A stretch of 64,000 nucleotides of DNA, from assembly GCF_003352085.1 (NCBI RefSeq), contig NZ_CP025804.1:3596001-3660000 (forward strand), written 5' to 3'. Position 1 is the first letter of the stretch. Each line of letters begins with the position of its first letter. The notes beneath the pieces are model-generated. The model saw only the letters and a program-made list of their open reading frames with translations. It was not told where the DNA came from and did not search any database. Source of the stretch: Sulfitobacter sp. SK012. GTDB taxonomy: Bacteria > Pseudomonadota > Alphaproteobacteria > Rhodobacterales > Rhodobacteraceae. Shown one piece after another: positions 1 through 64,000 of the stretch. The translations under genes were made by a program, and so were the position numbers.

Positions 1-488
1 TTGTGCAGTGCTGCCCAGTGCAGCAACGTCAATACCGCCGCAGCATAGGTCGTACGTTGCAGCGTTTTCCAAGAAGACCCCATACGCCGCACGAAGTAAT
101 CCATCGACGTCACAGCAAGCGGAATGAAGATCACAAATGCAATCCAACCGGTCCAAATGTAGAACTTGGGCAAGTCTCCAATGATCCGCGCAGCACTGCC
201 TTCGTCGACCAGATAAAAAATGGTGTGCAGGGCCGCATAGCCAAAGGCAGCCACCCCAAAGTAGCGGCGATTTTTCTTAAGCCATAGCGGACCGCGCCAG
301 CCGCGCAGCAACAGTACCAACGGGGAGGCCAACATCGCGATGATCATAAAACGCGCTGAGAATTCGCCTGTCGGGTGTAACAGCTCATGGAAAATGCGGG
401 GGTCAGATGATCCAACCAAGGCACTTGTCATACCCAATGCAGGCACCGCCAAAAGCCTCCATAACCAATAGGGAGAAAAACGTGACAT
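1..488 (-). CDS. Ferric reductase-like (MsrQ-type) heme-binding membrane protein, 3' end outside window
   Basis: The minus strand is open from an ATG at 488 to the window edge, giving the first 162 residues of a polytopic membrane protein. It begins MSRFSPYWLWRLLAVPALG and shows hydrophobic helices around residues 8-22, 42-60, 75-90, 105-122 and 143-160. Histidines inside or next to helices (HELLHPTGEF, YAALHTIFY, LLHWAALH) are the type that ligate b-heme in the ferric reductase-like/MsrQ family, whose members pass electrons across the membrane, for MsrQ to the periplasmic methionine sulfoxide reductase MsrP. No msrP is visible, so the partner and therefore the exact role are open. The C-terminal part lies beyond position 1. 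Family call is fairly sure, subfamily is not. Confidence 0.72.
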   Translation of the reverse strand, partial: MSRFSPYWLWRLLAVPALGMTSALVGSSDPRIFHELLHPTGEFSARFMIIAMLASPLVLLLRGWRGPLWLKKNRRYFGVAAFGYAALHTIFYLVDEGSAARIIGDLPKFYIWTGWIAFVIFIPLAVTSMDYFVRRMGSSWKTLQRTTYAAAVLTLLHWAALH

Positions 489-582
489 AGATGGACCCTT
501 TTCCGTGCATCGAGAGGAACCAGATAGTTTATACGCGGGGGTCGGACAATTCCGTCGCGCCTAGCCTGTTGACGTTCCTCTC

Positions 583-950
583 CTAAGGAACAATTTTCCA
601 GCAACCCGATATGTAGACATCATCGCGCGGCGTATTCTCTTGGATTGTCAGGATGGCCCGCAGCGATCTGATCATACCGGGTTCACTCGCAATACAGGTT
701 TGTTGGAACCCATCGGGCCAGTCCAATAACCGGATCTGCATCCCTTGCGCAGCTGAAATCACGTGCGGATCCGGCTGGATCAACCGATGAACGCCAATGC
801 CCAAGGGGATATCGTTTTCCTGACGACCACCGGGTGAGCGTCAGGAACCACCGGATACCAGTCCGCTTCGAAATGACCGACCTTAAGGGTGCTTGGCCCC
901 GCAAAGTCACTTCTGATCTCGATGCTCAAAGCATCACTCCCAATCGACAT
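583..950 (-). pseudogene. Small conserved-looking gene split by one frameshift, downstream of otnC
   Basis: Two minus-strand frames join into one plausible protein. The first runs from an ATG at 950 (MSIGSDALSIEIRSDFAGPS...) to about 816 and then hits a stop at 780. The second continues in another frame from about 815 (ENDIPLGIGVHRLIQPDPHV...) to a stop at 583. Read together they give about 122 residues with no repeats and no membrane segment. The start overlaps the end of the class II aldolase gene by 17 bases, as expected of the last gene of the operon. I do not recognise the family. The break lies in a run near GTCAGGAAAACG, so a sequencing error is a fair alternative to a true mutation. 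Confidence 0.5.
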
Positions 951-1581
951 CAAAACGGTCGACCACCGCCTGCACATCGCTTTGGCTGAGTGCGCGAATA
1001 TCTATTCCACGCGTCATGATGGCCAGCTTTGCCGTTTCCTCCAACTCCTCCATCGCATAGACCGCAGCCTCCAGATCACGGCCAGCAACAACTGGACCAT
1101 GGTTTGCCAACAAAACAGCAGAGCGTTTGCCAGCCAAACCACGAACCGCCTCGCCCATTGCAACGTCACCAGGCAAAAAAAACGGCAACAATTGCACTTT
1201 GCCCAACCGCATGATGCCGTAAGGCGTAAGAGGCGGGAGTGCATTCTGCGGGTCAATCTCGGGAAGCATCGATAGCGCCACGGCATGCGAGGAATGCAGA
1301 TGTACAACCGCTCCCGTGGTTTTGCGCGTATCATAAAACGCGCTGTGGAGCGGGATTTCCTTGGTAGGTTTATCCCCTGAAATATGGGTCATGTCCTCAG
1401 AGAGGTGACTGATCTGCGCAGGGTCAAGAAACCCCATCGAACTGCCCGTTGGCGTCACCAACAAACTGCCATCCGACAGGCGCGCGGAAATGTTTCCTGA
1501 ACTTCCCGGGGTCAGGCCACGATCAAACAAGGATTTGGCAAAGCGGGTGATTTCTTCGCGCAAATGGGTTTCTTCGGTCAC
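934..1581 (-). CDS. otnC: Class II aldolase: 3-oxo-tetronate 4-phosphate decarboxylase (OtnC)
   Basis: A 215-residue protein of the class II aldolase/adducin family, usual length for OtnC. The phosphate-binding segment GSSGNISARLSDGSLLVTPTG lies near residue 26, the zinc site HLHSSH near residue 93 and a second metal/loop segment LLANHGPVVAG near residue 157. In the DUF1537 acid-sugar pathways OtnC decarboxylates 3-oxo-tetronate 4-phosphate to dihydroxyacetone phosphate and CO2. The start codon overlaps the stop of the upstream otnK by four bases (ATGA), so the two are probably translationally coupled. Assignment to OtnC rather than a fuculose-phosphate aldolase rests on the otnK neighbour. 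Confidence 0.88.
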   Translation of the reverse strand: MTEETHLREEITRFAKSLFDRGLTPGSSGNISARLSDGSLLVTPTGSSMGFLDPAQISHLSEDMTHISGDKPTKEIPLHSAFYDTRKTTGAVVHLHSSHAVALSMLPEIDPQNALPPLTPYGIMRLGKVQLLPFFLPGDVAMGEAVRGLAGKRSAVLLANHGPVVAGRDLEAAVYAMEELEETAKLAIMTRGIDIRALSQSDVQAVVDRFDVDWE

Positions 1582-2804
1582 TGAGTGCTCAACCTCGTCA
1601 GGGCCTGTTCAAAGAAGTTTACGCCGCCAAAGTTACCGGATTTCAAGACCACCCCCATGACACGGCCCGTCGGGCGCAACATAGGTACTCCCGCGGCAAT
1701 GCGGGGGCCCACCGAAAACGCCTGCGTATCCAGCCCCGCAACCACAGCGCCAGAGGTTTCACCTCCTGCAATCACTAGCCGCGAGGCTCCGCGCTGCATT
1801 AGGTTTCTTGTTAGATCCATGAAGAGATCTTCAATCTTCTGCGCCAACTCACCGCCGCCGTACCGAGATTGTGCAGCTAACACCGCCTTTGGATCAGCCG
1901 AGGAATAAACCAGTGGCGGCGTCCCCTGCCCCACGACCCAATCGGCCAGTTCCGCAGTGTCGATCTCTCCCGCCATAACGGCATCTGGCGTGATCTCATA
2001 AGAAGGTGCTATTTTTTGATAGGCAGCGACTTGCCCACGCGTGGCCTTGCTGCACGATCCCGACAGCACAGCCCCAAGACCAATAACCGGTTCCCAAACA
2101 GGCGTGGCAGGCGTTGCGCCAAAATTCGCGGGCAGGCCAATCGCGATACCTGAGCCACCAACCAGCAACTTGCGTGCGCGCGCGGCCTCGGCGATGGCGC
2201 GCAAATCTGCATCACGAATGGCATCAACGATCAGCATTGCTGGGCTGGTTGGCAGCGCGTTTTCGATCGCTTCCGCCCCTTCAAATACCGTGTCAGCAGC
2301 GATGTGGCCAACGGCCCAATCCGTCTGGGCCTGCAACACACGTCGTAAATCGGAGTCGCGCATCGGGGTCAGCGGGTGATCCTTCATACTGCTTTCCGCC
2401 AACGGTTCGTTCGCGACAAAAAGGTTCCCCTGATAGACGGAGCGGCCACTTTCGGGAAACGCGGGGCAAACCATGACCTGATCTTCACCCAGACGTTTTG
2501 CAAGTGCGGCCGCGACTGGGCCGATGTTTCCCTCTGCGGTAGAGTCGAAGGTCGAGCAGACTTTGAACACGATCTGGCTGCATCCTTGCGACAACAACCA
2601 TTCACAGGCTTCGAGGGACTGTTGCACTGCCAGCTCCGCCATAATGGTGCGCGACTTAAGCGAGACAATACCCGCATCCACATCCTGCGATGCAGGGACG
2701 TCAGGAATACCCACATATTGCACACAACGCATCCCGCCTTCGGCCAGCATTAGAGCGATGTCAGACGCTCCTGTGAAATCATCTGCGATAACACCTAGCT
2801 TCAT
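1578..2804 (-). CDS. otnK: Four-carbon acid sugar kinase, 3-oxo-tetronate kinase (OtnK, DUF1537)
   Basis: A 408-residue protein with the DUF1537 hallmark at the N-terminus (MKLGVIADDFTGASDIALML) and the C-terminal nucleotide-binding segment with RLVIAGGETSGAVV near residue 343 and SGNFGG near residue 390. Members of this kinase family phosphorylate oxidised four-carbon acid sugars; paired with an OtnC-type aldolase the substrate is expected to be 3-oxo-tetronate (from erythronate or threonate). The gene overlaps its neighbours on both sides by four bases, within a run that starts at the TRAP transporter. The usual partners OtnI and a beta-hydroxyacid dehydrogenase (LtnD/DenD) are not seen, so the oxidation step must be done by another enzyme, possibly one of the two dehydrogenases on the opposite arm. 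Confidence 0.88.
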   Translation of the reverse strand: MKLGVIADDFTGASDIALMLAEGGMRCVQYVGIPDVPASQDVDAGIVSLKSRTIMAELAVQQSLEACEWLLSQGCSQIVFKVCSTFDSTAEGNIGPVAAALAKRLGEDQVMVCPAFPESGRSVYQGNLFVANEPLAESSMKDHPLTPMRDSDLRRVLQAQTDWAVGHIAADTVFEGAEAIENALPTSPAMLIVDAIRDADLRAIAEAARARKLLVGGSGIAIGLPANFGATPATPVWEPVIGLGAVLSGSCSKATRGQVAAYQKIAPSYEITPDAVMAGEIDTAELADWVVGQGTPPLVYSSADPKAVLAAQSRYGGGELAQKIEDLFMDLTRNLMQRGASRLVIAGGETSGAVVAGLDTQAFSVGPRIAAGVPMLRPTGRVMGVVLKSGNFGGVNFFEQALTRLSTQ

Positions 2805-3598
2805 AATGTGACCTTTGAAATTGGGCCGAGATCAAGTCGCCAAATATGGTCCGCGATCCCTTGTGGATAAAACTGAGTAACCTTTGGATCGTGCCCAGGA
2901 ATGATCAGATCGCGCGACGTGGCAAGACGCTCTAGCGTGTCGAATCCTGTGAGCATATTTTCTAGGTCCACAACAATTGGAAATGGTTTGCGAAGGATCA
3001 GGTTTTCATAAAAATGCGCCGCATCAGAAGCGAGCACCAACCACCCCGCAGAGGTGCGAACCCGCACAGCCTGAAGCCCGCGACTGTGTCCGCCTATGCA
3101 ATGGACTGTCACACCCTCTGCAACTTGGGCATCGCCATCATGAAAGATGACTTTGCCCGAATACAATCGTTTTATCGCTTCGCAAATGTGATCCGCCGTA
3201 AAGGGCATCCGCAACGTATCATGACACATGCAAGGTCCTGTCGCATAAGCCATCTCAGCCGCCTGTATGTGCAACGTTGCATTGGGAAACAGGTGCAATC
3301 CGCCGGCATGATCATAATGCAGATGGGTCACAATCACCTGACTGATATCTTCAGGGCGTACACCCAAAGGTGCCAAACTGGCCACCGGATCAAGACGAAT
3401 TGGTCGCCCGCGTGCAGCGGCCTCATTGCTATCATACCCCGTATCAACAAGGATCACTTCTGCACCCCGCCGCAATACCCACATGAAGTAATCCATCGGG
3501 TGCGGCGCATCGTGATTGTCGTCAAAGATAAAGCTATCTGCACGTGTGCGCGCATTGCGGTCCGCGTATTTGACGGCGTGAACTTCCCAATCGCTCAT
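2801..3598 (-). CDS. Metallo-beta-lactamase-fold hydrolase (lactonase-like)
   Basis: A 265-residue cytosolic protein of the metallo-beta-lactamase superfamily. The dinuclear metal motif THLHYDHAGG is near residue 91; further ligands appear in GGHSRG (near 169), ASDAAH (near 190) and PGHDP (near 236). The size and motif spacing fit the N-acyl-homoserine lactonase-like branch. Placed between a monooxygenase-fold protein and otnK in an overlapping gene run, it is more likely to open a sugar-acid lactone than to quench a quorum signal; that substrate is inference. Start ATG at 3598 overlaps the end of the preceding gene by four bases. Confidence 0.8.
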   Translation of the reverse strand: MSDWEVHAVKYADRNARTRADSFIFDDNHDAPHPMDYFMWVLRRGAEVILVDTGYDSNEAAARGRPIRLDPVASLAPLGVRPEDISQVIVTHLHYDHAGGLHLFPNATLHIQAAEMAYATGPCMCHDTLRMPFTADHICEAIKRLYSGKVIFHDGDAQVAEGVTVHCIGGHSRGLQAVRVRTSAGWLVLASDAAHFYENLILRKPFPIVVDLENMLTGFDTLERLATSRDLIIPGHDPKVTQFYPQGIADHIWRLDLGPISKVTL

Positions 3599-3885
3599 TG
3601 CTGGACCTTTGCATAGGTAAGTACGGATTTATCCACAATCATCTGTTCCGTCTGCGCGCTGAAGGTATTGAAATGCGCCGAACCCAAATGAGCGTCAAAG
3701 GCCGCCTTATTGGTATAGAGTTCATAGAGAAAAACCTCATTCGGGCGCGCCTCATCGCTGGCAACATCGAATTGATGGCACCCCGCTTCGCTCTCAAGTG
3801 AGATACGCGCATTTTCTAGCATCCGAGGCATGAAGGCCGCCATCTGCTGTGGTGCGATCTGGAAGGTGACTGCGACTGCAAACAT
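3595..3885 (-). CDS. Antibiotic biosynthesis monooxygenase (ABM)-fold protein
   Basis: A 96-residue protein with the dimeric alpha+beta-barrel pattern of ABM/YgiN-like proteins: FAVAVTFQI at the start, then the core GCHQFDVASDE, EVFLYELYTNKAAFDAHLGS and the C-terminal FNTF segment. Such proteins act as small cofactor-free monooxygenases or stress-type quinol monooxygenases; the role here is unknown. The ATG at 3885 is preceded by AAAGGAG five bases upstream, which decides it over a GTG two codons earlier. It lies 13 bases after the TRAP large permease and overlaps the lactonase-like gene, so it belongs to the same transcript. Confidence 0.75.
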   Translation of the reverse strand: MFAVAVTFQIAPQQMAAFMPRMLENARISLESEAGCHQFDVASDEARPNEVFLYELYTNKAAFDAHLGSAHFNTFSAQTEQMIVDKSVLTYAKVQQ

Positions 3886-3898
3886 CTGCACTCCTTTC

Positions 3899-5185
3899 TC
3901 AACGGAATATCTCTACCATAGTCATGGACACCGCAGGGACGTAAGTCACCAACATCAACGCACCCAGTGCCGCGATATACAGCGGAGCCATTGCCCGCGC
4001 GATCGCCAGCACCCCATCCCCAGAGATGCGCGACGCGACATAGAGTGTTGCCCCGACCGGCGGCGTAAACAGTCCTACGGCCACGTTACACGTCATGATG
4101 ACACCCAGATGCACTGGATCAACGCCAAAGCTCTGCGCGGTCGGAAGAAACAACGGCGCAGTGAGCAAGATCGCAGGCACAGGGTCTAGGACAAGCCCCA
4201 AAACCAGCATCACAACATTGACCAGGAGCAAAAAGACCCAAGGGCTGCTCGACAAATCTTGAACGAACGCAACCAGTATTTGTGGCAACTGCTCAAGCGT
4301 GATCATCCAACCCAGAACCGTTGTCGCCCCGATCACCACCATCACCACAGCCGAGGTCACAAAGGCATCTATGATCAACGACGGCAAATCGCGTAGGTGA
4401 AAATCTCGGTAAATTACGATGGTCACAAACAATCCGTATACCACCGCAACAGCAGCCGCCTCGGTTGGCGTTACCCAGCCCGTGAAAATACCACCAAGGA
4501 TCAACACAGGCATAAACAATGCAGGTGCCGTGCCGACGAACGAACGCCACAGCTCCCCTTTGGTCGTCATGCGTCCACCCGGATCACAGCCCGTAGATTT
4601 TCCGACCCAATAACAAACACCCATGAAAAACAAACCAAAGATCACACCGGGGATCATCCCCGCAAGAAACAGGTCAGCTACTGAAACGTTGCCGACAAAC
4701 CCGTAGATCAACATGGGGATCGAAGGCGGGATGATAATTCCAATAGTACCAGCCGCCGCAACAAGGCCGGCCGCAAACGGACGGTGATAACCTTCCTTTG
4801 CCATGTTCTTGATCATTACTGACCCGATAGCCGCTGAATCCGCGATTGCCGATCCTGATATTCCACCAAAGATCATCGAGGCGCCAACCACGACCATCCC
4901 TAACCCGCCGGGCATGAACCCAAAGGCTGCACGTGCAAAACCGATGATGCGCAGGCCAACGCCACCGCGTGACATCAGCTCACCTGCGACAATGAACAAT
5001 GGAATCGCAAGGAAGTGGTTCGGCTCCACCCCGCCAATAAAGTTCAGATAGACCGCCTGAAGCGGATAGCCGGATAGACCGAAGACAAAGATCGGCAAAA
5101 TCGCGGTCAGCAGGATTGCCCAAACCAGTGGAATGCCAAGAAAGACAGTCACCAGAAAAACGGCAACAATAAACAAAAGGATCAT
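3899..5185 (-). CDS. TRAP transporter large permease subunit (DctM family)
   Basis: A 428-residue, highly hydrophobic protein with about a dozen membrane helices. Recognisable DctM signatures include GVEPNHFLAIPLFIVAGELM near residue 52, FGGISGSAIADSAAIGS near 105 and the IPPSIPMLIYGFVG segment near 152. It forms the ion-coupled channel of a tripartite ATP-independent periplasmic transporter together with the small permease, whose stop codon region it overlaps by four bases. With the binding protein encoded upstream it should import an organic acid; the otnK/otnC genes downstream suggest a four-carbon sugar acid or a precursor of it. Confidence 0.93.
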   Translation of the reverse strand: MILLFIVAVFLVTVFLGIPLVWAILLTAILPIFVFGLSGYPLQAVYLNFIGGVEPNHFLAIPLFIVAGELMSRGGVGLRIIGFARAAFGFMPGGLGMVVVGASMIFGGISGSAIADSAAIGSVMIKNMAKEGYHRPFAAGLVAAAGTIGIIIPPSIPMLIYGFVGNVSVADLFLAGMIPGVIFGLFFMGVCYWVGKSTGCDPGGRMTTKGELWRSFVGTAPALFMPVLILGGIFTGWVTPTEAAAVAVVYGLFVTIVIYRDFHLRDLPSLIIDAFVTSAVVMVVIGATTVLGWMITLEQLPQILVAFVQDLSSSPWVFLLLVNVVMLVLGLVLDPVPAILLTAPLFLPTAQSFGVDPVHLGVIMTCNVAVGLFTPPVGATLYVASRISGDGVLAIARAMAPLYIAALGALMLVTYVPAVSMTMVEIFR

Positions 5186-5709
5186 AGCGTGGCCCCTGTG
5201 TCCGCGTCATCGGCAGACCGCTTTTGAGGTATGCGCCAATCGCGAACCATATTGAAAAGGTGAAAAACAAGAGCGCAGGCCATGCCGGCGGGCATTGACG
5301 CGTACAACAGGCCTACAGGCCAATACAGCACAGTGGTTTTCTGCGCCCAATTATGACTGGCGATAGATACGCCGTACCAGATCAACGACACCAGCATTGC
5401 TGCAATAATCAGATCAATAAACAGCGCCAGCCAGATCTGCGCAGCACGGGGCACAAGATTTTCGACGATCTCCGTAACCCGCATATGGGCCCCACGCGCC
5501 ATGGCAGCAGCAGCCCCTAAAAACGTTGTCCACAGTAACAAAAATGCGGTCACCTCAAGTGACCACGCCAGATCAAAACCTGCGGCACCGCGCAAAAGGG
5601 CGTTGGTAAATACCAGTGCTACAATGCTGGTTCCTCCAAGCACCAAAGTGACGTCGATCACGCCACTTAGGGCGCGCAACGGCATCGGATAGTGCGGCCT
5701 GTAGTCCAT
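5182..5709 (-). CDS. TRAP transporter small permease subunit (DctQ family)
   Basis: A 175-residue membrane protein with four predicted helices (about residues 15-36, 46-66, 87-108 and 126-150), the normal layout of DctQ. The characteristic ALLRGAAGFDLAWSLEVTAFLLLWTTFLGAAAAM segment spans helices one and two. It is thought to scaffold the large permease subunit and the periplasmic binding protein. It sits 81 bases after the binding-protein gene and overlaps the large permease gene. The ATG at 5709 is used; no better start is seen. Confidence 0.9.
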   Translation of the reverse strand: MDYRPHYPMPLRALSGVIDVTLVLGGTSIVALVFTNALLRGAAGFDLAWSLEVTAFLLLWTTFLGAAAAMARGAHMRVTEIVENLVPRAAQIWLALFIDLIIAAMLVSLIWYGVSIASHNWAQKTTVLYWPVGLLYASMPAGMACALVFHLFNMVRDWRIPQKRSADDADTGATL

Positions 5710-5790
5710 GAAGCCCTGCTCCTCAAAAAGTATGGATTTCCGAGACCAACTTTGTCGTTGGTCCCGGAAAGTTTCTGCTTTGGTTTGAAG

Positions 5791-6795
5791 TTACTTCGAC
5801 GGCAACGCCTCACGAATAGCAGCTGCATCCGCGAGGATCTTGTCGACCTCTGCAGACCCATACACACCGCGCGCCTTGTCATAGACGCTTGCAACTGCAT
5901 TCCGGAACGGACCGATTACTGGCGTAGAAACCTTGGCGCCTGCCGCTTCCATGTCTGCGATTTGCTGATCAACCGAGTTCTTCACTAGATCACGGCTGAA
6001 GGCGGCTGCCTCAGCGGCGGCCTTCTTGACGGCCTCTTGATCTTCGGGTGAAAACTTCTGCCATGTCGCCTCTGAGATTGTCAGTGGCAGCGGGCTATAA
6101 ACGTGACGGGTCAACGTTACATGTGGAGCAACTTCGTAAAACCGCAACGAATTAATCGTGTCGACCGGGTTCTCCTGACCGTTCACAGTGTTCTGCTGAA
6201 TGGCAAGGTAGACGTCTGTAATTGGCATGACGACTGTCTGAAAACCGATAGCCTCCATGCTCCAACGGATCATGTCATTTGGATACACGCGCATCTTCAT
6301 CTTGGCCGCATCCGCAGGGGTCGCTAGTGGTTGGTTCGTTGTAAACGACCGAAATCCCGCTTCCCACGTTGATAGAACGCGAAAGCCAACGTCAGGCAGC
6401 TTATCAAACTCACCCTGCAACCATGCAGAGTTGTCGTAAAGTTCCCAACCCTGCTCATAGCTATCTACCAAAAACGGCATGGCCGTGAGGTTCAATGAAG
6501 ACAAATGCGTGGCATATGAGCCCGTTGCAGAAACCGTGAAATCAACACCACCAAGGATCAGTTGTTCAATCGCTTTTGGATCGTTTGCCAACTGACCGGC
6601 GGGGAAAATTCGAACCTCATAGCGGTTGTCGGTGTATTCGCTAACTTTCTGCGCAAACACTTCTGCTGCCGCTTGGCGTGAACCACCAGGGTTATCGGTG
6701 TGACTAAACCGCAGAACCGTTTGTGCTGCTGCGCCGCTCCCTAGAACCGCTGCAATCACAGCTGCTCCCGCAAGCTTTAAATAAGTGCCTTTCAT
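5791..6795 (-). CDS. TRAP transporter substrate-binding protein (DctP family)
   Basis: A 334-residue exported protein. The signal peptide MKGTYLKLAGAAVIAAVLGSGAAA is followed by QTVLRFSHTDNPGGSRQAAAEVFAQ, the usual first beta strand and helix of DctP. The conserved specificity region with MKMRVYPNDMIRWSMEAIGFQ lies near residue 165, including the Arg that binds a substrate carboxylate in this family, followed by ITDVYLAIQQNTVNGQENP. The start at 6795 is chosen because GGGAGGA lies six bases upstream; an upstream TTG would add six residues. It is the first gene of the minus arm and the intergenic region ahead of it carries an inverted repeat. Confidence 0.92.
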   Translation of the reverse strand: MKGTYLKLAGAAVIAAVLGSGAAAQTVLRFSHTDNPGGSRQAAAEVFAQKVSEYTDNRYEVRIFPAGQLANDPKAIEQLILGGVDFTVSATGSYATHLSSLNLTAMPFLVDSYEQGWELYDNSAWLQGEFDKLPDVGFRVLSTWEAGFRSFTTNQPLATPADAAKMKMRVYPNDMIRWSMEAIGFQTVVMPITDVYLAIQQNTVNGQENPVDTINSLRFYEVAPHVTLTRHVYSPLPLTISEATWQKFSPEDQEAVKKAAAEAAAFSRDLVKNSVDQQIADMEAAGAKVSTPVIGPFRNAVASVYDKARGVYGSAEVDKILADAAAIREALPSK

Positions 6796-6840
6796 ATTGT
6801 CCTCCCTGAACAATGAGTTTGTTGTTGCATTTATTTACGT

Positions 6841-6858
6841 ATGCATTAAAGAATCCAT
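6841..6858. promoter_or_regulatory. Inverted repeat between the divergent arms, candidate GntR operator
   Basis: The bases ATGCATTAAAGAATCCAT form an imperfect inverted repeat, ATGnATT-N4-AATnCAT, in which six of seven arm positions pair. It is the clearest dyad in the 126-base gap between the dctP start (6795, minus) and the dehydrogenase start (6922, plus). A GntR/FCD regulator is the last gene of the plus arm, so this is a reasonable operator for both arms. Binding is inference. Confidence 0.5.
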
Positions 6859-6921
6859 TGTCAACGAAACATTGCTGACGCACGATAAATTCACGATTTG
6901 GGACTGAGGTTGGAAAACGAA

Positions 6922-8010
6922 ATGAAGCAGCAATTTGACATCACGGTATTTAACGGTGACGGGATCGGCCCCGAAATCATGGCACCAACACTGGATATAC
7001 TGGCGCATCTGTCTAAGTCCGGAGGATACAGCCTAGCGTTTGAGGCCGTTCCAGCCGGGGCGGCCCATTATGCACAAACGGGTGAATCACTGCCCGATGC
7101 CTCTATGGATGCAGCACGGAAATCCGATGCAATTTTGCTGTCGGCCATGGGGCTGCCCACAGTGCGCTACAAAGACGGTACAGAAATTTCACCCCAGATC
7201 GATCTACGCAAGGCGCTGACCCTATTTGCCGGTGTCCGCCCTGTCCGTATTTTTCCAGGCCAAAAAACACCGCTGAACATGCCCGAAGGCAAAGAAGTAG
7301 ACTTTGTATTGATCCGCGAAAGTACCGAAGGGCTGTTTCACACCCAAGGATGTGGCGAAGTCACCAAAAACGAAGCCCGTGAGACGTTGCTCATTACGCG
7401 CGATATCTCCGAAAAACTGTTCACGTTCGCCTTTGGTCTCGCCAAGGAGCGCAAAGACCAAGGCCGCGGCGAAGGGCTGGTAACCTGTGTCGACAAGGCC
7501 AACGTCTTTCGCGCATTCGCCTTCTTTCGCGAAATGTTTGACGCGGAGGCGGCAAAACATCCAAATCTGATCGCTGATCACGCCTATGTCGATGCAACGG
7601 CGCTTTGGTTTGTGCTCAAGCCCTGGGACTTCGACGTTTTGGTCACCGAAAACATGTTTGGTGATATTCTATCTGATCTAGGTGCAGGTCTAATGGGTGG
7701 TTTGGGTGTGGCGCCTTCTGCAGATATCGGTTTGGATCATGCGGTTTTCCAACCGTGCCACGGCTCTGCTCCGGATATCGCCGGGCGCGGCATTGCCAAT
7801 CCAATGGCAATGATACTCTCTGGCGCTATGATGCTAGATTGGTTGGGCCTTCGTCATGACGCGCCCCAATTGGTTGCGGATGGCACCCGTCTGCGCGAAG
7901 CTGTCGAAGCCGTCATTGCGGCAGGCAATATCCTAACGGGTGATTTAGGCGGATCGGCCACCACCCAAGAAGCAGCAAACGCGGTAATTACCCAGTTGGA
8001 CCACGCATGA
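6922..8010 (+). CDS. Isocitrate/isopropylmalate dehydrogenase family protein (tartrate dehydrogenase-like)
   Basis: A 362-residue NAD(P)-dependent beta-decarboxylating dehydrogenase. Visible family motifs are FNGDGIGPEI at residue 8, LRKALTLFAGVRPVR near 96, the catalytic VDKANVF near 190 and the nucleotide/metal segment VTENMFGDILSDLGAGLMGG near 240, then HGSAPDIAGRGIANPMA. The family oxidises 2-hydroxy acids such as isopropylmalate, malate or tartrate. No leuC/leuD or other leucine genes are nearby, so a role in acid-sugar catabolism is more likely. The ATG at 6922 is preferred to a TTG at 6898 because the family starts just before the GDGIGPE strand. The stop overlaps the next gene by four bases. 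Confidence 0.85.
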   Translation: MKQQFDITVFNGDGIGPEIMAPTLDILAHLSKSGGYSLAFEAVPAGAAHYAQTGESLPDASMDAARKSDAILLSAMGLPTVRYKDGTEISPQIDLRKALTLFAGVRPVRIFPGQKTPLNMPEGKEVDFVLIRESTEGLFHTQGCGEVTKNEARETLLITRDISEKLFTFAFGLAKERKDQGRGEGLVTCVDKANVFRAFAFFREMFDAEAAKHPNLIADHAYVDATALWFVLKPWDFDVLVTENMFGDILSDLGAGLMGGLGVAPSADIGLDHAVFQPCHGSAPDIAGRGIANPMAMILSGAMMLDWLGLRHDAPQLVADGTRLREAVEAVIAAGNILTGDLGGSATTQEAANAVITQLDHA

Positions 8011-9029
8011 TCTCAACCGCCCCATTACGCGTAGCCTGCATTGGGGCGGGATATTTCAGCCAGTTCCACTATGGCGCATGGGTCCGTATCGACGGTGTGA
8101 CGCTGGTCGGCTCCGCCGATCAAAACCTAAGCGCTGCTCAGGCCACTGGGTTGCCTGCGTTTGATCAACTTGAGACCATGCTCGATCGGACTAAACCCGA
8201 CATACTTGATATCATCCTGCCCCCCTCAGGCCACGCTGATGCGATTAGAACCGCGATTGCTGCAAGAATTCCCACCGTCATCTGTCAAAAACCATTTTGC
8301 ACCGATTTGGCCCAAGCAACCGCGATCACTGCCGAGGCAGAAGCAGCAGGCACGACCGTGATCATTCATGAAAATTTCCGCTTCATGCCGTGGTATCGCA
8401 CGATAAAGACCGCAATGAACGCAGGTGACATCGGGACCGTCTTGCAGGCCACATTTCGCCTGCGCCCCGGTGATGGGCAAGGCCCCAACGCCTACCTCGA
8501 CAGACAGCCGTATTTTCAGACCCTGCCACAGCTGTTGATCCACGAAACTGGCGTTCATTGGGTTGATACGTTCCGCTACCTGTTGGGCAATCCCGATGCC
8601 GTTTACGCTGACTTACGCCGTGTGAACCCCGCTTTGGCGGGTGAAGACGCGGGCTTTGTCCTGTTTGACCACCCTAACGGTGTTCGCGCGCTGTTTGACG
8701 GAAACCGCCTGCTGGATCACGCCGCAGACAATCACCGCCGCACCATGGGCGAAGCCCTAGTAGAAGGGACCGAAGGCACCCTCACCCTGCTTGGAGATGG
8801 CAGCGTCAGCCTGCGCAAATTTGGCGAGCAAAGTAGTCTAGACATATTGGGGCCTGACAGCTGGACAGGGTTTGGCGGGGATTGCGTGCATGCTCTTCAA
8901 ACCCATGTCGTCTCCGGGTTGAAACATGGCAAAGAGCCTGAAAACACAGCCAGAGACTACCTGACTGTAATCCGTATTAGAGATGCAATATACAAATCCG
9001 CACAGAGCGGTGCTAAAACTAGGATCTAA
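8007..9029 (+). CDS. Gfo/Idh/MocA family oxidoreductase
   Basis: A 340-residue protein with an N-terminal Rossmann fold (VACIGAGYFSQFHYGAW, residues 8-24) and the family's CQKPFCTDLAQA segment near residue 92, which corresponds to the EKP motif with Gln in place of Glu. The C-terminal domain has the dimer-interface strands and the HETGVHWVDTFRYLLG helix near 178. These enzymes oxidise or epimerise sugars and sugar acids with NAD(P). Coupling to the preceding dehydrogenase gene (ATGA overlap) puts it in the same pathway. Substrate is unknown. Confidence 0.85.
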   Translation: MISTAPLRVACIGAGYFSQFHYGAWVRIDGVTLVGSADQNLSAAQATGLPAFDQLETMLDRTKPDILDIILPPSGHADAIRTAIAARIPTVICQKPFCTDLAQATAITAEAEAAGTTVIIHENFRFMPWYRTIKTAMNAGDIGTVLQATFRLRPGDGQGPNAYLDRQPYFQTLPQLLIHETGVHWVDTFRYLLGNPDAVYADLRRVNPALAGEDAGFVLFDHPNGVRALFDGNRLLDHAADNHRRTMGEALVEGTEGTLTLLGDGSVSLRKFGEQSSLDILGPDSWTGFGGDCVHALQTHVVSGLKHGKEPENTARDYLTVIRIRDAIYKSAQSGAKTRI

Positions 9030-9035
9030 GTCCGA

Positions 9036-9710
9036 ATGGATGGAAGCGGAAAACAGATGTCCAATACCCAACGCGCGGTCGAAGAACTTCGTCGCTTAAT
9101 ATTTGCTGGCGAGCTCGGTGCAGGCACCGACCACTTGGAAAGCGAACTCGCCGACCGCCTCAACATGTCCCGCACCCCCGTAAGAGAGGCCGCGTTGATG
9201 TTAGAGGCACAGGGCCTTGTTGAAATGCGCCCTCGCAAGGGACTGCGGGTACTCTCTTTATCCCCTTCTGACATGCGTGAAATCTACGACGTCCTGACTG
9301 AGCTAGAAAGCTTATCAGCCGCCAATGCGGCACGCGCCAATTACTCAGACGAAGACCTTTCCACGCTCGCCAAAGCGATCAACGATATGGATCATGCTGT
9401 TAGCCGTGAAGACTTAGACGCATGGGCCATTGCAGATGATCAATTTCATAGCGAATTGGTACGTTTGGGCCAAAATAGGCGTGTCGAAGCCATTGCTGCG
9501 ATGATGGTAGATCAGGTTCGCCGCGCCCGCGCCATGACACTACAATTTCGCCCTCTGCCGATGAAATCCAACGAAGACCACCGCGGGGTCCTAGAAGCAA
9601 TCCGCGCCGGAAACGTGGATGAAGCACACCAAATCCACCATGCGCATCGGAAACACGCCAAGGAGATGCTGCTTCAGATTTTGGAAAAGTATCGGTTCCT
9701 GCATTTGTAA
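9036..9710 (+). CDS. GntR family regulator, FCD subfamily
   Basis: A 224-residue regulator from the ATG at 9036; an ATG at 9057 would give 217 residues and cannot be excluded. The winged helix-turn-helix covers LESELADRLNMSRTPVREAALMLEAQGLVEMRPRKG (about residues 28-66). The C-terminal FCD ligand domain contains DDQFHSELVRLG near 134 with Asp and His positions that bind a metal in this family, and DHRGVLEAIRAGNVDEA near 177. It follows the oxidoreductase by six bases and is probably the local repressor, released by a sugar acid, acting at the inverted repeat between the two arms. Confidence 0.88.
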   Translation: MDGSGKQMSNTQRAVEELRRLIFAGELGAGTDHLESELADRLNMSRTPVREAALMLEAQGLVEMRPRKGLRVLSLSPSDMREIYDVLTELESLSAANAARANYSDEDLSTLAKAINDMDHAVSREDLDAWAIADDQFHSELVRLGQNRRVEAIAAMMVDQVRRARAMTLQFRPLPMKSNEDHRGVLEAIRAGNVDEAHQIHHAHRKHAKEMLLQILEKYRFLHL

Positions 9711-10204
9711 TACGAACAGTATCCCGTAGCGAACCTTAAGACCGATCGGCAGCTTGGCTTAGCGAGAGTCTTAGTTTTATCGTAATCCTTGAAAGGAGAC
9801 GAGATGAGAACGAAGGCAGGGCCAAAGAAGACCTTTCTGATCGTTTCTCACTGGTCCGCCATGATAACGCTGTTGGGCCCAATCAATGGCAGCAAAGGAC
9901 CGTTCGTGCTACTTAGCAAAATACAAAACCTGCCCAAAGCACTCATCAGGACAATTTGCAGCATTAGTCCTACTGAGTTCGAAGCGGGCTTTCGCGATAG
10001 GCCGGACCAATGACTCCTATCCGGAGAAGCGACCGTTCCATTGGAACCGCGCGACGTCTGTTTTCGGACCAGAGCCGCCTTCGTGGACGGCGCAGCCAAT
10101 GTCAGCTATCGCGGGAGGCAGTCGCACCGAGGGCGATTGAAAGACGTTTATTTGGTCGTTTTACCTAAGTATGCGCGCTGGATCTAGTTGCGCAGCGGTC
10201 GCTA
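9711..10204. other. Gap without a convincing gene; possible truncated start of a lost gene
   Basis: The 494 bases after the GntR gene hold no recognisable complete gene. A short open frame, 9804-10013 on the plus strand, has a good ribosome binding site (AAAGGAG eight bases before ATG) and begins MRTKAGPKKTFLIVSHWSAM, then loses any protein-like character. It may be the surviving 5' end of a deleted gene. The rest (about 10000-10200) looks like degenerate intergenic DNA. Confidence 0.4.
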
Positions 10205-10717
10205 TCAGCAGCCGCCTACCTTAATCAAACCGCTTGCGTTTGAGGCAAAAAAAGCGGTTTCACTTGTGCCGCTTTGCGAAAATTTCACTTGAGCGCCCTC
10301 TATCTCGGAGCCTGACACTGTAATTTCTCTGCCGCCCATTGTGTCATCCACATCGATTGTGAAGCTAACTTCCTTGCCTGCCGCAAGCTGTTTGATGTCT
10401 AACTCAATGCGATTATCACCATCTTTCACACTTGGAATAGTACGCAGAGCATCAGCTCCTGTCATAATCACCAATGGCTGAAACACCTCCACGCCTGCGC
10501 CTTTTCCAGTAACATCAAAGATCAGGCCAGATTTTGACGTGGATAAATCCAACATGATGGTCGCATTTTCAATGCTACAACTGCCTGTGTTGGTAATCGT
10601 AAAACGATCCTTAGGCGCGCCTTCGTTAAACGAGAAAGCGATATCGGAAAAAGCTGGTGTTGCAAAAAATGCGCTGCAAGCAACAACAGCTAAGAGTGTT
10701 TTCCCAGAGTGGGTCAT
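10205..10717 (-). CDS. Small secreted protein, similar to those annotated 'aggregation factor core'
   Basis: A 170-residue protein with a signal peptide (MTHSGKTLLAVVACSAFFATPAFS) followed by beta-rich sequence: AFSFNEGAPKDRFTITNTGSC, SKSGLIFDVTGKGAGVEVFQP, a DGDNRIELDIKQLAAGKEVSFTIDVDDT stretch and GREITVSGSEI. From memory of Rhodobacterales genomes this pattern matches short exported proteins labelled aggregation factor core; a true adhesive role is unproven. Two cysteines (in GSCS and the final GGC) could form a disulfide that closes the domain. The ATG at 10717 is preferred to a TTG two codons earlier. It lies 72 bases after another secreted protein on the same strand. Confidence 0.68.
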   Translation of the reverse strand: MTHSGKTLLAVVACSAFFATPAFSDIAFSFNEGAPKDRFTITNTGSCSIENATIMLDLSTSKSGLIFDVTGKGAGVEVFQPLVIMTGADALRTIPSVKDGDNRIELDIKQLAAGKEVSFTIDVDDTMGGREITVSGSEIEGAQVKFSQSGTSETAFFASNASGLIKVGGC

Positions 10718-10789
10718 TGGCAAAATTCCAGCGTTTGTAGAAATGGGGGTCGCTGCCCCCCTAGACGAGGTGCAGCGACGGGATAATGG

Positions 10790-11434
10790 TTAATTAGCGG
10801 CAAAGCACATGAACAGACCTGCACCACCGGTTTTTGTGAGGGCTTCTTGTGAGCACCCGCGCGAGTTGTGCGCAGCGTTCCATGAAGTGTTGCCGCCACC
10901 GTGACGGTCGTGGTGCCCAACAGTCGCACTGCCTTCGCCAGAACTGGTCCAGTTGCTACAGGTGCGGTCCTCCTCAACATTTGGAAAATATGCTGTTCCG
11001 TCCATCATGGTACCTGTTAACAAATCATGGCGGTTGGGCTTGTCGCCTCGACCGTTTACAAGATTACCAGCTTCATCGAGGCCTGTGGATTTCGTAATGT
11101 TCGGGCTCAGATGAAGTTCATCTAAATTGGAAGCGATAAGAACACCTGCGGCATTGTACCAAGGCCCACTTCCAATGCGGTCACGCGCAGATGTGCCGCG
11201 CTTTCCGTCCTCTTGAGTGCTTAGGTAGGCGGTCCATGATTTTCCAGATGAACCGGCGGCCTCAGCAAGAGTAGCACAGTGGGCGTCAGCACCGGCAAGG
11301 CCGCCAAGATCGCCGCCATTTCCTGAGCCAATGCTGGTAACGAAGAAACTCATCGACGTGTCCTGAGCGGAGGCGGTCGCAGCACCGAAGGCCAAGAGTG
11401 GCAGGGAAACGGCGACGATTTTCAAAAGCTTCAT
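10790..11434 (-). CDS. Secreted lectin/endostatin-like protein (DUF1554-type)
   Basis: A 214-residue exported protein. After the signal peptide (MKLLKIVAVSLPLLAFGAATASA) comes FFVTSIGSGNGGDLGGLAGADAHC, the start of a C-type-lectin/endostatin-like fold, then SWTAYLSTQ, ARDRIGSGPWYNAAG, a DLLTGTMMDG segment, TCSNWTSSGEGSATVGHHDR and the final GGAGLFMCFA. Cysteines near both ends of the domain would pair in the periplasm or outside. The start at 11434 has GGAG eight bases upstream. No enzyme motif is seen; a carbohydrate- or surface-binding role is inference from the fold. With the neighbouring secreted protein it may form a two-gene unit. Confidence 0.75.
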   Translation of the reverse strand: MKLLKIVAVSLPLLAFGAATASAQDTSMSFFVTSIGSGNGGDLGGLAGADAHCATLAEAAGSSGKSWTAYLSTQEDGKRGTSARDRIGSGPWYNAAGVLIASNLDELHLSPNITKSTGLDEAGNLVNGRGDKPNRHDLLTGTMMDGTAYFPNVEEDRTCSNWTSSGEGSATVGHHDRHGGGNTSWNAAHNSRGCSQEALTKTGGAGLFMCFAAN

Positions 11435-11631
11435 AGTGTATCTCCATGTGGGTAAGGTGATTTCGGACACACTACAGCGATGGTTTCATAAACCTCAAGT
11501 GGGTGCACCGACCGTTTCACCAAGGGCATCCATATTAGAATGAACGGACATTTCGTGAGCAGCAAACCTCTATCATTTCAAGGTGTTCAACGCCTATAGT
11601 GCTGTTCAAGAAGCATGAATGGAATGCATGA

Positions 11632-12408
11632 GTGAAGCACCTAGAAGAAAAGTATATGGCAGTGGTCGCATTGTTTGCAGCAGTCTTGATTGCTGCCAGC
11701 AGTCCCAGTGGTGGTGGGTTCGCTGCGCTCTTTGGTACATATTGCTATTGGCTGATCAGAATTATGATGCAGAGCTTGATGTTCATCAGTGCTCGCTCAA
11801 TCATTGAAAGGTATGCACCAGGATCGTTTTCCAAGTCAAAAGTCCTAGTGCTCTCGATCTTGCTAAGCCATCTGCCATTTGTCTTGGCTGTAACTGCCAT
11901 GGATATCATTTTGGGCTATCCAGAATTGGGTATTGGTGGCGCTGGCAGCGGTACAACATTGAGAGTTTTCGAGTTCGGATTAGAGTTGGTGTTTCTCTTT
12001 GATAATCACGTTGCACTTTGCTTGCTCTTGTCGGTCCCTGGATGGGTGCTGCGTGCTTCAACCAGCGGCGCTTCGCCCGTTGACGAAAGCAAGAAGGGCA
12101 CATTTTTGTCGACAATTGATCCTCCCCTGAGTGGCGTTATTTTATGGGTTGAGGCGCAGGAGCATTATGTTCGTATTACGACCCAACACGAAAGCCGGTT
12201 AGTCCTTGCTCGCTTTTCCGACATTGTTCGTGACCTTTCCACGAAGGATGGATTGCAAGTGCATCGCTCTCACTGGGTTGCGAAGTCGGCGATTGTGAAT
12301 GAACAAAAGAGCGGGCAGAATTTGATTCTGGTGTTGAGCACCGGTGACACGGTGCCCGTCAGCCGATCTTTTAGAAGGAAATTAGTGGCAGCAACCGAGG
12401 CGCAGTGA
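11632..12408 (+). CDS. Membrane-anchored LytTR-domain regulator
   Basis: A 258-residue protein starting with GTG at 11632 (an ATG at 11656 is the alternative). The N-terminal 140 residues are hydrophobic with about four helices; the C-terminal part from residue 160 is a LytTR DNA-binding domain with ILWVEAQEHYVRITTQHES, LVLARFSDIVRDLSTKDGLQVHRSHWVAKSAI and TVPVSRSFRRKL. No receiver domain or histidine kinase is visible, so sensing is probably through the membrane part. It is divergent from the two secreted-protein genes with a 197-base gap and is their most likely controller; target sites were not identified. Confidence 0.82.
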   Translation: MKHLEEKYMAVVALFAAVLIAASSPSGGGFAALFGTYCYWLIRIMMQSLMFISARSIIERYAPGSFSKSKVLVLSILLSHLPFVLAVTAMDIILGYPELGIGGAGSGTTLRVFEFGLELVFLFDNHVALCLLLSVPGWVLRASTSGASPVDESKKGTFLSTIDPPLSGVILWVEAQEHYVRITTQHESRLVLARFSDIVRDLSTKDGLQVHRSHWVAKSAIVNEQKSGQNLILVLSTGDTVPVSRSFRRKLVAATEAQ

Positions 12409-12769
12409 CTGCTCGAAATATATGCTCAATTGGCTTTGCGCTTGCTGGCATCTGGCCATGCCATTTCACTAAAACCTTGAGAGCAATTATTTGACCAAAG
12501 CATAGCTCAGACGTGAATGGACAATTCAGAGCAGCCATCTCCGAACGTGCAAGTGGAGCCCCTAGCGCAGCGCTTAGCGAATGCCTGGCTCCGCCTTTAC
12601 TGTCAAAATGCACATATCGCAGCATCGTTCACTATAATCTCAATTCGGACCTTCGCTGCGACCGCCTCCGATCTGTGTTATTCAGACATAACGTTGCTTT
12701 GCTGCAATTCCCCGAACAACAGCTGTCGCGAGGACATGTTCCGCTGAGAAAGCCAACCTGTGCAAGCGA

Positions 12770-13213
12770 TTGCGCAGATACTCCGCCTTCCGTTTGCCCT
12801 TCAAAAAGCCAAAGGCCAAGCTCGCCCAACGGGAAATGAATGTGCCTGACTATGGAAATTCAAAAGGGCGCTTTTACCATAAAAACATAACTAAGGGCGA
12901 AATGAGAAGGCTTTGCACACCGATCACGCGTGCGGCTGGCATGGCAATCTTTCGCAATCCCTGCGCCGGGAAAGATCAGGACAACCTATCACAATTGTTC
13001 GATGTTGGTGCCGGACTTGGGAGAGCTTTGACTGAAGAGCTTCTACATATGCTCTCAGCACCACCAAACTGCTATGCAAAGCAGCACTCATCGGATCGCT
13101 GGGCGGAAATGAAGCATGATCCAGCGGTGCTAGATCCAGAGATTTGCAAACCCGTCCGCGAAGTTATTGGCGGCGGCAAGGTTACGGATATCCTGACTAA
13201 TGCATCTGTGTAG
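12770..13213 (+). pseudogene. Relic of a DUF1185 (amino acid synthesis family) gene
   Basis: A 147-codon frame whose middle, TPITRAAGMAIFRNPCAGKD from about residue 50, aligns with the intact DUF1185 protein at 44959-45561 (TPLKMIAAMAVIRNPWAGQG), followed in both by a glycine-rich LG-ALTE helix. The end, LDPEICKPVREVIGGGKVTD, matches the usual DUF1185 C-terminal pattern ending in GKP-REAIGGGK. The stretch between (SAPPNCYAKQHSSDRWAEMK) has lost the conserved region with SYGKAAIVG and the GEEEH-type motif, and the N-terminus is not family-like. The surrounding 2 kb is gene-poor. I read it as a decayed gene with an internal deletion. Confidence 0.62.
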
Positions 13214-13333
13214 TATCGAGTAGTGTGATCGTATCATTATGTGATCATTAAATTTTTATTGGAGAATTTTTCTTTTGAAGCATTACATTCTTACGGGCGC
13301 GTAGGCGTCGATTGTGTCGGGCTGCGAGCTCCT

Positions 13334-13516
13334 TTATTTGCCTGCAATCCCCATAGTCAGGGCGCAGGCCGCAGCGGAAATCACCCAGCCGGTGGCAGTG
13401 GTGAGCAATTCTGGCAAAGTGCTCGCCAGCCCGCCGCAGACAAGCGTTCCTGCCAAGTCACGTTTTACGACCACGGGTCGCGCGGTACGATGTAGCGGTA
13501 CCAGCAGCCGGTCGGA
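13334..13516 (-). pseudogene. Holin-like membrane fragment
   Basis: On the minus strand an open frame between stops at 13517 and 13334 reads ...PVVVKRDLAGTLVCGGLAST LPELLTTATGWVISAAACALTMGIAGK (broken here for length). It looks like the last third of a small phage-type holin: a glycine-rich amphipathic loop and one strongly hydrophobic helix. No start codon or ribosome site precedes it. Together with the hairpins at 14433-14510 it suggests that 13.2-14.5 kb is the remains of a phage-like insertion. The family name is a guess from composition. Confidence 0.35.
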
Positions 13517-14432
13517 TCATATCCCCGTGTCGTGCTCCAACGGGATGATTGGCGAAGTAACCATGGTAAATGACATTTTTATCCAGCCGTATATTTCCTT
13601 CCTTCTGTCGGTGGATGATGAGCAGTCGGAAAAAATATTTTGCCGGGGATCTTACCGCAGGGATGGAGAAACGCAGGGGCCCTTTCTAGTGTCTTGCTTT
13701 CACGAATGGGATATCAAGGCACGTAGACATCCCAGTGGCAACATGGAGCAGCGCGGCAAAGGAACCGAAATGGAGGCGGCGGTGACGACCAGAAAAGAGG
13801 CGTCTGGTGACCTTAGCGTAACGGTCTGGGTGTAGGGCAAATGAGGCGTTTCGTTCAAACGCCCGGTAGTGGGATGTTTGAGTAGGTCTCGGTTTTGTCC
13901 GTTCTACTGGCAGGATGTATTGAACCAGCCGGACTTGCGGGGTCATATTAGAGCTTTCGTGTGACAAGCGTGTCTGCCCGGCTTTTCAATTCAGGCGAGC
14001 GCACTGTACCCCTTCGCATGTCTTGTGCCGGGGCCTACAGCGACGTCCGTGCAGACAAACACGGGCTGAAACTGAACCGAGTCTTGGCAGACCTCAAGGC
14101 GGTGATGGCTGGTAGTCTGATCCCCGCCACGCGACTGGCCACGCGAGAGCTGCGCGCTGAGTTTGTCCTCAACGATCTGTTTTTGTTTGACGCCACCAGT
14201 CAAAATTTTACGCGTCTTCGAGGTTGGTTGGATTTTTACGATGCGCGCAGCGAGGTGCGAGTAGCGAGCGCCGAGGTAATTGTTATCTCTGCATAGCATT
14301 TAACGTAAGGCGAGATCGCCGCGATACCGTCTTATGCCGCAAATGCGGTGTGGGATATAATATTCTTTTGAAGACGTTAAAGGGCACGATGCCGAAATTC
14401 CTTCCGCAACTCGGAGGTGGTTAGGGGTTCTG

Positions 14433-14510
14433 GGCGTCGCACACCGACGCCGTGGCTGACACTCACTGACGGTCTGAAAGCGCCCTGCTGATGCGGGGCG
14501 TTTTGCTTTT
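14433..14510 (+). terminator. Two hairpins and T-rich tail: rho-independent terminator, possible end of a small RNA or lost gene
   Basis: GGCGTCG-CACAC-CGACGCC (14433-14451) is a perfect seven-pair stem with a five-base loop. It is followed at 14481-14500 by CGCCCTGC-TGAT-GCGGGGCG, an eight-pair stem with one G-U type pair, then TTTTGCTTTT. The second hairpin plus tail is a textbook plus-strand terminator, yet no intact plus-strand gene ends here. It may finish a small RNA or a decayed gene. Confidence 0.62.
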
Positions 14511-14740
14511 GTTGGGCAGCTGTTCAATTATGCAAAACTAAGGTGTTCGAGAAACGTAATCCGCATCCCTACCAAAGCTGCAAAGGGCGGTGCTAGAGCA
14601 TATCCAGCGGGACAGCGGCTGGCCCCGACATAGAGCATCGCGTGGATACATGTCAGGGAGAAGAGTAGGGTTGCCGACCGAGCAAGAGACCATCCTTTGT
14701 GCAATGGCGGACAGTAACGGGACCGGATTATCTCCGACCC

Positions 14741-15124
14741 TTAATTCTTCTCTTCTCTAAGCTGTTTGAACACGAAAATGGGAATAAGGATTTCAGCAAC
14801 CAAACTGCCGATCCAGACAAGGAGAGTCGCTGCTAACCAATTGGCAATTCCGCCGATATGCATGCCCGAAACCAGCAATGTGGTTATCCATAAGCCAATA
14901 AATATGGTGACAAGCGATATGCCACCCATGAATTGCGGAACGTTCTTCGAAGAAACCTTTGCAATAAGCGGCCCCGAAATGCCTTGAACCACGCTAAAAA
15001 TCATTACAGCCACCAAAAACGCCAGCGGGCCAATGGAGAAGCCATCAAGAATAAAAATAGACAGCAGAAGGCCGACCGCATTAGCAATTAAGTAGGTGGC
15101 AGCAGAAAGCGCTAGTCGAACCAT
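14741..15124 (-). CDS. Small four-helix membrane protein (phage holin superfamily IV-like)
   Basis: A 127-residue protein made almost wholly of four hydrophobic helices (about residues 5-27, 31-52, 65-87 and 95-120) joined by short loops; it begins MVRLALSAATYLIANAVGLLL and ends FKQLREEKN. This matches the pattern of the 4-TM phage-holin-like family (PF04020 type), which are ordinary chromosomal membrane proteins of unknown role in many bacteria. ATG at 15124 is used over a TTG one codon earlier. It lies between the decayed region and htpG and has no clear operon partner. Confidence 0.6.
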   Translation of the reverse strand: MVRLALSAATYLIANAVGLLLSIFILDGFSIGPLAFLVAVMIFSVVQGISGPLIAKVSSKNVPQFMGGISLVTIFIGLWITTLLVSGMHIGGIANWLAATLLVWIGSLVAEILIPIFVFKQLREEKN

Positions 15125-15337
15125 CAATAAATCCTAAATCCGTTTCACACTCCGATAGTCTAATCATGTCACGCAATGCAAGAATAGTGATGCACGGGGC
15201 AAAACGGCGTGACACCAATCTAGCCACAAATCCTGAGTATCACCGGCGATGACGTCGCCTGCGACCCCTTCATTAGGGCCTGTGGATCAAACACTGTTTC
15301 AAGGGCGAACTCCTCGCTGAGGCGATCAGAGTTTCGA

Positions 15338-17203
15338 CTAAAGAGCATTCTCCATGACTGAGCCAAGCCTGCGTGCGAACGCGGCGGGGTCAGACGGCAC
15401 TTCACCATCTGCTATCCGCGCCTGATCCAGCAGCAAGTGAGCGGCGTCCTTGAGTAAATCGTCTGACGCTGCGTCGCCGCCCTTCGCGCGTTCAGCGAGT
15501 TTCATAATGATCGCATGGTCCGGATTCAACTCGAGGACCCGAGGCATACCCTGCTGTAACTGACCGTGCCTCTTAAGTATCCGCTCTAGATTGACGTCCA
15601 TATCTCCATCGTCAGCAATGAGGCATACAGGGCTATCCGTAAGACGCTTGGAAGGGCGGACGTCCTTGATGGCATCACCGAGTTCGAGTTTTATGCATGC
15701 GATCAACTCAGCGATATCGCGCGTCTCCGCGTCTTGCTTACCGTCTTCCTCGTTTTCATCCTTCGCTATCTTGTCCAGATCCGCGGCACCGCGAGTGACC
15801 GACTTGAACGGTTTGCCTTCAAATTCGGCGACGTGCTGCAGCCAGAATTCGTCCACTGGATCGGACAACAGCAACACTTCGATGCCTTTGGCTTTGTACC
15901 CTTCAAGATGCGGCGACTGCACAATCTTTGATGCGTCTTCTCCAGCCATGTAATAGATCGCCTCTTGGCCATCTTTGCAGCGTCCGACGTAGTCAGCCAA
16001 ACTCGTCAGTTCACTGCTCTGAGTGGAGGAGAAACGGCAGATCTCCAGGATCCTGTCACGCAAAGCTGGGTCCTCAATGAGTCCCTCCTTCAAAACAGCC
16101 CCGAAGTTAGTCCAGAATTCTGCGTATTCTTCGGGTGCCTTGTTGGCTTTTTTCTTTAACTCTCCAAGCACTTTCTTGGTGATCGAGGTTTTGATCTTGG
16201 CAAGTTTTGGGTCCGACTGGAGCATCTCACGCGAGACATTGAGTGACAGATCCTGAGAATCCACGATGCCGCGCAAGAACCTCAAATAGGTTGGGATCAG
16301 ATCCTTCGTGGTGTCGGAGATGAAGACCCGGTTCACATAGAGTTTCACGTGGCTTTTCCGGTCCGCATCAAGGAGATCGAATGGCGCGACCGAGGGAATG
16401 TACAGAAGACTGGTATGGTTGACCGCGCCTTCAACCCGGTTGTGCATGACATGCCAGGGCTTATCGAAAGCATTTGACGTGTGATGGTAAAATTCAGTGT
16501 GCTGTTCTTCGGTGATGTCTTTGGGCGTGCGGGTCCAGATCGCGGACGCCGAGTTAAGTGTGTCATCGCCGAGTTTCACCGGAAAACTGATATGTTCTGA
16601 ATAGGTGTTGATGATCTGGCGAATGCGGTTTTCTTCCAGAAACTCCTTTGCATCCTTTTTCAGGTGCAAGATGACCGTCGTTCCGGAAGCGTCGCGTTCC
16701 CCAGGCTCGATCGTAAACTCGCCTTTGCCGTCCGACGACCACTGCCAGGCTTTTTCCTCGCCAGCCTTGCGGGTTAAAACATCGACACGGTCTGCCACCA
16801 TGAACGCAGAATAAAAGCCAACACCGAACTTGCCAATTAATCCCAGACCGTCTTTCCCGTTCGACTTGAGCGCCTCAAGGAAAGCTCCTGTGCCAGATCT
16901 CGCAATTGTTCCCAATGTCTCCAGCAGGTCATCGTGGCTCATGCCGATCCCGTTGTCGGAGACCGTCAGTGTCTTTGCCTTTTTTTCGACGTTGAGTGAG
17001 ATAGAAAATTCATCAGAGCTTTCAGCGAGCGACGGGTTCGTGAGAGTTTCGTAGCGCAGCTTGTCGCAAGCATCAGACGCGTTTGAGACCAACTCCCGCA
17101 GGAAAATTTCACGATTGGAATAAAGCGACCCAGCAACGATATCGAGGAGCTGCCCCACTTCAGTCTGAAAGGAAAACGTCTCTTTTGCGTTCGTATCGTT
17201 CAT
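15338..17203 (-). CDS. htpG: Molecular chaperone HtpG (Hsp90)
   Basis: A 621-residue bacterial Hsp90 of normal length. The GHKL ATPase domain shows EIFLRELVSNASDACDKLR (residue 33), DNGIGMSHDDL (near 83) and GLIGKFGVGFYSAFM (near 120), which bind ATP and Mg. The middle domain has the VNRVFISDTTKDLIPTYLRF segment with the catalytic-loop NVSREMLQ near residue 322, and the C-terminal dimer domain ends at ENAL. It is a cytosolic ATP-driven chaperone that remodels client proteins under heat or oxidative stress. It stands alone, with 119 bases to the upstream side of the next gene ending; no heat-shock operator was identified. Confidence 0.97.
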   Translation of the reverse strand: MNDTNAKETFSFQTEVGQLLDIVAGSLYSNREIFLRELVSNASDACDKLRYETLTNPSLAESSDEFSISLNVEKKAKTLTVSDNGIGMSHDDLLETLGTIARSGTGAFLEALKSNGKDGLGLIGKFGVGFYSAFMVADRVDVLTRKAGEEKAWQWSSDGKGEFTIEPGERDASGTTVILHLKKDAKEFLEENRIRQIINTYSEHISFPVKLGDDTLNSASAIWTRTPKDITEEQHTEFYHHTSNAFDKPWHVMHNRVEGAVNHTSLLYIPSVAPFDLLDADRKSHVKLYVNRVFISDTTKDLIPTYLRFLRGIVDSQDLSLNVSREMLQSDPKLAKIKTSITKKVLGELKKKANKAPEEYAEFWTNFGAVLKEGLIEDPALRDRILEICRFSSTQSSELTSLADYVGRCKDGQEAIYYMAGEDASKIVQSPHLEGYKAKGIEVLLLSDPVDEFWLQHVAEFEGKPFKSVTRGAADLDKIAKDENEEDGKQDAETRDIAELIACIKLELGDAIKDVRPSKRLTDSPVCLIADDGDMDVNLERILKRHGQLQQGMPRVLELNPDHAIIMKLAERAKGGDAASDDLLKDAAHLLLDQARIADGEVPSDPAAFARRLGSVMENAL

Positions 17204-17410
17204 GGTGAAGCCTCTTTATTGTTCAACCAGGTCTGTTCATGACCGACCGCGAACATATGAATTCGACGTAACGGATTCAACCTACTGGGTTGTGCAAGCA
17301 GAGTAATAAGATAGCTCAAACTGCGTTTCTGTCAGACCATCGGGGGTGGTTGTTCGTTCCGCACCGATTTACGCATCTCAGTCTCGGTTCTATCCTTAAC
17401 GTGCCGCTCC

Positions 17411-18409
17411 TCAGCAATACCGCTCAGGACCGATCCATTGCTCCGCTGAATAGCGATCCCCGTGGGCCCAGCCGACAGGTAGCACAGCTTCAATCTGCTC
17501 GAGATCTGTTTCAGAAAGCGTCAAAGAGGCCCCAGACATACACTCCTGTAAGTGCTCGACTGACCGGGTTCCCGGGATCGGAATCACATGTGACCCGCGC
17601 GTAAGAAGCCAAGCATTTGCCAGCCCTGCCGCCGATATACCCATGTCAGCCGCCAGTTTCCGGAAGCCATCTGTGATGCGTAGATTTTCGGTCAGGCCCG
17701 GCTCCATGAAACGAGGATTGCCAGCGAGGAATGGCAGGGTTGGGAGGCGATCGCGTGGGATCGGATTATCCGTCAGCAACGAGCGCCCCACCGGCGAGAA
17801 GGCCACCAGCGCAACACCAAACTCAGCGCAAGTCTGCACCAGTCCAAGATCAGGAAACCGCGTGGAGAGGGAGTATTCCGATTGCACGGCAGCAATCGGA
17901 TGGGCTTTCATAGCGCGCCGCAGTGTCGCAGGCGAGACTTCCGAAAGCCCGATTGCTTTGGTCTTGCCCTTCTCAACCAGCCGACCAAGGTTGGCGGCCG
18001 TTTCTTCCGGTGTGATCCCTGGGTCGCGGCGATGCGCATAAAATAAGTCCACGCAATCCAATCCAAGGCGTTGCAACGATTTGTCCAACTCCGCTTCGAG
18101 ATGCTCAGCGGAATTGTCGAAGATGCGGTTGCCATCGGGATCACGCGTTATGGCCGCCTTTGTCGCGATGATGAACTCGTCTTGCGCGCCCGGATTAGAT
18201 TTCAGGTAACTCCCGATGGCGTTTTCTGATTTCCCCATGCCGTAGACATTGGCAGTGTCGAGGTGCGTGACGCCCAAGTCACGACAGGCATCGAGGACCG
18301 CATGGCTTTGGGCCTCGTTTGTGGGTCCATACATGTCAGAAAAGGACATAGCACCATAGCCGATTGCGCCAATCTCTGGCCCATTGGCCCCCAGTTTGCG
18401 TTTTTCCAT
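17411..18409 (-). CDS. Aldo/keto reductase
   Basis: A 332-residue NADPH-dependent oxidoreductase with a TIM barrel. The catalytic tetrad is visible: Asp and Tyr in THLDTANVYGMGKSENAIG (near residues 48-66), Lys in FIIATKAAI (near 80) and His in DLFYAHRRDP (near 125). The cofactor segment at the C-terminus, IPIPGTRSVEHLQE (near 277), is standard for the AKR family close to YhdN/AKR11-type enzymes. Substrate is not predictable. It is monocistronic, read away from the GlsB-type gene by 215 bases. Confidence 0.9.
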   Translation of the reverse strand: MEKRKLGANGPEIGAIGYGAMSFSDMYGPTNEAQSHAVLDACRDLGVTHLDTANVYGMGKSENAIGSYLKSNPGAQDEFIIATKAAITRDPDGNRIFDNSAEHLEAELDKSLQRLGLDCVDLFYAHRRDPGITPEETAANLGRLVEKGKTKAIGLSEVSPATLRRAMKAHPIAAVQSEYSLSTRFPDLGLVQTCAEFGVALVAFSPVGRSLLTDNPIPRDRLPTLPFLAGNPRFMEPGLTENLRITDGFRKLAADMGISAAGLANAWLLTRGSHVIPIPGTRSVEHLQECMSGASLTLSETDLEQIEAVLPVGWAHGDRYSAEQWIGPERYC

Positions 18410-18624
18410 TTTGTCCCTCTAGCTGTCGGAAACATCAGACAGTCAATAATCTGCCAGTCATTTTGGCGGCTAAGATTTTCGTTTTCCTTTGAATGGCCCC
18501 AAGCGGCGCATTCTAGATGAACCATCTTTCGAGCAAGCCCTGAACATTTTTCACAAAACAATTCTTGGAGGGGCTTTTTCCTAACAAGTTAGGATTGGTT
18601 TGCGCTCCTTCGACTGGAATTTAG

Positions 18625-18879
18625 TTAAGAGCGTTTTATTAGGCCGATGATGAAAAGGAGCATTACCGACCCAACAGTGGCGTGGAAAATCGACGAAATA
18701 AAACCACCACCAACAGAAAAGCCCAATGCAGGGAATATCAGCCCGGCTAGAAACGCTCCGACAACTCCTACGATTATGTTGCCAAAGATGCCAAAGCCAC
18801 GGCCCTCCATGATCCGGCCCGATAGCCAACCAGCCAAGGCACCAACCACCAGCATTGCAAATAAACTTTGGAATTCCAT
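18625..18879 (-). CDS. GlsB/YeaQ/YmgE family membrane protein
   Basis: An 84-residue protein with three hydrophobic helices and the glycine-rich pattern of the transglycosylase-associated/GlsB family: LVVGALAGWLSGRIMEGRGFG, then IFGNIIVGVVGAFLAGLIF and GGGFISSIFHATVGSVMLL. The family is associated with general and cell-envelope stress, but its biochemical role is unknown. The ATG at 18879 is chosen because AAGGGGGTGG lies directly upstream at proper spacing. It is monocistronic. Confidence 0.88.
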   Translation of the reverse strand: MEFQSLFAMLVVGALAGWLSGRIMEGRGFGIFGNIIVGVVGAFLAGLIFPALGFSVGGGFISSIFHATVGSVMLLFIIGLIKRS

Positions 18880-19060
18880 GATAACCACCCCCTTTGGACC
18901 TCGCAGGCCGCATGGTCGCAGTTCTTAAACTATGAGGCAAGTTCATTGAAATCGACCTCTCAGTTTGGGTGATCGAGCATCTGTGGTTCTTGATGGGGCT
19001 GGTCGCCCCGATATCATGCGCTAGCTTGATCCAAAGACTTAATGCGTGAAAGGTACCCCA

Positions 19061-19582
19061 ATGCGTCTGATTGCTTTGCTGCTGTTCCTTGGCCTTGCTG
19101 CATGTGCGGGCAAGCCATCTTTGGAAGATGAAAAACTCTCTGAGGCCGAGTTCAACCTTGAGGAGTTCTTTGATGGTCGCGTCGTCGCCACAGGCCAGTT
19201 TCAGGATGTTTTTGGCACGGTGCGCCGGCGGTTTGATGTCGTAATCAACGGTACGTGGGATGGTGAGACCCTGACGCTGGTCGAAAATTTCGTCTATGAG
19301 GACAAAAGCACGGAGCAACGGGTGTGGACGCTGGTCAAAACCGGTGCTGATACGTGGCGCGGCAGCGCTCCGGGTGTGATTGGCGAGGCCACCGGCGAAG
19401 AGCGCGGCGATACCTTTAATTGGCAATACCTGATTGATCTGCCCGTTCCGGACGGCACATTGCGCGTGCGGTTTGACGACTGGATGTGGCAGCTCAGTGA
19501 GACCCGTGTCTTGAACCGCGCCTATATGAAGAAATATGGCGTCGACATAGGTGAAGTTATTATTTCTTTTGAAAAGCAGTGA
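19061..19582 (+). CDS. DUF3833 family lipoprotein
   Basis: A 173-residue protein with a lipoprotein signal peptide: MRLIALLLFLGLAACAGK, lipobox LAAC with the Cys at residue 15. The rest has the DUF3833 pattern: EFNLEEFFDGRVVATGQFQDVFGTVRRRFDV, then GTWDGETLTLVENFVYEDKSTEQRVWTL and NRAYMKKYGVDIGEVIISF. Lipocalin-like beta strands are likely. The function is unknown. ATG at 19061 is the start because the signal peptide begins there; a GTG five codons upstream is less likely. It converges on the cardiolipin synthase gene. Confidence 0.87.
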   Translation: MRLIALLLFLGLAACAGKPSLEDEKLSEAEFNLEEFFDGRVVATGQFQDVFGTVRRRFDVVINGTWDGETLTLVENFVYEDKSTEQRVWTLVKTGADTWRGSAPGVIGEATGEERGDTFNWQYLIDLPVPDGTLRVRFDDWMWQLSETRVLNRAYMKKYGVDIGEVIISFEKQ

Positions 19583-19779
19583 TTTAGCCGCAAAAAGACG
19601 AAGACCCGCTCGAAAATTAATTAGCCCGAGGGATGGCTATACGGGCGGATACAGCCGCAGTTGCGAGAGAAAAGTTCGCCTCGTGCCCGTTGTGCCAAGG
19701 TAGGCCCTCGTTTGGACTGAGCAGTCCTAATGACGCAGTCATAGCGAAGGTGAGCTATTCGAAAACTTGTTTTCGGCGC

Positions 19780-21210
19780 TCACAGCACGGGACCTAAAAT
19801 GGCGAGAGCGTTGTTCAAGATACGTTTTCGCCAACTCCAGCCCTGAACCTCTTCGAGGGTGACACGCCGACTGTCTTCCAAATACTGAGACTGACGAGCG
19901 CGCATATCTTCAGTCATTGCAGGGTCATACAGTAGAATGTTGTTCTCATAGTTTAGATCAAAGCTTCGACGATCCATATTAGCAGAGCCAATGAGAGTGA
20001 TTTCGCCATCCAGCGTTATGGATTTTGTGTGCAAAATACCGCGCTGGTATTCAAATATTTTCACACCAGAAGTCAGCAATTCCTCGTAGTAACTTTTACT
20101 GGTCGCTCCGACTGCAAAGTCATCGTTGCGCTCAGGGAAAATGATCGTCGTGTTGACCCCGCGGTTTGCAGCAGCACAGAGTGCTGCTTCCATCGGGCTG
20201 TTGGGAACGTAATAAGGCGTAGTAATAAACAGTTGATCGCGCGCTGCATACATAAGCGTCTCAAACATTTCCGGCATGGCTGAACTTCGGACGGTTGGAC
20301 CTGTGCCAATCACTTGCGCAGTAAACCCCGGCCCTGGTTCATCCATGGGCTGGCGGAGAATATACCTGATATCTTCATCTGTATTCGCCATCCAGTCGCT
20401 GGCAAAGAGGTGCTGGTTTTGGCGCACCACTGGGCCCTCAAAACGCATGACAGCATCCACCCAAGGCGCGAATTTCTTTTTGGGCAGAAACGCGGGATCT
20501 GCACAGTTTTGACTGCCACAATAAGTGATCCGATTGTCGATCACCAAGATCTTGCGGTGGTCACGCAAGTCGATCCGGCCATCGAACGCCCTAAGCAATG
20601 GGTTTCCAATCCTAAGAGCACTTGCCACGTGCACCCCTGCTGCCTTCATTTCCCGCCACTGCGGGCTGTGCACCATATCCCTTGAGCCAAGGTCATCTGC
20701 CATTGCGCGACAGGTGACACCCCGCGACGCGGCCCGTTTCAGCGCCTCAACTATCTTCATGCCATTGCTGTCTGTCAGCCAAATATAGAACATCAAATGA
20801 ACGTGGTCGCTGGCCGCATCGATGTCGGCTGCCATTTCATCAATGGCCGCATCAGAATTTTCCATCAGGCGCGCCACGTTGCCACCAACAGGCTGATAGC
20901 CACTAATTGACTCTCCCATTTTGAAAAGCGGTGCCCATTTTCCGAGGGCTTCGGAGGCATCAAGAGGGACGCTCCAGCCAGCGGTGTCTTCCGGGCGTGG
21001 CAAATTATTAAGTATCTTGCCCAACCGCGCAACACGTTTTCGCCCAATATTGGTCTCGCCGAGAAGCAAATAGGCAGTCACACCCACGTAAGGAAGCGCA
21101 AGAACAACCACCAACCACGACAACCGCGATTCCGGTTGCCGGTGTGGGCGCAGAAGAATTCGAATGATACATGCTGTAGCGATAACAACGTGGCTAATTA
21201 GCCAGAGCAT
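19780..21210 (-). CDS. cls: Cardiolipin synthase
   Basis: A 476-residue membrane enzyme that joins two phosphatidylglycerol molecules into cardiolipin. Two N-terminal helices (about residues 2-20 and 33-53) are followed by LLLGETNIGRKRV and two phospholipase-D-type HKD motifs: HRKILVIDNRITYCGSQN (near residue 217) and HTKSITLDGEITLIGSAN (near 396), the latter followed by MDRRSFDLNYE as usual for Cls. The ATG at 21210 has a strong AAGGGAGG site seven bases upstream, so the longer frame that extends upstream is not used. Monocistronic. Confidence 0.93.
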   Translation of the reverse strand: MLWLISHVVIATACIIRILLRPHRQPESRLSWLVVVLALPYVGVTAYLLLGETNIGRKRVARLGKILNNLPRPEDTAGWSVPLDASEALGKWAPLFKMGESISGYQPVGGNVARLMENSDAAIDEMAADIDAASDHVHLMFYIWLTDSNGMKIVEALKRAASRGVTCRAMADDLGSRDMVHSPQWREMKAAGVHVASALRIGNPLLRAFDGRIDLRDHRKILVIDNRITYCGSQNCADPAFLPKKKFAPWVDAVMRFEGPVVRQNQHLFASDWMANTDEDIRYILRQPMDEPGPGFTAQVIGTGPTVRSSAMPEMFETLMYAARDQLFITTPYYVPNSPMEAALCAAANRGVNTTIIFPERNDDFAVGATSKSYYEELLTSGVKIFEYQRGILHTKSITLDGEITLIGSANMDRRSFDLNYENNILLYDPAMTEDMRARQSQYLEDSRRVTLEEVQGWSWRKRILNNALAILGPVL

Positions 21211-21584
21211 TAGTACCTCCCTTGAAACGACCCACCGCTGCATTCTGCAGATTGTTTCATCAGTTATCAATTGCACCTTGATCGTTGTTTGCGCCCTTAA
21301 CAATGAAACGTTTTTGCCACCTGTAGATCGTGCAATGTATGTAGTCTGCGGCAAAGATGTATCGTAAACACAGGTTCTATGCTGTCGTTCTCTTCGAAGC
21401 GTACCAAGATCCGGCGCGCTGCCTACCGTCAGATTGTACCTTGATAGGTTCAGGACCTAGCCCCCTCAACAAAGCTCCCGTCTATGACCGGAAGCGCTGG
21501 AACCGGAGCGGGCTTGTTCAACTCTGATCTGATCACATAGGATGTCCATGATCGCATAGATCGATTGAGGATAGGGAGCTTACC

Positions 21585-22553
21585 ATGCCTAGCGACAACG
21601 CAAACCAGGGCGCATGGCGGCCGGCTACTCGTTATCCTGATCCTTCCGTGATCACTCTGGATCCGAGATTTGATAGATACAAACTCCCTCTGGCTGCGGT
21701 GGAAAGGTTGGCCACGGGCTGTCGATGGAACGAGGGTCCTGTGTGGTTCGGAGATGCGCGCTGTCTGCTTTGGAGTGATATCCCCAACAATCGAATTATG
21801 CGTTGGGATGAGGGCACAGGAGCGGTTTCGGCATATCGAGAGCCATCAAATTTCGCGAACGGGCAGACCCGCGACAGGGTAGGTCGTTTGATCACCTGTG
21901 AACACGGCGGCCGGCGGGTAACACGTACGGAATACAACGGGGCGGTCACTGTTCTGATCGACAGTTATGAGGGCAAGCTTCTATCATCACCCAATGACGT
22001 CATTGTAAAATCAGACGGATCGATTTGGTTTACTGACCCGCCGTTTGGCATTCTGGGCAATTACGAAGGCCACAAGGCGGAACCGCAACTGGGGCAAAAC
22101 GTCTATAGGTTCGATCCTGAAACCAAAACTGCCACGGTTGTCGCGGATGATGTTTTGGGACCGAACGGATTGGCTTTTTCGCCGGATGAACAAAAGCTCT
22201 ATATTGTCGAGTCCCGAGGGGAGCCAAATCGGAAAATTCTTGAATATGATGTCAACACAAACGGGCAAACGATCCAGAACAAACGGGTTCTGATTGATGC
22301 AGGCCGCGGCACGCCCGATGGGTTTCGAGTGGACGTAGCTGGCAATCTTTGGTGCGGATGGGGCATGGGGTCAGATGATTTGGATGGGGTTATGATATTT
22401 GCGCCTGATGGGGGTCCAATCGGCCGGATCGCCCTGCCAGAGCGGTGCGCTAACTTATGCTTCGGAGGGCGCGCGAACAGCCGGATTTTCATGGCTGCGA
22501 GTACGTCAATCTACGCGCTTTATGTAAATGTGGCTGGTGTCGTTGGTGGATAG
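21585..22553 (+). CDS. SMP-30/gluconolactonase family protein
   Basis: A 322-residue six-bladed beta-propeller hydrolase. Metal-site residues of the family are visible: Glu in CRWNEGPVWFGDARCLLWSDI (near residue 48), Asn in KLLSSPNDVIVKSDGSIWFTDPPFG (near 137) and Asp in RGTPDGFRVDVAGNLWCGWGM (near 244), with LGPNGLAFSPDEQKLYIVES between. Family members hydrolyse sugar lactones with a Ca or Zn ion. The start has AGGGAG seven bases upstream. It has no signal peptide and no operon partner; the neighbouring region downstream is decayed. Confidence 0.9.
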   Translation: MPSDNANQGAWRPATRYPDPSVITLDPRFDRYKLPLAAVERLATGCRWNEGPVWFGDARCLLWSDIPNNRIMRWDEGTGAVSAYREPSNFANGQTRDRVGRLITCEHGGRRVTRTEYNGAVTVLIDSYEGKLLSSPNDVIVKSDGSIWFTDPPFGILGNYEGHKAEPQLGQNVYRFDPETKTATVVADDVLGPNGLAFSPDEQKLYIVESRGEPNRKILEYDVNTNGQTIQNKRVLIDAGRGTPDGFRVDVAGNLWCGWGMGSDDLDGVMIFAPDGGPIGRIALPERCANLCFGGRANSRIFMAASTSIYALYVNVAGVVGG

Positions 22554-22874
22554 GCCGCATGTTGTCGCTGTTTACGATCATCGAAGTAAATGGAGTTCGT
22601 AGGGTTTCAATTCCGTGAGCACGGTTTCGATTTCCTCGCTCGTTTACCCGATATAACCATCTAAGATTACAGTGAAAAACGGGTTCCCTAAATATCGGAG
22701 CGACCCGCTTCAGAGGAAAGGCTCACTCCTTGTTGGGGATATCGAATATGAAGCTTGATCAGTATTTCGATCTCTAGCACCAAAACTCGCCCGAACTGAT
22801 CGTGTCCTGAAATAGGCCGCATATCGTGGAGCTGGTGATCATCAGGAAGGGAACAACTAGCTCTTCTGACGCAC

Positions 22875-23806
22875 CTACAACTCTGAGCAAGCCGTCTCCA
22901 TCGCCGGCCTGTGTGCTTCAAGCGACGGCATTTCGTACCGCTGACCAGTAGCCGACAACGGCGTGTGGTTTTAAAAATTGATCCACGATTTCTTCGATTA
23001 CACCTGCCTCTATATCAACCGTCGCAAAAATCCGCCTGCGCGTATGAGCGCTCCAATGCGTCTTCTCGGCTCCAGCAATGTGCACCGTGGCTGATTTGGG
23101 CGACGGCAAAACCCATGTCCGGCTGAGTGGTATAAGTGGATCCAGGAAATTGTGGAGCAGCTAGAGGATAGGTAGAACAAACTGTGACAGTTCTTTGTCA
23201 TCGACAGGTGGATCCGGTCTTCTAATACGTTCTCCCATCCGAGCGTCAGCGCTTCACTTTTCCGAAGCCCACTGAAAAGAGAGCGGCTCATAGAAACCTT
23301 TGTGAATTGGGTTGTGCAGCGCCAGCACAGCCTGACGTCAGCCCTTTAAATCCTCAATGAGCCCGGCCATCCGGTCTTTTTTCCTACCACTCGGTCGTCA
23401 TCGTCGGGCACTCGATCAGATCATGCGTTCGCCGCGCGTGATTGTAGATAGATCGGAAATACCGAAAGGCCTGGTTCGCGGTTTGTGGAATTGCGACCTC
23501 GTCCAAAGGCAACCTTAACGAGTCTCTCAACAGGATTTCCATCTTAGCTCGGACGCAGTGATTGTATCGTTCCGTGCGAAGTTTCGGGCGCGCCGGATAG
23601 ATCTTCTTGGCAATTTCGAGATGGGGAGAACAAACCTGTGCCGCTTTACCTGGCCCACCCCCAACGCCAGTTCCATCGCTGTCTGCCGAGCCGCTTGAGA
23701 GAAGATGGCTGGATACAGGCCAATCAGAACTCCTTTGATCTACGCACCTACTTTTCTGGAAAACAAAGTCTTTGACCCCCACCAATCTTAGACCACCTGC
23801 CCTCAA
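22875..23806 (-). pseudogene. Tyrosine recombinase (phage-type integrase), broken by several frameshifts
   Basis: Pieces of one integrase follow each other on the minus strand in different frames. The core-binding part reads LPLDEVAIPQTANQAFRYFR and IYNHARRTHDLIECPTMTTEW (ending near 23384). The catalytic domain resumes with LFSGLRKSEALTLGWENVLED (from 23291, catalytic Arg), continues in a second frame with PSPKSATVHIAGAEKTHWSA and HTRRRIFATV (catalytic H-x-x-R), then in a third with NHTPLSATGQRYEMPSLEAH (catalytic Tyr) and stops at 22875. At least three shifts are needed, one at an AAAA run, so this is true decay. The order matches integrases of alphaproteobacterial islands. No tRNA or att repeat is seen nearby. 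Limits at the N-terminal side are approximate. Confidence 0.8.
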
Positions 23807-23853
23807 TCTGGTCGTACCAGTACTTCAGCGCAAACTCGAAAGGCAGCAGCAGA

Positions 23854-24603
23854 TTAAAACGATGATGTAGCAATTTTCCTACCCAATTGACCGGGAATTG
23901 ACGCCGTTGTTTCGGCCGTCGTTGTCATATGCCAGGCCAGCACTTGATTGCTGGACAGGCACGGCAGGCCAGTTGCGGCTTCGATGTCAGGGATGATGGC
24001 GAGGGTCCGTAGATTTGTACACGAAAGGAAGATGCCATCGACCGCCCCCTGCGCGGCCAAATCGCAAGCGGCCGCATAGATCGACGGCCCGGCGATACGG
24101 ACAACATTTTCTTCACGCGCCTCGTTGAAACTGCCCAAGGACGGGGTCGCGATGTCTGCGTCCTTCAATGCATCGCGCAATCGATCAGAAACTTGCGCGA
24201 CATAAGGCGACAGTAGCGCAATGCGCTTAAGGCCCAGGCTGCTACAGGCCGCGACTAACGCGCTCAGCGGGTCAGTGACATGTTCAGCATTGGTGCCGTT
24301 GCGGATGTATCCAGCGATTTTAGCGCTGCCTATCTGCGCTGAGGCCGAGGTGCAGCCATAGCCAATGCTCGCAAATTGCGAAGGTCGCGGAAAAAGCGAG
24401 GCTGCTGCCGTTAGCCCCCCTTCCATCTGTTGCAAGCTGTCAGAGCTGACTTCCAGCGCGCTCGCAATCCGGGATATTTGCAGCGGCGTATCCTCATGCA
24501 GCATAATGCGAAAATCGCCTTCGATCGTCTCATCAGATTGCAAAACGATCAAGCCAAGCGGGCGCGCGGTTTCTGGTGCTAAATCATAAGAATAGGGGGT
24601 CAT
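23854..24603 (-). CDS. Asp/Glu racemase-superfamily enzyme (maleate isomerase / EutA-like)
   Basis: A 249-residue protein of the aspartate/glutamate racemase superfamily with both catalytic cysteines: Cys84 in ASIGYGCTSAS and Cys195 in IFLSCTNLRT. The start GLIVLQSDETIEGDFR and the C-terminal LPCLSSNQVLAWHM are typical of the maleate cis-trans isomerase / arylmalonate decarboxylase / ectoine-utilisation EutA branch. Its start overlaps the end of the M24 gene by four bases, so it is the last gene of a three-gene operon. EutA in ectoine clusters is accompanied by EutB, EutC and DoeA/DoeB; here EutC and a DoeB-type deacetylase are missing, so another substrate is likely. Confidence 0.8.
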   Translation of the reverse strand: MTPYSYDLAPETARPLGLIVLQSDETIEGDFRIMLHEDTPLQISRIASALEVSSDSLQQMEGGLTAAASLFPRPSQFASIGYGCTSASAQIGSAKIAGYIRNGTNAEHVTDPLSALVAACSSLGLKRIALLSPYVAQVSDRLRDALKDADIATPSLGSFNEAREENVVRIAGPSIYAAACDLAAQGAVDGIFLSCTNLRTLAIIPDIEAATGLPCLSSNQVLAWHMTTTAETTASIPGQLGRKIATSSF

Positions 24604-25745
24604 ATTTGCACCATGTCGGGCCCTGCGCGCGGGGATAAGAAACGCGGCACGCTGTCGGTAATTACGATATTTTCTTCGTGTACCAGCATGCGCCCTTCCG
24701 AGGTCTCAATGCCCGGCTCCAACGTGATAACCATACCAGGCACCAATGGCGTGGTGTCTTGCGGGATGAGTGACAATCCTTCAGTTAATTGCATCCCCAG
24801 CCCATGGCCAAGCCGCCCTGTGTCAGACCCGCCTGCCCCGCCGGTCACAATGCCGTCCATCGCGTGAAAGAGATCCGCGGCGGTGGCACCGGGCCGGGCG
24901 ATATCGGCTGCGGCGTCCACAGCGTCGATCAACCGGGCATGAGCGTCTGCTGCATCTGGCGTGGCGGGGCCAATACTAAAGTTCCGGTCAAAATCACAAA
25001 AGTAGCCATCACGGACAAGGCCGGTATCAAGCATCAGCACCTCACCCGCACAAAGCGGCGCATCATGTGCTGGCGAAATCACATCCGCATAGCCACCCGG
25101 CCCTGCGCCGCCTGCCAGATAGGGCACCCAATCGGCTCCTTCGTCGAGTGCGAGACGCTGGAAGTCACGGAAAACTTGAGAGATCGCCACACCGCTCTGG
25201 GCGATTTCAGGCACGCGAGCAAAGCTGCGCGCGGCGATATTGCAGGCCTCCGCGATCTTGCCAATCTCGGCGTCTGACTTAACCGCGCGCAAGGTGCTGA
25301 CGATCTGAGCGTCGTCGGTGATTTTCCCTAACAAGCCGCCCGTCAAACGCGCCCAATCTGCAAGCGGCATACGAAGGTGGCTTTCCAAGCCTGAAGGCAC
25401 GCCAATCCGCCCCGCCCCAACAACTTCGTTCAGCGTATCCCCCAACAGGCCAACGCCGTCGTCGGTGTATGACGGGGCGCGCCAGGTTCGGATGTCATCG
25501 ACCCAAGTTTGCGCCATCAAGGCGGCACCGATGCTTGGGATGACAGCAATGGGTTTGCCAGATGCGGGCAAGACCACAAACCAAACCCGCGTCGGGCTTT
25601 CCCAGAAGCGGGTCAGAAAACCGGTGAAATAGCGCACATCGGCTTCGGTCGTGAGCAAAAGCGCTCCGAGATTGTGTTTTGCCATTAGCGCCTGAGCCCG
25701 CTTGGTGCGCGCCTCAAATTCCGCCTCTGGAAAGCCCCGGTTCAT
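24600..25745 (-). CDS. M24 family metallopeptidase (Xaa-Pro aminopeptidase / DoeA-like)
   Basis: A 381-residue protein with the N-terminal creatinase-like domain (LGALLLTTEADVRYFTGFLTRFW near residue 28) and a C-terminal pita-bread fold. The dimetal ligands are seen: Asp in LMLDTGLVRDGYFCDFDRNFS (two Asp, near residue 237), His in GRLGHGLGMQLTEG (near 319), Glu in VITLEPGIE (near 344) and Glu in LVHEENIVIT (near 360). Family members hydrolyse Xaa-Pro peptides, creatine-like amidines or ectoine. Cytosolic, no signal peptide. It lies between the ammonia-lyase gene (one-base overlap) and the isomerase-like gene (four-base overlap), so a small amidine or imino compound is a better guess than a peptide. 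Confidence 0.85.
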   Translation of the reverse strand: MNRGFPEAEFEARTKRAQALMAKHNLGALLLTTEADVRYFTGFLTRFWESPTRVWFVVLPASGKPIAVIPSIGAALMAQTWVDDIRTWRAPSYTDDGVGLLGDTLNEVVGAGRIGVPSGLESHLRMPLADWARLTGGLLGKITDDAQIVSTLRAVKSDAEIGKIAEACNIAARSFARVPEIAQSGVAISQVFRDFQRLALDEGADWVPYLAGGAGPGGYADVISPAHDAPLCAGEVLMLDTGLVRDGYFCDFDRNFSIGPATPDAADAHARLIDAVDAAADIARPGATAADLFHAMDGIVTGGAGGSDTGRLGHGLGMQLTEGLSLIPQDTTPLVPGMVITLEPGIETSEGRMLVHEENIVITDSVPRFLSPRAGPDMVQI

Positions 25746-26782
25746 TAGGCGGGGCCTTCACTGAGGATACAAAGCACTTTCGACTGCGCCGTGATCCCAA
25801 GCGCTGTGCGCTGTTCGTCCGATAAAGCCAGCAAAGCCGCGATGCCAGCAGCACCAGAGGAGCTGGAGGGAAGGCCCGCAACCATGACCGTGCCGGCGCC
25901 GGCGTGCGCCTCTTCTTCGGTTATCAACGCAAAAGCATCAGCATCCCGCGCCAATCCTTGGAGCGCAATAAGTGAGGGCATCTTGCAATCAAGTCGGCCC
26001 ATGTCAGACACGGGACCTTGGGATTCGACCGGACGCCCTGCCTGTATCGAGCCGTGTAATGCGGGTGCTGCATCCGGCTCTACGACCACAATCACCGGCC
26101 CGTCGCCCCATACCTGACGCGCTAAAACCGCGCATGCGGCGGCCAATCCACCAACACCAGCCTGCAAGAAGATATGGCTTGGGGCTTCGGACATCTGGTC
26201 AATCGCTTCGGCCATAAGCACCAGATAACCTTCCATCAAACGGTGCGGGCGCGCGTAATAACCAGGCCATGAACTGTCAGATAACAAATCCCAACCTTGC
26301 GCCTCAGCCGCGGCACCGGCAGCGGCCATGCTGTCTTCATAAATCTTGCCCTCGCGCACGACCTCAGCGCCTTGCTCGCGCAGCCGCTCTGCAAAACTCT
26401 CGGGCACGCTTTCGGCAATATAGACGACCGAGGATGCGCCAAATGCGGCCGCCCCTGCGGCCACCGACATGCCATGATTGCCCGCACTCGCCGTTACATA
26501 GGTGCGTTTTGATACGTCGCCTTCTTGCGCGTCACAGGCGATGACATAGGCGGCCCCCAATGCCTTGAAACTGCCCAACCCCATGCGGCCACGTTCATCT
26601 TTAACCCAAAGGTTGGTGATGCCGGCTTGGGTGGCGAGAGCGACGGCGTCCTCGAGCGGCGTTTCTCCAGCGACCGGGCAACGCGCGACCAACGCACATG
26701 CGGCAGGCGCATCAGTGCTAGGCCATGGCATATCGCCGATGTCGTTTATCTTGGCGGGGCGTGTGTTGTGCAAAATATCCAT
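25745..26782 (-). CDS. PLP-dependent diaminopropionate ammonia-lyase-like enzyme
   Basis: A 345-residue fold-type II PLP enzyme. The Schiff-base lysine is Lys73 in GLGSFKALGAAYV; the phosphate loop is QAGVGGLAAA near residue 213 and the substrate loop TASAGNHGMS near 102. LLSDSSWPGYYARPHRLMEGY near 170 resembles diaminopropionate ammonia-lyase rather than threonine dehydratase. It should remove ammonia from a small amino acid to give a 2-oxo acid. First gene of a tightly overlapping three-gene operon, read divergently from the MttB-like gene with a 136-base gap. The exact substrate is not determined by the sequence. Confidence 0.82.
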   Translation of the reverse strand: MDILHNTRPAKINDIGDMPWPSTDAPAACALVARCPVAGETPLEDAVALATQAGITNLWVKDERGRMGLGSFKALGAAYVIACDAQEGDVSKRTYVTASAGNHGMSVAAGAAAFGASSVVYIAESVPESFAERLREQGAEVVREGKIYEDSMAAAGAAAEAQGWDLLSDSSWPGYYARPHRLMEGYLVLMAEAIDQMSEAPSHIFLQAGVGGLAAACAVLARQVWGDGPVIVVVEPDAAPALHGSIQAGRPVESQGPVSDMGRLDCKMPSLIALQGLARDADAFALITEEEAHAGAGTVMVAGLPSSSSGAAGIAALLALSDEQRTALGITAQSKVLCILSEGPA

Positions 26783-26918
26783 GTGGCAAACTTGGCGCTA
26801 AATCACCCCTCCGGGTCAAGACCAATCACGCCAATTTTTCCACTCAATGCTTCGCCAGCGGACAAGCTGGTGAACAGAAATCATGCCAAGCTGTGATCAA
26901 CCACGAACGGAGAAGCCA

Positions 26919-28472
26919 ATGACTATCGATGCCCCAATCCGCAGCCGTTCTGGTGGCCGCGCCGCCCGCCGCGCACTTCGTTCTGCTCCAAATTTTGAGA
27001 TGCTGCCGGGACTTGCGCGCAATCTGCCGACGACCGAAATCCTGACGGGCAACCAAGTCGAGCGAATAGATGCCGCTTCAATGGATATTTTGGAGAATGT
27101 CGGCGTCATCTTTCGCGATGATATCGCGTTGGCCGATTGGGCACGCGCCGGTGCCAAAGTGGTTGGCGACCGGGTATATCTAGACAGAGGTTTGGTGCGC
27201 GATCTGATTTCGACCATCCCTGCGCATTTCACCTACCACGCGCGCGATCCCAATAAAAACGTCGCGCTTGGAGGGCGGGATTCAATTTTTGTTCCTATGA
27301 CCGGGGCACCCTATTTGCGCGATCTCGATGATGTACGGCGCAATCCGATGATGGATGACCTCGCGATGTTCCACAAGTTGGCGCACATGTCGCCCGCGTT
27401 GCATTCGTCGGCCCATCACATCGTTGAGCCCTACGACCACCCGATCTCTCAGCGCCATTTGCGGATTACTTATTCGTCGATGAAACATTCCGACAAGACG
27501 TTCATGGGCATGACCACCAGCCCCAAGAACGCCGAAGACGTGATCGAGATGTCCCAAATCCTGTTTGGCAAGGAATTCTGCGAAACCCACCCCGTGGTGA
27601 CGGGCAATTGCAACGGCAACTCGCCGCTCGTCTGGGATGAAACAATGCTGGGCGCAATGCGCGCATTCTGCCGGGCTAATCAACCAGTGTTGTGCTCTCC
27701 ATTTGTGCTGGGAGGGGCTAATACGCCCGCCTCGGTCGCTGCGTCCGTGGCACAACTGAATGCAGAGGCGCTTAGTGCGTTGGCCTATACGCAAGTGGTC
27801 CGGCGGGGGTGCCCTGCGATCTACGGCCACTACCTCAGCACTGTGTCGATGAAATCTGGCGCGCCCATGGCTGGCACGCCAGAGATTTCGCTGATGAATT
27901 TCATGATCGGTCAGATGGCGCGGTTTTATGACGTACCATGGCGCACCTCAAATACATTGGGCGGGGCCAAAACCTTTGATGCGCAGGCCGGTTACGAAAG
28001 TGCCACGACCTTATCGGCCGTTTTGCATTCGGGGGCTAATTACATCTGGCATTCGGCAGGCTGGAACGAGGCTGGAATGCATTGTTCCGTCGCCAAGTTT
28101 ATCGTGGATGCAGAGCAATGTGCGATGGGGTACCGCATGGCCGAAGGGGTGAATTTTGGGGACTTCGACGAGGCGCTCTCAGCCATCCCAGATATTGGAC
28201 CCGGTGGGCATTACCTCGGCCACCCCCACACACAGGAGAATTTTCAGACAGCGTTTTTTATGCCTGAGCTTTTGGACAATAATTCAATTGAGCAATGGCA
28301 AGCCGAGGGCGGTATTGAGATTACCGAGCGGGCCTTAAACCACGCACGCAAGCTCCTAAGCGAGTATCAAGAACCTACTTTGGATCAGGCCGTTAACGAA
28401 GAGCTGCTGGCCTATATCGCGCGCCGTGAGCGTGAAATCCCCGTGGCTGATGAGCTGAACCAAAGCTATTGA
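26919..28472 (+). CDS. Trimethylamine methyltransferase (MttB) superfamily protein, non-pyrrolysine
   Basis: A 517-residue protein of the MttB superfamily: RIDAASMDILENVGVIFRDD near residue 49, LGGRDSIFVPMTGAPYLRDL near 116, then the TIM-barrel core with VVTGNCNGNSPLVWDETML and LGGANTPASVAASVAQLNAE. The reading frame is continuous with no in-frame TAG, so it lacks the pyrrolysine of true trimethylamine methyltransferase, as in MtgB-type betaine demethylases. Those enzymes pass a methyl group from a quaternary amine to a corrinoid protein; no corrinoid protein or RamA activator is encoded here. ATG at 26919 with GGAG seven bases upstream is the start. It overlaps the cytochrome gene by seven bases, tail to tail. 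Confidence 0.88.
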   Translation: MTIDAPIRSRSGGRAARRALRSAPNFEMLPGLARNLPTTEILTGNQVERIDAASMDILENVGVIFRDDIALADWARAGAKVVGDRVYLDRGLVRDLISTIPAHFTYHARDPNKNVALGGRDSIFVPMTGAPYLRDLDDVRRNPMMDDLAMFHKLAHMSPALHSSAHHIVEPYDHPISQRHLRITYSSMKHSDKTFMGMTTSPKNAEDVIEMSQILFGKEFCETHPVVTGNCNGNSPLVWDETMLGAMRAFCRANQPVLCSPFVLGGANTPASVAASVAQLNAEALSALAYTQVVRRGCPAIYGHYLSTVSMKSGAPMAGTPEISLMNFMIGQMARFYDVPWRTSNTLGGAKTFDAQAGYESATTLSAVLHSGANYIWHSAGWNEAGMHCSVAKFIVDAEQCAMGYRMAEGVNFGDFDEALSAIPDIGPGGHYLGHPHTQENFQTAFFMPELLDNNSIEQWQAEGGIEITERALNHARKLLSEYQEPTLDQAVNEELLAYIARREREIPVADELNQSY

Positions 28473-29038
28473 TCTTGCGCGCAGGGCGTACCTGCGGCCC
28501 CCCAAGCCAAGACATCATCGACCATCATCGCCAATGATGTTTGCGGGGCCTCGCGCCCTGCTCCGGGATTGAAGCCCCAGCTCACAAAGGCACTGTTCCG
28601 CAGGTGCTCTGCCAACTCAGCGATCGTATTGTCGTCGTTGGTTTCCGGATTACGCAATTGCGCGCAAACTTCGGCACTAGATTTGCCCAGCCACGCCAGC
28701 TCAATCGGCGGCAACCGCCACGCATCATCAATCTGCGGGGCGGCGTGGGGTGTAGCATTACGGTTCTCAGCAGAGATATGGCACGTGCGGCAGGGGATGC
28801 TTTCCGCGCCAATCCGGCTTTGATCTGCGCGGACATTCATACCGTGCGTCCGGTTCTCACCATAGCCTAGCGCATTCCACATCGGTTGACCGCCCTCGCC
28901 AACATGGCAATTGGTGCACCGGGGATGGGACGTGACCGAAAAGATCCGGTCCCAAGCGTCTAATCCGATCTGGCGCGAGGTATCTTGGGCAAGGCCGGGA
29001 CCAGCCGCCAGAACAAGTACAATCACCAGCGCACGCAT
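28466..29038 (-). CDS. Exported diheme c-type cytochrome
   Basis: A 190-residue protein with a short signal peptide (MRALVIVLVLAAGPGLA) and two heme-c motifs, CTNCH at residues 41-45 and CRTCH at 83-87. Methionines (QPMWNALGYG, LAMMVDD) are possible axial ligands. It is the third gene after the 2Fe-2S and molybdopterin subunits of a periplasmic hydroxylase, with the start codon overlapping the large-subunit stop by one base, so it should take electrons from that enzyme and pass them to the respiratory chain. The family name is not certain but the two CxxCH motifs are. Confidence 0.87.
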   Translation of the reverse strand: MRALVIVLVLAAGPGLAQDTSRQIGLDAWDRIFSVTSHPRCTNCHVGEGGQPMWNALGYGENRTHGMNVRADQSRIGAESIPCRTCHISAENRNATPHAAPQIDDAWRLPPIELAWLGKSSAEVCAQLRNPETNDDNTIAELAEHLRNSAFVSWGFNPGAGREAPQTSLAMMVDDVLAWGAAGTPCAQDQ

Positions 29039-31281
29039 CAGACAAACCTCACATGTTTGTTCAACGGCATCTCGCGGATGCGTTGGCCGGTGGCTGCAAA
29101 TATTGCGTTCGCAAGCGCCGGGGCCGCAGGCGGCACAGCTGGCTCGCCAATGCCGCGAATTTCCTTGTTGTTTTCCAACCCGCGCACCATGATCTGCGGG
29201 GTTTGATAAAGGCGCATCCCTTCGTAGTCGTGGTAATTCGCCTGCTCGGGCGCACCGTCTTTGTAGGTCAGTTCACAATTCATGGCATGGCCCAACGCCC
29301 AGATCACGCCGCCGGTCACTTGTGCTTCAAAGTTGATCGGATCGATGATGCGCCCCACTTCAGCGGCGACAAAAACCTTATCGATGCGAATGCCTTCAGA
29401 CGTGTTTGTAACCTCAACGACCTCGGCCACAGGCACGCCAAAGGACAGCGTCATCGCCACGCCTCGGCCTCGGCCCGGGCCCAGATCACTGCCCCAATCG
29501 GACATCTCGGCGACCGCCTCAAGCACCTTTTGCGTCGGTTCGTGCCTGCACAGGCGTAGGCGTTCTTCCATCGGATCGGCCCCGGCAGCATGGCACATCT
29601 CGTCCAAGAAACTCTCATGGAAAAACCCGTTTCCCGACGCGCCCACAGACCGCCAAGAACTGATCGGCACCATTTGCGGCGCGCGGTACCCTGTGACACG
29701 GTAATTTGGGATCGCATAGGGTTGGTCCCAAGCGCCGGCAACAATCACGATGTCGGGTCCTATTGCAGGTTGGCCCATTCGCACCAAAGACGATTCCGAC
29801 GTCGATGGGCACGCTATGGATAAATCAAAGCTTTCGATTTGGCCGTTCTTGAGCGACCCACGGGCCTTTGCGATCCCTAGGGTACGGGGGAAATCATGGC
29901 TGAAATCTTCTTCGCGACTCCAGATCATTTTGACCGGCGTGTCAGGTATTTGCGCGGCAATTTCAACGGCCTGCAAAACATAATCATCTTCGAGGCGTCG
30001 GCCAAAGCTGCCACCTGACATGATCACATGAAGATGGATTTGTGCCGCATCGCGCCCTGTCAGACGTGCAACGTTGTCGATCAAAAAACCGGGGATTTGG
30101 GTGCCAGTCCAGATGTCGATGCGCGCGTCCGTGACGGTAACCACAACGCTCATCGGCTCTAGCGGCGCATGGGCAAGGTAGGGAACGCGGTATTCAGCTT
30201 GGGTCATATCTTGGGAGGCGCGCAACGCCTCATCAACATCGCCATCGTCACGAAAACGGCTGTCTTGAAGATCTTTGGTATAGGACGCCGCGACCGCATC
30301 AAACTGCGCTTGGGTATCGCCGATATAAAGTGCAGGACCCCAATCGCAATCGAGGGCATCCGCGGCTTGAAACGCACGCCATGTGTTGTCGGCAACCACG
30401 GCAACACCATCGGTGATCGGCAATACATGCAAGACACCGCGCATGCTCTGGGCCAGCGCTCCGTCAAACCCTTTGATACCGCCGCCCCGCGCCGGATTTG
30501 TGCGCGTTGTCGCATAGACCATGCCGTCAAAGCGCAGATCAACGCCGTAGGTCTGTGTGCCTGTGGATTTCGCAATAACATCGGTACGCATTTGCGGTTT
30601 GCCAATGTATTTCCAGCTTGCCGGATCGCGCAGGGTTACGTCCTCAACAGGATCAAGCGTTGCTGCGATCTGTGCTAGCGCCGTGTAGTCGATCCGCGTA
30701 CCGTCGGGCGTCATCACAGCGCCGTCTTCAGTCTTGAGCGCTGCACGGTCCAGCCCGGTTTGCTGCATCGCCGCTGCCACCAATGTCTCGCGCGCGACCG
30801 CTCCCGCGAGGCGCAATTTTTCATAGGCGTCAGGTACTGTCGAGGACCCGCCGGTGATCTGCAGTCCTAGCACTTTACTCAAAGCATACGCAGCGCCGCG
30901 ACCTTGTTGCGCCAGAAATGTATCGGACGTCGCGGCAATCGGCATCGCCTCAGCGGCGACAACACCGTTGAAATACGCGGCACTTGGGGTCCCGTGTTCG
31001 ATGCGAACTTGGGTCAAATCAACGTCTAATTCTTCGGCGATCAGATGGGCCTGCACAGAATACGATCCCTGCCCCACGTCCGCGCGCGGCGTGATTAGGG
31101 TGATGCCGTCTGCGTTGATGAGCACATAAGGCGTCAGCGCCGCGTCCCCCTCAGCCAGGTTGTCCAGCAGCGGGTTATCGATAGGTTTGCGCACGAGGTA
31201 TGTGCCGAATGCGACCCCCCCCAGCACTGCGGCAGAACCCACCAGAAAACTACGGCGTGCAATGGTTTTGATACGGCCCAT
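29038..31281 (-). CDS. Molybdopterin-binding subunit of an exported hydroxylase (isoquinoline 1-oxidoreductase beta-like)
   Basis: A 747-residue large subunit of the xanthine dehydrogenase superfamily. The N-terminus carries a twin-arginine signal (TIARRSFLVGSAAVLGGVAFG), so the folded enzyme goes to the periplasm. Cofactor segments include PRADVGQGSYSVQAHLIAEEL near residue 95, GGSFGRRLEDDYVLQA near 420, the SWRSVGASGNGFFHESFLDEM region near 540 and the C-terminal GIGEPAVPPAAPALANAIFAATG. This pattern fits the IorB / aldehyde-oxidase branch that uses molybdopterin cytosine dinucleotide and feeds cytochromes rather than NAD. ATG at 31281 is used because the Tat signal begins there; it lies two bases after the small-subunit stop. 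Substrate is likely an aldehyde or N-heterocycle, not determinable here. Confidence 0.9.
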   Translation of the reverse strand: MGRIKTIARRSFLVGSAAVLGGVAFGTYLVRKPIDNPLLDNLAEGDAALTPYVLINADGITLITPRADVGQGSYSVQAHLIAEELDVDLTQVRIEHGTPSAAYFNGVVAAEAMPIAATSDTFLAQQGRGAAYALSKVLGLQITGGSSTVPDAYEKLRLAGAVARETLVAAAMQQTGLDRAALKTEDGAVMTPDGTRIDYTALAQIAATLDPVEDVTLRDPASWKYIGKPQMRTDVIAKSTGTQTYGVDLRFDGMVYATTRTNPARGGGIKGFDGALAQSMRGVLHVLPITDGVAVVADNTWRAFQAADALDCDWGPALYIGDTQAQFDAVAASYTKDLQDSRFRDDGDVDEALRASQDMTQAEYRVPYLAHAPLEPMSVVVTVTDARIDIWTGTQIPGFLIDNVARLTGRDAAQIHLHVIMSGGSFGRRLEDDYVLQAVEIAAQIPDTPVKMIWSREEDFSHDFPRTLGIAKARGSLKNGQIESFDLSIACPSTSESSLVRMGQPAIGPDIVIVAGAWDQPYAIPNYRVTGYRAPQMVPISSWRSVGASGNGFFHESFLDEMCHAAGADPMEERLRLCRHEPTQKVLEAVAEMSDWGSDLGPGRGRGVAMTLSFGVPVAEVVEVTNTSEGIRIDKVFVAAEVGRIIDPINFEAQVTGGVIWALGHAMNCELTYKDGAPEQANYHDYEGMRLYQTPQIMVRGLENNKEIRGIGEPAVPPAAPALANAIFAATGQRIREMPLNKHVRFV

Positions 31282-31283
31282 GC

Positions 31284-31742
31284 TCAGACTCCCGCCAGCT
31301 TGGCCGCAGCCAATTTGACCGCTGAGCGAATGCGCGGGTACGTTCCACAGCGGCACAGGTTCGCGCTCATCGCGGCATCGATCTGAGCATCGGTTGGTTC
31401 AGGGTTGAGGTCCAGAAACGATGCGGCCTGCATGATCTGGCCAGACTGGCAGTAGCCACATTGCGCCACTTGTTCTTCCACCCACGCGGCCTGAACAGCA
31501 TGCAACGCATCCGGGTTGCCCAAACCTTCGATGGTGGTCACATCACCAACCAGATCACCTGCAAGCAGCTGACACGATCGGACGGCAACACCATCCACAT
31601 GCACCGTGCAGGCACCACATTGCGCAATTCCGCACCCGTATTTTGGACCCGTTATCCCCAGCTCGTCGCGCAACACCCACAACAGCGGCATGTCTTCTTC
31701 GACGTCTACTTCATGCTCTCGCCCATTAACCGTGAGTTTCAT
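31284..31742 (-). CDS. (2Fe-2S)-binding subunit of the exported hydroxylase (IorA-like)
   Basis: A 152-residue small subunit with two 2Fe-2S clusters. The plant-ferredoxin-type cluster is held by Cys37, Cys42, Cys45 ([15 protein letters not shown]) and Cys57; the second by Cys95, Cys98 (CGYCQSGQ) and Cys130, Cys132 (CRCGTYP). It has no signal of its own and would be exported with the Tat-signalled large subunit. First gene of a three-gene operon. It transfers electrons from the molybdenum site to the diheme cytochrome. Confidence 0.93.
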
Positions 31743-31817
31743 GCCGTTGCCCCAACAAAACTAGACTGATCCGTTTGATTTAGGGCAAGACCCCGTCTTG
31801 AGCCATCCCAAACAAAA

Positions 31818-31845
31818 TGACGCCGCGTCAGCAGACGCGGCGTCA
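31818..31845 (-). terminator. Rho-independent terminator after the alcohol dehydrogenase gene
   Basis: TGACGCCGCGTC and GACGCGGCGTCA form a perfect 12-pair stem around the four-base loop AGCA. Read on the minus strand it is followed by TTTTGTTT. It lies 77 bases past the stop of the class III alcohol dehydrogenase and before the hydroxylase operon, isolating the two transcripts. Confidence 0.85.
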
Positions 31846-31921
31846 AATGATCATTCCGGTCGATCATAACTTCGCCCAACCCACCGACTAAGGGCGATGG
31901 GTGCGAGCCCTCTGAACAGCT

Positions 31922-33037
31922 TTAGAACTCAACAACAGCCCGAATAGATTTACCCTGATGCATCAGTTCAAACCCATGATTGATGTCTTCAAGTTTGAGT
32001 TTGTGGGTGATCATCGGGTCGATTTCAATCTTGCCGTCCATGTACCAATCGACGATTTTCGGCACATCTGTGCGCCCTTTGGCCCCGCCAAAAGCGGTGC
32101 CGCGCCAAATCCGGCCGGTCACAAGCTGAAACGGACGGGTCGAAATTTCGGCACCCGCAGGAGCAACTCCGATGATAATGCTCTCGCCCCAACCCTTATG
32201 CGCGGCTTCCAGTGCTGTGCGCATGACGTTCACATTGCCCGTTGCGTCAAAGGTGTAATCAGCGCCGCCCTTGGTCAATTCGACCAGATGCTCGACCATG
32301 TCACCTTCGACTTTCGAAGGGTTCACAAAATCGGTCAGGCCAAAACGGCGCGCCATGGTTTCTTTGTCATCGTTCAGGTCAACGCCAACGATCTGATCGG
32401 CCCCTGCCAGACGCAGGCCCTGAATGACATTCAGCCCAATGCCGCCCAGACCGAACACAATCGCACGGCTACCGATCTCCACTTTGGCGGTGTTGATCAC
32501 AGCACCTATGCCCGTTGTTACACCGCACCCGATGTAGCAAATCTTGTCAAAGGGCGCGTCCTTGCGGACCTTCGCCAGCGCAATCTCGGGCACAACCGTA
32601 TGATTGGCGAATGTCGAGCAGCCCATATAATGGTGGATGGGCGTGCCATCGAGCATCGAGAACCGGGTTGATCCATCAGGCAAAAGCCCCTGGCCTTGGG
32701 TTGCGCGCACCTTTTGGCACAGGTTCGTTTTGGGATTCAAACAGTACTCACATTCGCGACATTCCGGAGTATAAAGTGGGATCACGTGATCGCCGACTTC
32801 AAGTGACGTCACACCCTCACCAATCTCAATCACCACGCCTGCGCCTTCATGGCCGAGGATCGCAGGGAAAATACCTTCGGGGTCATCGCCCGAACGGGTA
32901 AACTCATCCGTGTGACAAAGACCGGTTGCTTTGATCTCAACGAGAACTTCGCCTTTGCGGGGTCCTTCGAGGTTAACCTCCATGATCTCTAGTGGTTTGC
33001 CTGCGGCAACAGCGACGGCAGCACGTGTCTTCATCAT
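31922..33037 (-). CDS. adhI: S-(hydroxymethyl)glutathione dehydrogenase / class III alcohol dehydrogenase
   Basis: A 371-residue zinc-dependent dehydrogenase that oxidises the glutathione adduct of formaldehyde with NAD. Catalytic zinc ligands are Cys in [10 protein letters not shown] and His-Glu in [10 protein letters not shown]; the structural zinc uses the four cysteines of [17 protein letters not shown] near residue 95. The Rossmann segment [14 protein letters not shown] is near 195 and the class III signature [10 protein letters not shown] near 172. Sequence and length match the class III enzymes of Rhodobacteraceae. The usual S-formylglutathione hydrolase and Gfa genes are not next to it. 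Two ATGs at 33037 and 33034 are possible starts, with GGAGGA upstream. It would handle formaldehyde from demethylation of C1 compounds. Confidence 0.93.
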
Positions 33038-33112
33038 GGGGGATCCTCCAGTGGGTGTTTTTCATAAAAGGCACCAGCGGAGCCTGATATGTCAAGATGC
33101 GCAAACGCGCTT

Positions 33113-33412
33113 TTAAACGGGTAGCTCTGCCAAGAGTGCTGCCCAAGATGCGCCGTGCATATCACGATCATCAGCGGCCCCTTGAATGGTGGGCCGCGGC
33201 AGGCTGATCTTGATGACATTAAGCGATGGGATATCGAACCGCTTGAGGTCCTGAGACTTGGCACCCAGCGCGGTTGCCACGGCCGCGGTATCGAGCAGCT
33301 CAACAACGGTTTCATACGCCTCCGGCGATCCGCAGAAGATATCAATGGTCAACCAGAACGGCCCTGCGTTCTTGCTGCGTAGTTTTTGCACTAAGCTGCC
33401 CAGCGGCTTCAT
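33113..33412 (-). CDS. DUF4387 domain protein
   Basis: A 99-residue protein with the DUF4387 pattern: LGSLVQKLRSKNAGPFWLTIDIFC at the start, then ETVVELLDTAAVATAL and SLNVIKISLPRPTIQGAADDRDMHGASWAALL. No catalytic function is known. It is nearly always found with a DUF1446 (AtuA-type) gene, sometimes fused to it, and here the two overlap by four bases, which suggests a two-part complex. It is the last gene of the TRAP-linked operon. Confidence 0.88.
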   Translation of the reverse strand: MKPLGSLVQKLRSKNAGPFWLTIDIFCGSPEAYETVVELLDTAAVATALGAKSQDLKRFDIPSLNVIKISLPRPTIQGAADDRDMHGASWAALLAELPV

Positions 33413-34761
33413 GTCTCAATCACCTCCAACGAGAATGCCTGCATCGGGTCCTCCAACGTCAGCACGTGGTTAAGCGCGAATTCGTAAACCTGCCCGCGCG
33501 GCATTTCGGCCGGCGAAAAGAGGAATGCAAATGTTGGCTGCTCTTCTTGGGATGTCAGCGGATGGTGCAGCAGATAGGGGTTTAAAAGCTTGCCAATTTC
33601 TTGGCTCAGCGCGTCGGTGGCGGCAGTAACAATGCCGATCACGCCAATCTCTGTTGGCGTACCGGGGCGCGGCTCTAGCGCACCAAAGCTTGCAGAATGG
33701 CCGATCAGGCGCAGCTCAATCCGGAAATCCTCAGGTGCCAATCCCAGCCGGTCGCATGCTTTAGCAGAACATTTCTCAGCAATATCTGCGGCCCATGTGC
33801 CCGCATTCTCAACATAGCGCGCATCCCGCAACAGCGCCATCAGCACGGTTTGAAAACCGGCGGGCCGCGCGCCTTCTAGCTTGACGGTATAGCGGTCGGA
33901 TGGAACCCATTTTGATCCCGTCACACGGACGCTGGTATCATCCAAAGCTTCATATTGCGCAGCCGTAACATCCAGATGCCCACCCGGTTCATACAGAATG
34001 AATGGGTCCGAGTTCTCGTACAACATGTGGGCGGAAACAGTATGCGGAGTGGCATGCGCGCCATCGGCCAACGGCGTCACGGTAAAGCCTTCTGCGTCAA
34101 ACTCCATCATCACCACACCCGATTGCGGGTTGGTCGCACAGAGTGCGCCACATTCGCCAATCTTGGCCCCGTGCCAAGCGGCACCTGCGTGCAGCCCCTC
34201 TATCAACGGCAAGGCCGCAATGATTGCCGTATCGGTTGTGCGCCCTGCGATAATAACATCGGCGTCGGTCGCAAGCGCTTCGGCAATCTGCTCAGCCCCG
34301 GCAAGAGCTACGATATTACTGCAGCTGCTTAGCGTCTCGCCGGTGATTTCAGGTGCACCTGCCAAGGGGGTTATTTGGCCCGCGCCATAAGCTTCGACCA
34401 TGGTGGCGTTGTCTTGTTGGCTGCGCAGCACCGCGATCTTGATCGGAATGCCCTGCTCATGGGCAATCTCGCGGGTGATATCAAGCATCCAATCAACCGC
34501 GCTATCACTGCCACAAGTGCCTGACGTGCCAATGACCAAAGGACAATCAGCCTGCGCCCGCGCCGCCATCAGCCCGGCCCATTCCAGTTTTGTGGAGCTC
34601 CGCGCGTATTTTGACACGCCGCGTCCAAGGTACGAGGGGCCGGAATCCGTCGACCCACCGTCGATTGCAATGATGTCCGGCTTGGCGTCGATCCCACGTT
34701 GCAGCGCGACTTTGTCGTAGTTCAGACCAAGCGCACCAGAGGGGATAAGTACACGTACCAT
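33409..34761 (-). CDS. DUF1446 / acyclic terpene utilisation AtuA family protein
   Basis: A 450-residue cytosolic protein of the DUF1446 family. Motifs seen: IDGGSTDSGPSYLGRGVSKY near residue 32, IGTSGTCGSDSAVDW near 76, IAGRTTDTAIIAALPL near 170 and the NSDPFILYEPGGHLDVT segment near 248. AtuA is needed for growth of Pseudomonas on acyclic terpenes, but most family members sit in TRAP-linked operons like this one and have no assigned reaction. It follows the large TRAP permease by 199 bases containing a stable hairpin. The substrate is probably a carboxylic acid taken up by the transporter. Confidence 0.88.
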   Translation of the reverse strand: MVRVLIPSGALGLNYDKVALQRGIDAKPDIIAIDGGSTDSGPSYLGRGVSKYARSSTKLEWAGLMAARAQADCPLVIGTSGTCGSDSAVDWMLDITREIAHEQGIPIKIAVLRSQQDNATMVEAYGAGQITPLAGAPEITGETLSSCSNIVALAGAEQIAEALATDADVIIAGRTTDTAIIAALPLIEGLHAGAAWHGAKIGECGALCATNPQSGVVMMEFDAEGFTVTPLADGAHATPHTVSAHMLYENSDPFILYEPGGHLDVTAAQYEALDDTSVRVTGSKWVPSDRYTVKLEGARPAGFQTVLMALLRDARYVENAGTWAADIAEKCSAKACDRLGLAPEDFRIELRLIGHSASFGALEPRPGTPTEIGVIGIVTAATDALSQEIGKLLNPYLLHHPLTSQEEQPTFAFLFSPAEMPRGQVYEFALNHVLTLEDPMQAFSLEVIET

Positions 34762-34901
34762 CAGCGCGGCCCCTGCTTCGACAATAGCGGAAATAGCGTC
34801 ATAACAATCCCTCTCAATCTAAAACCAGATGCGCGCGAGGGGTACCACTTGTCAAGCCGAGGCCGTCCGCAAAGGAGCTCGATTTGATGTTGGGCAAGCC
34901 T

Positions 34902-34930
34902 GTGCAACCTGTTTGTGTAACAGGTCGCAC
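34902..34930 (-). other. Intercistronic hairpin between the TRAP permease and AtuA genes
   Basis: GTGCaACCTGTT and AACAGGTcGCAC pair over eleven positions with one internal mismatch and a TGTGT loop. On neither strand is it followed by a T-rich tract, so it is unlikely to be a strong terminator. Its place inside a likely operon suggests a processing or mRNA-stability element. Confidence 0.55.
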
Positions 34931-34960
34931 GGGTTGAGATTTAGGGTTCAGGGTTTTCCG

Positions 34961-36244
34961 CTATTGCAACGCATTCGGCAAAAACAGCGCAATGCTTGGG
35001 AAAGCGATCAACAGGAAAGCAAAGGCCAGCATCGTCAGGCAATAGGGTAGCGCGCCCAGCATAACTTCGTTCAGGCTTCCCGATTTCCGCGCCGCTTGCA
35101 CGACGTAAAGGTTCAATCCAACGGGCGGCGTAATGAGCGCCATTTCGATCAGAACAATCATCAAGATACCGAACCAGATCACATCATAGCCCTGCGCCAC
35201 AACCAGCGGCACGATGATAGGGATCGTCACGACCATCAGGGACAATGTTTCAATGAAGAACCCAAGAACAATATAGAGGACGACTACAACCAGAATGGTC
35301 TTGAGCGGCGTAAGACCCAGATCGGTCATAAAGGCTGTCAGCTCGCGTCCGAGACCTGCAGAGGCTAGCGTGAAGTTGAGGAACGACGCGCCAATCACAA
35401 TCAGCATGATCATCGAGGTGATCTTGACCGTGCCTGTCAGGCTTAGGGTCAGCATCGACCAAGACACGCCCCCAAAGGCAAGTGCGATAACGAATGCACC
35501 GGCCACGCCCACGGCGGCGGCCTCGGTTGGAGTGGCCCAGCCCAGATAGATTGAGCCGACGATCAAGCCAAACAGGATCAAGATCGGGATAAGATCAAGC
35601 AGCGCCCGCATCATTTGCGAGAACGGGAAAGTCCTGCGTACGCCTCCCAAATCGGGACGGATGAGGCAGATGATAACCGTGACCAGCATGAAGGAGAGCG
35701 CCAAGGCCAATCCCGGAATGAGCCCCGCCAAAAACAGCTGTGGGATCGAGGATTGCGTAAGAAAGCCGTAAACGATCAGGTTAATCGACGGCGGGATCAT
35801 GATGCCAAGCGTACCGCCAGCGGCAATGGCTCCGGAAAATAGCTTGGGGTCATAGCCGAGTTTTTCAGCTTGCGGCATTGCCACTGTGGCCACTGTCGCG
35901 GCGGTGGCGACGGACGATCCAGACGTGGCAGAGAACATGGTCGCCGTTGCAACATTCGCGTGGACCAACCCACCGGGCAGCCAAGATACCCAGCGATCAA
36001 GGGCGGCATAAGTGCGGGTCGCAACACCGCTGCGTACCAATATTTCGCCCAATAGGACAAAGAACGGAACGGCGATCAACGTTGAGGAATTGGAAGAGGA
36101 CCAGACCATGTTGCCCAGTCCGCGGGTCAGCGGGAAACTCGAAAAGAATGTATCGATCCCGAAACCGAGCAGAAACAGAACGATACCAACCGGGATGGAC
36201 AAGGCCAGCAAGCCGAGCAGGCCAACAGAGACATAAACGATCAT
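34961..36244 (-). CDS. TRAP transporter large permease subunit (DctM family), second set
   Basis: A 427-residue polytopic protein with the DctM hallmarks: LIAVPFFVLLGEILVRSGVA near residue 56, MFSATSGSSVATAATVATVAMP near 102 and GTLGIMIPPSINLIVYGFLT near 144, and NLYVVQAARKSG near 382. It pairs with the small permease gene that overlaps it by four bases. It differs clearly from the first large permease (3899-5185), so the two systems probably import different acids. Confidence 0.93.
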   Translation of the reverse strand: MIVYVSVGLLGLLALSIPVGIVLFLLGFGIDTFFSSFPLTRGLGNMVWSSSNSSTLIAVPFFVLLGEILVRSGVATRTYAALDRWVSWLPGGLVHANVATATMFSATSGSSVATAATVATVAMPQAEKLGYDPKLFSGAIAAGGTLGIMIPPSINLIVYGFLTQSSIPQLFLAGLIPGLALALSFMLVTVIICLIRPDLGGVRRTFPFSQMMRALLDLIPILILFGLIVGSIYLGWATPTEAAAVGVAGAFVIALAFGGVSWSMLTLSLTGTVKITSMIMLIVIGASFLNFTLASAGLGRELTAFMTDLGLTPLKTILVVVVLYIVLGFFIETLSLMVVTIPIIVPLVVAQGYDVIWFGILMIVLIEMALITPPVGLNLYVVQAARKSGSLNEVMLGALPYCLTMLAFAFLLIAFPSIALFLPNALQ

Positions 36245-36789
36245 TGCAGGCTCTCCTGTTCGGCGAAGGCACCAGCAAAGCTCTCGATTTCATCGTGGCG
36301 GCGTTTGACCAGCAAGCTGAGGGCGGCAAGTGTCACGAGACATGACATTACGGCGAACCAGACCCACCCCGCGAACCATGGCAACTGCACCCATGCCAGC
36401 GGTGTCTCAAGCGGTGTGTTTGCGCGCGATCCATTCACCAATGACCGCTCGACCACCGGCCAAGCCTTGATCGCGATGGTGATGATAACGCCCGACATAA
36501 CGATCATCGAAAACACATCAAACAAAGCGCGTTTGAAGCTGTCTGCACGGCAGCGCAGCAGGTCGATCCGCACATGGCCCAATTCGACCAGCGTGAAGGA
36601 CATGCCCCAAGAAGTCGCGAGCGCCATCGTGTAGCCCGCGATCTCTTCTGTGCCACCAAGGGACGTACCGATTTGGCGCATGATGATATCTGTCAGCACA
36701 AACGCAGCACACAGCAGCAGGCCAAAGCCTACGACAAGGGCGACCCCCCTATTGAGCCTGCGCAGCCCGTCTATCATCGTGAGTTCCAT
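36241..36789 (-). CDS. TRAP transporter small permease subunit (DctQ family), second set
   Basis: A 182-residue protein with four helices (about residues 14-36, 50-70, 92-112 and 135-158) and the DctQ pattern IIMRQIGTSLGGTEEIAGYTMALATSWGMSFTLVELGHVRID (shown in part by GGTEEIAGYTMALA). It bridges the binding protein and the large permease. It starts 29 bases after the binding-protein gene. Confidence 0.88.
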   Translation of the reverse strand: MELTMIDGLRRLNRGVALVVGFGLLLCAAFVLTDIIMRQIGTSLGGTEEIAGYTMALATSWGMSFTLVELGHVRIDLLRCRADSFKRALFDVFSMIVMSGVIITIAIKAWPVVERSLVNGSRANTPLETPLAWVQLPWFAGWVWFAVMSCLVTLAALSLLVKRRHDEIESFAGAFAEQESLQ

Positions 36790-36818
36790 TATCGGTACGT
36801 CCCCTATTCGGTGCTTAC

Positions 36819-37850
36819 TTAGTTGATTTGGACGCCAACAACGGTCCCAACGCTTTCATTCCAACGCGCGGCCCATTCGGCACCCGCACGCTCTGCCCAC
36901 TCTGGCAGCACTTCGCTGGTCAGAATATCGCGGGCCCGCGTGAAGTCTGCATCGCTCACCTCAACTAGCGTCATGGAGCGTGCATCACCCGATGGGCATT
37001 CACCGTTTCCGGTCAGGCAGGCGATGTCATTGGTCAACGCGTCTTGGGCGCTGTCCCATGCAAGGTCTTCAAAGCCGCTGGCAACCTGGGCTGTGATCAA
37101 ACCCTGCGTATCGGCGTCAAGACTGTTCCATTTGTCCATGTTGATTGCGGTCACAACCGGGTCCCAGCCGCCCAACGGGATTGGCAACAGATGGGTAGAG
37201 ACTTCCCACCAGCCGGCGCTATAGCCCGAACCCGCACCGGTGACGGCGCAATCGACCACACCGTTTTGCAGAGCACCAGGAACTTCGGCAAAGGACACGT
37301 TAACGCCCTCAGCACCCAAAGCTTCCAGCAGCTTGGCGGTCATACGACCTGACGCGCGGACTTTGAGGCCTTCGAGGTCAGCAAGGTTGGTGATCTCGTG
37401 ATTACAGAACACGACCTGAGGTGGATATGGCGCGATGGCCAGAACGTGGGAGTTAAAGCGATCGCGGTAAATATCGGCAACCATTGGGCGCGCGGCATCG
37501 ACCATGGCGCGGGCTTCATCCGCAGACAGCGCCAGAAGCGGTACATCAAGGCCTTCAAGTTCTGGTGCGTCGGCCACCGCATAATCCGCCACAGTCATCG
37601 CCACATCATAAACACCCTGACCCAGCAGCGGGTAGATATCGCCAAGCCCAAGGCTCATCTGGTTGTGCGTTGTGAGTTCAACATTGATGGAGCCGCCAGA
37701 CGCGTCGGGCAGTGTTTTTGTCCAAAAAGGCGCCTCATATTGGTTGTGCAATGGCAGGCTGGACCAGCTGCCTACGACGGACAGGTCTTCAGCAAAAGCA
37801 GGCGCGCTTAGCATGGTACCCGCGAGGAGGATGGATAGGGTTCTGTTCAT
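36819..37850 (-). CDS. TRAP transporter substrate-binding protein (DctP family), second set
   Basis: A 343-residue exported protein with signal peptide MNRTLSILLAGTMLSAPAFA. The mature part starts EDLSVVGSWSSLPLHNQYEAPFW; the binding-site region includes LADLEGLKVRASGRMTAKLLEALGAEGVNVSF near residue 160, with the conserved Arg in VRASGR, then AEVPGALQNGVVDCAVTGAG. Cys residues near 150, 210, 282 and 290 may form disulfides (CLTGNGEC is a close pair). It belongs to the DctP branch with long inserted C-terminus rather than the classical C4-dicarboxylate group. It is the second gene of the LysR-flanked operon. Confidence 0.9.
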   Translation of the reverse strand: MNRTLSILLAGTMLSAPAFAEDLSVVGSWSSLPLHNQYEAPFWTKTLPDASGGSINVELTTHNQMSLGLGDIYPLLGQGVYDVAMTVADYAVADAPELEGLDVPLLALSADEARAMVDAARPMVADIYRDRFNSHVLAIAPYPPQVVFCNHEITNLADLEGLKVRASGRMTAKLLEALGAEGVNVSFAEVPGALQNGVVDCAVTGAGSGYSAGWWEVSTHLLPIPLGGWDPVVTAINMDKWNSLDADTQGLITAQVASGFEDLAWDSAQDALTNDIACLTGNGECPSGDARSMTLVEVSDADFTRARDILTSEVLPEWAERAGAEWAARWNESVGTVVGVQIN

Positions 37851-37874
37851 TGTAGCTCTCCTAGTTGTTTTATT

Positions 37875-38699
37875 TTAAAGTGTTGTCAGGATTGTTGTTT
37901 CGGCGTCTTCGGCGACGTCAGCGATCAGCATGTGACCCGGCGAGTGGGTTATGCAGATCGGCAAACCGGCCTGCAGCAAGACATTTTGCGGGGTAACACC
38001 ACACGCCCAATAGACCGGAACTTCACCAGCCTTGATCTCAACCGCGTCGCCCCAATCAGGCATCGATAGATCAGCGATACCAATTTCCGATGGGTCACCC
38101 ACAGCAATCGGCGCGCCATGTGCATGCGGAAACCGACTAGAGATTTCCTTGGCCTGTGCGACCTGTGCCTCGGGGATCGGGCGCATGGTTACGACCATCT
38201 GACCACTGAATTTGCCCGCCGGCACCAGATCAATGTTTGAACGGTACATCGGCACATTACGGCTGGTTTCGATATGTCTTACCGGAATGCCATTGCGCAA
38301 CAGCGCGTTCTCAAAGGTGAAGGAACACCCCAACGCGACCGTGACCAGACTGTCCGACCAGATGTCAGAAATGTCAGTCACTTCATCACTCAGAGTGCCG
38401 TTGCGAAACACCCGATACTTGGACACATCAGTCCGAATATCGATGTCATGCCCCAACGTAGGCAGCATTGGATCGCCACTGTCGCTGACACCAACAATTG
38501 GGCAAGGCTTGGGGTTACGTTGGCAAAAACGCAGAAAATCCAACGCAAATTCTTCGGGAATAATGGCGATGTTACACTGCAACTTGCCTGCCGCGAGCCC
38601 CGCAGTGTGCCCGTCATATGCGTTGTCTCGAATAGCCATGCGCACATCGACAGCCGACGACGTGACCAAGTCACTGTAAGAAACAGTTGTATCGCTCAT
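37875..38699 (-). CDS. Putative hydro-lyase, DUF1445 family (D-glutamate cyclase-like)
   Basis: A 274-residue protein of the DUF1445 family (279 if the ATG at 38714 is used). Typical segments: AGLAAGKLQCNIAIIPEEFALDFLRFCQRNPKPCPIVG near residue 30, VTVALGCSFTFENALL near 120, NIDLVPAGKFSGQMVVTMRPI near 156 and the C-terminal YWACGVTPQNVLLQ and ITHSPGHMLIADV. The family is annotated as hydro-lyases; the human relative DGLUCY is a D-glutamate cyclase. First gene of the TRAP/AtuA operon, 24 bases before dctP, so it probably acts on the imported acid. Confidence 0.85.
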   Translation of the reverse strand: MSDTTVSYSDLVTSSAVDVRMAIRDNAYDGHTAGLAAGKLQCNIAIIPEEFALDFLRFCQRNPKPCPIVGVSDSGDPMLPTLGHDIDIRTDVSKYRVFRNGTLSDEVTDISDIWSDSLVTVALGCSFTFENALLRNGIPVRHIETSRNVPMYRSNIDLVPAGKFSGQMVVTMRPIPEAQVAQAKEISSRFPHAHGAPIAVGDPSEIGIADLSMPDWGDAVEIKAGEVPVYWACGVTPQNVLLQAGLPICITHSPGHMLIADVAEDAETTILTTL

Positions 38700-38766
38700 A
38701 GCAAAGCCCCCCATGGCCTAGCAAAAGCATCACATGCAGTCAGATTTCACGCAAATTGTCATTTTA

Positions 38767-38780
38767 TATCATTAGTGATA
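38767..38780. promoter_or_regulatory. Candidate LysR box ahead of the DUF1445-TRAP operon
   Basis: TATCATTAGTGATA has five-base arms TATCA/TGATA around TTAG and fits the T-N11-A pattern of LysR operators. It lies in the 78-base gap between the LysR gene (ends 38793) and the DUF1445 start, about 50-80 bases upstream of either possible start. Binding by the adjacent LysR is inference. Confidence 0.45.
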
Positions 38781-38792
38781 GATATTTTGAAT

Positions 38793-39671
38793 TCACTTTG
38801 GGTGGATCTTATCCCAAGTTTGGGCAACATCCTGGGCGATTTCCGCGCTGGCCTCGACCAAGAAGCTGCGCGGTTCTGACAGGTAAGACGCGGTAAAGGC
38901 TAATGGCTGTGGGCGAAAACCGGGATCGAATTCAACAATTTGACCAGATGCCAAAAAGTCATTTGCCAAAGCGCGCGGGTACGGCCCCACCGCAACCCCC
39001 GCCCCAATCATTTTGAGGCTTGCCGATAGGGAAGCGGAGGCAAACACCCGCACCTTTGGCCCGATCCTGCGCGACAGCTCTGACATGAGTTCACGGTAGG
39101 GCCGCGTCTTGGACGAATATGAAATCACTGGAATAATGCTCAGATCAGTCTGGCTGTTGGTTGCGGATCGATACCAGTGCAGATCAAAGGGTGGCAGCGC
39201 GACATTCTCGACCGAGAACTCGGACACCGGTCCCATCAACAGCGCCAAATCAAGCCGCCGTTCCAGCAGGGCCGCGCGTAGGTTCAGGGAAATATCGACG
39301 GTCAGGTCGACATTCACCCGCGGGTACCGCTCGCTGAAAGCCTTGAGAAATTCAGGCAACCAAGCCTGCGCAATTGTCTCTGATGCGCCGATGCGAAAAA
39401 GACCCTCGGCCTCAGACGGATTGGCAACGCGTTGCTTAATCTCTTCTTCAACGAACAACATCTGCTCGGCATAAGACAGTAAAAGCGTACCGTGTTTGGT
39501 CAGGACCAACTCTCCGGGTCCGCGCTCAAAAAGCGGGACGCGCAGCTCATTTTCAAGGTTGGCGATGCGCGTGGACACCGCAGGTTGCGACAGATGCAGC
39601 CGTTCGGCCGCTTTGCGAAAGCCGCCCAGCCGCGCCACCCAAAGAAAGGTCCGGATTTGATCGAAGGTCAT
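38793..39671 (-). CDS. LysR family transcriptional regulator
   Basis: A 292-residue regulator. The N-terminal helix-turn-helix is GGFRKAAERLHLSQPAVSTRIANLENEL (residues 16-43) followed by LFERGPGELVLTKHG; the C-terminal part is a periplasmic-binding-protein-like effector domain starting at LFRIGASETIAQAWLP. It is transcribed in the same direction as, and just before, the DUF1445-TRAP-AtuA genes and probably activates them in response to the transported acid. Unlike many LysR genes it is not divergent from its likely target. Confidence 0.9.
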   Translation of the reverse strand: MTFDQIRTFLWVARLGGFRKAAERLHLSQPAVSTRIANLENELRVPLFERGPGELVLTKHGTLLLSYAEQMLFVEEEIKQRVANPSEAEGLFRIGASETIAQAWLPEFLKAFSERYPRVNVDLTVDISLNLRAALLERRLDLALLMGPVSEFSVENVALPPFDLHWYRSATNSQTDLSIIPVISYSSKTRPYRELMSELSRRIGPKVRVFASASLSASLKMIGAGVAVGPYPRALANDFLASGQIVEFDPGFRPQPLAFTASYLSEPRSFLVEASAEIAQDVAQTWDKIHPK

Positions 39672-39831
39672 AAGCCATTAATAGAGTGGATCGCTTTATA
39701 AGCAAATCCATAAAGAAGATTAATGCGTCGGTGCTTGGCCGCCTGCTCCACCAGAAACAAGATCATTGAGCAGATGTTCAAACGAATCGATCAAACCTAA
39801 GCGGGTGCATACGGTCCCTGCCCGATCCCGA

Positions 39832-40500
39832 TCAATGGCCCCAATAGGCGGAATAGATGCCAAAAACGCCTACGATAATCAGGCTGATCGCCCAGACCAT
39901 ATCAAGGTTAAACCATGTCCGCGAAAGAAACTTGAGGCCAAGCCAGCGGTAGATCACCGTTGCAATGACTCCACCTGCGATGGTCATAGACAGCGTGTGA
40001 ACAGCGGCTACGGTAAAGGCGATGCTTATGTTGTTTGCCATCAGTGTTTGCGCAGCCAAATGGCCGGTCTGATCGGGTTCAATAGCGCAAATACCTAAGT
40101 AAATCGGAACCAGCATTAGCCCTGCCCCATGCGCCATCGCAGCAAGGAAAGACCACAATGCGAGGCGCGCAGGATGGACCCGCGCCAGAAACCTTGGGTG
40201 CCTTCGATTGATCAGCAGATAGATCCCCATCGCGATCACCAACAGACCGGCAGCAATGCGGATTTGAACTTCCCATTCGACAAGGAAGAACATCAGTGAA
40301 AAGGGCAGCAGGATACCAATCATCGCCAAGAAATGACCGGCGGCTAACATGGCAAGGGATTTGGGTAGTGCCGCGGGTCGGCGTTCCATCAGGGCTGCGG
40401 ACACAGCCAGCGGCCATCCCATACCGGGATTGATGCCGTGATAGAGACCAGAGAAAATGACGGCCCACCAAAGGGCCGTCAAAGAGGCAATGTCAGACAA
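39832..40500 (-). CDS. Six-helix membrane protein partner of the methanethiol oxidase
   Basis: A 222-residue membrane protein with about six helices. The first loop carries SGLYHGINPGMGWPLAVSAALMER (residues 17-40) with His and Asn in a conserved-looking setting, a second His is in LAAGHFLAMIG (near 55) and a third in LAAMAHGAGLML (near 121). The layout recalls the NicO/HupE/TauE kinds of small metal or anion transporters, but no family can be named. Only three bases separate it from the methanethiol oxidase gene. That enzyme binds copper, so copper delivery or export of a product such as sulfide-derived sulfite is possible; both are inference. Confidence 0.65.
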   Translation of the reverse strand: MSDIASLTALWWAVIFSGLYHGINPGMGWPLAVSAALMERRPAALPKSLAMLAAGHFLAMIGILLPFSLMFFLVEWEVQIRIAAGLLVIAMGIYLLINRRHPRFLARVHPARLALWSFLAAMAHGAGLMLVPIYLGICAIEPDQTGHLAAQTLMANNISIAFTVAAVHTLSMTIAGGVIATVIYRWLGLKFLSRTWFNLDMVWAISLIIVGVFGIYSAYWGH

Positions 40501-40503
40501 TCC

Positions 40504-41904
40504 TTAGACTGACGGGTAGCAGAAGCTATCGGTGGAGCAATCGCCCCCCTCTAGCCGGATTTGATGCGAACGCAGGCCCTTCGGGAAGTCGACATAGAAG
40601 TCTTTGTTCAACGTCAGACCGCCATTTTCGCCAACATCGGCCATGACCATCTGCCCACCTTCATCATCTGGGTAGAACTGATCGTCCCACGTGGAATAGA
40701 GCGAATTCGTCCAATAGACGCGTTTGCCATCCCGGCTGATTTCAACCATCTGCGGGCCGTAAGCAAAACCCTTGCCGTTGGGGTGCTTGTGGCCTTTGGC
40801 AATACCGCCAAGTTCGACCTTGCCGGCCAAAACCGGGTTCATCGGATCTGATACATCGTATTGATGCATCTCGCCCAGACCCCAGCACGCGACATAAAGG
40901 TATTTGTCATCAAGGCTCAGGTCGATGTCCGTCACGAGCGGTGGCACCGCGCCAAATCCCTGCAAGAGAGGCGGCAGGTTTGCGGGATCTTCGGGACGTG
41001 GATCAATGGTGATCGTTTTCTTGGACTGCCAAACCCCATCGTCATCGCGCCACCACGTAAAGATCGCACCCTGGAGGTTGGTTGTGTCCACCACAACACC
41101 ACAAAAACCGTAAGACTTGGTGGGATCATGGGCGGGCCGAATTTCCAGCGCCATTTGGTAGTTCTCACCAAAGTCCATGGTCTGGATGTTCTTGCGCGCC
41201 CGCAAATCCCAGAAGTGAATTGAGTGGCCGTATTTATTGGACAGCAAATCCTCAGGCACGATGCCATTTTCGAACTGAGGCGGCAGCCCCCATTCGGAGC
41301 TGACCATGTAATCTTGCGGAAGGTTCCACCAGAAATCGTAATGCTTGTCCTGCTTGCCTCGGTCCATCTCGTATTGGCCGATGATCTCAAAGGTTTCGCA
41401 ATCCATGATAAAGATACCAGGAGGGCCGTCTGTGCCATCTTTGCCGCCGCCGCCAAGGCAGGAGACATAAATGCCTTCAGGACCACAGTGGATCGTATGC
41501 GGACGCGAATAGCCGGTCTTGGCAAACAGCTCTTCGGGTTCAATTGTCTTATGAATGTGCGCCTTGAGCGGCTCTTTTACGTCGATAACGTAAATCCGCG
41601 AAGAACGGATACCCGGAACGATTAGATAGCGGCGCTCCAGAAATGCGTGTCCCGACAATGGGGACAATGAGGATGAACAGGCATTCCAGCCAAAGTGGTG
41701 AAATTCGTCCCCCTTATTGGGAACGATCACCTGATGGACGATCTCGCCGTACGTATCCGAGGACGGATCGAGATCGATAACGGCAATACCGTCCGACTGC
41801 GAGCCATCTGGGCTTAGCATTACTGTGAAAGCATAGTTTTCAACTGCTGCCTCCATCGCAAGTTTGGGTGATGCGTGAAATGTGGGGTCTGGTCTCAAGT
41901 TCAT
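40504..41904 (-). CDS. mtoX: Methanethiol oxidase, SBP56/selenium-binding protein family
   Basis: A 466-residue protein of the SBP56 family. Segments seen: DPSSDTYGEIVHQVIVPNKGDEFHHFGWNACSS (His-rich, near residue 54), PGIRSSRIYVIDVKEPLKAHIHKTIE (near 100), SRPHTIHCGPEGIYVSCLGG (near 130), HYDFWWNLPQDYMVSSEWG and the C-terminal LEGGDCSTDSFCYPSV. Family members in methylotrophs and Roseobacters oxidise methanethiol to formaldehyde, hydrogen sulfide and hydrogen peroxide. In marine bacteria methanethiol comes from DMSP demethylation. The start ATG at 41904 has GGGAGGA eight bases upstream, so the long upstream extension is not coding. The Hyphomicrobium partners SCO1 and MauG are absent here. 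Confidence 0.85.
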   Translation of the reverse strand: MNLRPDPTFHASPKLAMEAAVENYAFTVMLSPDGSQSDGIAVIDLDPSSDTYGEIVHQVIVPNKGDEFHHFGWNACSSSLSPLSGHAFLERRYLIVPGIRSSRIYVIDVKEPLKAHIHKTIEPEELFAKTGYSRPHTIHCGPEGIYVSCLGGGGKDGTDGPPGIFIMDCETFEIIGQYEMDRGKQDKHYDFWWNLPQDYMVSSEWGLPPQFENGIVPEDLLSNKYGHSIHFWDLRARKNIQTMDFGENYQMALEIRPAHDPTKSYGFCGVVVDTTNLQGAIFTWWRDDDGVWQSKKTITIDPRPEDPANLPPLLQGFGAVPPLVTDIDLSLDDKYLYVACWGLGEMHQYDVSDPMNPVLAGKVELGGIAKGHKHPNGKGFAYGPQMVEISRDGKRVYWTNSLYSTWDDQFYPDDEGGQMVMADVGENGGLTLNKDFYVDFPKGLRSHQIRLEGGDCSTDSFCYPSV

Positions 41905-42232
41905 GTTTTTCCTCCCGATGAAAAATTTACCCGCGTTTTTGGGCCGACTATTATTGTGCCCAGCTGGGCCAAAACCAAAAAGGCGCAAATTGGCGCCTCA
42001 AACTTTGCAAACTTTGGTACCTGCGCTGATCATCTCAAATGTGTTGATCAACCTAAGTGCATTTTCCTTTGTCTGATGAAATCTAGCCACCGCTTTCGCG
42101 GCGCTGCGATCCACTATCGTTAGAAAATCAAATCTGGCAATCCCTTCTAAAGATAGGTTTGGAATATCAGGCCCATGATCTGTGGGTTATTCAGCGCTGT
42201 GAATGAGGCCAACAGCCTTGGATCGGACGGGC

Positions 42233-42249
42233 GTTTGAACTGTTCAAAC
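42233..42249. repeat. Perfect inverted repeat in the mtoX / hydrolase intergenic region
   Basis: GTTTGAA-CTG-TTCAAAC is a perfect dyad with seven-base arms. The region 41905-42581 between the two divergent genes (677 bases) holds no convincing gene. A second palindrome, GTTGATCAAC, is near 42045. These may be operator sites for mtoX or for the hydrolase; no regulator is assigned. Confidence 0.5.
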
Positions 42250-42581
42250 TGCCCCGATTTTGTCGGGAATAGTCGATAATGTTGGTCAGTCATCTGCCAC
42301 ACGATGAACCCAACGCATACCGCCGAACAGGGAAAATCCTGCATCCAAGGTAGACAAAATTTACCGCTGCGGTGCTTTCCTAAAATCCTGCCTTCACGCG
42401 TATTGATTGCAAAAAACTCCCGATCGGTGACTGAGTCGGGTTACGGGAAGTTCATTTGACCTCGAAGCTACGTCACTTATCCATGCGTGACACGGTCATC
42501 CCGAAACGTCCTTTTGGAAACTTAGAGGCATGCTGGATAACGCCTTTGGGACGCGGCGCGCACATGGAAAAGAGCACCACT

Positions 42582-43412
42582 ATGAAGGCCAAAATCATCG
42601 GGATCATATTGACAATGCTACACGCCACCGAGGCAGGTGCCCAAGATTGTGGTGCCGCCGACGCACCCTGCCAGATTGAGAGAGGCACGTATCATGTTCT
42701 GTTGCCAGACACCGATGCACCAAGGGGCGCGGTTGTGTTCTTGCATGGCGGCGGCGGGCGTGGAGCGGGCATCCTGCGCACGAATATCGCACGCCAATCG
42801 CTTGAGCGCGGCTTTGTATTTGTCGCCCCGAACGGAGAGCATCCCGGCGCGCGATTCCCCAAGAACTGGGCAGTGCGCGCGAAAAACTTCGGGCACGAAA
42901 AGGACGATATCGCTTTTCTAAACGATGTCATGGATGATGTTTCCGCGCGCTACAATGTCGACCGGGGCCGCATGTTGCTGTCGGGCTTCTCGCGGGGGGG
43001 ATCAATGGTTTGGGATGTGGCTTGTTTTGCCCATGAAAGTGCACGCGCCTACGCGCCGTCTGCCGGCGCTTTTTGGGATGATCTGCCCGAGACATGCGAA
43101 GGGCCAGTCGATTTGTTTCACACTCATGGCTGGAACGACAGAACTGTCCCCTTGGAGGGACGGCCTTTGTTTGAAAACAAAATCGCACAAGGCGACGTTT
43201 GGGAAAGCCTGCGCATCTTAAGGGCCACCAACGGGTGCACCACACGTCAACCAAGTCGATCCGTCGTGGAGGGTGATAGGTGGTGGAAACATTGGGAAAA
43301 CTGCGATGCGGGGCGAATTGATCTTATGCTGCATCCGGGCGGCCATGGTAGCCCAAAAAACTGGGCACCTACGGTTCTAGATTGGTTCGATGCCCGCCTT
43401 CAAGAGGGCTGA
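42582..43412 (+). CDS. Secreted PHB depolymerase/feruloyl esterase-like alpha/beta hydrolase
   Basis: A 276-residue exported esterase-fold protein. The signal peptide is MKAKIIGIILTMLHATEAGA, then VVFLHGGGGRGAGIL (oxyanion region, near residue 50), the nucleophile in LLSGFSRGGSMVWD (Ser near residue 140), Asp in HTHGWNDRTVP (near 185) and His in LHPGGHGSPKNW (near 258). This is the LpqC/poly(3-hydroxybutyrate) depolymerase branch. The ATG at 42582 is chosen because the signal peptide starts there; an ATG at 42564 is possible. Several cysteines (QDCGAADAPC, DVACF, NGC, NCD) fit an exported protein. Confidence 0.82.
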   Translation: MKAKIIGIILTMLHATEAGAQDCGAADAPCQIERGTYHVLLPDTDAPRGAVVFLHGGGGRGAGILRTNIARQSLERGFVFVAPNGEHPGARFPKNWAVRAKNFGHEKDDIAFLNDVMDDVSARYNVDRGRMLLSGFSRGGSMVWDVACFAHESARAYAPSAGAFWDDLPETCEGPVDLFHTHGWNDRTVPLEGRPLFENKIAQGDVWESLRILRATNGCTTRQPSRSVVEGDRWWKHWENCDAGRIDLMLHPGGHGSPKNWAPTVLDWFDARLQEG

Positions 43413-43451
43413 AAGAGCGGGGCATTGGGCTAAGTGGAGCAAGAGCAGTTG

Positions 43452-43841
43452 CTATTTCGGCTGTTCCTCAAAGACCTTTCTTGCGGCACGAAAACACTCT
43501 AGCCCCTGCGGAACACCACAGTAGATCGCGATCACATGAATGATGGCGCGGATTTCTTCTTTTGAGACGCCGTTGTTGATTGCGCCGCGACAGTGCAATT
43601 CCCACTCGGACATCTTTCCCAAGGCACCGATCATCGACAAATTCATCATCGACCGCGTCTTGGGATCAATCACGTCATCGCCCCAACCAAAACCCCAACA
43701 CCACGCGGTCATTGCCTCTTGGAATGGCCGGGTGAAATCGTCCGCAGCAGCGAGGTTCTTTTCAACATATTCCGCCCCTAGCGTGGCTTTGCGTTGCTCT
43801 AGTCCTTTTAGGAATAGATCCTCGTCGAAAGTATCCATCAT
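43452..43841 (-). CDS. Carboxymuconolactone decarboxylase family protein
   Basis: A 129-residue protein of the CMD/PcaC family, without the CxxC pair of the AhpD peroxidase branch. Typical sequence: LEQRKATLGAEYVEKNLAAADDF, WGFGWGDDVIDPKTRSMMNLSMIGALGKMSEWELHCRGAINNGVS (catalytic-type Glu and His in EWELHCRGA) and IYCGVPQGLECFRAARKVF. PcaC decarboxylates gamma-carboxymuconolactone; there are no pca genes here, so it probably acts on another lactone or keto acid of the local pathway. It is the last gene of the GntR-led minus arm, 19 bases after the DUF1330 gene. Start ATG at 43841 (or 43838) with AAGGA upstream. Confidence 0.87.
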   Translation of the reverse strand: MMDTFDEDLFLKGLEQRKATLGAEYVEKNLAAADDFTRPFQEAMTAWCWGFGWGDDVIDPKTRSMMNLSMIGALGKMSEWELHCRGAINNGVSKEEIRAIIHVIAIYCGVPQGLECFRAARKVFEEQPK

Positions 43842-43860
43842 TTTTCCTTTTCGGTGCGGC

Positions 43861-44157
43861 CTATGCAGGCGGCATGCCCTCAACAATCACGATATTTGCA
43901 GTGCAAGCACCCGCGCGTTTATGTCGGGCCTCTTGATATTCGGCGGAGTTATAGCAAGCCAACGCCTGTGCTTTGCTCTCAAACTCGATCACGACATGCC
44001 GCTGCCATGTCTCACCCTCTAGCGTTTCCGCCTCCCCACCACGCACCAGAAATCGTGCGCCGTATTTGGCGAATGCCGCCGGGGCATGTTGCTGGTAGCC
44101 TGCGTAGACATCTGGGTTTGTTACGTCCACAAACGCGATCCAATATCCTTTAGCCAT
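43861..44157 (-). CDS. DUF1330 family protein
   Basis: A 98-residue protein with the dimeric alpha-beta barrel pattern of DUF1330: KGYWIAFVDVTNPDVYAGYQQHAPAAFAKYGARFLVRGGEAE, then RHVVIEFESKAQALACYNSAEYQEARHKRAG. No catalytic role is known for most members. It overlaps the end of the GntR gene by eight bases, so it is translated from the same mRNA. The ATG at 44157 is the family-like start. Confidence 0.87.
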   Translation of the reverse strand: MAKGYWIAFVDVTNPDVYAGYQQHAPAAFAKYGARFLVRGGEAETLEGETWQRHVVIEFESKAQALACYNSAEYQEARHKRAGACTANIVIVEGMPPA

Positions 44158-44854
44158 CTGCTGCTCCGGTCTTTGCTTCTTTGGACAATACACGCCACGC
44201 GGTCTGCGCTGCATCATCAATATGCGCATTTACGGCGATGCGGGCGGCCTTTGCGTTTTGGCTCAGGATCGCATCATGAATTGCCGTCATATGCTCGATG
44301 CCCGGCCTCTTGCGATCCTTGGAAGACAGGGTCAATGCGCGAAGCCTGCTGATCCGGCCATTCAACCGCTGCACAATTTCCCACGCGACACTGTGGCCCG
44401 CTTCTTCGAAAATAATCTCGTAGAACCGCGTGCTGGCCTGCAACAACTCTGTCCAAGTGGTGTCGTTCATGGTGGCTTCAAGCGCGCGCAACGCAGCACG
44501 CAACCGAACGACAAATTCTGCAGTTTGGTTCGCAGCACAAGCGACCGCGGCGGAGGCCTCAAGCTGCCTGCGTATGTCATAAATCTGTTTGGCTTGATCC
44601 CAGTCAAATGTCGCAACGATAGGGCCGCGGTTTGGGATGATCTCGACCAAGCCTTCCGCTTCAAGAAAGCGAATTGTCTCACGGATCACGGTGCGGCTGA
44701 CACCGAGTTGTTCACACAACGGGCGCTCCACCAGCCGTTCACCGGGGGCAAAATGGCCTTCGAAAATTGCAGTTTTCATCCGCTCTTGCACAATATCGCG
44801 CAATGTCCGCGGAGTTTTGTCGATTTTGGTCAGGGCAATTTTTTCTGAAGTCAT
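44150..44854 (-). CDS. GntR family regulator, FCD subfamily
   Basis: A 234-residue regulator. The winged helix-turn-helix spans RLVERPLCEQLGVSRTVIRETIRFLEAEGLVEIIPNRGPIV (about residues 40-80). The FCD domain follows from residue 90, with RFYEIIFEEAGHSVAWEI and a C-terminal HMTAIHDAILSQNAKAARIAVNAHI containing the His residues that ligate metal in FCD proteins. It starts 104 bases from the divergent DUF1185 operon, and a strong palindrome lies between. It probably represses both arms until a pathway intermediate binds. Confidence 0.92.
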   Translation of the reverse strand: MTSEKIALTKIDKTPRTLRDIVQERMKTAIFEGHFAPGERLVERPLCEQLGVSRTVIRETIRFLEAEGLVEIIPNRGPIVATFDWDQAKQIYDIRRQLEASAAVACAANQTAEFVVRLRAALRALEATMNDTTWTELLQASTRFYEIIFEEAGHSVAWEIVQRLNGRISRLRALTLSSKDRKRPGIEHMTAIHDAILSQNAKAARIAVNAHIDDAAQTAWRVLSKEAKTGAADG

Positions 44855-44894
44855 AAGAATTTATCTAACAGCAAGCCCTTGGAGCAACAAGAAT

Positions 44895-44932
44895 GATTGA
44901 CATATGGTCTGATGGTATACCATATGTCAATC
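44895..44932. promoter_or_regulatory. Nested palindromes: operator of the GntR regulator
   Basis: GATTGACATATGGT (44895-44908) and ACCATATGTCAATC (44919-44932) are perfect 14-base arms around ten bases. Inside, ATGGTATACCAT (44912-44923) is itself a perfect 12-base palindrome and matches the T-G-G-T-n-ACCA style of FCD-GntR operators. The right half of the large dyad is thus shared by both palindromes, giving two overlapping sites. Position, between the GntR gene and the divergent operon, supports control of both arms. Confidence 0.8.
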
Positions 44933-44958
44933 CAGATCATCCACCAAAGGAAATTCCC

Positions 44959-45561
44959 GTGCCTGCTGAAATCAGAAAAACCCTTCTTCACGTTGAAAAC
45001 ACCCTGATCGAAGGCGGCAAGGCTGCGCCAACACCCCTCAAGATGATCGCTGCGATGGCAGTGATCCGGAACCCATGGGCGGGGCAAGGTTTTGTCGAAG
45101 ATTTGGCACCAGGCATCCGAGATTGCGCATCTGAGCTGGGCGCATTGCTGACGGAGATGGTGTTGGATGCAGCAGGGGGCGGTGACATGGTCGAAGGGTA
45201 TGGCAAGTCCGCCATTGTGGGCCTCAATGGCGAAGTAGAACACGCCTCCGCCCTTATCCACACGCTTCATTTTGGCAATCATTACCGCAATGCTGTAGGT
45301 GCTAAATCCTATTTGTCTTTTTGCAATACGCGCGGTCCGGCCAACGCGCCGTTGATGATCCCGCTTATGGATAAAAACGACGGCGGCAGACGGTCGCACT
45401 ATCTCACAATCCAAACATCTGTTGCAGACGCGCCTGCCGCAGACGAAATTTTGATTGCTTTGGGTGCGTCAATTGGAGGCCGTCCTCATCATAGAATTGG
45501 TGATCGCTATCAGGACCTAAAGGAGTTGGGCCATGATGCTGAAAACCCTGCAGCTGTCTAA
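44959..45561 (+). CDS. DUF1185 ('amino acid synthesis') family protein
   Basis: A 200-residue protein of the DUF1185 family. Motifs: TPLKMIAAMAVIRNPWAGQGFVEDL near residue 28, DMVEGYGKSAIVGLNGEVEHASALIHTLHFGNHYR near 78 (Gly-Lys and Glu-His pairs) and a C-terminal ADEILIALGASIGGRPHHRIGDRY. Structures of family members are known but the reaction is not. GTG at 44959 is the start because AAAGGA lies eight bases upstream; the frame extends further up but would run through the operator. It overlaps the next gene by 29 bases. A decayed relative lies at 12770-13213. Confidence 0.88.
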   Translation: MPAEIRKTLLHVENTLIEGGKAAPTPLKMIAAMAVIRNPWAGQGFVEDLAPGIRDCASELGALLTEMVLDAAGGGDMVEGYGKSAIVGLNGEVEHASALIHTLHFGNHYRNAVGAKSYLSFCNTRGPANAPLMIPLMDKNDGGRRSHYLTIQTSVADAPAADEILIALGASIGGRPHHRIGDRYQDLKELGHDAENPAAV

Positions 45562-46345
45562 GTCTGGTCTAAAGGTCTGCTACCGCGATCAAGGTGTTGG
45601 TGAACCACTGGTGTTGATCCACGGCGTCGGATTGCAATCCGCAGCTTGGGGCCCACAGACAGCGGCGCTTCAGGACGTTTGCCGCGTGATTGCGCTTGAT
45701 ATGCCGGGACATGGCGGCAGCGACCCTCTGCCAACAGGCAGTCAGTTACCCGATTTCGTTGCTTGGTGCCATGCAGCGGTTTTGGAGCTTGGGCTGGGGC
45801 CCGTCAATCTGGCTGGGCATTCGATGGGTGCTTTGATCGCAGCTGGATTTACAGCTCGGCATCCCGATCTGACACGCCGTGTTGCTTTGCTGAATGGGGT
45901 TTATCGTCGCGATGATATTTCACGCCACGCTGTTGAAGCACGTGCCGCAGAGATTGAACGTGGAAATGTCGATCTAGAAACACCTTTGACGCGGTGGTTT
46001 GGGGAAACCGCAATAGAACTTGATGCCAAAGCGCAAGTAGCAACATGGTTGGGTGCCGTTGATCTAACTGGGTATGCGACGGCCTACACGGCCTTTGCGC
46101 ATGGGGATGCGACCTATGCCGACCAGTTGCCGAACATCGCCTGTCCGTTTCTGAGCATCACTGGCGACGGCGATCCGAATTCCACACCAGACATGTCGAT
46201 TGCAATGGCAAAACTTGTGCAAAACGGGACAGCAATTACCATCAAAGGTCATCGCCATATGGTCAATCTTACGGCGGCCTCCGAGGTCAATGCGCATCTT
46301 CTCACGTGGCTTAAAGTGCCAACCACTCAAAAGGAATTGCAATGA
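45533..46345 (+). CDS. Alpha/beta fold hydrolase
   Basis: A 270-residue cytosolic hydrolase. The oxyanion segment is LVLIHGVGLQSAAWGPQ near residue 26, the nucleophile Ser is in LAGHSMGALIAAG near 98, the acid is in ITGDGDPNSTP near 212 and the His is in IKGHRHMVNLT near 243. The closest well-known relatives are 3-oxoadipate enol-lactonase (PcaD)-like and related C-C or ester hydrolases. AAGGAG lies eight bases before the ATG although the start is inside the DUF1185 gene, and its stop overlaps the flavin reductase start by four bases. It likely cleaves the oxygenated product of the monooxygenase. Confidence 0.88.
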   Translation: MMLKTLQLSKSGLKVCYRDQGVGEPLVLIHGVGLQSAAWGPQTAALQDVCRVIALDMPGHGGSDPLPTGSQLPDFVAWCHAAVLELGLGPVNLAGHSMGALIAAGFTARHPDLTRRVALLNGVYRRDDISRHAVEARAAEIERGNVDLETPLTRWFGETAIELDAKAQVATWLGAVDLTGYATAYTAFAHGDATYADQLPNIACPFLSITGDGDPNSTPDMSIAMAKLVQNGTAITIKGHRHMVNLTAASEVNAHLLTWLKVPTTQKELQ

Positions 46346-47259
46346 CCCCTCTTGATCCGCGCGCGCTGCGCACTGCTTTTGGCACGTTCATGACTGGCGT
46401 CACCGTCGTTACAGCGCATGACCAAAATGGAGAACCGATGGGCTTCACGGCCAACTCCTTTACATCGGTGTCGCTGGATCCACCCATGGTGCTGGTTTGT
46501 CTCGCCAATTCTTCTCGGAACTACGATGCTTTGGTGCAGGCGAAAGGCTTTGCGGTGAACATTTTGGCCGAAAGCCAGATTGAGATTTCCAACACCTTTG
46601 CGCGCCCCGTAGAAGACCGCTTTTCAACCGTCGAATGGCACAACGGCCCCCAAGGATCGCCAATACTTGCAGGCGCTTCGGGCTGGTTTGATTGCAGCAT
46701 GCACAAGACAGTCGAAGCTGGGGATCATGTCATCTTGATCGGGCAAGTTGAGGCGTTTGACAGCACCACCACGCCTGGCTTGGGCTATGCGCGCGGCGCT
46801 TACGTGACCCCCTCCTCCGCTGCTGATGCTCTATCCCAAAGCACCAACCTCATTGTCTCTGCACTGATCGAGCGAGATGGGCACGTCTTGTTGGTGGACG
46901 ACGGCAATGGCGGATTGGCCTTGCCGGAATGTTTGGTCAAGGACGAAGGGGCATCTGCGGCAGTCAAAAACCTCATCGCATCGACAGGGCTGCATGCTCA
47001 ACCCGGCTTTGTGTATTCGGTTTTCGAAGATGTGAACCGCAAACGGCAGCATATTTCCTTCATGTGCCAGTCAGCAGAGGGTGCACCAACCAAAGGTGTC
47101 TTTGTGCCTCTTACCGGGTCTGGGCTTGATGATGTGACCGATCCGTCCATTCTAACGATGCTGGAACGGTTCGCCGCTGAGTCTGCACTTGGAAATTACG
47201 GCATCTATTACGGCGATCAAAAAAGCGGCGAAGTCCGCCCAATTACTTTAGGGAGTTGA
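46342..47259 (+). CDS. Flavin reductase with a fused C-terminal Nudix-like domain
   Basis: A 305-residue two-domain protein. Residues 1-160 are a flavin reductase of the HpaC/RutF type (LRTAFGTFMTGVTVVTAHDQ, GFTANSFTSVSLDPPMVLVCL, GSPILAGASGWFDC, HVILIGQVEAF) that would supply reduced FMN to the luciferase-like monooxygenase encoded next. From residue 170 a Nudix-like beta-alpha pattern follows: LIVSALIERDGHVLLVDDGNGGLALPE and ASAAVKNLIASTGLHAQPGFVYSVFED. The Nudix box is degenerate: where R-E-x-x-E-E is expected there is A-V-K-N-L-I, so hydrolysis is unlikely and a ligand-sensing or docking role is more plausible. Both neighbours are coupled by overlap or a four-base gap. Confidence 0.85.
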   Translation: MTPLDPRALRTAFGTFMTGVTVVTAHDQNGEPMGFTANSFTSVSLDPPMVLVCLANSSRNYDALVQAKGFAVNILAESQIEISNTFARPVEDRFSTVEWHNGPQGSPILAGASGWFDCSMHKTVEAGDHVILIGQVEAFDSTTTPGLGYARGAYVTPSSAADALSQSTNLIVSALIERDGHVLLVDDGNGGLALPECLVKDEGASAAVKNLIASTGLHAQPGFVYSVFEDVNRKRQHISFMCQSAEGAPTKGVFVPLTGSGLDDVTDPSILTMLERFAAESALGNYGIYYGDQKSGEVRPITLGS

Positions 47260-47263
47260 TGAC

Positions 47264-48301
47264 ATGCGGTTTTCGCTTTTTGTTCATATGGAACGTACAT
47301 CACCGGAGCAGGACCAAAGACAGCTCTATGACGACTTCATCGCATTGGCCAAAATAGCTGATGAGGGCGGCATGCATGCCGTTTGGACCGGCGAACATCA
47401 TGGCATGGATTTTACCATCGCGCCGAACCCATTTCTCAACCTGATTGACCTCGCGCGTCACACCAAAAATGTGCGTCTGGGAACAGGTACAATTATCGCA
47501 CCATTTTGGCACCCAATCCGTTTGGCTGGTGAAGCAGCGATGACGGATATGATTGTCGATGGACGTCTGGAACTTGGCATTGCCCGAGGTGCCTATAGCT
47601 ATGAATATGAACGGATGGTGCCGGGTATGGATGCGTGGGATGCGGGCATGCGGATGCGCGAATTGATCCCTGCCGTGCAAGGTCTGTGGAAAGGTGATTA
47701 TGCCCAAGAAGGTACCTATCATTCCTTCCCTGCATCAACTGCGTCGCCAAAGCCTGTACAAAAAGATGGTCCGCCAATCTGGGTTGCCGCACGTGATCCG
47801 AATAGTCATGAATTTGCGATCTCAAATGGGTGCCATGTTCAGGTGACGCCGCTTTGGCAAGGAGACGGTGAAATCACGAATCTGATGGATACATTCACTG
47901 CGGCTCTTGCGAAGTTTCCGGATGTCCCACGCCCGGAAATCATGTTGCTTAACCACACATACATCGCAGCGGATGCAGAGGATGCTCAGCTGGCCGCCGA
48001 AGAGATCAACCGCTTTTACTGCTACTTTGGCGCATGGTTCAAAAATGAACGACCTGTATCGCAAGGTTTGATCGAGCGGCTCACAGATGAAGAGATCGCA
48101 AATCACCCCTTCTATTCTGCGCAAGCTATGTTGCGCGATAACGTCATCGCCACCGCCGGCGACGCCATTTCGCGGCTCAAAACTTACGAAGACATGGGGT
48201 ATGATGAATACTCATTCTGGATTGACAGCGGCATGAGTTTTGACCGCAAAAAGGCGTCGCTTGAGCGGTTTATCAAAGACGTCATGCCGGCGTTTGCCTA
48301 A
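47264..48301 (+). CDS. Luciferase-like (LLM class) flavin-dependent monooxygenase
   Basis: A 345-residue TIM-barrel monooxygenase of the bacterial luciferase family: ADEGGMHAVWTGEHHGMDF (with the EHH signature) near residue 28, NVRLGTGTIIAPFWHPIRLAGEAAMTDMIVDGRLELGIARGAY from about 69, and the ATAGDAISRLKTYEDMGYDEY segment near 287. It uses FMNH2 from the reductase encoded five bases upstream to insert oxygen into its substrate. The family includes alkanal, nitrilotriacetate and alkanesulfonate monooxygenases; nothing in the sequence fixes the substrate. Seven bases separate it from the aldehyde dehydrogenase gene. Confidence 0.92.
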   Translation: MRFSLFVHMERTSPEQDQRQLYDDFIALAKIADEGGMHAVWTGEHHGMDFTIAPNPFLNLIDLARHTKNVRLGTGTIIAPFWHPIRLAGEAAMTDMIVDGRLELGIARGAYSYEYERMVPGMDAWDAGMRMRELIPAVQGLWKGDYAQEGTYHSFPASTASPKPVQKDGPPIWVAARDPNSHEFAISNGCHVQVTPLWQGDGEITNLMDTFTAALAKFPDVPRPEIMLLNHTYIAADAEDAQLAAEEINRFYCYFGAWFKNERPVSQGLIERLTDEEIANHPFYSAQAMLRDNVIATAGDAISRLKTYEDMGYDEYSFWIDSGMSFDRKKASLERFIKDVMPAFA

Positions 48302-48308
48302 AGGACAT

Positions 48309-49778
48309 ATGATGCAGCATTTTCAGCAATATATTGGCGGCGCATTCTCAGATGGATCCGCGCAATTCGAAAGCCGCAACCCTGCGACGGGAAACGTCTG
48401 GGCGATGATGCCAGAAGCGCGTGCGCAAGATGTGGACGCTGCGGTAGATGCGGCTCACGCGGCTTTTGCCTCCCCATATTGGGCGGGTATGACGGCCTCG
48501 GCGCGCGGAAAGCTTCTGTACCGGCTTGCAGATCTGATCACACAGAATGCGCAATCACTAGCGGCTTTAGAAACGCGTGACACCGGCAAGATCATCCGCG
48601 AAACCTCAGCGCAGATTGCTTACGTCGCAGAATATTACCGCTACTACGCCGGTCTGGCCGATAAAATCGAAGGCACGCATCTGCCCATCGACAAGCCCGA
48701 CATGGAGGTTTGGTTGCGTCGAGAACCCATCGGCGTTGTTGCGGCCATCGTTCCGTGGAATTCGCAGCTGTTTCTGTCTGCCGTCAAAATCGGGCCTGCC
48801 CTAGCTGCCGGGTGTACCGTGGTTCTGAAAGCATCCGAAGAAGCACCTGCCCCGATGTTGGAATTTGCGCGCGTCTTTGACCAGGCCGGTTTTCCGCCTG
48901 GTGTGCTAAACATTATTACCGGGTTTGGGGCCGATTGTGGGGCCGTTCTGACATGCCATCCAAAGGTAGATCATATTGCATTCACTGGCGGCCCGGAAAC
49001 CGCACGCCATATCGTGCGAAATTCGGCTGAAAACCTTGCATCAACGTCTCTGGAACTTGGCGGAAAATCTCCGTTCATCGTGTTTGAGGACGCCGACATC
49101 GAAAGTGCGGTCAACGCGCAAATCTCTGGAATTTTTGCGGCCACCGGACAAAGCTGTGTGGCGGGATCTCGGTTGATCATCTCCAACAAAATCAAAGATG
49201 CGTTTCTGGCGCGGCTTAAGGAAAAGGCTGAGGCTGTGGTCATCGGTGCCCCTGATGATATGGCAACCGAGGTCGGGCCGCTTTGCACCCTTGGCCAATG
49301 CGAGACGGCGGTTGATTTGGTGGCGCGTTCCAAAGCGGCAGGGGCGATTGTCATCACAGGTGGCGAGCGATTGGACCGCGACGGGATATATTTCCCGCCA
49401 ACGATTATTGATTGTTCAAACGCGCCTGATGCGCCGTGTCTTACAAGCGAATTCTTCGGTCCTGTGTTGTCAGTTTTGAGTTTCGATACAGAAGAAGAAG
49501 CGCTGTACATCGCCAATGATACGGCGTTCGGTCTGGCTTCTGGCGTCTTTACCAAAGACCTCACCCGCGCCCACCGCATGATCCGCAACATTCGAGCAGG
49601 CATTGTCTGGGTGAATACATACCGGGCGGTTAGCCCCATTGCCCCATTTGGAGGCCACGGCCTGAGCGGTCACGGACGCGAAGGCGGATTGCAAGCCGCA
49701 CTGGACTACACAAAAACTAAGGCTGTCTGGCTAAGAACCAGCGACGAACCGATCCCCGACCCATTTGTCATGCGGTGA
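48309..49778 (+). CDS. NAD-dependent aldehyde dehydrogenase
   Basis: A 489-residue aldehyde dehydrogenase of normal length. The cofactor region is VVAAIVPWNSQLFLSAVKIGPALAAGCTVVLKASEEAP near residue 140; the catalytic Glu is in STSLELGGKSPFIVF (near 252) and the catalytic Cys in FAATGQSCVAGSRL (near 284). The C-terminal signature ASGVFTKDLTRAHRMIRNIRAGIVWVN is also present. The ATG at 48309 has AAGGA four bases upstream; a second ATG follows directly. It closes the operon and should oxidise the aldehyde released after oxygenation and hydrolysis. Confidence 0.93.
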   Translation: MMQHFQQYIGGAFSDGSAQFESRNPATGNVWAMMPEARAQDVDAAVDAAHAAFASPYWAGMTASARGKLLYRLADLITQNAQSLAALETRDTGKIIRETSAQIAYVAEYYRYYAGLADKIEGTHLPIDKPDMEVWLRREPIGVVAAIVPWNSQLFLSAVKIGPALAAGCTVVLKASEEAPAPMLEFARVFDQAGFPPGVLNIITGFGADCGAVLTCHPKVDHIAFTGGPETARHIVRNSAENLASTSLELGGKSPFIVFEDADIESAVNAQISGIFAATGQSCVAGSRLIISNKIKDAFLARLKEKAEAVVIGAPDDMATEVGPLCTLGQCETAVDLVARSKAAGAIVITGGERLDRDGIYFPPTIIDCSNAPDAPCLTSEFFGPVLSVLSFDTEEEALYIANDTAFGLASGVFTKDLTRAHRMIRNIRAGIVWVNTYRAVSPIAPFGGHGLSGHGREGGLQAALDYTKTKAVWLRTSDEPIPDPFVMR

Positions 49779-49871
49779 GCTAGCAGGCACTATGTATTTG
49801 CTGGGCGACGTCCATTTAGCTGGAATCAGTGAACTTCGCCGGGCACCAATCCTAGTCGGCTTCGTCGCCAG

Positions 49872-50822
49872 TTACTCAGCCCATTGATAGCCAACAAGTC
49901 TTTCACTTTCGATCCAAAGTCTCTTGGCAGCTTCTTGGTTCAAAATATATGCTGCGACTTTTGCGTCTCCCACAGCGCCACGGGTTTCCGCCATCTTTTG
50001 CGGACCATAGTAGCCACCACGCTTCGCTTCGGTACCAGCCGCTGCAAGAACTGTCGGCAATGCGCCTTCGGGACCTGATTGCGCGAAAATGGGGTTGGTT
50101 ATCTTATATAGAAAGTTGAAAAACCCTGTCGGACCCGTGCTTTGTAAATTCGTGTTTGTGTAGCCAGGGTGGCAACCAATGCTCACGGCCTTCTTCCCCG
50201 ACGCTTGCAGCCTGCGGTCTAGCTCAAGCGCAAACATCAAGTTCGCCCCTTTACTCTGAGTATACGCACTTATGGGCGAATATGACTTCTCGCCCATAAG
50301 GTCGTCAAAGCGGATCTCGCCAGAAAGATGCGCAATGCTGGACAGCGTAACAACCCGACCTGCGGCTGCCTCAACCAAATCTATGAGCAGACCTGACAGT
50401 AGAAAATGGCCCAAGTGATTTGTACCAAGCTGCATTTCAAAACCATCTGCGGTTTGCTGTTTTGGCGTTTGCATCACACCAGCATTGTTGATGAGGGCGT
50501 CGATCTTATTGTACTTTGCCCGAAGTTCATCTGCTGCCGCTCGTACCGAAGAGAGGTCGCTCAGATTGAGTTGAACGACATCTACCTTTCCCCTAATTTG
50601 CCCCTGTAGCTCTTTCGCCGCGTCGTCTGCCTTGGCGACGGATCGGCAAGCCAAAACAACGTCTGCCCCTGCCCTGCCCAGATGCTTCGCGGCTTCAAAA
50701 CCGATACCCGAGTTTCCACCCGTGATTACGTACAGTTTGCCCGCCAAGTCTGGCAAACGATCTGCGGTCCAGCCTGAAAAGCCACTATCCATCAAGATCT
50801 TGTTGGGTTCTTTGCTAGCCAT
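49872..50822 (-). CDS. Short-chain dehydrogenase/reductase (first of a pair)
   Basis: A 316-residue classical-extended SDR. The cofactor motif is YVITGGNSGIGFEAAKHLG near residue 31, the NNAG motif DALINNAGVMQTP near 109, and the active site is Ser in VVTLSSIAHLSG and Tyr-Lys in YTQSKGANLMFALEL near 187. The family is that of retinol/protochlorophyllide-type oxidoreductases. It lies 75 bases after a second SDR gene on the same strand and is related to it, so they look like a duplicated pair. Substrate unknown. Confidence 0.9.
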   Translation of the reverse strand: MASKEPNKILMDSGFSGWTADRLPDLAGKLYVITGGNSGIGFEAAKHLGRAGADVVLACRSVAKADDAAKELQGQIRGKVDVVQLNLSDLSSVRAAADELRAKYNKIDALINNAGVMQTPKQQTADGFEMQLGTNHLGHFLLSGLLIDLVEAAAGRVVTLSSIAHLSGEIRFDDLMGEKSYSPISAYTQSKGANLMFALELDRRLQASGKKAVSIGCHPGYTNTNLQSTGPTGFFNFLYKITNPIFAQSGPEGALPTVLAAAGTEAKRGGYYGPQKMAETRGAVGDAKVAAYILNQEAAKRLWIESERLVGYQWAE

Positions 50823-50897
50823 GTTGATGTTTTCATTCGTTGTTAGAGAAGACGGAGCTTCGCGGCTGCCAAAGCCTAGGATATCGGCTTTCGAACC

Positions 50898-51875
50898 TTA
50901 GGTATTCTTGAGCCAATCTACACTCAGATCCCAAAGTCGCTCTGCGGAATCGTCGTCGCAAATATGCGCATCCGCGCCGATATATCGAACCGTTGGGCTG
51001 TCAGGATCCGTCATCGCCGCGATGTCTGCATCTTCACAATATACGCCAGGCATTCCAATCAACTTGGGCGAGGTCGCTGCCCAAAGCGTTGTTGAGGCAC
51101 CTTGTTCGGGGGTTTTAAAGCCCGCCTTGGCCAGCTCGGAGGGTTCGCCATCTTCATTCAGCCATCCGATCGCGATCATTTCTTCTTTTGGTAGATGGCG
51201 TTGAAGTGGGGTGAAAATACCACCGGGGTGTACTGAAAAAGCTAACCCACCCGCGTCTTTCAAGCGACGCGAAAGCGCGTTGGCGAAAAGCGCGTTCGCA
51301 GTTTTTGCTTGGCCGTAAGCAGGCCATTTCTCATAGGGTGAGTGTTCAAAGTTGATGTCGTCCCAGCGGATGTCTGACATCTTGTGAGCGGTCGACGACA
51401 GCGCGACGACACGGGGCGCATCTGCTTTTTCTAGCAGGGAGAAAAGACCCTGCGTCAGCGCAAAATGACCCATATGGCAGATGCCAAACTGAGATTCCCA
51501 GCCAGGTCCGACCTTGGATTCTGGGCTTGCCATTACACCCGCGTTGTTGATCAAGAGATCGAGCTGCGGAAGCGTGTTTTGCATAGAGGCCGCAAATGAG
51601 TTGACGGAACCCAAATCAGCCAAATCTATCGGCGCAGTTGTGATATCTCCCGCGATATCGGCAAGGGCCTCTTTCGCTTTTGCTTCAGAGCGAACCGGAA
51701 CAATGACTTTCGCACCTTTGCTGGCCAATGCGCGCACGGTTTCAAGGCCAAGACCGCTGTAGCCACCTGTTACGATGGCCGTTTTTCCGGTCAGGTTAAT
51801 GCCTTTCATAACTTCGCTTGCGGTGCTTTTCGCGTGAAAACCAGATTGAAGAGGGACTTGATCTAAAATTGCCAT
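50898..51875 (-). CDS. Short-chain dehydrogenase/reductase (second of a pair)
   Basis: A 325-residue SDR with cofactor motif IVTGGYSGLGLETVRAL near residue 35, LLINNAGVMASPES near 107, catalytic Ser in VVALSSTAHKMSD near 160 and Tyr-Lys in WPAYGQAKTANALF near 188. An N-terminal extension (QVPLQSGFHAKSTASEVMKG) precedes the Rossmann fold, as in the neighbouring SDR. First of the pair, downstream of the AraC regulator gene with a 148-base gap. Confidence 0.9.
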   Translation of the reverse strand: MAILDQVPLQSGFHAKSTASEVMKGINLTGKTAIVTGGYSGLGLETVRALASKGAKVIVPVRSEAKAKEALADIAGDITTAPIDLADLGSVNSFAASMQNTLPQLDLLINNAGVMASPESKVGPGWESQFGICHMGHFALTQGLFSLLEKADAPRVVALSSTAHKMSDIRWDDINFEHSPYEKWPAYGQAKTANALFANALSRRLKDAGGLAFSVHPGGIFTPLQRHLPKEEMIAIGWLNEDGEPSELAKAGFKTPEQGASTTLWAATSPKLIGMPGVYCEDADIAAMTDPDSPTVRYIGADAHICDDDSAERLWDLSVDWLKNT

Positions 51876-52023
51876 GTTCTTCCTTTCGATGCACAGTTGC
51901 TGGGGACCGTTCGATCCATTGACCTATGGGAAGTAACTTAGCGTTGGCGTTCAGGTATCAGGAGGGCCGTTTCTCCGCGATCCTTGCACAATTCTCCGAA
52001 ACCCAAGCGAAATGGACAAGACA

Positions 52024-52908
52024 CTAACTTGCCTGTGCGCCCACAAAGGTCCTGGGGGCTGCGCCAAATTTGCGCGAAAACTCTCGGCTGAATTGTGCGG
52101 CACTCTCATACCCAACACTCAACGCGATTTGCGAAACTGGTGCCTGGGCTTGCTGAAGCATCCGTTGCGCTTCATGCAGGCGTAGGTCTTTTTGATACTG
52201 AAGCGGACTATTAGCCGTGATCTGTTTGAAGTTCTCGTAAAAGATCGATGCGCTCATCCCAGCGATCGACGCCAGGTCAGCGGCCTTTATCGAACTGCGG
52301 TATTCCTTACGGATGTGCGCAATCGCTTTTGCAATTTGGTTCGCCTTGCTGTCGAGGTGGATCATTTGCTGCAACGCTTGGCCATGCTTGCTGCGTAAGA
52401 CGCGGAAATAGACCTCGCGCAGCGCCGCAGCCCCCAGGGCTTGCTCTTCGACGGGATCGCGACGCAACCGGAAAAGGCGGGCCATTGCATCAATCAACTC
52501 GTCCTCGGCCGCGCCAGTAACAAAGGCTGGGGCCGTATTGTCTGTGCCGCGGCCCCCATCGATGTCGCTATAAAGATTGCGCAAGACCTGCATATCAAGA
52601 CTGACATAGGCCGCGATAAAAGGAACATCTGGCGTGGCGTTCAGGATCGAAGATATGGTTGGCAACGTTTGACCGACGATCAGCACATCGCCAGCTCTAT
52701 ATTCGACCTGCCTCGAGCCATATCGTGCGGTCTTCTGGCCTTGCAATACCAGACCAATCAGGGGATCAATCACCGCGCATGTATTAAATTTCGCGTGCTG
52801 AGTTTGCATTACACCCATGTTACGGACACCGCAGTGCTGGAACCCATCGGGAATGCCACTTTGAGCGATGTGTTCTTTAACGTCAGCCAGAAAATTGAGC
52901 AGGTTCAT
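52024..52908 (-). CDS. AraC family transcriptional regulator
   Basis: A 294-residue regulator with an N-terminal AraC_N-type domain (residues 20-170, with CAVIDPLIGLVLQGQKTARYGSRQVEYRAGDVLIV) and two helix-turn-helix units at the C-terminus: KAADLASIAGMSASIFYENFKQITANSPLQYQKDLRLHEAQRML and VSQIALSVGYESAAQFSREFSRKFG. It is read in the same direction as the two SDR genes that follow and probably activates them, an arrangement common for this AraC_N subfamily. Confidence 0.9.
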   Translation of the reverse strand: MNLLNFLADVKEHIAQSGIPDGFQHCGVRNMGVMQTQHAKFNTCAVIDPLIGLVLQGQKTARYGSRQVEYRAGDVLIVGQTLPTISSILNATPDVPFIAAYVSLDMQVLRNLYSDIDGGRGTDNTAPAFVTGAAEDELIDAMARLFRLRRDPVEEQALGAAALREVYFRVLRSKHGQALQQMIHLDSKANQIAKAIAHIRKEYRSSIKAADLASIAGMSASIFYENFKQITANSPLQYQKDLRLHEAQRMLQQAQAPVSQIALSVGYESAAQFSREFSRKFGAAPRTFVGAQAS

Positions 52909-53348
52909 TCATCGCCTCCAAATCGAAGAGAACTCTAACGCGATGAACTCAGCAAACACATCCGTTTTGCAAGTGCCCCGTAGGATTGTGCAAGAATTAC
53001 GTAGAAACGCACAAAGCTGAAGCATCATGCACTTAGCTTTTCTGTTTTTTAGATAGAGGGGGCAGTTACAATCGGCCGCTGCCCAGCCTGAGGCGATTTG
53101 CAAACAGTCATGGCGCATAGAAAGCCCCGGTTCAAAAATGAAACGGCATCATGGGGCGGGTTCAGAGTTTTGAAATTTGAGCGAATGCCGATATTCGCGC
53201 AGTTTGAAATGAACGCACATTTCGTCCAGAAGAACTGAGGCCCAAGGAGGTCGAAGAGTGCGAAAGTTGAAGCCCAGACCACAGCTGGCGAGAGCCAAAT
53301 GTAGCGTTTCGGAGACCCATTGCGGCGCACGGGATAAGCAATCGACCA
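52909..53348. other. Gene-free stretch before the insertion sequence
   Basis: About 440 bases between the AraC start and the IS256 target site show no convincing gene on either strand. The minus-strand open frames here lack ribosome sites and protein-like composition. The AraC promoter should lie at its left end. Confidence 0.6.
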
Positions 53349-53390
53349 GAGGTTTGAGAGCTATGACTGAATCTGGTGTTTGGGGGATTT
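53349..53390. repeat. Left target duplication and left inverted repeat of the IS256 element
   Basis: GAGGTTTGA (53349-53357) is the left copy of the target duplication; the left inverted repeat follows from 53358 with the core AATCTGGTGTTT at 53370-53381. Confidence 0.92.
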
Positions 53391-54744
53391 GAAGGTTGGC
53401 GGCGTATCTGGTTGATTTGTTGTTGCGAGACAGCAGCCCAACCGAAGGAGATACACCACCATGGAAACGACTAACATTGTTGATTTTTCGCGTCGAGACG
53501 GGATCACGGACGCGCTGACGGATTTATTGAGAACAGGAGCGCAGCAATTGATCGCAACAGCCGTTGAAGCTGAGCTTGAAAGCTATCTGTCTCAGTTTAC
53601 CACCGCGCGCACTGAGGCCGGTCATGCGACTGTTGTGCGCAATGGGCATCATCCCGAGCGCCCGTTCCAAACGGGCATCGGCCCCGTGAACGTGCGCATT
53701 CCCAAGGTTCGCTCAAAAAACGGCCAGCCCGTGACATTCCATTCGGCCCTGGTGCCACCGTACGTGCGCAGAACCAAAACGTTGGAAGCGGCCTTGCCAT
53801 GGCTGTATCTGAAGGGCATCTCCAGCGGTGAAATGGGCTCGGCTCTCAAGGTTCTTCTGGGCCCTGATGCGGCGGGATTGTCGGCAAATACGGTCTCACG
53901 GCTCAAGCGCGATTGGGCCAACGAATACGGCGAGTGGAGAAAGGCAGCGTTGGACGATGAGCCCTTGGTCTACATCTGGGCTGACGGTGTCCACAGCGGC
54001 CTTCGGGGCGAGGATGACAAGCTCTGCGCCCTTGTGATTGTGGGGGTAACAGCCCGTGGCAAGAAGCGGTTCTTGGCTATTGAGGACGGGGTGCGCGAGT
54101 CCACGCAGAGCTGGCGCGAGGCTCTCCTCAGCCTCAAAAGCCGGGGAATGAACGCCCCGAAACTTGCTATTGGAGATGGTGCCATGGGGTTCTGGGCCGC
54201 CATAGATGAAGTCTATCCTGAGACCCGTCATCAACGCTGTTGGCAACACAAAACTATGAATGTGCTCAACTGTTTGCCCAAGCTGTCTCAGCCAAAGGCC
54301 AAAGCTGCGATCCACAACATCTGGCAGGCTGAGACCAAAGATGATGCGGGCAAGGCCTTAGATTTGTTCATCAAAACCTACGAACCCAAATACCCCAAGG
54401 CGACGCTGTGCCTGCAAAAGGACCGCGAGGAACTCATGGCATTCTTCGACTTTCCAGCACAACACTGGCAAAGCATCCGCACCAGTAATCCAATTGAATC
54501 CGCCTTTGCCACGATCCGTCATCGCACCAAACGATCAAAGGGCTGCCTCTCACGCGCCGGCATGCTGCACATGATGTTCAAGCTGGGGCAATGCGCCGAG
54601 CAAAACTGGAGGAAACTACGCGGCTTTGACTACCTCGCCAAAGTCATCACCGGCGTCGCATTCAAAGACGGAATTGAAGCCACTGAAAACAGCCAGATCG
54701 CCGCATGACCAGAAACCCTTAAACACCAGATTTGACAATAACTC
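53358..54744 (+). mobile_element. Complete IS256-family insertion sequence with target duplication
   Basis: A 1387-base element with one transposase gene. Its ends are imperfect inverted repeats of about 33 bases (53358-53390 and 54712-54744), both starting GAG-TAT and sharing the exact core AATCTGGTGTTT. Directly outside, GAGGTTTGA occurs at 53349-53357 and again at 54745-54753, a perfect nine-base target duplication of the size expected for IS256. Ends, gene and duplication are all intact, so the insertion is recent and may still move. It landed between the AraC gene and the cation exporter gene and breaks no recognisable gene. Confidence 0.95.
53461..54708 (+). CDS. IS256-family transposase (Mutator type)
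   Basis: A 415-residue DDE transposase of normal length. The catalytic region includes the first Asp in VYIWADGVHSGL near residue 177, the second in KLAIGDGAMGFWAAIDEVYP near 241, the CWQHKTMNVLNCLPK motif (C-x2-H) just after, and the Glu in SNPIESAFATIRHRTKRSKG near 350. The N-terminal part has DALTDLLRTGAQQLIATAVEAELESYL, typical of the group. The ATG at 53461 has AAGGAG upstream. The frame is intact end to end, so the protein should be active. Confidence 0.97.
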   Translation: METTNIVDFSRRDGITDALTDLLRTGAQQLIATAVEAELESYLSQFTTARTEAGHATVVRNGHHPERPFQTGIGPVNVRIPKVRSKNGQPVTFHSALVPPYVRRTKTLEAALPWLYLKGISSGEMGSALKVLLGPDAAGLSANTVSRLKRDWANEYGEWRKAALDDEPLVYIWADGVHSGLRGEDDKLCALVIVGVTARGKKRFLAIEDGVRESTQSWREALLSLKSRGMNAPKLAIGDGAMGFWAAIDEVYPETRHQRCWQHKTMNVLNCLPKLSQPKAKAAIHNIWQAETKDDAGKALDLFIKTYEPKYPKATLCLQKDREELMAFFDFPAQHWQSIRTSNPIESAFATIRHRTKRSKGCLSRAGMLHMMFKLGQCAEQNWRKLRGFDYLAKVITGVAFKDGIEATENSQIAA

Positions 54745-54753
54745 GAGGTTTGA
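54712..54753. repeat. Right inverted repeat and right target duplication of the IS256 element
   Basis: The right inverted repeat contains AAACACCAGATT (54721-54732), the exact complement of the left core, and ends at 54744. GAGGTTTGA at 54745-54753 repeats the left target copy without a mismatch. Confidence 0.92.
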
Positions 54754-54806
54754 AGCCAATGCCCCTACTGAAATCCCTGAACTAGGACGAACCAGCCCGA
54801 TCTCCA

Positions 54807-55442
54807 TCACGCGTCCATAAGCTCGTGGTTCAGCATCACCTGCCGTTCTGCGAGGGATTGGCGCACGATTTGAAACGCAGATGACAGAAACAGTCCTGCC
54901 ATAATCGTCGCGACGATTAGGTCGGGCCAACCGCTTGCTGTGCCCCAGACACCAAAGGCTGCAAACATCACCGCAACGTTGCCGATGGCATCGTTTCGTG
55001 AACACAACCAAACCGAGCGCACGTTCGCATCGCCATCCTTGTAACGCACCAATAGCAACACGCTCGCCAAGTTGGCCAGCAGCGCAAGAAAACCAACCGC
55101 GCCCATGATCTTTGCCGTGGGGACACCGACATAGAAAACCTGATACACAGTCGATCCGAAAACCCAGAGACCCATCAAAAGCAGGCTGGCACCCTTGAAC
55201 AGCGCCGCATTGGTTCGGGCACGGATTGAGGCCCCGATGACCGCGAGGGAAATACCATAAGTGAGCGCATCGCCTGCAAAGTCGAGAGCGTCTGCTTGCA
55301 ATGCCTGGGACTGTGCCAAATGGCCGGCCGTCATCTCCACGACAAACATCGTCGCGTTGAGCACAATCACGATCCAAAGTCGCCTTTTGTAATCTTCTGA
55401 AACGCCATCAAACTTGGCGTCATGCCCGCAGCAACTACCCAT
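54807..55442 (-). CDS. Cation transporter of the CDF type, MerR-linked
   Basis: A 211-residue membrane protein with six helices beginning at WIVIVLNATMFVVEMTAGHLA (residue 21). It starts MGSCCGHDAKF, with two Cys and a His that may bind metal. In helix two the CDF metal site reads DALDFAGD (D-x3-D, as in the zinc exporter YiiP), while in helix five the usual H-x3-D is replaced by NDAIGN, so ion choice or coupling may differ. The cytosolic C-terminal domain of classical CDF proteins is missing. ATG at 55442 with AGGGGG upstream. It is divergent from a MerR gene; the shared promoter has MerR features, so it is probably a metal-induced exporter. Confidence 0.83.
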   Translation of the reverse strand: MGSCCGHDAKFDGVSEDYKRRLWIVIVLNATMFVVEMTAGHLAQSQALQADALDFAGDALTYGISLAVIGASIRARTNAALFKGASLLLMGLWVFGSTVYQVFYVGVPTAKIMGAVGFLALLANLASVLLLVRYKDGDANVRSVWLCSRNDAIGNVAVMFAAFGVWGTASGWPDLIVATIMAGLFLSSAFQIVRQSLAERQVMLNHELMDA

Positions 55443-55473
55443 GGAGAACCCCCTTTTATCTCTGGTTACCCTT

Positions 55474-55504
55474 AGTGTAATGTCTCTAGTAACTAGAGGT
55501 TCAA
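55474..55504 (-). promoter_or_regulatory. MerR-type promoter of the cation transporter, 19-bp spacer
   Basis: On the minus strand -35 TTGAAC (55504-55499) and -10 TACACT (55479-55474) are separated by 19 bases, two more than normal. The spacer holds the perfect dyad CTCTAG-TTA-CTAGAG (55484-55498). An over-long spacer centred on a dyad is the hallmark of MerR-activated promoters (ZntR, CadR, CueR). Confidence 0.87.
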
Positions 55505-55515
55505 GGGGTTTGTTC

Positions 55516-55944
55516 ATGTTTTCCATCGGCGAGCTTTCAAAGCGTACAAAGGTCAAAATCCCGACGATCCGCTACTATGAAGAAATGGGGTTATTGGTTG
55601 AACCTGAACGCACAGAAGGCAACCAGAGGCGCTACGACCAAGTTGGACTGGAGCGTCTCAGCTTCATTCGCCATGCCCGCGACCTGGGGTTCTCGATAGA
55701 ATCGATCTCCTCCTTGATTGAACTACAAGAACATCCAGATCGGTCATGCGAAGCGGCGACGGATATCGCCTCGTCGCAACTTGCGGACGTTCGCGCAAAG
55801 ATCGCTCGGCTCAAAGCACTGGAAAAAGAACTTGGTCGGATATCGAAGGGCTGCGACGGTAGTGGCGTTTCCGAGGACTGCTATGTTTTAGCGTCCCTGG
55901 CTGACCATCGTTTATGCACTCGAAACCATGTGCGAGACAGTTAG
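55516..55944 (+). CDS. MerR family metal-responsive regulator
   Basis: A 142-residue regulator. The N-terminal MerR helix-turn-helix is SIGELSKRTKVKIPTIRYYEEMGLL followed by RRYDQVGLERLSFIRHARDLGFSIESIS. A long dimerisation helix runs to about residue 115. Metal-binding cysteines are in RSCEAATD near residue 77 and in KGCDGSGVSEDCYVLA near 115-122 with a late HRLC, the ZntR/CadR arrangement. ATG at 55516 with AAGGGG upstream. It shares the intergenic region with the CDF-type transporter and should twist the 19-bp-spacer promoter into an active form when metal binds. Confidence 0.92.
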   Translation: MFSIGELSKRTKVKIPTIRYYEEMGLLVEPERTEGNQRRYDQVGLERLSFIRHARDLGFSIESISSLIELQEHPDRSCEAATDIASSQLADVRAKIARLKALEKELGRISKGCDGSGVSEDCYVLASLADHRLCTRNHVRDS

Positions 55945-56251
55945 CCAAATTTGCTTAAGCGCCTTTGGACTCGAAGGTTGCCCGCACGATGTGAATTCGA
56001 ACATTGCACAGCCAAGGTTCACATCAGTTGCAAGCATGATTTAATCAACTTTCCGAACCTCCCACTCCAACGTAAGAACTGCCAGGAACATCCGCGCGGA
56101 AATTTTTTCCTCTCGATATCGAGCGTTGGAGCAGCACCGCCCGTTGAAACCTAAAGGTGTCACACCTAAGTTCACTGCTCCGCACAGTGTCTAAATCGCG
56201 CGGAATTCAATCTAGCAACAAAACGGGCTGAAACCCCAGCGAGAGCGCATC

Positions 56252-57007
56252 ATGGCAAGCATCGATCTTCCAAAATTCCCAACGCGCCATGGTTACATGA
56301 GCGAAAAAATTCAGCGGGATTACATCGCATCGGCGGTCGCAAAAGGTTTGTTGCCAGCCGAAGCCCATCGGATGCCTGAAATCGTCTCCCTGACCGCGCC
56401 AAGTGATGCGTCAAAACCCATTCAGTTTTGGCAGCTCTACTCCGTTTTGGGCCAAGACCCGATCGTTCGGATTGTTCAAAACTTCTACGAGCGCGTTTTT
56501 GCGGATGAAGCTTGGTTCACTTCCGTCTTTGAGCGGGTTGGTGGGATTGGACATCACATCAACACCCAAGCATCTATGTGGGTCGACGTGATGGGCGGCG
56601 GGCCGTATTATCATGGAGCAGAGTTCAGGCTGAACTTCCACCACACCCACAACGCAATGCAGTTGATGAACGATAAGGGCGCGGAGCGGTGGACCAGTCT
56701 GATGCTGGAAACGCTTGATGCATCTTCGGATTTAATGACAGATGATCCGCGTGTACGGACAAGCATCAACACGTTTCTTGCCCATTTTGTGGCCAAGTAT
56801 GCGGATGATTTTGCGTTTGAGAACCGAAGTTTCTTTGGTGAAACCAATGGGCCGTTACAGCGGAAGATCAACATCATGAAAATGACGGAACTAGCCATAG
56901 AGGCGATGACCGAGGATGAGCTCGACATGGCTCTGGCTGAGCTTGGTGTGGATGCCTCCAAATACGATGGGAAAGCAGCCAAGGTCAGCAAGGCCTTGAT
57001 GATGTGA
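56252..57007 (+). CDS. Truncated-haemoglobin-like protein with extensions
   Basis: A 251-residue protein with a globin core at about residues 58-150: FWQLYSVLGQDPIVRIVQNFYERVFADEAWFTSVFERVGGIGHH, MWVDVMGGGPYYHGAEFRLNFHHTHNAMQLMNDKGAERW. The VGGIGHH, GGGPYY and HHTHNAMQLM elements recall group II truncated globins, with His in the HTHNAM helix as proximal ligand. N- and C-terminal extensions of about 55 and 90 residues (the latter DELDMALAELGVDASKYDG) are unusual. Likely O2, NO or peroxide chemistry in the cytosol. It stands alone, with 307 gene-free bases before it. Confidence 0.78.
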   Translation: MASIDLPKFPTRHGYMSEKIQRDYIASAVAKGLLPAEAHRMPEIVSLTAPSDASKPIQFWQLYSVLGQDPIVRIVQNFYERVFADEAWFTSVFERVGGIGHHINTQASMWVDVMGGGPYYHGAEFRLNFHHTHNAMQLMNDKGAERWTSLMLETLDASSDLMTDDPRVRTSINTFLAHFVAKYADDFAFENRSFFGETNGPLQRKINIMKMTELAIEAMTEDELDMALAELGVDASKYDGKAAKVSKALMM

Positions 57008-57041
57008 CCTTTTGCAAGGTTGTTCGAGGAACTCTTAGTAA

Positions 57042-57081
57042 CGCCCTGCCCGAACTGTAACTCCACAATTCAGGCAGGGCG
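57042..57081. terminator. Hairpin between convergent genes, probable bidirectional terminator
   Basis: CGCCCTGCC (57042-57050) and GGCAGGGCG (57073-57081) pair perfectly over nine positions, with an inner GAA/TTC extension and a loop of about 16 bases. It lies between the stops of the globin gene (57007) and the convergent DUF1993 gene (57086). The flanks are only mildly T-rich. Confidence 0.6.
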
Positions 57082-57085
57082 CATA

Positions 57086-57577
57086 TTAGTTCGCGCCGAG
57101 GAAATCGCGCTTCCCGATTTCCACACCGTTGTGACGTAGAATATTGTAGGCTGTCGTCATGTGAAAATGGAAGTTCGGCACAGCAAATCCAGTAAAATAT
57201 GCAGATCCGGTGAAGGTCCGTTCTTCTGGGCCAAACTTCATGACCACATCACGTTGCTCAGCGCCCTCAAACGCAGCATCTGGAACAGACTCCATGAACG
57301 CAATCGTCTTAGCAATACGGGCCTGAAGCTCTTCGAATGTGGTTTCGTTGTCCTCAAAGCTAGGATTGTTAGTTTGGGACAACCGCGCCGCCAATCCTTT
57401 TGCAGTGTCGCAAGTGACCAGAACGTTGCGGGTGAAAGTCATCATATCGGGAAAGAGCCGAGATGTTAGCAAGGCATTAGGGTCAATTTTGCGATCGTCG
57501 CAATGCGTTTCCGCCTTTGCTAGAATAGCAGAAAGGCTGCGCAGAGCGTGGGCATAGCTTGGGACAGGATTTTGCAT
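57086..57577 (-). CDS. DUF1993 family protein
   Basis: A 163-residue protein of the DinB-like DUF1993 family: YAHALRSLSAILAKAETHCDDRKIDPNALLTSRLFPDMMTFTRNVLVTCDTAKGLAARLS at the N-terminus, then TFEELQARIAKTIAFMESVPDAAFEGAEQRDV and the C-terminal YFTGFAVPNFHFHMTTAYNILRHNGVEIGKRDFLG. The His residues in NFHFHMTTAY and AETHCDD are possible metal ligands in a four-helix bundle. Function unknown. AAGGA upstream supports a start at ATG 57577 (a GTG directly before it is possible). Confidence 0.88.
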   Translation of the reverse strand: MQNPVPSYAHALRSLSAILAKAETHCDDRKIDPNALLTSRLFPDMMTFTRNVLVTCDTAKGLAARLSQTNNPSFEDNETTFEELQARIAKTIAFMESVPDAAFEGAEQRDVVMKFGPEERTFTGSAYFTGFAVPNFHFHMTTAYNILRHNGVEIGKRDFLGAN

Positions 57578-57881
57578 CACGAGGTTCCTTTTGGGTGTCA
57601 GCTTGAACAAACAGAGGTGCCAAGAAGCCGAACGTTTGGACTCCACCAATATCTACAAATTTCGCCGCAGCAAGCTCAAGGAGTACGGCGGGCTTACGGG
57701 GTGCCTAGGGTTGCGTCGAAGCAGCGTCACGAAGATCTTCAAAACCTGCTGCGCTTTATCATAAGATTTTGGAACAGCTCAACAATTTGCTTTGACCTGA
57801 GCAGAACAGGAGGCGTCAATAACGGCCATTTGTGTAACGTTGCCCCATGATGAAAATGACCATTTTTCCTTTTCGGTGTAA

Positions 57882-58610
57882 GAGATTAGTCAAGAATATG
57901 ATGAAGGGCGCGGCGTTGCTTGCGAATTGGTTCCAAACTTGGTCTCTCCTCTTGAGGTCGGCCCCTTCATAGTAAGTATGTATCACACCACCAGTGTACC
58001 GGGCAGCGACAGGGTGGTTCAGGTTCAATGGCCAGCGGGAATTAAGGTTCCGATTTCTAGTGTGCAATCTGGAAGAGCTGATAGGGCCGAGAGTGGGATG
58101 AGCCTTATTACCCCCGGTGGTACGGTCTCCATCCTGAATGAAAGTGGCAAATGGGATCAGGTCACTTTCCCAAAATTTTCGATTTTCGTCGGTGTCGACG
58201 TTGATCTCAACCCGCTCCACGCACGCCTCGCGCTCGTTGGGGGAATGCCAAGATCAGATGTGCTTTTTGATAGCGGATTAGGGCACACATACCATTCCTC
58301 GGATGGCTTCAATACATTTCCGGACTAAGATCATGGCGAATGGAAGAGGCTTCCTTACCCCGATGAAACTGGGGTCGCGTATGACAGGGACACGTTTTTG
58401 CGTGGTACGTCAGAAGTTAACGGTGTCGAAGCAATACTTAGCCGTCAACGATGGCCAGATGGGCCCATCGAATACTCACAGCGCAAATTACTCAACAAGC
58501 TTGAACCGACTTTTTATACCAACAGGTTTGATGGCAGGCACCTCGCTGACCATCCAGTGACCGAATATGTCACGGATAAACTTTTGTATTGCACCAAGGG
58601 GGAATTTTAA
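57882..58610 (+). pseudogene. Unidentified gene interrupted by one in-frame TAA
   Basis: One plus-strand frame runs from a stop at 57879 to 58610 with a single TAA at 58326-58328. Both halves look like protein: ...VGPFIVSMYHTTSVPGSDRV and FSIFVGVDVDLNPLHARLAL before the stop, then EWKRLPYPDETGVAYDRDTF and RWPDGPIEYSQRKLLNKLEP after it, giving about 240 residues. No good start codon with a ribosome site is seen at the left end, although an ATG-ATG at 57847 in another frame may be the old start after a frameshift. I do not recognise the family. Decay or stop read-through or a sequencing error are the options. Confidence 0.5.
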
Positions 58611-59221
58611 GATGGTTTTAGATATCACACAGCAGGATATTGGTATCCTTCGTGGGCATGTTGGAAGCACCTCTGCAAACCAAGCGCATCATTGACCATG
58701 GGCACGACTTCCTGAACCTCGTTACTTGTTGCGTATACGAAGAAGTTGCGAACGGTGAACCCTCGCGAAACAACGATTTCACCTTTCGATGGTCAAGCAC
58801 GCAGCGCACTTTGCCTCGCTGGATTGGCCGATCTATTCGAAATTCCGGCGAGAAAAGCTCGCCTCAACCACTGTAAATTTCCTGCAAGGGTTTTGCGCGA
58901 AACGCGGTTCGACTTCTGGTTCATGCTCTGGCTCACAAAGATTGGCGCAAGGCACGCCTGGCATGCCCGCAGCACCAGTTAACCTATGACGGCTGTTGCG
59001 ATAAAAGCTGAACGAATGTGGGCCGGAAAATCCACCCAAACGGGGGTCGGTCAGACGCTTAGCTAGATTGCCCCGACTGCAGAGATCAGGTTTCGCGCAG
59101 ATACCCAAAGCACAACTCTGCGTTACCAACAGGGTTGATAGGAACGCGAAACAGCGGCAACATGCAGGGGATGACATTTCAATTGGGGAGTGTCGGCTAA
59201 AATAAGTATGGGGAGAAAATA
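58611..59221. other. Decayed stretch ahead of the sulfatase gene
   Basis: An ATG at 58612 with GGGGGAATT upstream opens a short frame, MVLDITQQDIGILRGHVGST..., that stops after 27 codons; protein-like pieces continue in other frames (HDFLNLVTCCVYEEVANGEP; FASLDWPIYSKFRREKLAST) up to about 58990. This looks like a second gene broken by frameshifts, once in operon with the interrupted gene before it. From 59000 to 59221 nothing is seen apart from the sulfatase leader. Confidence 0.45.
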
Positions 59222-60778
59222 GTGAATTTTACATCTCACTTTCAAAAAGGGTGTCGAAGCCTAGCATTGGCAACGATTGCTGGGCTTGGCCTAACGTCGT
59301 TTGCTTTTGCTCAGTCCAGTCAACCAAACGTCGTCGTTATTTGGGGCGATGACATTGGTATGTGGAATGTCAGCGCTTACAATCAGGGTATGATGGGATA
59401 CGAAACGCCCAACATCGACCGTATTGCCAGTGAGGGTATGCTGTTTACCCATGGCTATGGCGAACAATCTTGCACCGCTGGACGCGCGTCATTTGTCACC
59501 GGCCAGTCAGGCTTTCGCACTGGATTGCTAAAGGTCGGTCTTCCGGGTGCCAAAGAAGGCATGAGCCCCCTAGACCCCACCATCGCCGAATACATGAAAT
59601 CCAAGGGGTACATGACCGGACAATATGGGAAAAACCATCTGGGCGATCTGGATGAAATGCTTCCTACCAATCACGGTTTCGATGAATTCTTTGGCAATCT
59701 CTATCACCTCAACGCTGAAGAAGAGCCGGAAAACGTCGACTATCCTAAAGACCCGGAATTCCGTAAGAACTTTGGTCCGCGTGGCGTCATCAGATCCAAT
59801 GCGGATGGCACAATTGAAGACACCGGTCCGCTCACCAAGAAACGTATGGAGACCATCGACGAAGAAGTTACGGCGGGCGCTCTCGATTTCATGGATCGCG
59901 CGGCCGAACAGGAAAAGCCGTTTTTCCTATGGTACAACTCCACTCGGATGCACATCAACACGCACCTGAAACCTGAAAGTGAGGGTGTTACAGGCCTCGG
60001 AGTTTATCCCGATGGAATGGTTGAGCATGACGGTATGGTTGGCGAACTGCTCGATAAACTGGAAGAGCTAGGGATCGCAGACAACACGGTTGTCATGTAT
60101 TCCACCGACAATGGTGCTGAAGTCTTCAGCTGGCCCGATGGCGGCACAACACCGTTTAAGGGTGAAAAGAACGACAACTGGGAAGGCGGATATCGCGTTC
60201 CGATGATGATCAAATGGCCGGGCGTAATTGAGCCGGGTCGCAAGTCAAGCCAGATCATCAGCCACCTCGACTGGTTCCCAACGTTCATGTCCGCACTTGG
60301 CGATACCGATATGAAAGAACGGATGCTGACCGAGGCCCCGTTCGGTGAAGAAAACGAGCCAGTTCATTTGGATGGCTATGACTTCATGCCCTATTTCCGA
60401 GGCGAAACTGAAGAAGGACCACGTAAAGAATTCTTCTACTTCTCGGATGGTGGCGACCTTGTGAACCTACGGTATGGTCGTTGGAAAGTGGTATTTGCTG
60501 AACAGCGCGCAGAAGGCTTTGACGTTTGGGAAGAACCATTCACGTTTCTTCGCCTCCCAAAGATCATTGACCTTTATAGCGACCCGTTTGAGCGTGCCCA
60601 AGACGAAGCTCCTGGCTATACTCAGTGGCGCTTTGACCGGCTCTACCTGCTGGTCCCGGCTCAAGCGTTTGTCGGCCAGTTCTTGTCAACTTTCGTAGAC
60701 TACCCGCCACGTTCCAAGGCGGCCAGCTTCGGGATTGATCAGGTGCTTGAAGGTTTGCAGCGCAGTCAAGGCGGCTGA
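59222..60778 (+). CDS. Type I sulfatase (arylsulfatase family), exported
   Basis: A 518-residue alkaline-phosphatase-superfamily hydrolase. A signal peptide (CRSLALATIAGLGLTSFAFA, residues 11-30) precedes NVVVIWGDDIGMWNVSAYN with the metal-binding Asp pair. The catalytic motif is Cys84-Thr-Ala-Gly-Arg in EQSCTAGRASFVTGQ, fitting the C-x-[AP]-x-R rule for conversion to formylglycine. Further metal ligands are in VMYSTDNGAEVFSW near residue 295. The start is GTG at 59222 with GGGGAG nine bases upstream. A formylglycine-generating enzyme must be supplied from elsewhere, as no gene for it is in the window. A terminator follows 29 bases after the stop. It releases sulfate from an aryl or carbohydrate ester. 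Confidence 0.92.
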   Translation: MNFTSHFQKGCRSLALATIAGLGLTSFAFAQSSQPNVVVIWGDDIGMWNVSAYNQGMMGYETPNIDRIASEGMLFTHGYGEQSCTAGRASFVTGQSGFRTGLLKVGLPGAKEGMSPLDPTIAEYMKSKGYMTGQYGKNHLGDLDEMLPTNHGFDEFFGNLYHLNAEEEPENVDYPKDPEFRKNFGPRGVIRSNADGTIEDTGPLTKKRMETIDEEVTAGALDFMDRAAEQEKPFFLWYNSTRMHINTHLKPESEGVTGLGVYPDGMVEHDGMVGELLDKLEELGIADNTVVMYSTDNGAEVFSWPDGGTTPFKGEKNDNWEGGYRVPMMIKWPGVIEPGRKSSQIISHLDWFPTFMSALGDTDMKERMLTEAPFGEENEPVHLDGYDFMPYFRGETEEGPRKEFFYFSDGGDLVNLRYGRWKVVFAEQRAEGFDVWEEPFTFLRLPKIIDLYSDPFERAQDEAPGYTQWRFDRLYLLVPAQAFVGQFLSTFVDYPPRSKAASFGIDQVLEGLQRSQGG

Positions 60779-60806
60779 CCTTTAACTACTGCTCAAGTTG
60801 ATCGTA

Positions 60807-60834
60807 GGGTGTCCTTTTTGAGGGCACCCTTTTT
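60807..60834 (+). terminator. Rho-independent terminator of the sulfatase gene
   Basis: GGGTGTCC and GGGCACCC form an eight-pair stem (one G-T pair) around TTTTTGA, followed directly by TTTTT. Placed 29 bases after the sulfatase stop. Confidence 0.88.
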
Positions 60835-61956
60835 CGGAGCGCTGTCGATTGCGCTCATCGTGCAGAGCACTGACTACAAATGAAATCTGAGAACTGTCCG
60901 TCTTTCGTATTCGTCACTGCATGACGAGATTTACGGCATCAAAGGTTTTTGGCGACCCTTCTCTTCATCCGCAAGAGACTAGGTACCATGGTTGTTAGTC
61001 GTACCATTCCAACAGCGCAGTGATTTCCGAGGGGTGCCCGAGCTGCAAGGACGGAGCTACGGTCCACGGTGCCAAATCGACATTCAATTGGCTGCGGACG
61101 ACGCGCATTCTATAATAGTTCAGGGTTTCGACCCAGAATACGATTGCACAGAACTCGTACAGCAGATGTCTTGAGATGGATCAGGTAGCCGCCATTTTTT
61201 CATTTCCCTTTTGTTAGTAGCAATATCGCCCACAAGCTACAGTGGGGAACTGGGAACAAATTGACCCAACAAGAATTGCGTGCACTTCAGCCAGAGACCG
61301 GCAAGAAAATCTATCCGGTTTCCCAATCTTCGTATGATTGGCGACTTGAGATGTCACAACCCGTTGAAGTGTCTGTTCCAGACAACGCCACATAGAATCT
61401 CCAAACCAGACAGTCGCTGCAACGTAGAAAACGGAAGCACTGGCTCTGAGCTGCCGTTCGTTGAGCGGACCGTCTGAGCCCTCTTTCAGCTTGCCGCCGC
61501 AGGCTGCCAATCGGTCAACCAAGCAATCAAACCCGGAAACATCTGGCACTATCTTTGGGACTTGAAGAGAGGATCTCCGATCGTGTGCGTAAACAGGCGA
61601 GACGCGATGTTTTCTTCACGCGACGCAAGACCCGTTGTTTAAAAGTAGTGTTTGCCTCGGATGGATACACCAACAACCAGGCCCGGAATGTTGTAGTCCG
61701 CGACTGCAGATGAGACGCTGTGTTCAGCTAGGGCAGGAATTTCGCCGTGTCTGCAGCGTGTTAGGTGATGAAAGCGGTAGAAATGTCGCGAATCTGAGCA
61801 TATTCATTTCGACCACAGTTCCTTGATCAGCGTTTGAGCTTTCGAAGCATTACCAAAATGCGCCAAGATACTCAGACCAGAAATGTTGGTTCATTGAACC
61901 AAAAAACCCTTCCCACTGTGCATCCGTTAAGCTGAATATTTATTTGATCCGATGGA
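60835..61956. other. 1.1 kb without a convincing gene
   Basis: No frame here has both a ribosome site and a recognisable product. A minus-strand open frame at 61214-61549 (containing VSGFDCLVDRLAACGGKLKE) and a plus-strand one at 60992-61174 (ending DDAHSIIVQGFDPEYDCTEL) have some protein-like character and could be remnants, but I cannot name a family. Confidence 0.55.
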
Positions 61957-62985
61957 TTAGTTTGCGAGTTCCGGATGCAAATAAGCTTCTGGATAAGGCT
62001 TAGGGTGGAACGGCCCCAGAGGAACTACATTGTTCCACGATCGGCCAAAGTAACCCTGACGGCAATGTACCAATGAATTACTGGCCGCCACGCCCGGCAC
62101 TGCGTACACGCGGCACAGCCAACGCCAAAGATTCGGGTAGTCCAAAATCCTAGCACCGTTCAATTTCATCCGAACGTAATAAACCGGGTCATGCCGATAG
62201 AGCGTTGGAAAAAGACGAAGATCTGCCTCAGTAAAGTAGTTGCCAGTCAGAAACTGGCGGCAATCAGAAGCTAACAGTTCTTCTAGCGTACCCAGCGTTT
62301 CAAAATACTGCGCGAAGGCAGCGGCATAGATCGCCTGATCGGAAGAGAAACCGGCCTTATATGCGCCATTGTTGATGTCCGCATAAATTTGCGTGTTGAG
62401 CACGTCGATATCGTGTCGCAACGCAATGTACTCGCTGCCCAATGGATAGAGGTCCGGTCTCAGATCGTCTGAAATGATACTGCCGAGCGCATGGGCCTGT
62501 TGGTTCAGCATCCTAATAATTTCGGCGCTCTCGTTGGCGACGATCTGCTTGGTTTTCTTGTCATAAAGGATCGGAACAGACGCTTCATCAGACCCTTCAG
62601 CCTGGTAAATCTGCTTGGCGAGCCGGAAGTTCTGTCCCGTAGCGGTTTCAGCTGTGCACTCGGGCAAGGTTGTATTGGTCAATGACGCCACGCGCGTAGG
62701 ATTAAACTCCCAGCGATTAGGCTCAATAGGATCCGTTTCTGTTGTTCGACTGGGGAACGCCACGTCCATGGTAATACTGTCTTGTAGGCCAAGAACATTG
62801 CGAGCGAGCGTCACACGGTGGCACCATGGACAGTTAAGCGCGACAAACAGATGATAGCGCCCAGGCTCTGCAGGGAAGCGATTGTCTTCGCCTAACACGG
62901 AACGAAACTTGCTGACGCCGCGTACAAACTCGCCCTTTGCGCGTCGTGCCTTGGCGTCAGTTTGGGATTCGTCTGTAGAACTCAT
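61957..62985 (-). CDS. Glutathionyl-hydroquinone reductase (YqjG/ECM4-type glutathione transferase)
   Basis: A 342-residue xi-class glutathione transferase. The catalytic Cys52 is in VALNCPWCHRVTLARNVLG, and the thioredoxin-fold part ends with ASVPILYDKKTKQIVANESAEIIRML. The helical C-terminal domain has INNGAYKAGFSSDQAIYAAAFAQYFETLGTLEELL and the family's YHRH-like FPTLYRHDPVYYVRMKLN segment. The enzyme reduces glutathionyl-hydroquinones to free hydroquinones with glutathione. ATG at 62985 is chosen over a start five codons upstream since it opens MSSTDESQ in the usual position. Monocistronic, divergent from the hydrolase gene. Confidence 0.93.
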   Translation of the reverse strand: MSSTDESQTDAKARRAKGEFVRGVSKFRSVLGEDNRFPAEPGRYHLFVALNCPWCHRVTLARNVLGLQDSITMDVAFPSRTTETDPIEPNRWEFNPTRVASLTNTTLPECTAETATGQNFRLAKQIYQAEGSDEASVPILYDKKTKQIVANESAEIIRMLNQQAHALGSIISDDLRPDLYPLGSEYIALRHDIDVLNTQIYADINNGAYKAGFSSDQAIYAAAFAQYFETLGTLEELLASDCRQFLTGNYFTEADLRLFPTLYRHDPVYYVRMKLNGARILDYPNLWRWLCRVYAVPGVAASNSLVHCRQGYFGRSWNNVVPLGPFHPKPYPEAYLHPELAN

Positions 62986-63232
62986 CGTCGCTTGCCTCAC
63001 TGTCTATCGGCACAACGATGGTACAGAAAGGCTGGGACCGCCAGTTCTTCTTCGCCGGGCAATTGCCGTGCCCCGAAGTTTCGCCGCAAAACCTCATCGA
63101 TTAGCTTTGGCCATCCATCCACAAATGTTGGCAGCAAAAGTTTCGACAACAATACTTGTCAAAATTACAGTGTTCAGGCGGCCGACTTACGTAAACGCGT
63201 GCTATGGTGCATTTTAGCCCCGGGGGAAATTC

Positions 63233-64000
63233 ATGCCATATGCCAAATTGAATGGTGCAAGCATTCACTACACCGACACTGAAGGAGCTGGTGAAACGAT
63301 CGTTTTCTCACATGGCCTTCTGTTCAGCGGAGCGATGTTCGAAGCTCAAATCGCGGAATTTCGGGATCGTTATCGATGCATTGCTTTCGACCATCGTGGG
63401 CAAGGGCACAGCGGCATTACCGACAGCGGGTATGATATCGATACGCTTACGGATGACGCTGCAGAACTTATCAGACATTTGGATATCGCGCCGTGCCATT
63501 TTGTGGGGTTGAGCATGGGTGGTTTTGTGGGCATGCGCTTGGCCGCACAACATCCAGAATTGCTGAAAACACTGACTTTACTCGATACTTCAGCGGATCC
63601 GGAGCCGCATGAAAACGGCCCAAAGTACCGGATGCTCAATATCGTAGCGCGCTGGATCGGCTTGTGGGCAGTCATTGGCCGCGTCATGCCAATAATGTTT
63701 GGCCAGTCTTTTTTGAACGATGCCCATCGGGCAGGCGAAAGGCAGAAGTGGGCTAAAATAATAACCAGCAATGATCGGATTGGCATTACCCGCGCGGTCC
63801 AAGGGGTCATTGACCGCAAAGATTGCAAGGGCCTGTTGAGTAAAATCCAAATCCCGGTTGGGATCGGTGTGGGGGATGAAGACATCGCGACTGTTCCAGC
63901 AAAATCAGAAAGCCTACATGCGGCAATCAAAGGATCAGTGTTGCAAGTGTTCAAAGGAGCTGGTCACTCCTCTTCGATTGAAACACCGCGGCAGGTCAAC
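63233..64000 (+). CDS. Alpha/beta hydrolase, 3' end outside window
   Basis: The plus strand is open from ATG 63233 (GGGGGAAAT just upstream) to the window edge, 256 codons. The protein begins MPYAKLNGASIHYTDTEGAG; the oxyanion segment is VFSHGLLFSGAMFEAQ (near residue 25), the nucleophile Ser is in HFVGLSMGGFVGMRLA (near 94), the acid is in IGVGDEDIATVPA (near 218) and the His is in FKGAGHSSSIETP (near 246). All three catalytic residues are thus inside the window and only the last few residues are missing. Family: epoxide hydrolase/haloperoxidase-like. Substrate unknown. Confidence 0.9.
   Translation, partial: MPYAKLNGASIHYTDTEGAGETIVFSHGLLFSGAMFEAQIAEFRDRYRCIAFDHRGQGHSGITDSGYDIDTLTDDAAELIRHLDIAPCHFVGLSMGGFVGMRLAAQHPELLKTLTLLDTSADPEPHENGPKYRMLNIVARWIGLWAVIGRVMPIMFGQSFLNDAHRAGERQKWAKIITSNDRIGITRAVQGVIDRKDCKGLLSKIQIPVGIGVGDEDIATVPAKSESLHAAIKGSVLQVFKGAGHSSSIETPRQVN

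Follow-up and report, generated by a model that had tools for sequence, protein, structure and literature searches.

A predicted trigonelline (tgn) operon in the marine roseobacter Sulfitobacter sp. SK012, with candidate roles for conserved helper proteins

What does a compact set of eight genes, arranged in two divergent arms around an apparent operator, degrade in a marine roseobacter? The genes lie in the window, a stretch of 64,000 nucleotides from Sulfitobacter sp. SK012 (NZ_CP025804.1, positions 3,596,001 to 3,660,000), and a preliminary description had presented them as a GntR-controlled oxidative system around DUF1185 with no pathway match. Our comparisons point instead to a tgn operon for the catabolism of trigonelline (N-methylnicotinate), a reading to which we assign a probability of roughly 85%. 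It is very likely that the cluster represents an already described pathway, here in a different host lineage and with its accessory genes reshuffled, and the main reading is not new. The evidence is homology, gene order, operator conservation, and candidate downstream genes.

Comparison of open reading frames and profiles in the window recovered eight genes, with the strands, overlaps, and gaps first described, and a tightly packed five-gene arm does stand opposite a GntR/DUF1330/CMD arm. On the minus strand are genes for a CMD-family, PcaC-like protein (43452..43838; PF02627, E 1.4e-18), a DUF1330 protein (43861..44157; PF07045, E 9.5e-34), and a GntR/FCD regulator (44150..44854; PF00392 and PF07729), the latter two overlapping by 8 bases, given the DUF1330 start used here. 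The plus-strand arm encodes a DUF1185 (AA_synth) protein with a GTG start, equivalent to TgnF (44959..45561), an alpha/beta hydrolase equivalent to TgnD (45533..46345), a flavin reductase equivalent to TgnA with a degenerate Nudix-fold C-terminal domain (46342..47259), the equivalent of TgnB, the oxygenase component of trigonelline monooxygenase (47264..48301), and an aldehyde dehydrogenase equivalent to TgnC (48312..49778), for which an ATG at 48309 is also a possible start. The DUF1185 start was corrected to the GTG at 44959 because the aligned starts of relatives (74 ATG, 7 GTG, and 1 other; n = 82) coincide with it. AAAGGA is located 5' of this codon, and the alternative upstream ATG (44893) is two bases ahead of the operator repeat.

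A gene-neighborhood search, the check that the preliminary description had proposed, found this order to be already known. Among plasmid records, a protein search matched tgnB of Acinetobacter sp. PK01 (NZ_CP094644), a flavin-dependent trigonelline monooxygenase. At that locus, DUF1330 and GntR genes diverge from DUF1185-hydrolase-tgnA-tgnB-tgnC, in the order of the window, and the operator core is shared. All eight window proteins have a PK01 counterpart at 44-70% identity: CMD 49%, DUF1330 53%, and GntR 49% on the regulator arm, and DUF1185 70%, hydrolase 52%, TgnA 44%, TgnB 69%, and TgnC 70% on the other, the TgnA, TgnB, TgnC, and TgnF comparisons being with PK01 or other Acinetobacter proteins. 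There are also differences. PK01 carries a cytosine permease, a hypothetical gene, a succinate-semialdehyde dehydrogenase (SSADH), and the CMD protein 3' of tgnC, with sarcosine-oxidase-like genes past DUF1330, whereas the window has its CMD gene on the regulator arm and is without a linked SSADH or transporter.

The assigned names agree with this match. Two proteins named trigonelline monooxygenase resemble TgnB of the window, one from Acinetobacter (69% identity) and one from Roseobacter fucihabitans (88%). The hydrolase shares 52% identity with a protein of A. baylyi whose name is given as (E)-2-((N-methylformamido)methylene)succinate hydrolase (TgnD); the tgn names in these records are homology-based predictions. 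The catalytic residues are conserved as well. Ser97, Asp214, and His242 of the hydrolase are invariant in 83 of 83 aligned sequences, leaving the triad intact, and Cys282 and Glu248 of TgnC are invariant in 87 of 87. Five of the features by which we judged tgn membership are present, namely TgnB, an adjacent TgnA, TgnC with its catalytic Cys and Glu, the TgnD triad, and TgnF (DUF1185). A weaker point for the tgn reading is TgnA, which shares no more than 44% identity with its PK01 counterpart over 295 aligned positions. With the PK01 names for tgnA, tgnB, and tgnC, the TgnD name, and TgnF, the gene order is already assigned to the characterized tgn pathway, and the claim of no pathway match falls. 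Luciferase-like monooxygenase (LLM)/flavin-reductase pairs act on many substrates, and three of the window proteins lack an assigned role, which would suit an uncharacterized pathway acting on a different compound, as the preliminary description had supposed. Eight of eight proteins match one named locus, divergent arms included, and we regard such a pathway as very improbable.

For trigonelline as the substrate, TgnA would supply reduced flavin, with which TgnB would open the pyridinium ring. The ring-opening product, (Z)-2-((N-methylformamido)methylene)-5-hydroxybutyrolactone, would be oxidized by TgnC to (E)-2-((N-methylformamido)methylene)succinate, which TgnD would then hydrolyze; these intermediate names are taken from gene names in sequence records. 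Much of the scheme first put forward is retained, namely oxygenation by the flavin pair, oxidation of an aldehyde, cleavage by the hydrolase, and GntR control, but the order of steps changes: by the tgn enzyme names, the dehydrogenase acts before the hydrolase. In work by Perchat in 2018, trigonelline reportedly yielded methylamine, formate, CO2, and succinate semialdehyde as end products. These may be consumed by two candidates that are not linked to the operon, a succinate-semialdehyde dehydrogenase and a gene set of the gamma-glutamylmethylamide/N-methylglutamate type. A comparable logic is seen in the rut operon of E. coli for uracil, where, according to the available part of PMC8113886, a monooxygenase/flavin-reductase pair also opens an N-heterocycle, the regulator is divergent, and RutC and further enzymes process the open chain.

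The candidate genes for these last steps lie elsewhere in the genome. The best genomic SSADH, a candidate TgnE (C1:4446151), is 55% identical to the PK01 SSADH and scores above the TIGR01780 cut-off, and it may be an ordinary GabD. Within a 19.9-kb stretch lie a type III glutamine-synthetase-like gene and a trimethylamine monooxygenase, both above cut-off, along with MGS-like genes and a sarcosine-oxidase-like set of four genes. We read the first as GmaS, the MGS-like genes as MGS, and the four-gene set as N-methylglutamate dehydrogenase; since the genome has three sarcosine-oxidase-like large subunits, 33-36% identical to that of PK01, the last assignment rests on the neighboring genes. Neither the SSADH nor any gene of the 19.9-kb stretch is linked to the tgn operon. 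Given the unlinked SSADH and the GmaS/MGS-like genes, both methylamine and succinate semialdehyde could be used. No homologue of the PK01 permease was found in the genome, and, as had been observed at the outset, no transporter is attached to the window operon.

To place the operon among its relatives, we used 84 loci, the best 80 of 579 genome loci plus four plasmid loci chosen by hand among 40 listed matches, with the three loci of the window's own genome (L001-L003) excluded. Because only the best 80 of 579 were kept, this sample is biased to close relatives, and the counts below apply to it. The five genes occur in order in 72 of the 84 loci. At least one copy of TgnC and of TgnB is found in all 84, of DUF1185 in 82, of TgnA in 81, of GntR in 80, and of the hydrolase in 77, followed by DUF1330 (59), CMD (24), SSADH (24), and a PK01-type permease (12). 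Of the 12 loci without the ordered set, six (L007, L019, L020, L021, L069, and L075) have the hydrolase in place by tblastn; L013 starts within or just 5' of the hydrolase at a contig end, and the contig of L065 spans 3.3 kb. More broadly, the key gene, tgnB, is fairly common in the window's family: of 394 sampled genomes, close to one per genus, 65 have a match at E<=1e-100. In a sample of 60 rows taken across 1006 plasmid records, TgnB identity falls from 63.8% to 42.0% with nothing between. A diverged second TgnB in L068, full length and 57% identical to that of the window, lies inside this gap.

The control region is shared among these relatives. The strong operator claimed between the arms is present as a perfect inverted repeat (44895..44932) with 14+14 arms at 44895-44908 and 44919-44932, and its core, ATGGTATACCAT (44912..44923), is conserved in relatives and occurs as a single exact copy in the 5.18-Mb genome. 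Among 83 DUF1185 upstream regions, the window's included, GGTATACCA is exact in 69, and 82 have it exactly or as a listed variant. The sequence TGGTATACCA occurs 68 times in the 1,505,014 bases of the relatives' loci and is present in 67 of their 82 DUF1185 upstream regions. A -35-like element, TTGAC, lies at 44897..44901 (plus strand) in the window; in 57 of the 69 regions with an exact operator, this element stands 9-16 nt 5' of that operator, in 54 of them at 12 nt. A sigma-70 scan did not score the putative promoter containing TTGAC. The most economical interpretation is a dedicated GntR site that would overlie a promoter; promoter, repression, and binding are all things that we infer. Through the single site ATGGTATACCAT, the GntR protein would probably repress the two arms together.

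Could the substrate be homarine (N-methylpicolinate), an isomer of trigonelline, instead? Such an operon would use the same ring cleavage and oxidation, leading to N-methyl-dehydroglutamate and then N-methylglutamate, and thus would need no SSADH. The homarine operon attributed to Ferrer-Gonzalez in 2026, homABCDER, is said to consist of five genes and a regulator, a number equal to that of the window. The tree offers some grounds for a separate specificity. With L001 and rows below 35% identity removed, leaving 86 rows, the window TgnB falls in a distinct 15-row clade with 100/100 support, and linked SSADH is missing from all 14 loci of that clade, three of them under 15 kb, compared with 8 of 30 loci with SSADH in the sister roseobacter clade (Fisher p 0.041). 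However, conserved changes specific to the window's clade are nearly nil: TgnB has three, and TgnA, TgnC, the hydrolase, DUF1185, and GntR have none, when the clade is compared with all other groups, including Acinetobacter (L046 and L065 left out). The sister-clade tgn loci (30, e.g., L033 and L036) share the five genes, regulator, and operator with the window. A 560-aa ORF, read from its sequence as a BCCT transporter, is linked in 8 of those 30 loci and in two others; no locus of the window's clade has it linked. The accessory genes are kept only partly within the window's clade (CMD in 5 of 14 loci, DUF1330 in 8 of 14), yet the window retains both, as does PK01, and this too argues against homarine.

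The marine setting of the relatives would favor homarine, which reaches up to 2.7 nM in particles in the corrected values (PMC10134881), compared with 1-300 pM for trigonelline in seawater particles (PMC8269262, as far as the accessible text goes). The correction lowers the published homarine values to 1/25. A homarine pathway of environmental bacteria is also in print, with Mgd reportedly participating (Ferrer-Gonzalez 2026). Still, the authors of PMC8269262 considered TgnA/TgnB action on homarine unlikely on steric grounds, a sentence that the correction (PMC10134881) leaves standing, and each of the 65 positive genomes (of 394) carries a single TgnB copy at E<=1e-100, never two. We consider homarine an unlikely substrate for the window operon, and trigonelline remains our preferred reading. 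The excerpts of PMC8269262 also say that R. pomeroyi DSS-3 grows worse on homarine than on trigonelline. We set this comparison aside as evidence against homarine, as sentence and experiment were deleted in PMC10134881 because the homarine standard contained picolinic acid.

The preliminary description had called the reductase a flavin reductase-Nudix fusion, which is right as to fold. By sequence, residues 4-302 of the 305 in TgnA align with S. meliloti SMa0793 (3RH7), and the C-terminal domain (residues 168-293; 46843..47220, plus strand) takes a Nudix fold by structural match of a model with mean pLDDT 78 and pTM 0.53. Pfam lists no C-terminal Nudix domain for the window TgnA. The active-type Nudix box, GX5EX7REUXEEXGU, is missing from the window TgnA and from all of the relatives in the 84-locus sample (best 80 of 579 plus four plasmid loci), and in this respect the name does not hold. 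TgnA is also not always linked, because no reductase gene occurs in the main clusters of L009, L056, or L068; their hydrolase-tgnB spacings of 54, 11, and 167 bases are too short for one. The L087 cluster is without the reductase and most of the hydrolase, and none of these four sequences contains an N. Some hosts must therefore rely on a different flavin reductase, or else their set is broken or there is a second one.

What remains of value at this locus is its three conserved helper proteins (DUF1185, DUF1330, and the PcaC-like protein), DUF1185 above all, for which testable roles can be proposed. The window DUF1185 is, by homology, the counterpart of TgnF, at 70% identity to a PK01 locus protein that is not itself named TgnF. 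Excerpts of PMC7913881 describe TgnF as a DUF1185 homologue and as a reported stimulator of TgnE-dependent oxidation of succinate semialdehyde. The same excerpts concern HcdD of Pseudomonas mandelii 7HK4, also a DUF1185 protein within a catabolic operon and likened to TgnF by its authors, although the substrate differs (7-hydroxycoumarin) and they were unable to demonstrate an effect of HcdD. DUF1185 has solved structures and a chorismate-mutase-like fold, and we found no established reaction for DUF1185 in the accessible text of the literature searched.

By analogy, unassigned proteins of the locus could act on otherwise-spontaneous pathway steps. DUF1185 might accelerate hydrolysis of the methyl-enamine that would remain after deformylation, as RutC does on 3-aminoacrylate; the PcaC-like protein might accelerate CO2 loss from 2-formylsuccinate to give succinate semialdehyde; and the box-less Nudix domain of TgnA might sense a ligand and so gate flavin reduction. 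This proposal is tentative, and we judge it more doubtful than probable. If true, the DUF1185 family would gain an enzymatic role, and the stimulatory effect on TgnE reported for TgnF would be explained. The CMD protein scores 117.6 bits against TIGR02425 (PcaC), under the cut-off of 155.7 for equivalog status as a 4-carboxymuconolactone decarboxylase. Its residues E78 and H82 are invariant in all 20 aligned sequences.

A sequence match to TgnA, the flavin reductase with a Nudix-fold C-terminal domain, has a structure in PDB entry 3RH7. The entry, titled 'putative oxidoreductase', is SMa0793 of S. meliloti, and its sequence matches residues 4-302 of the 305 in TgnA; SMa0793 is probably the trigonelline reductase of S. 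meliloti. In three of the relatives' tgn clusters (L009, L056, and L068), the interval between the hydrolase gene and tgnB lacks a reductase gene and is too short to hold one.

In five Burkholderiaceae loci (L058, L064, L066, L068, and L087), the opposite strand carries a second tgn-like set that has diverged, with identities of 40-43% for TgnA and 37-40% for the hydrolase. The second set of L068 additionally includes DUF1185 (73%), TgnB (59%), and TgnC (67%), each measured against the closer query. These second sets possibly represent a related pyridinium pathway. Among the plasmid matches to TgnB, four LLM proteins (H57-H60) on replicons of Rhizobium, Ensifer, and Mesorhizobium stand apart from TgnB, with 39-42% identity across their full length. 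A homologue of the 560-aa transporter-like ORF, at G000:C1:3590420-3591775, has a single TAA within the matched frame.

On the minus strand of the window, 39832-41988 holds an SBP56-family gene and, after it, a 222-aa ORF that has no match in Pfam; the SBP56-family gene scores 122.8 bits, far under the methanethiol-oxidase cut-off of 650. Genes for an AtuA-like protein, a TRAP transporter (DctM/DctQ/DctP), a D-glutamate cyclase-like protein, and a LysR regulator (33409-39671, minus strand) form a set separate from the tgn operon. A trimethylamine methyltransferase (MTTB) family gene lies near a molybdopterin-binding oxidoreductase subunit (26883-31356), and a Mutator-family transposase gene (53461-54708, plus strand) is found 3.7 kb past the operon.
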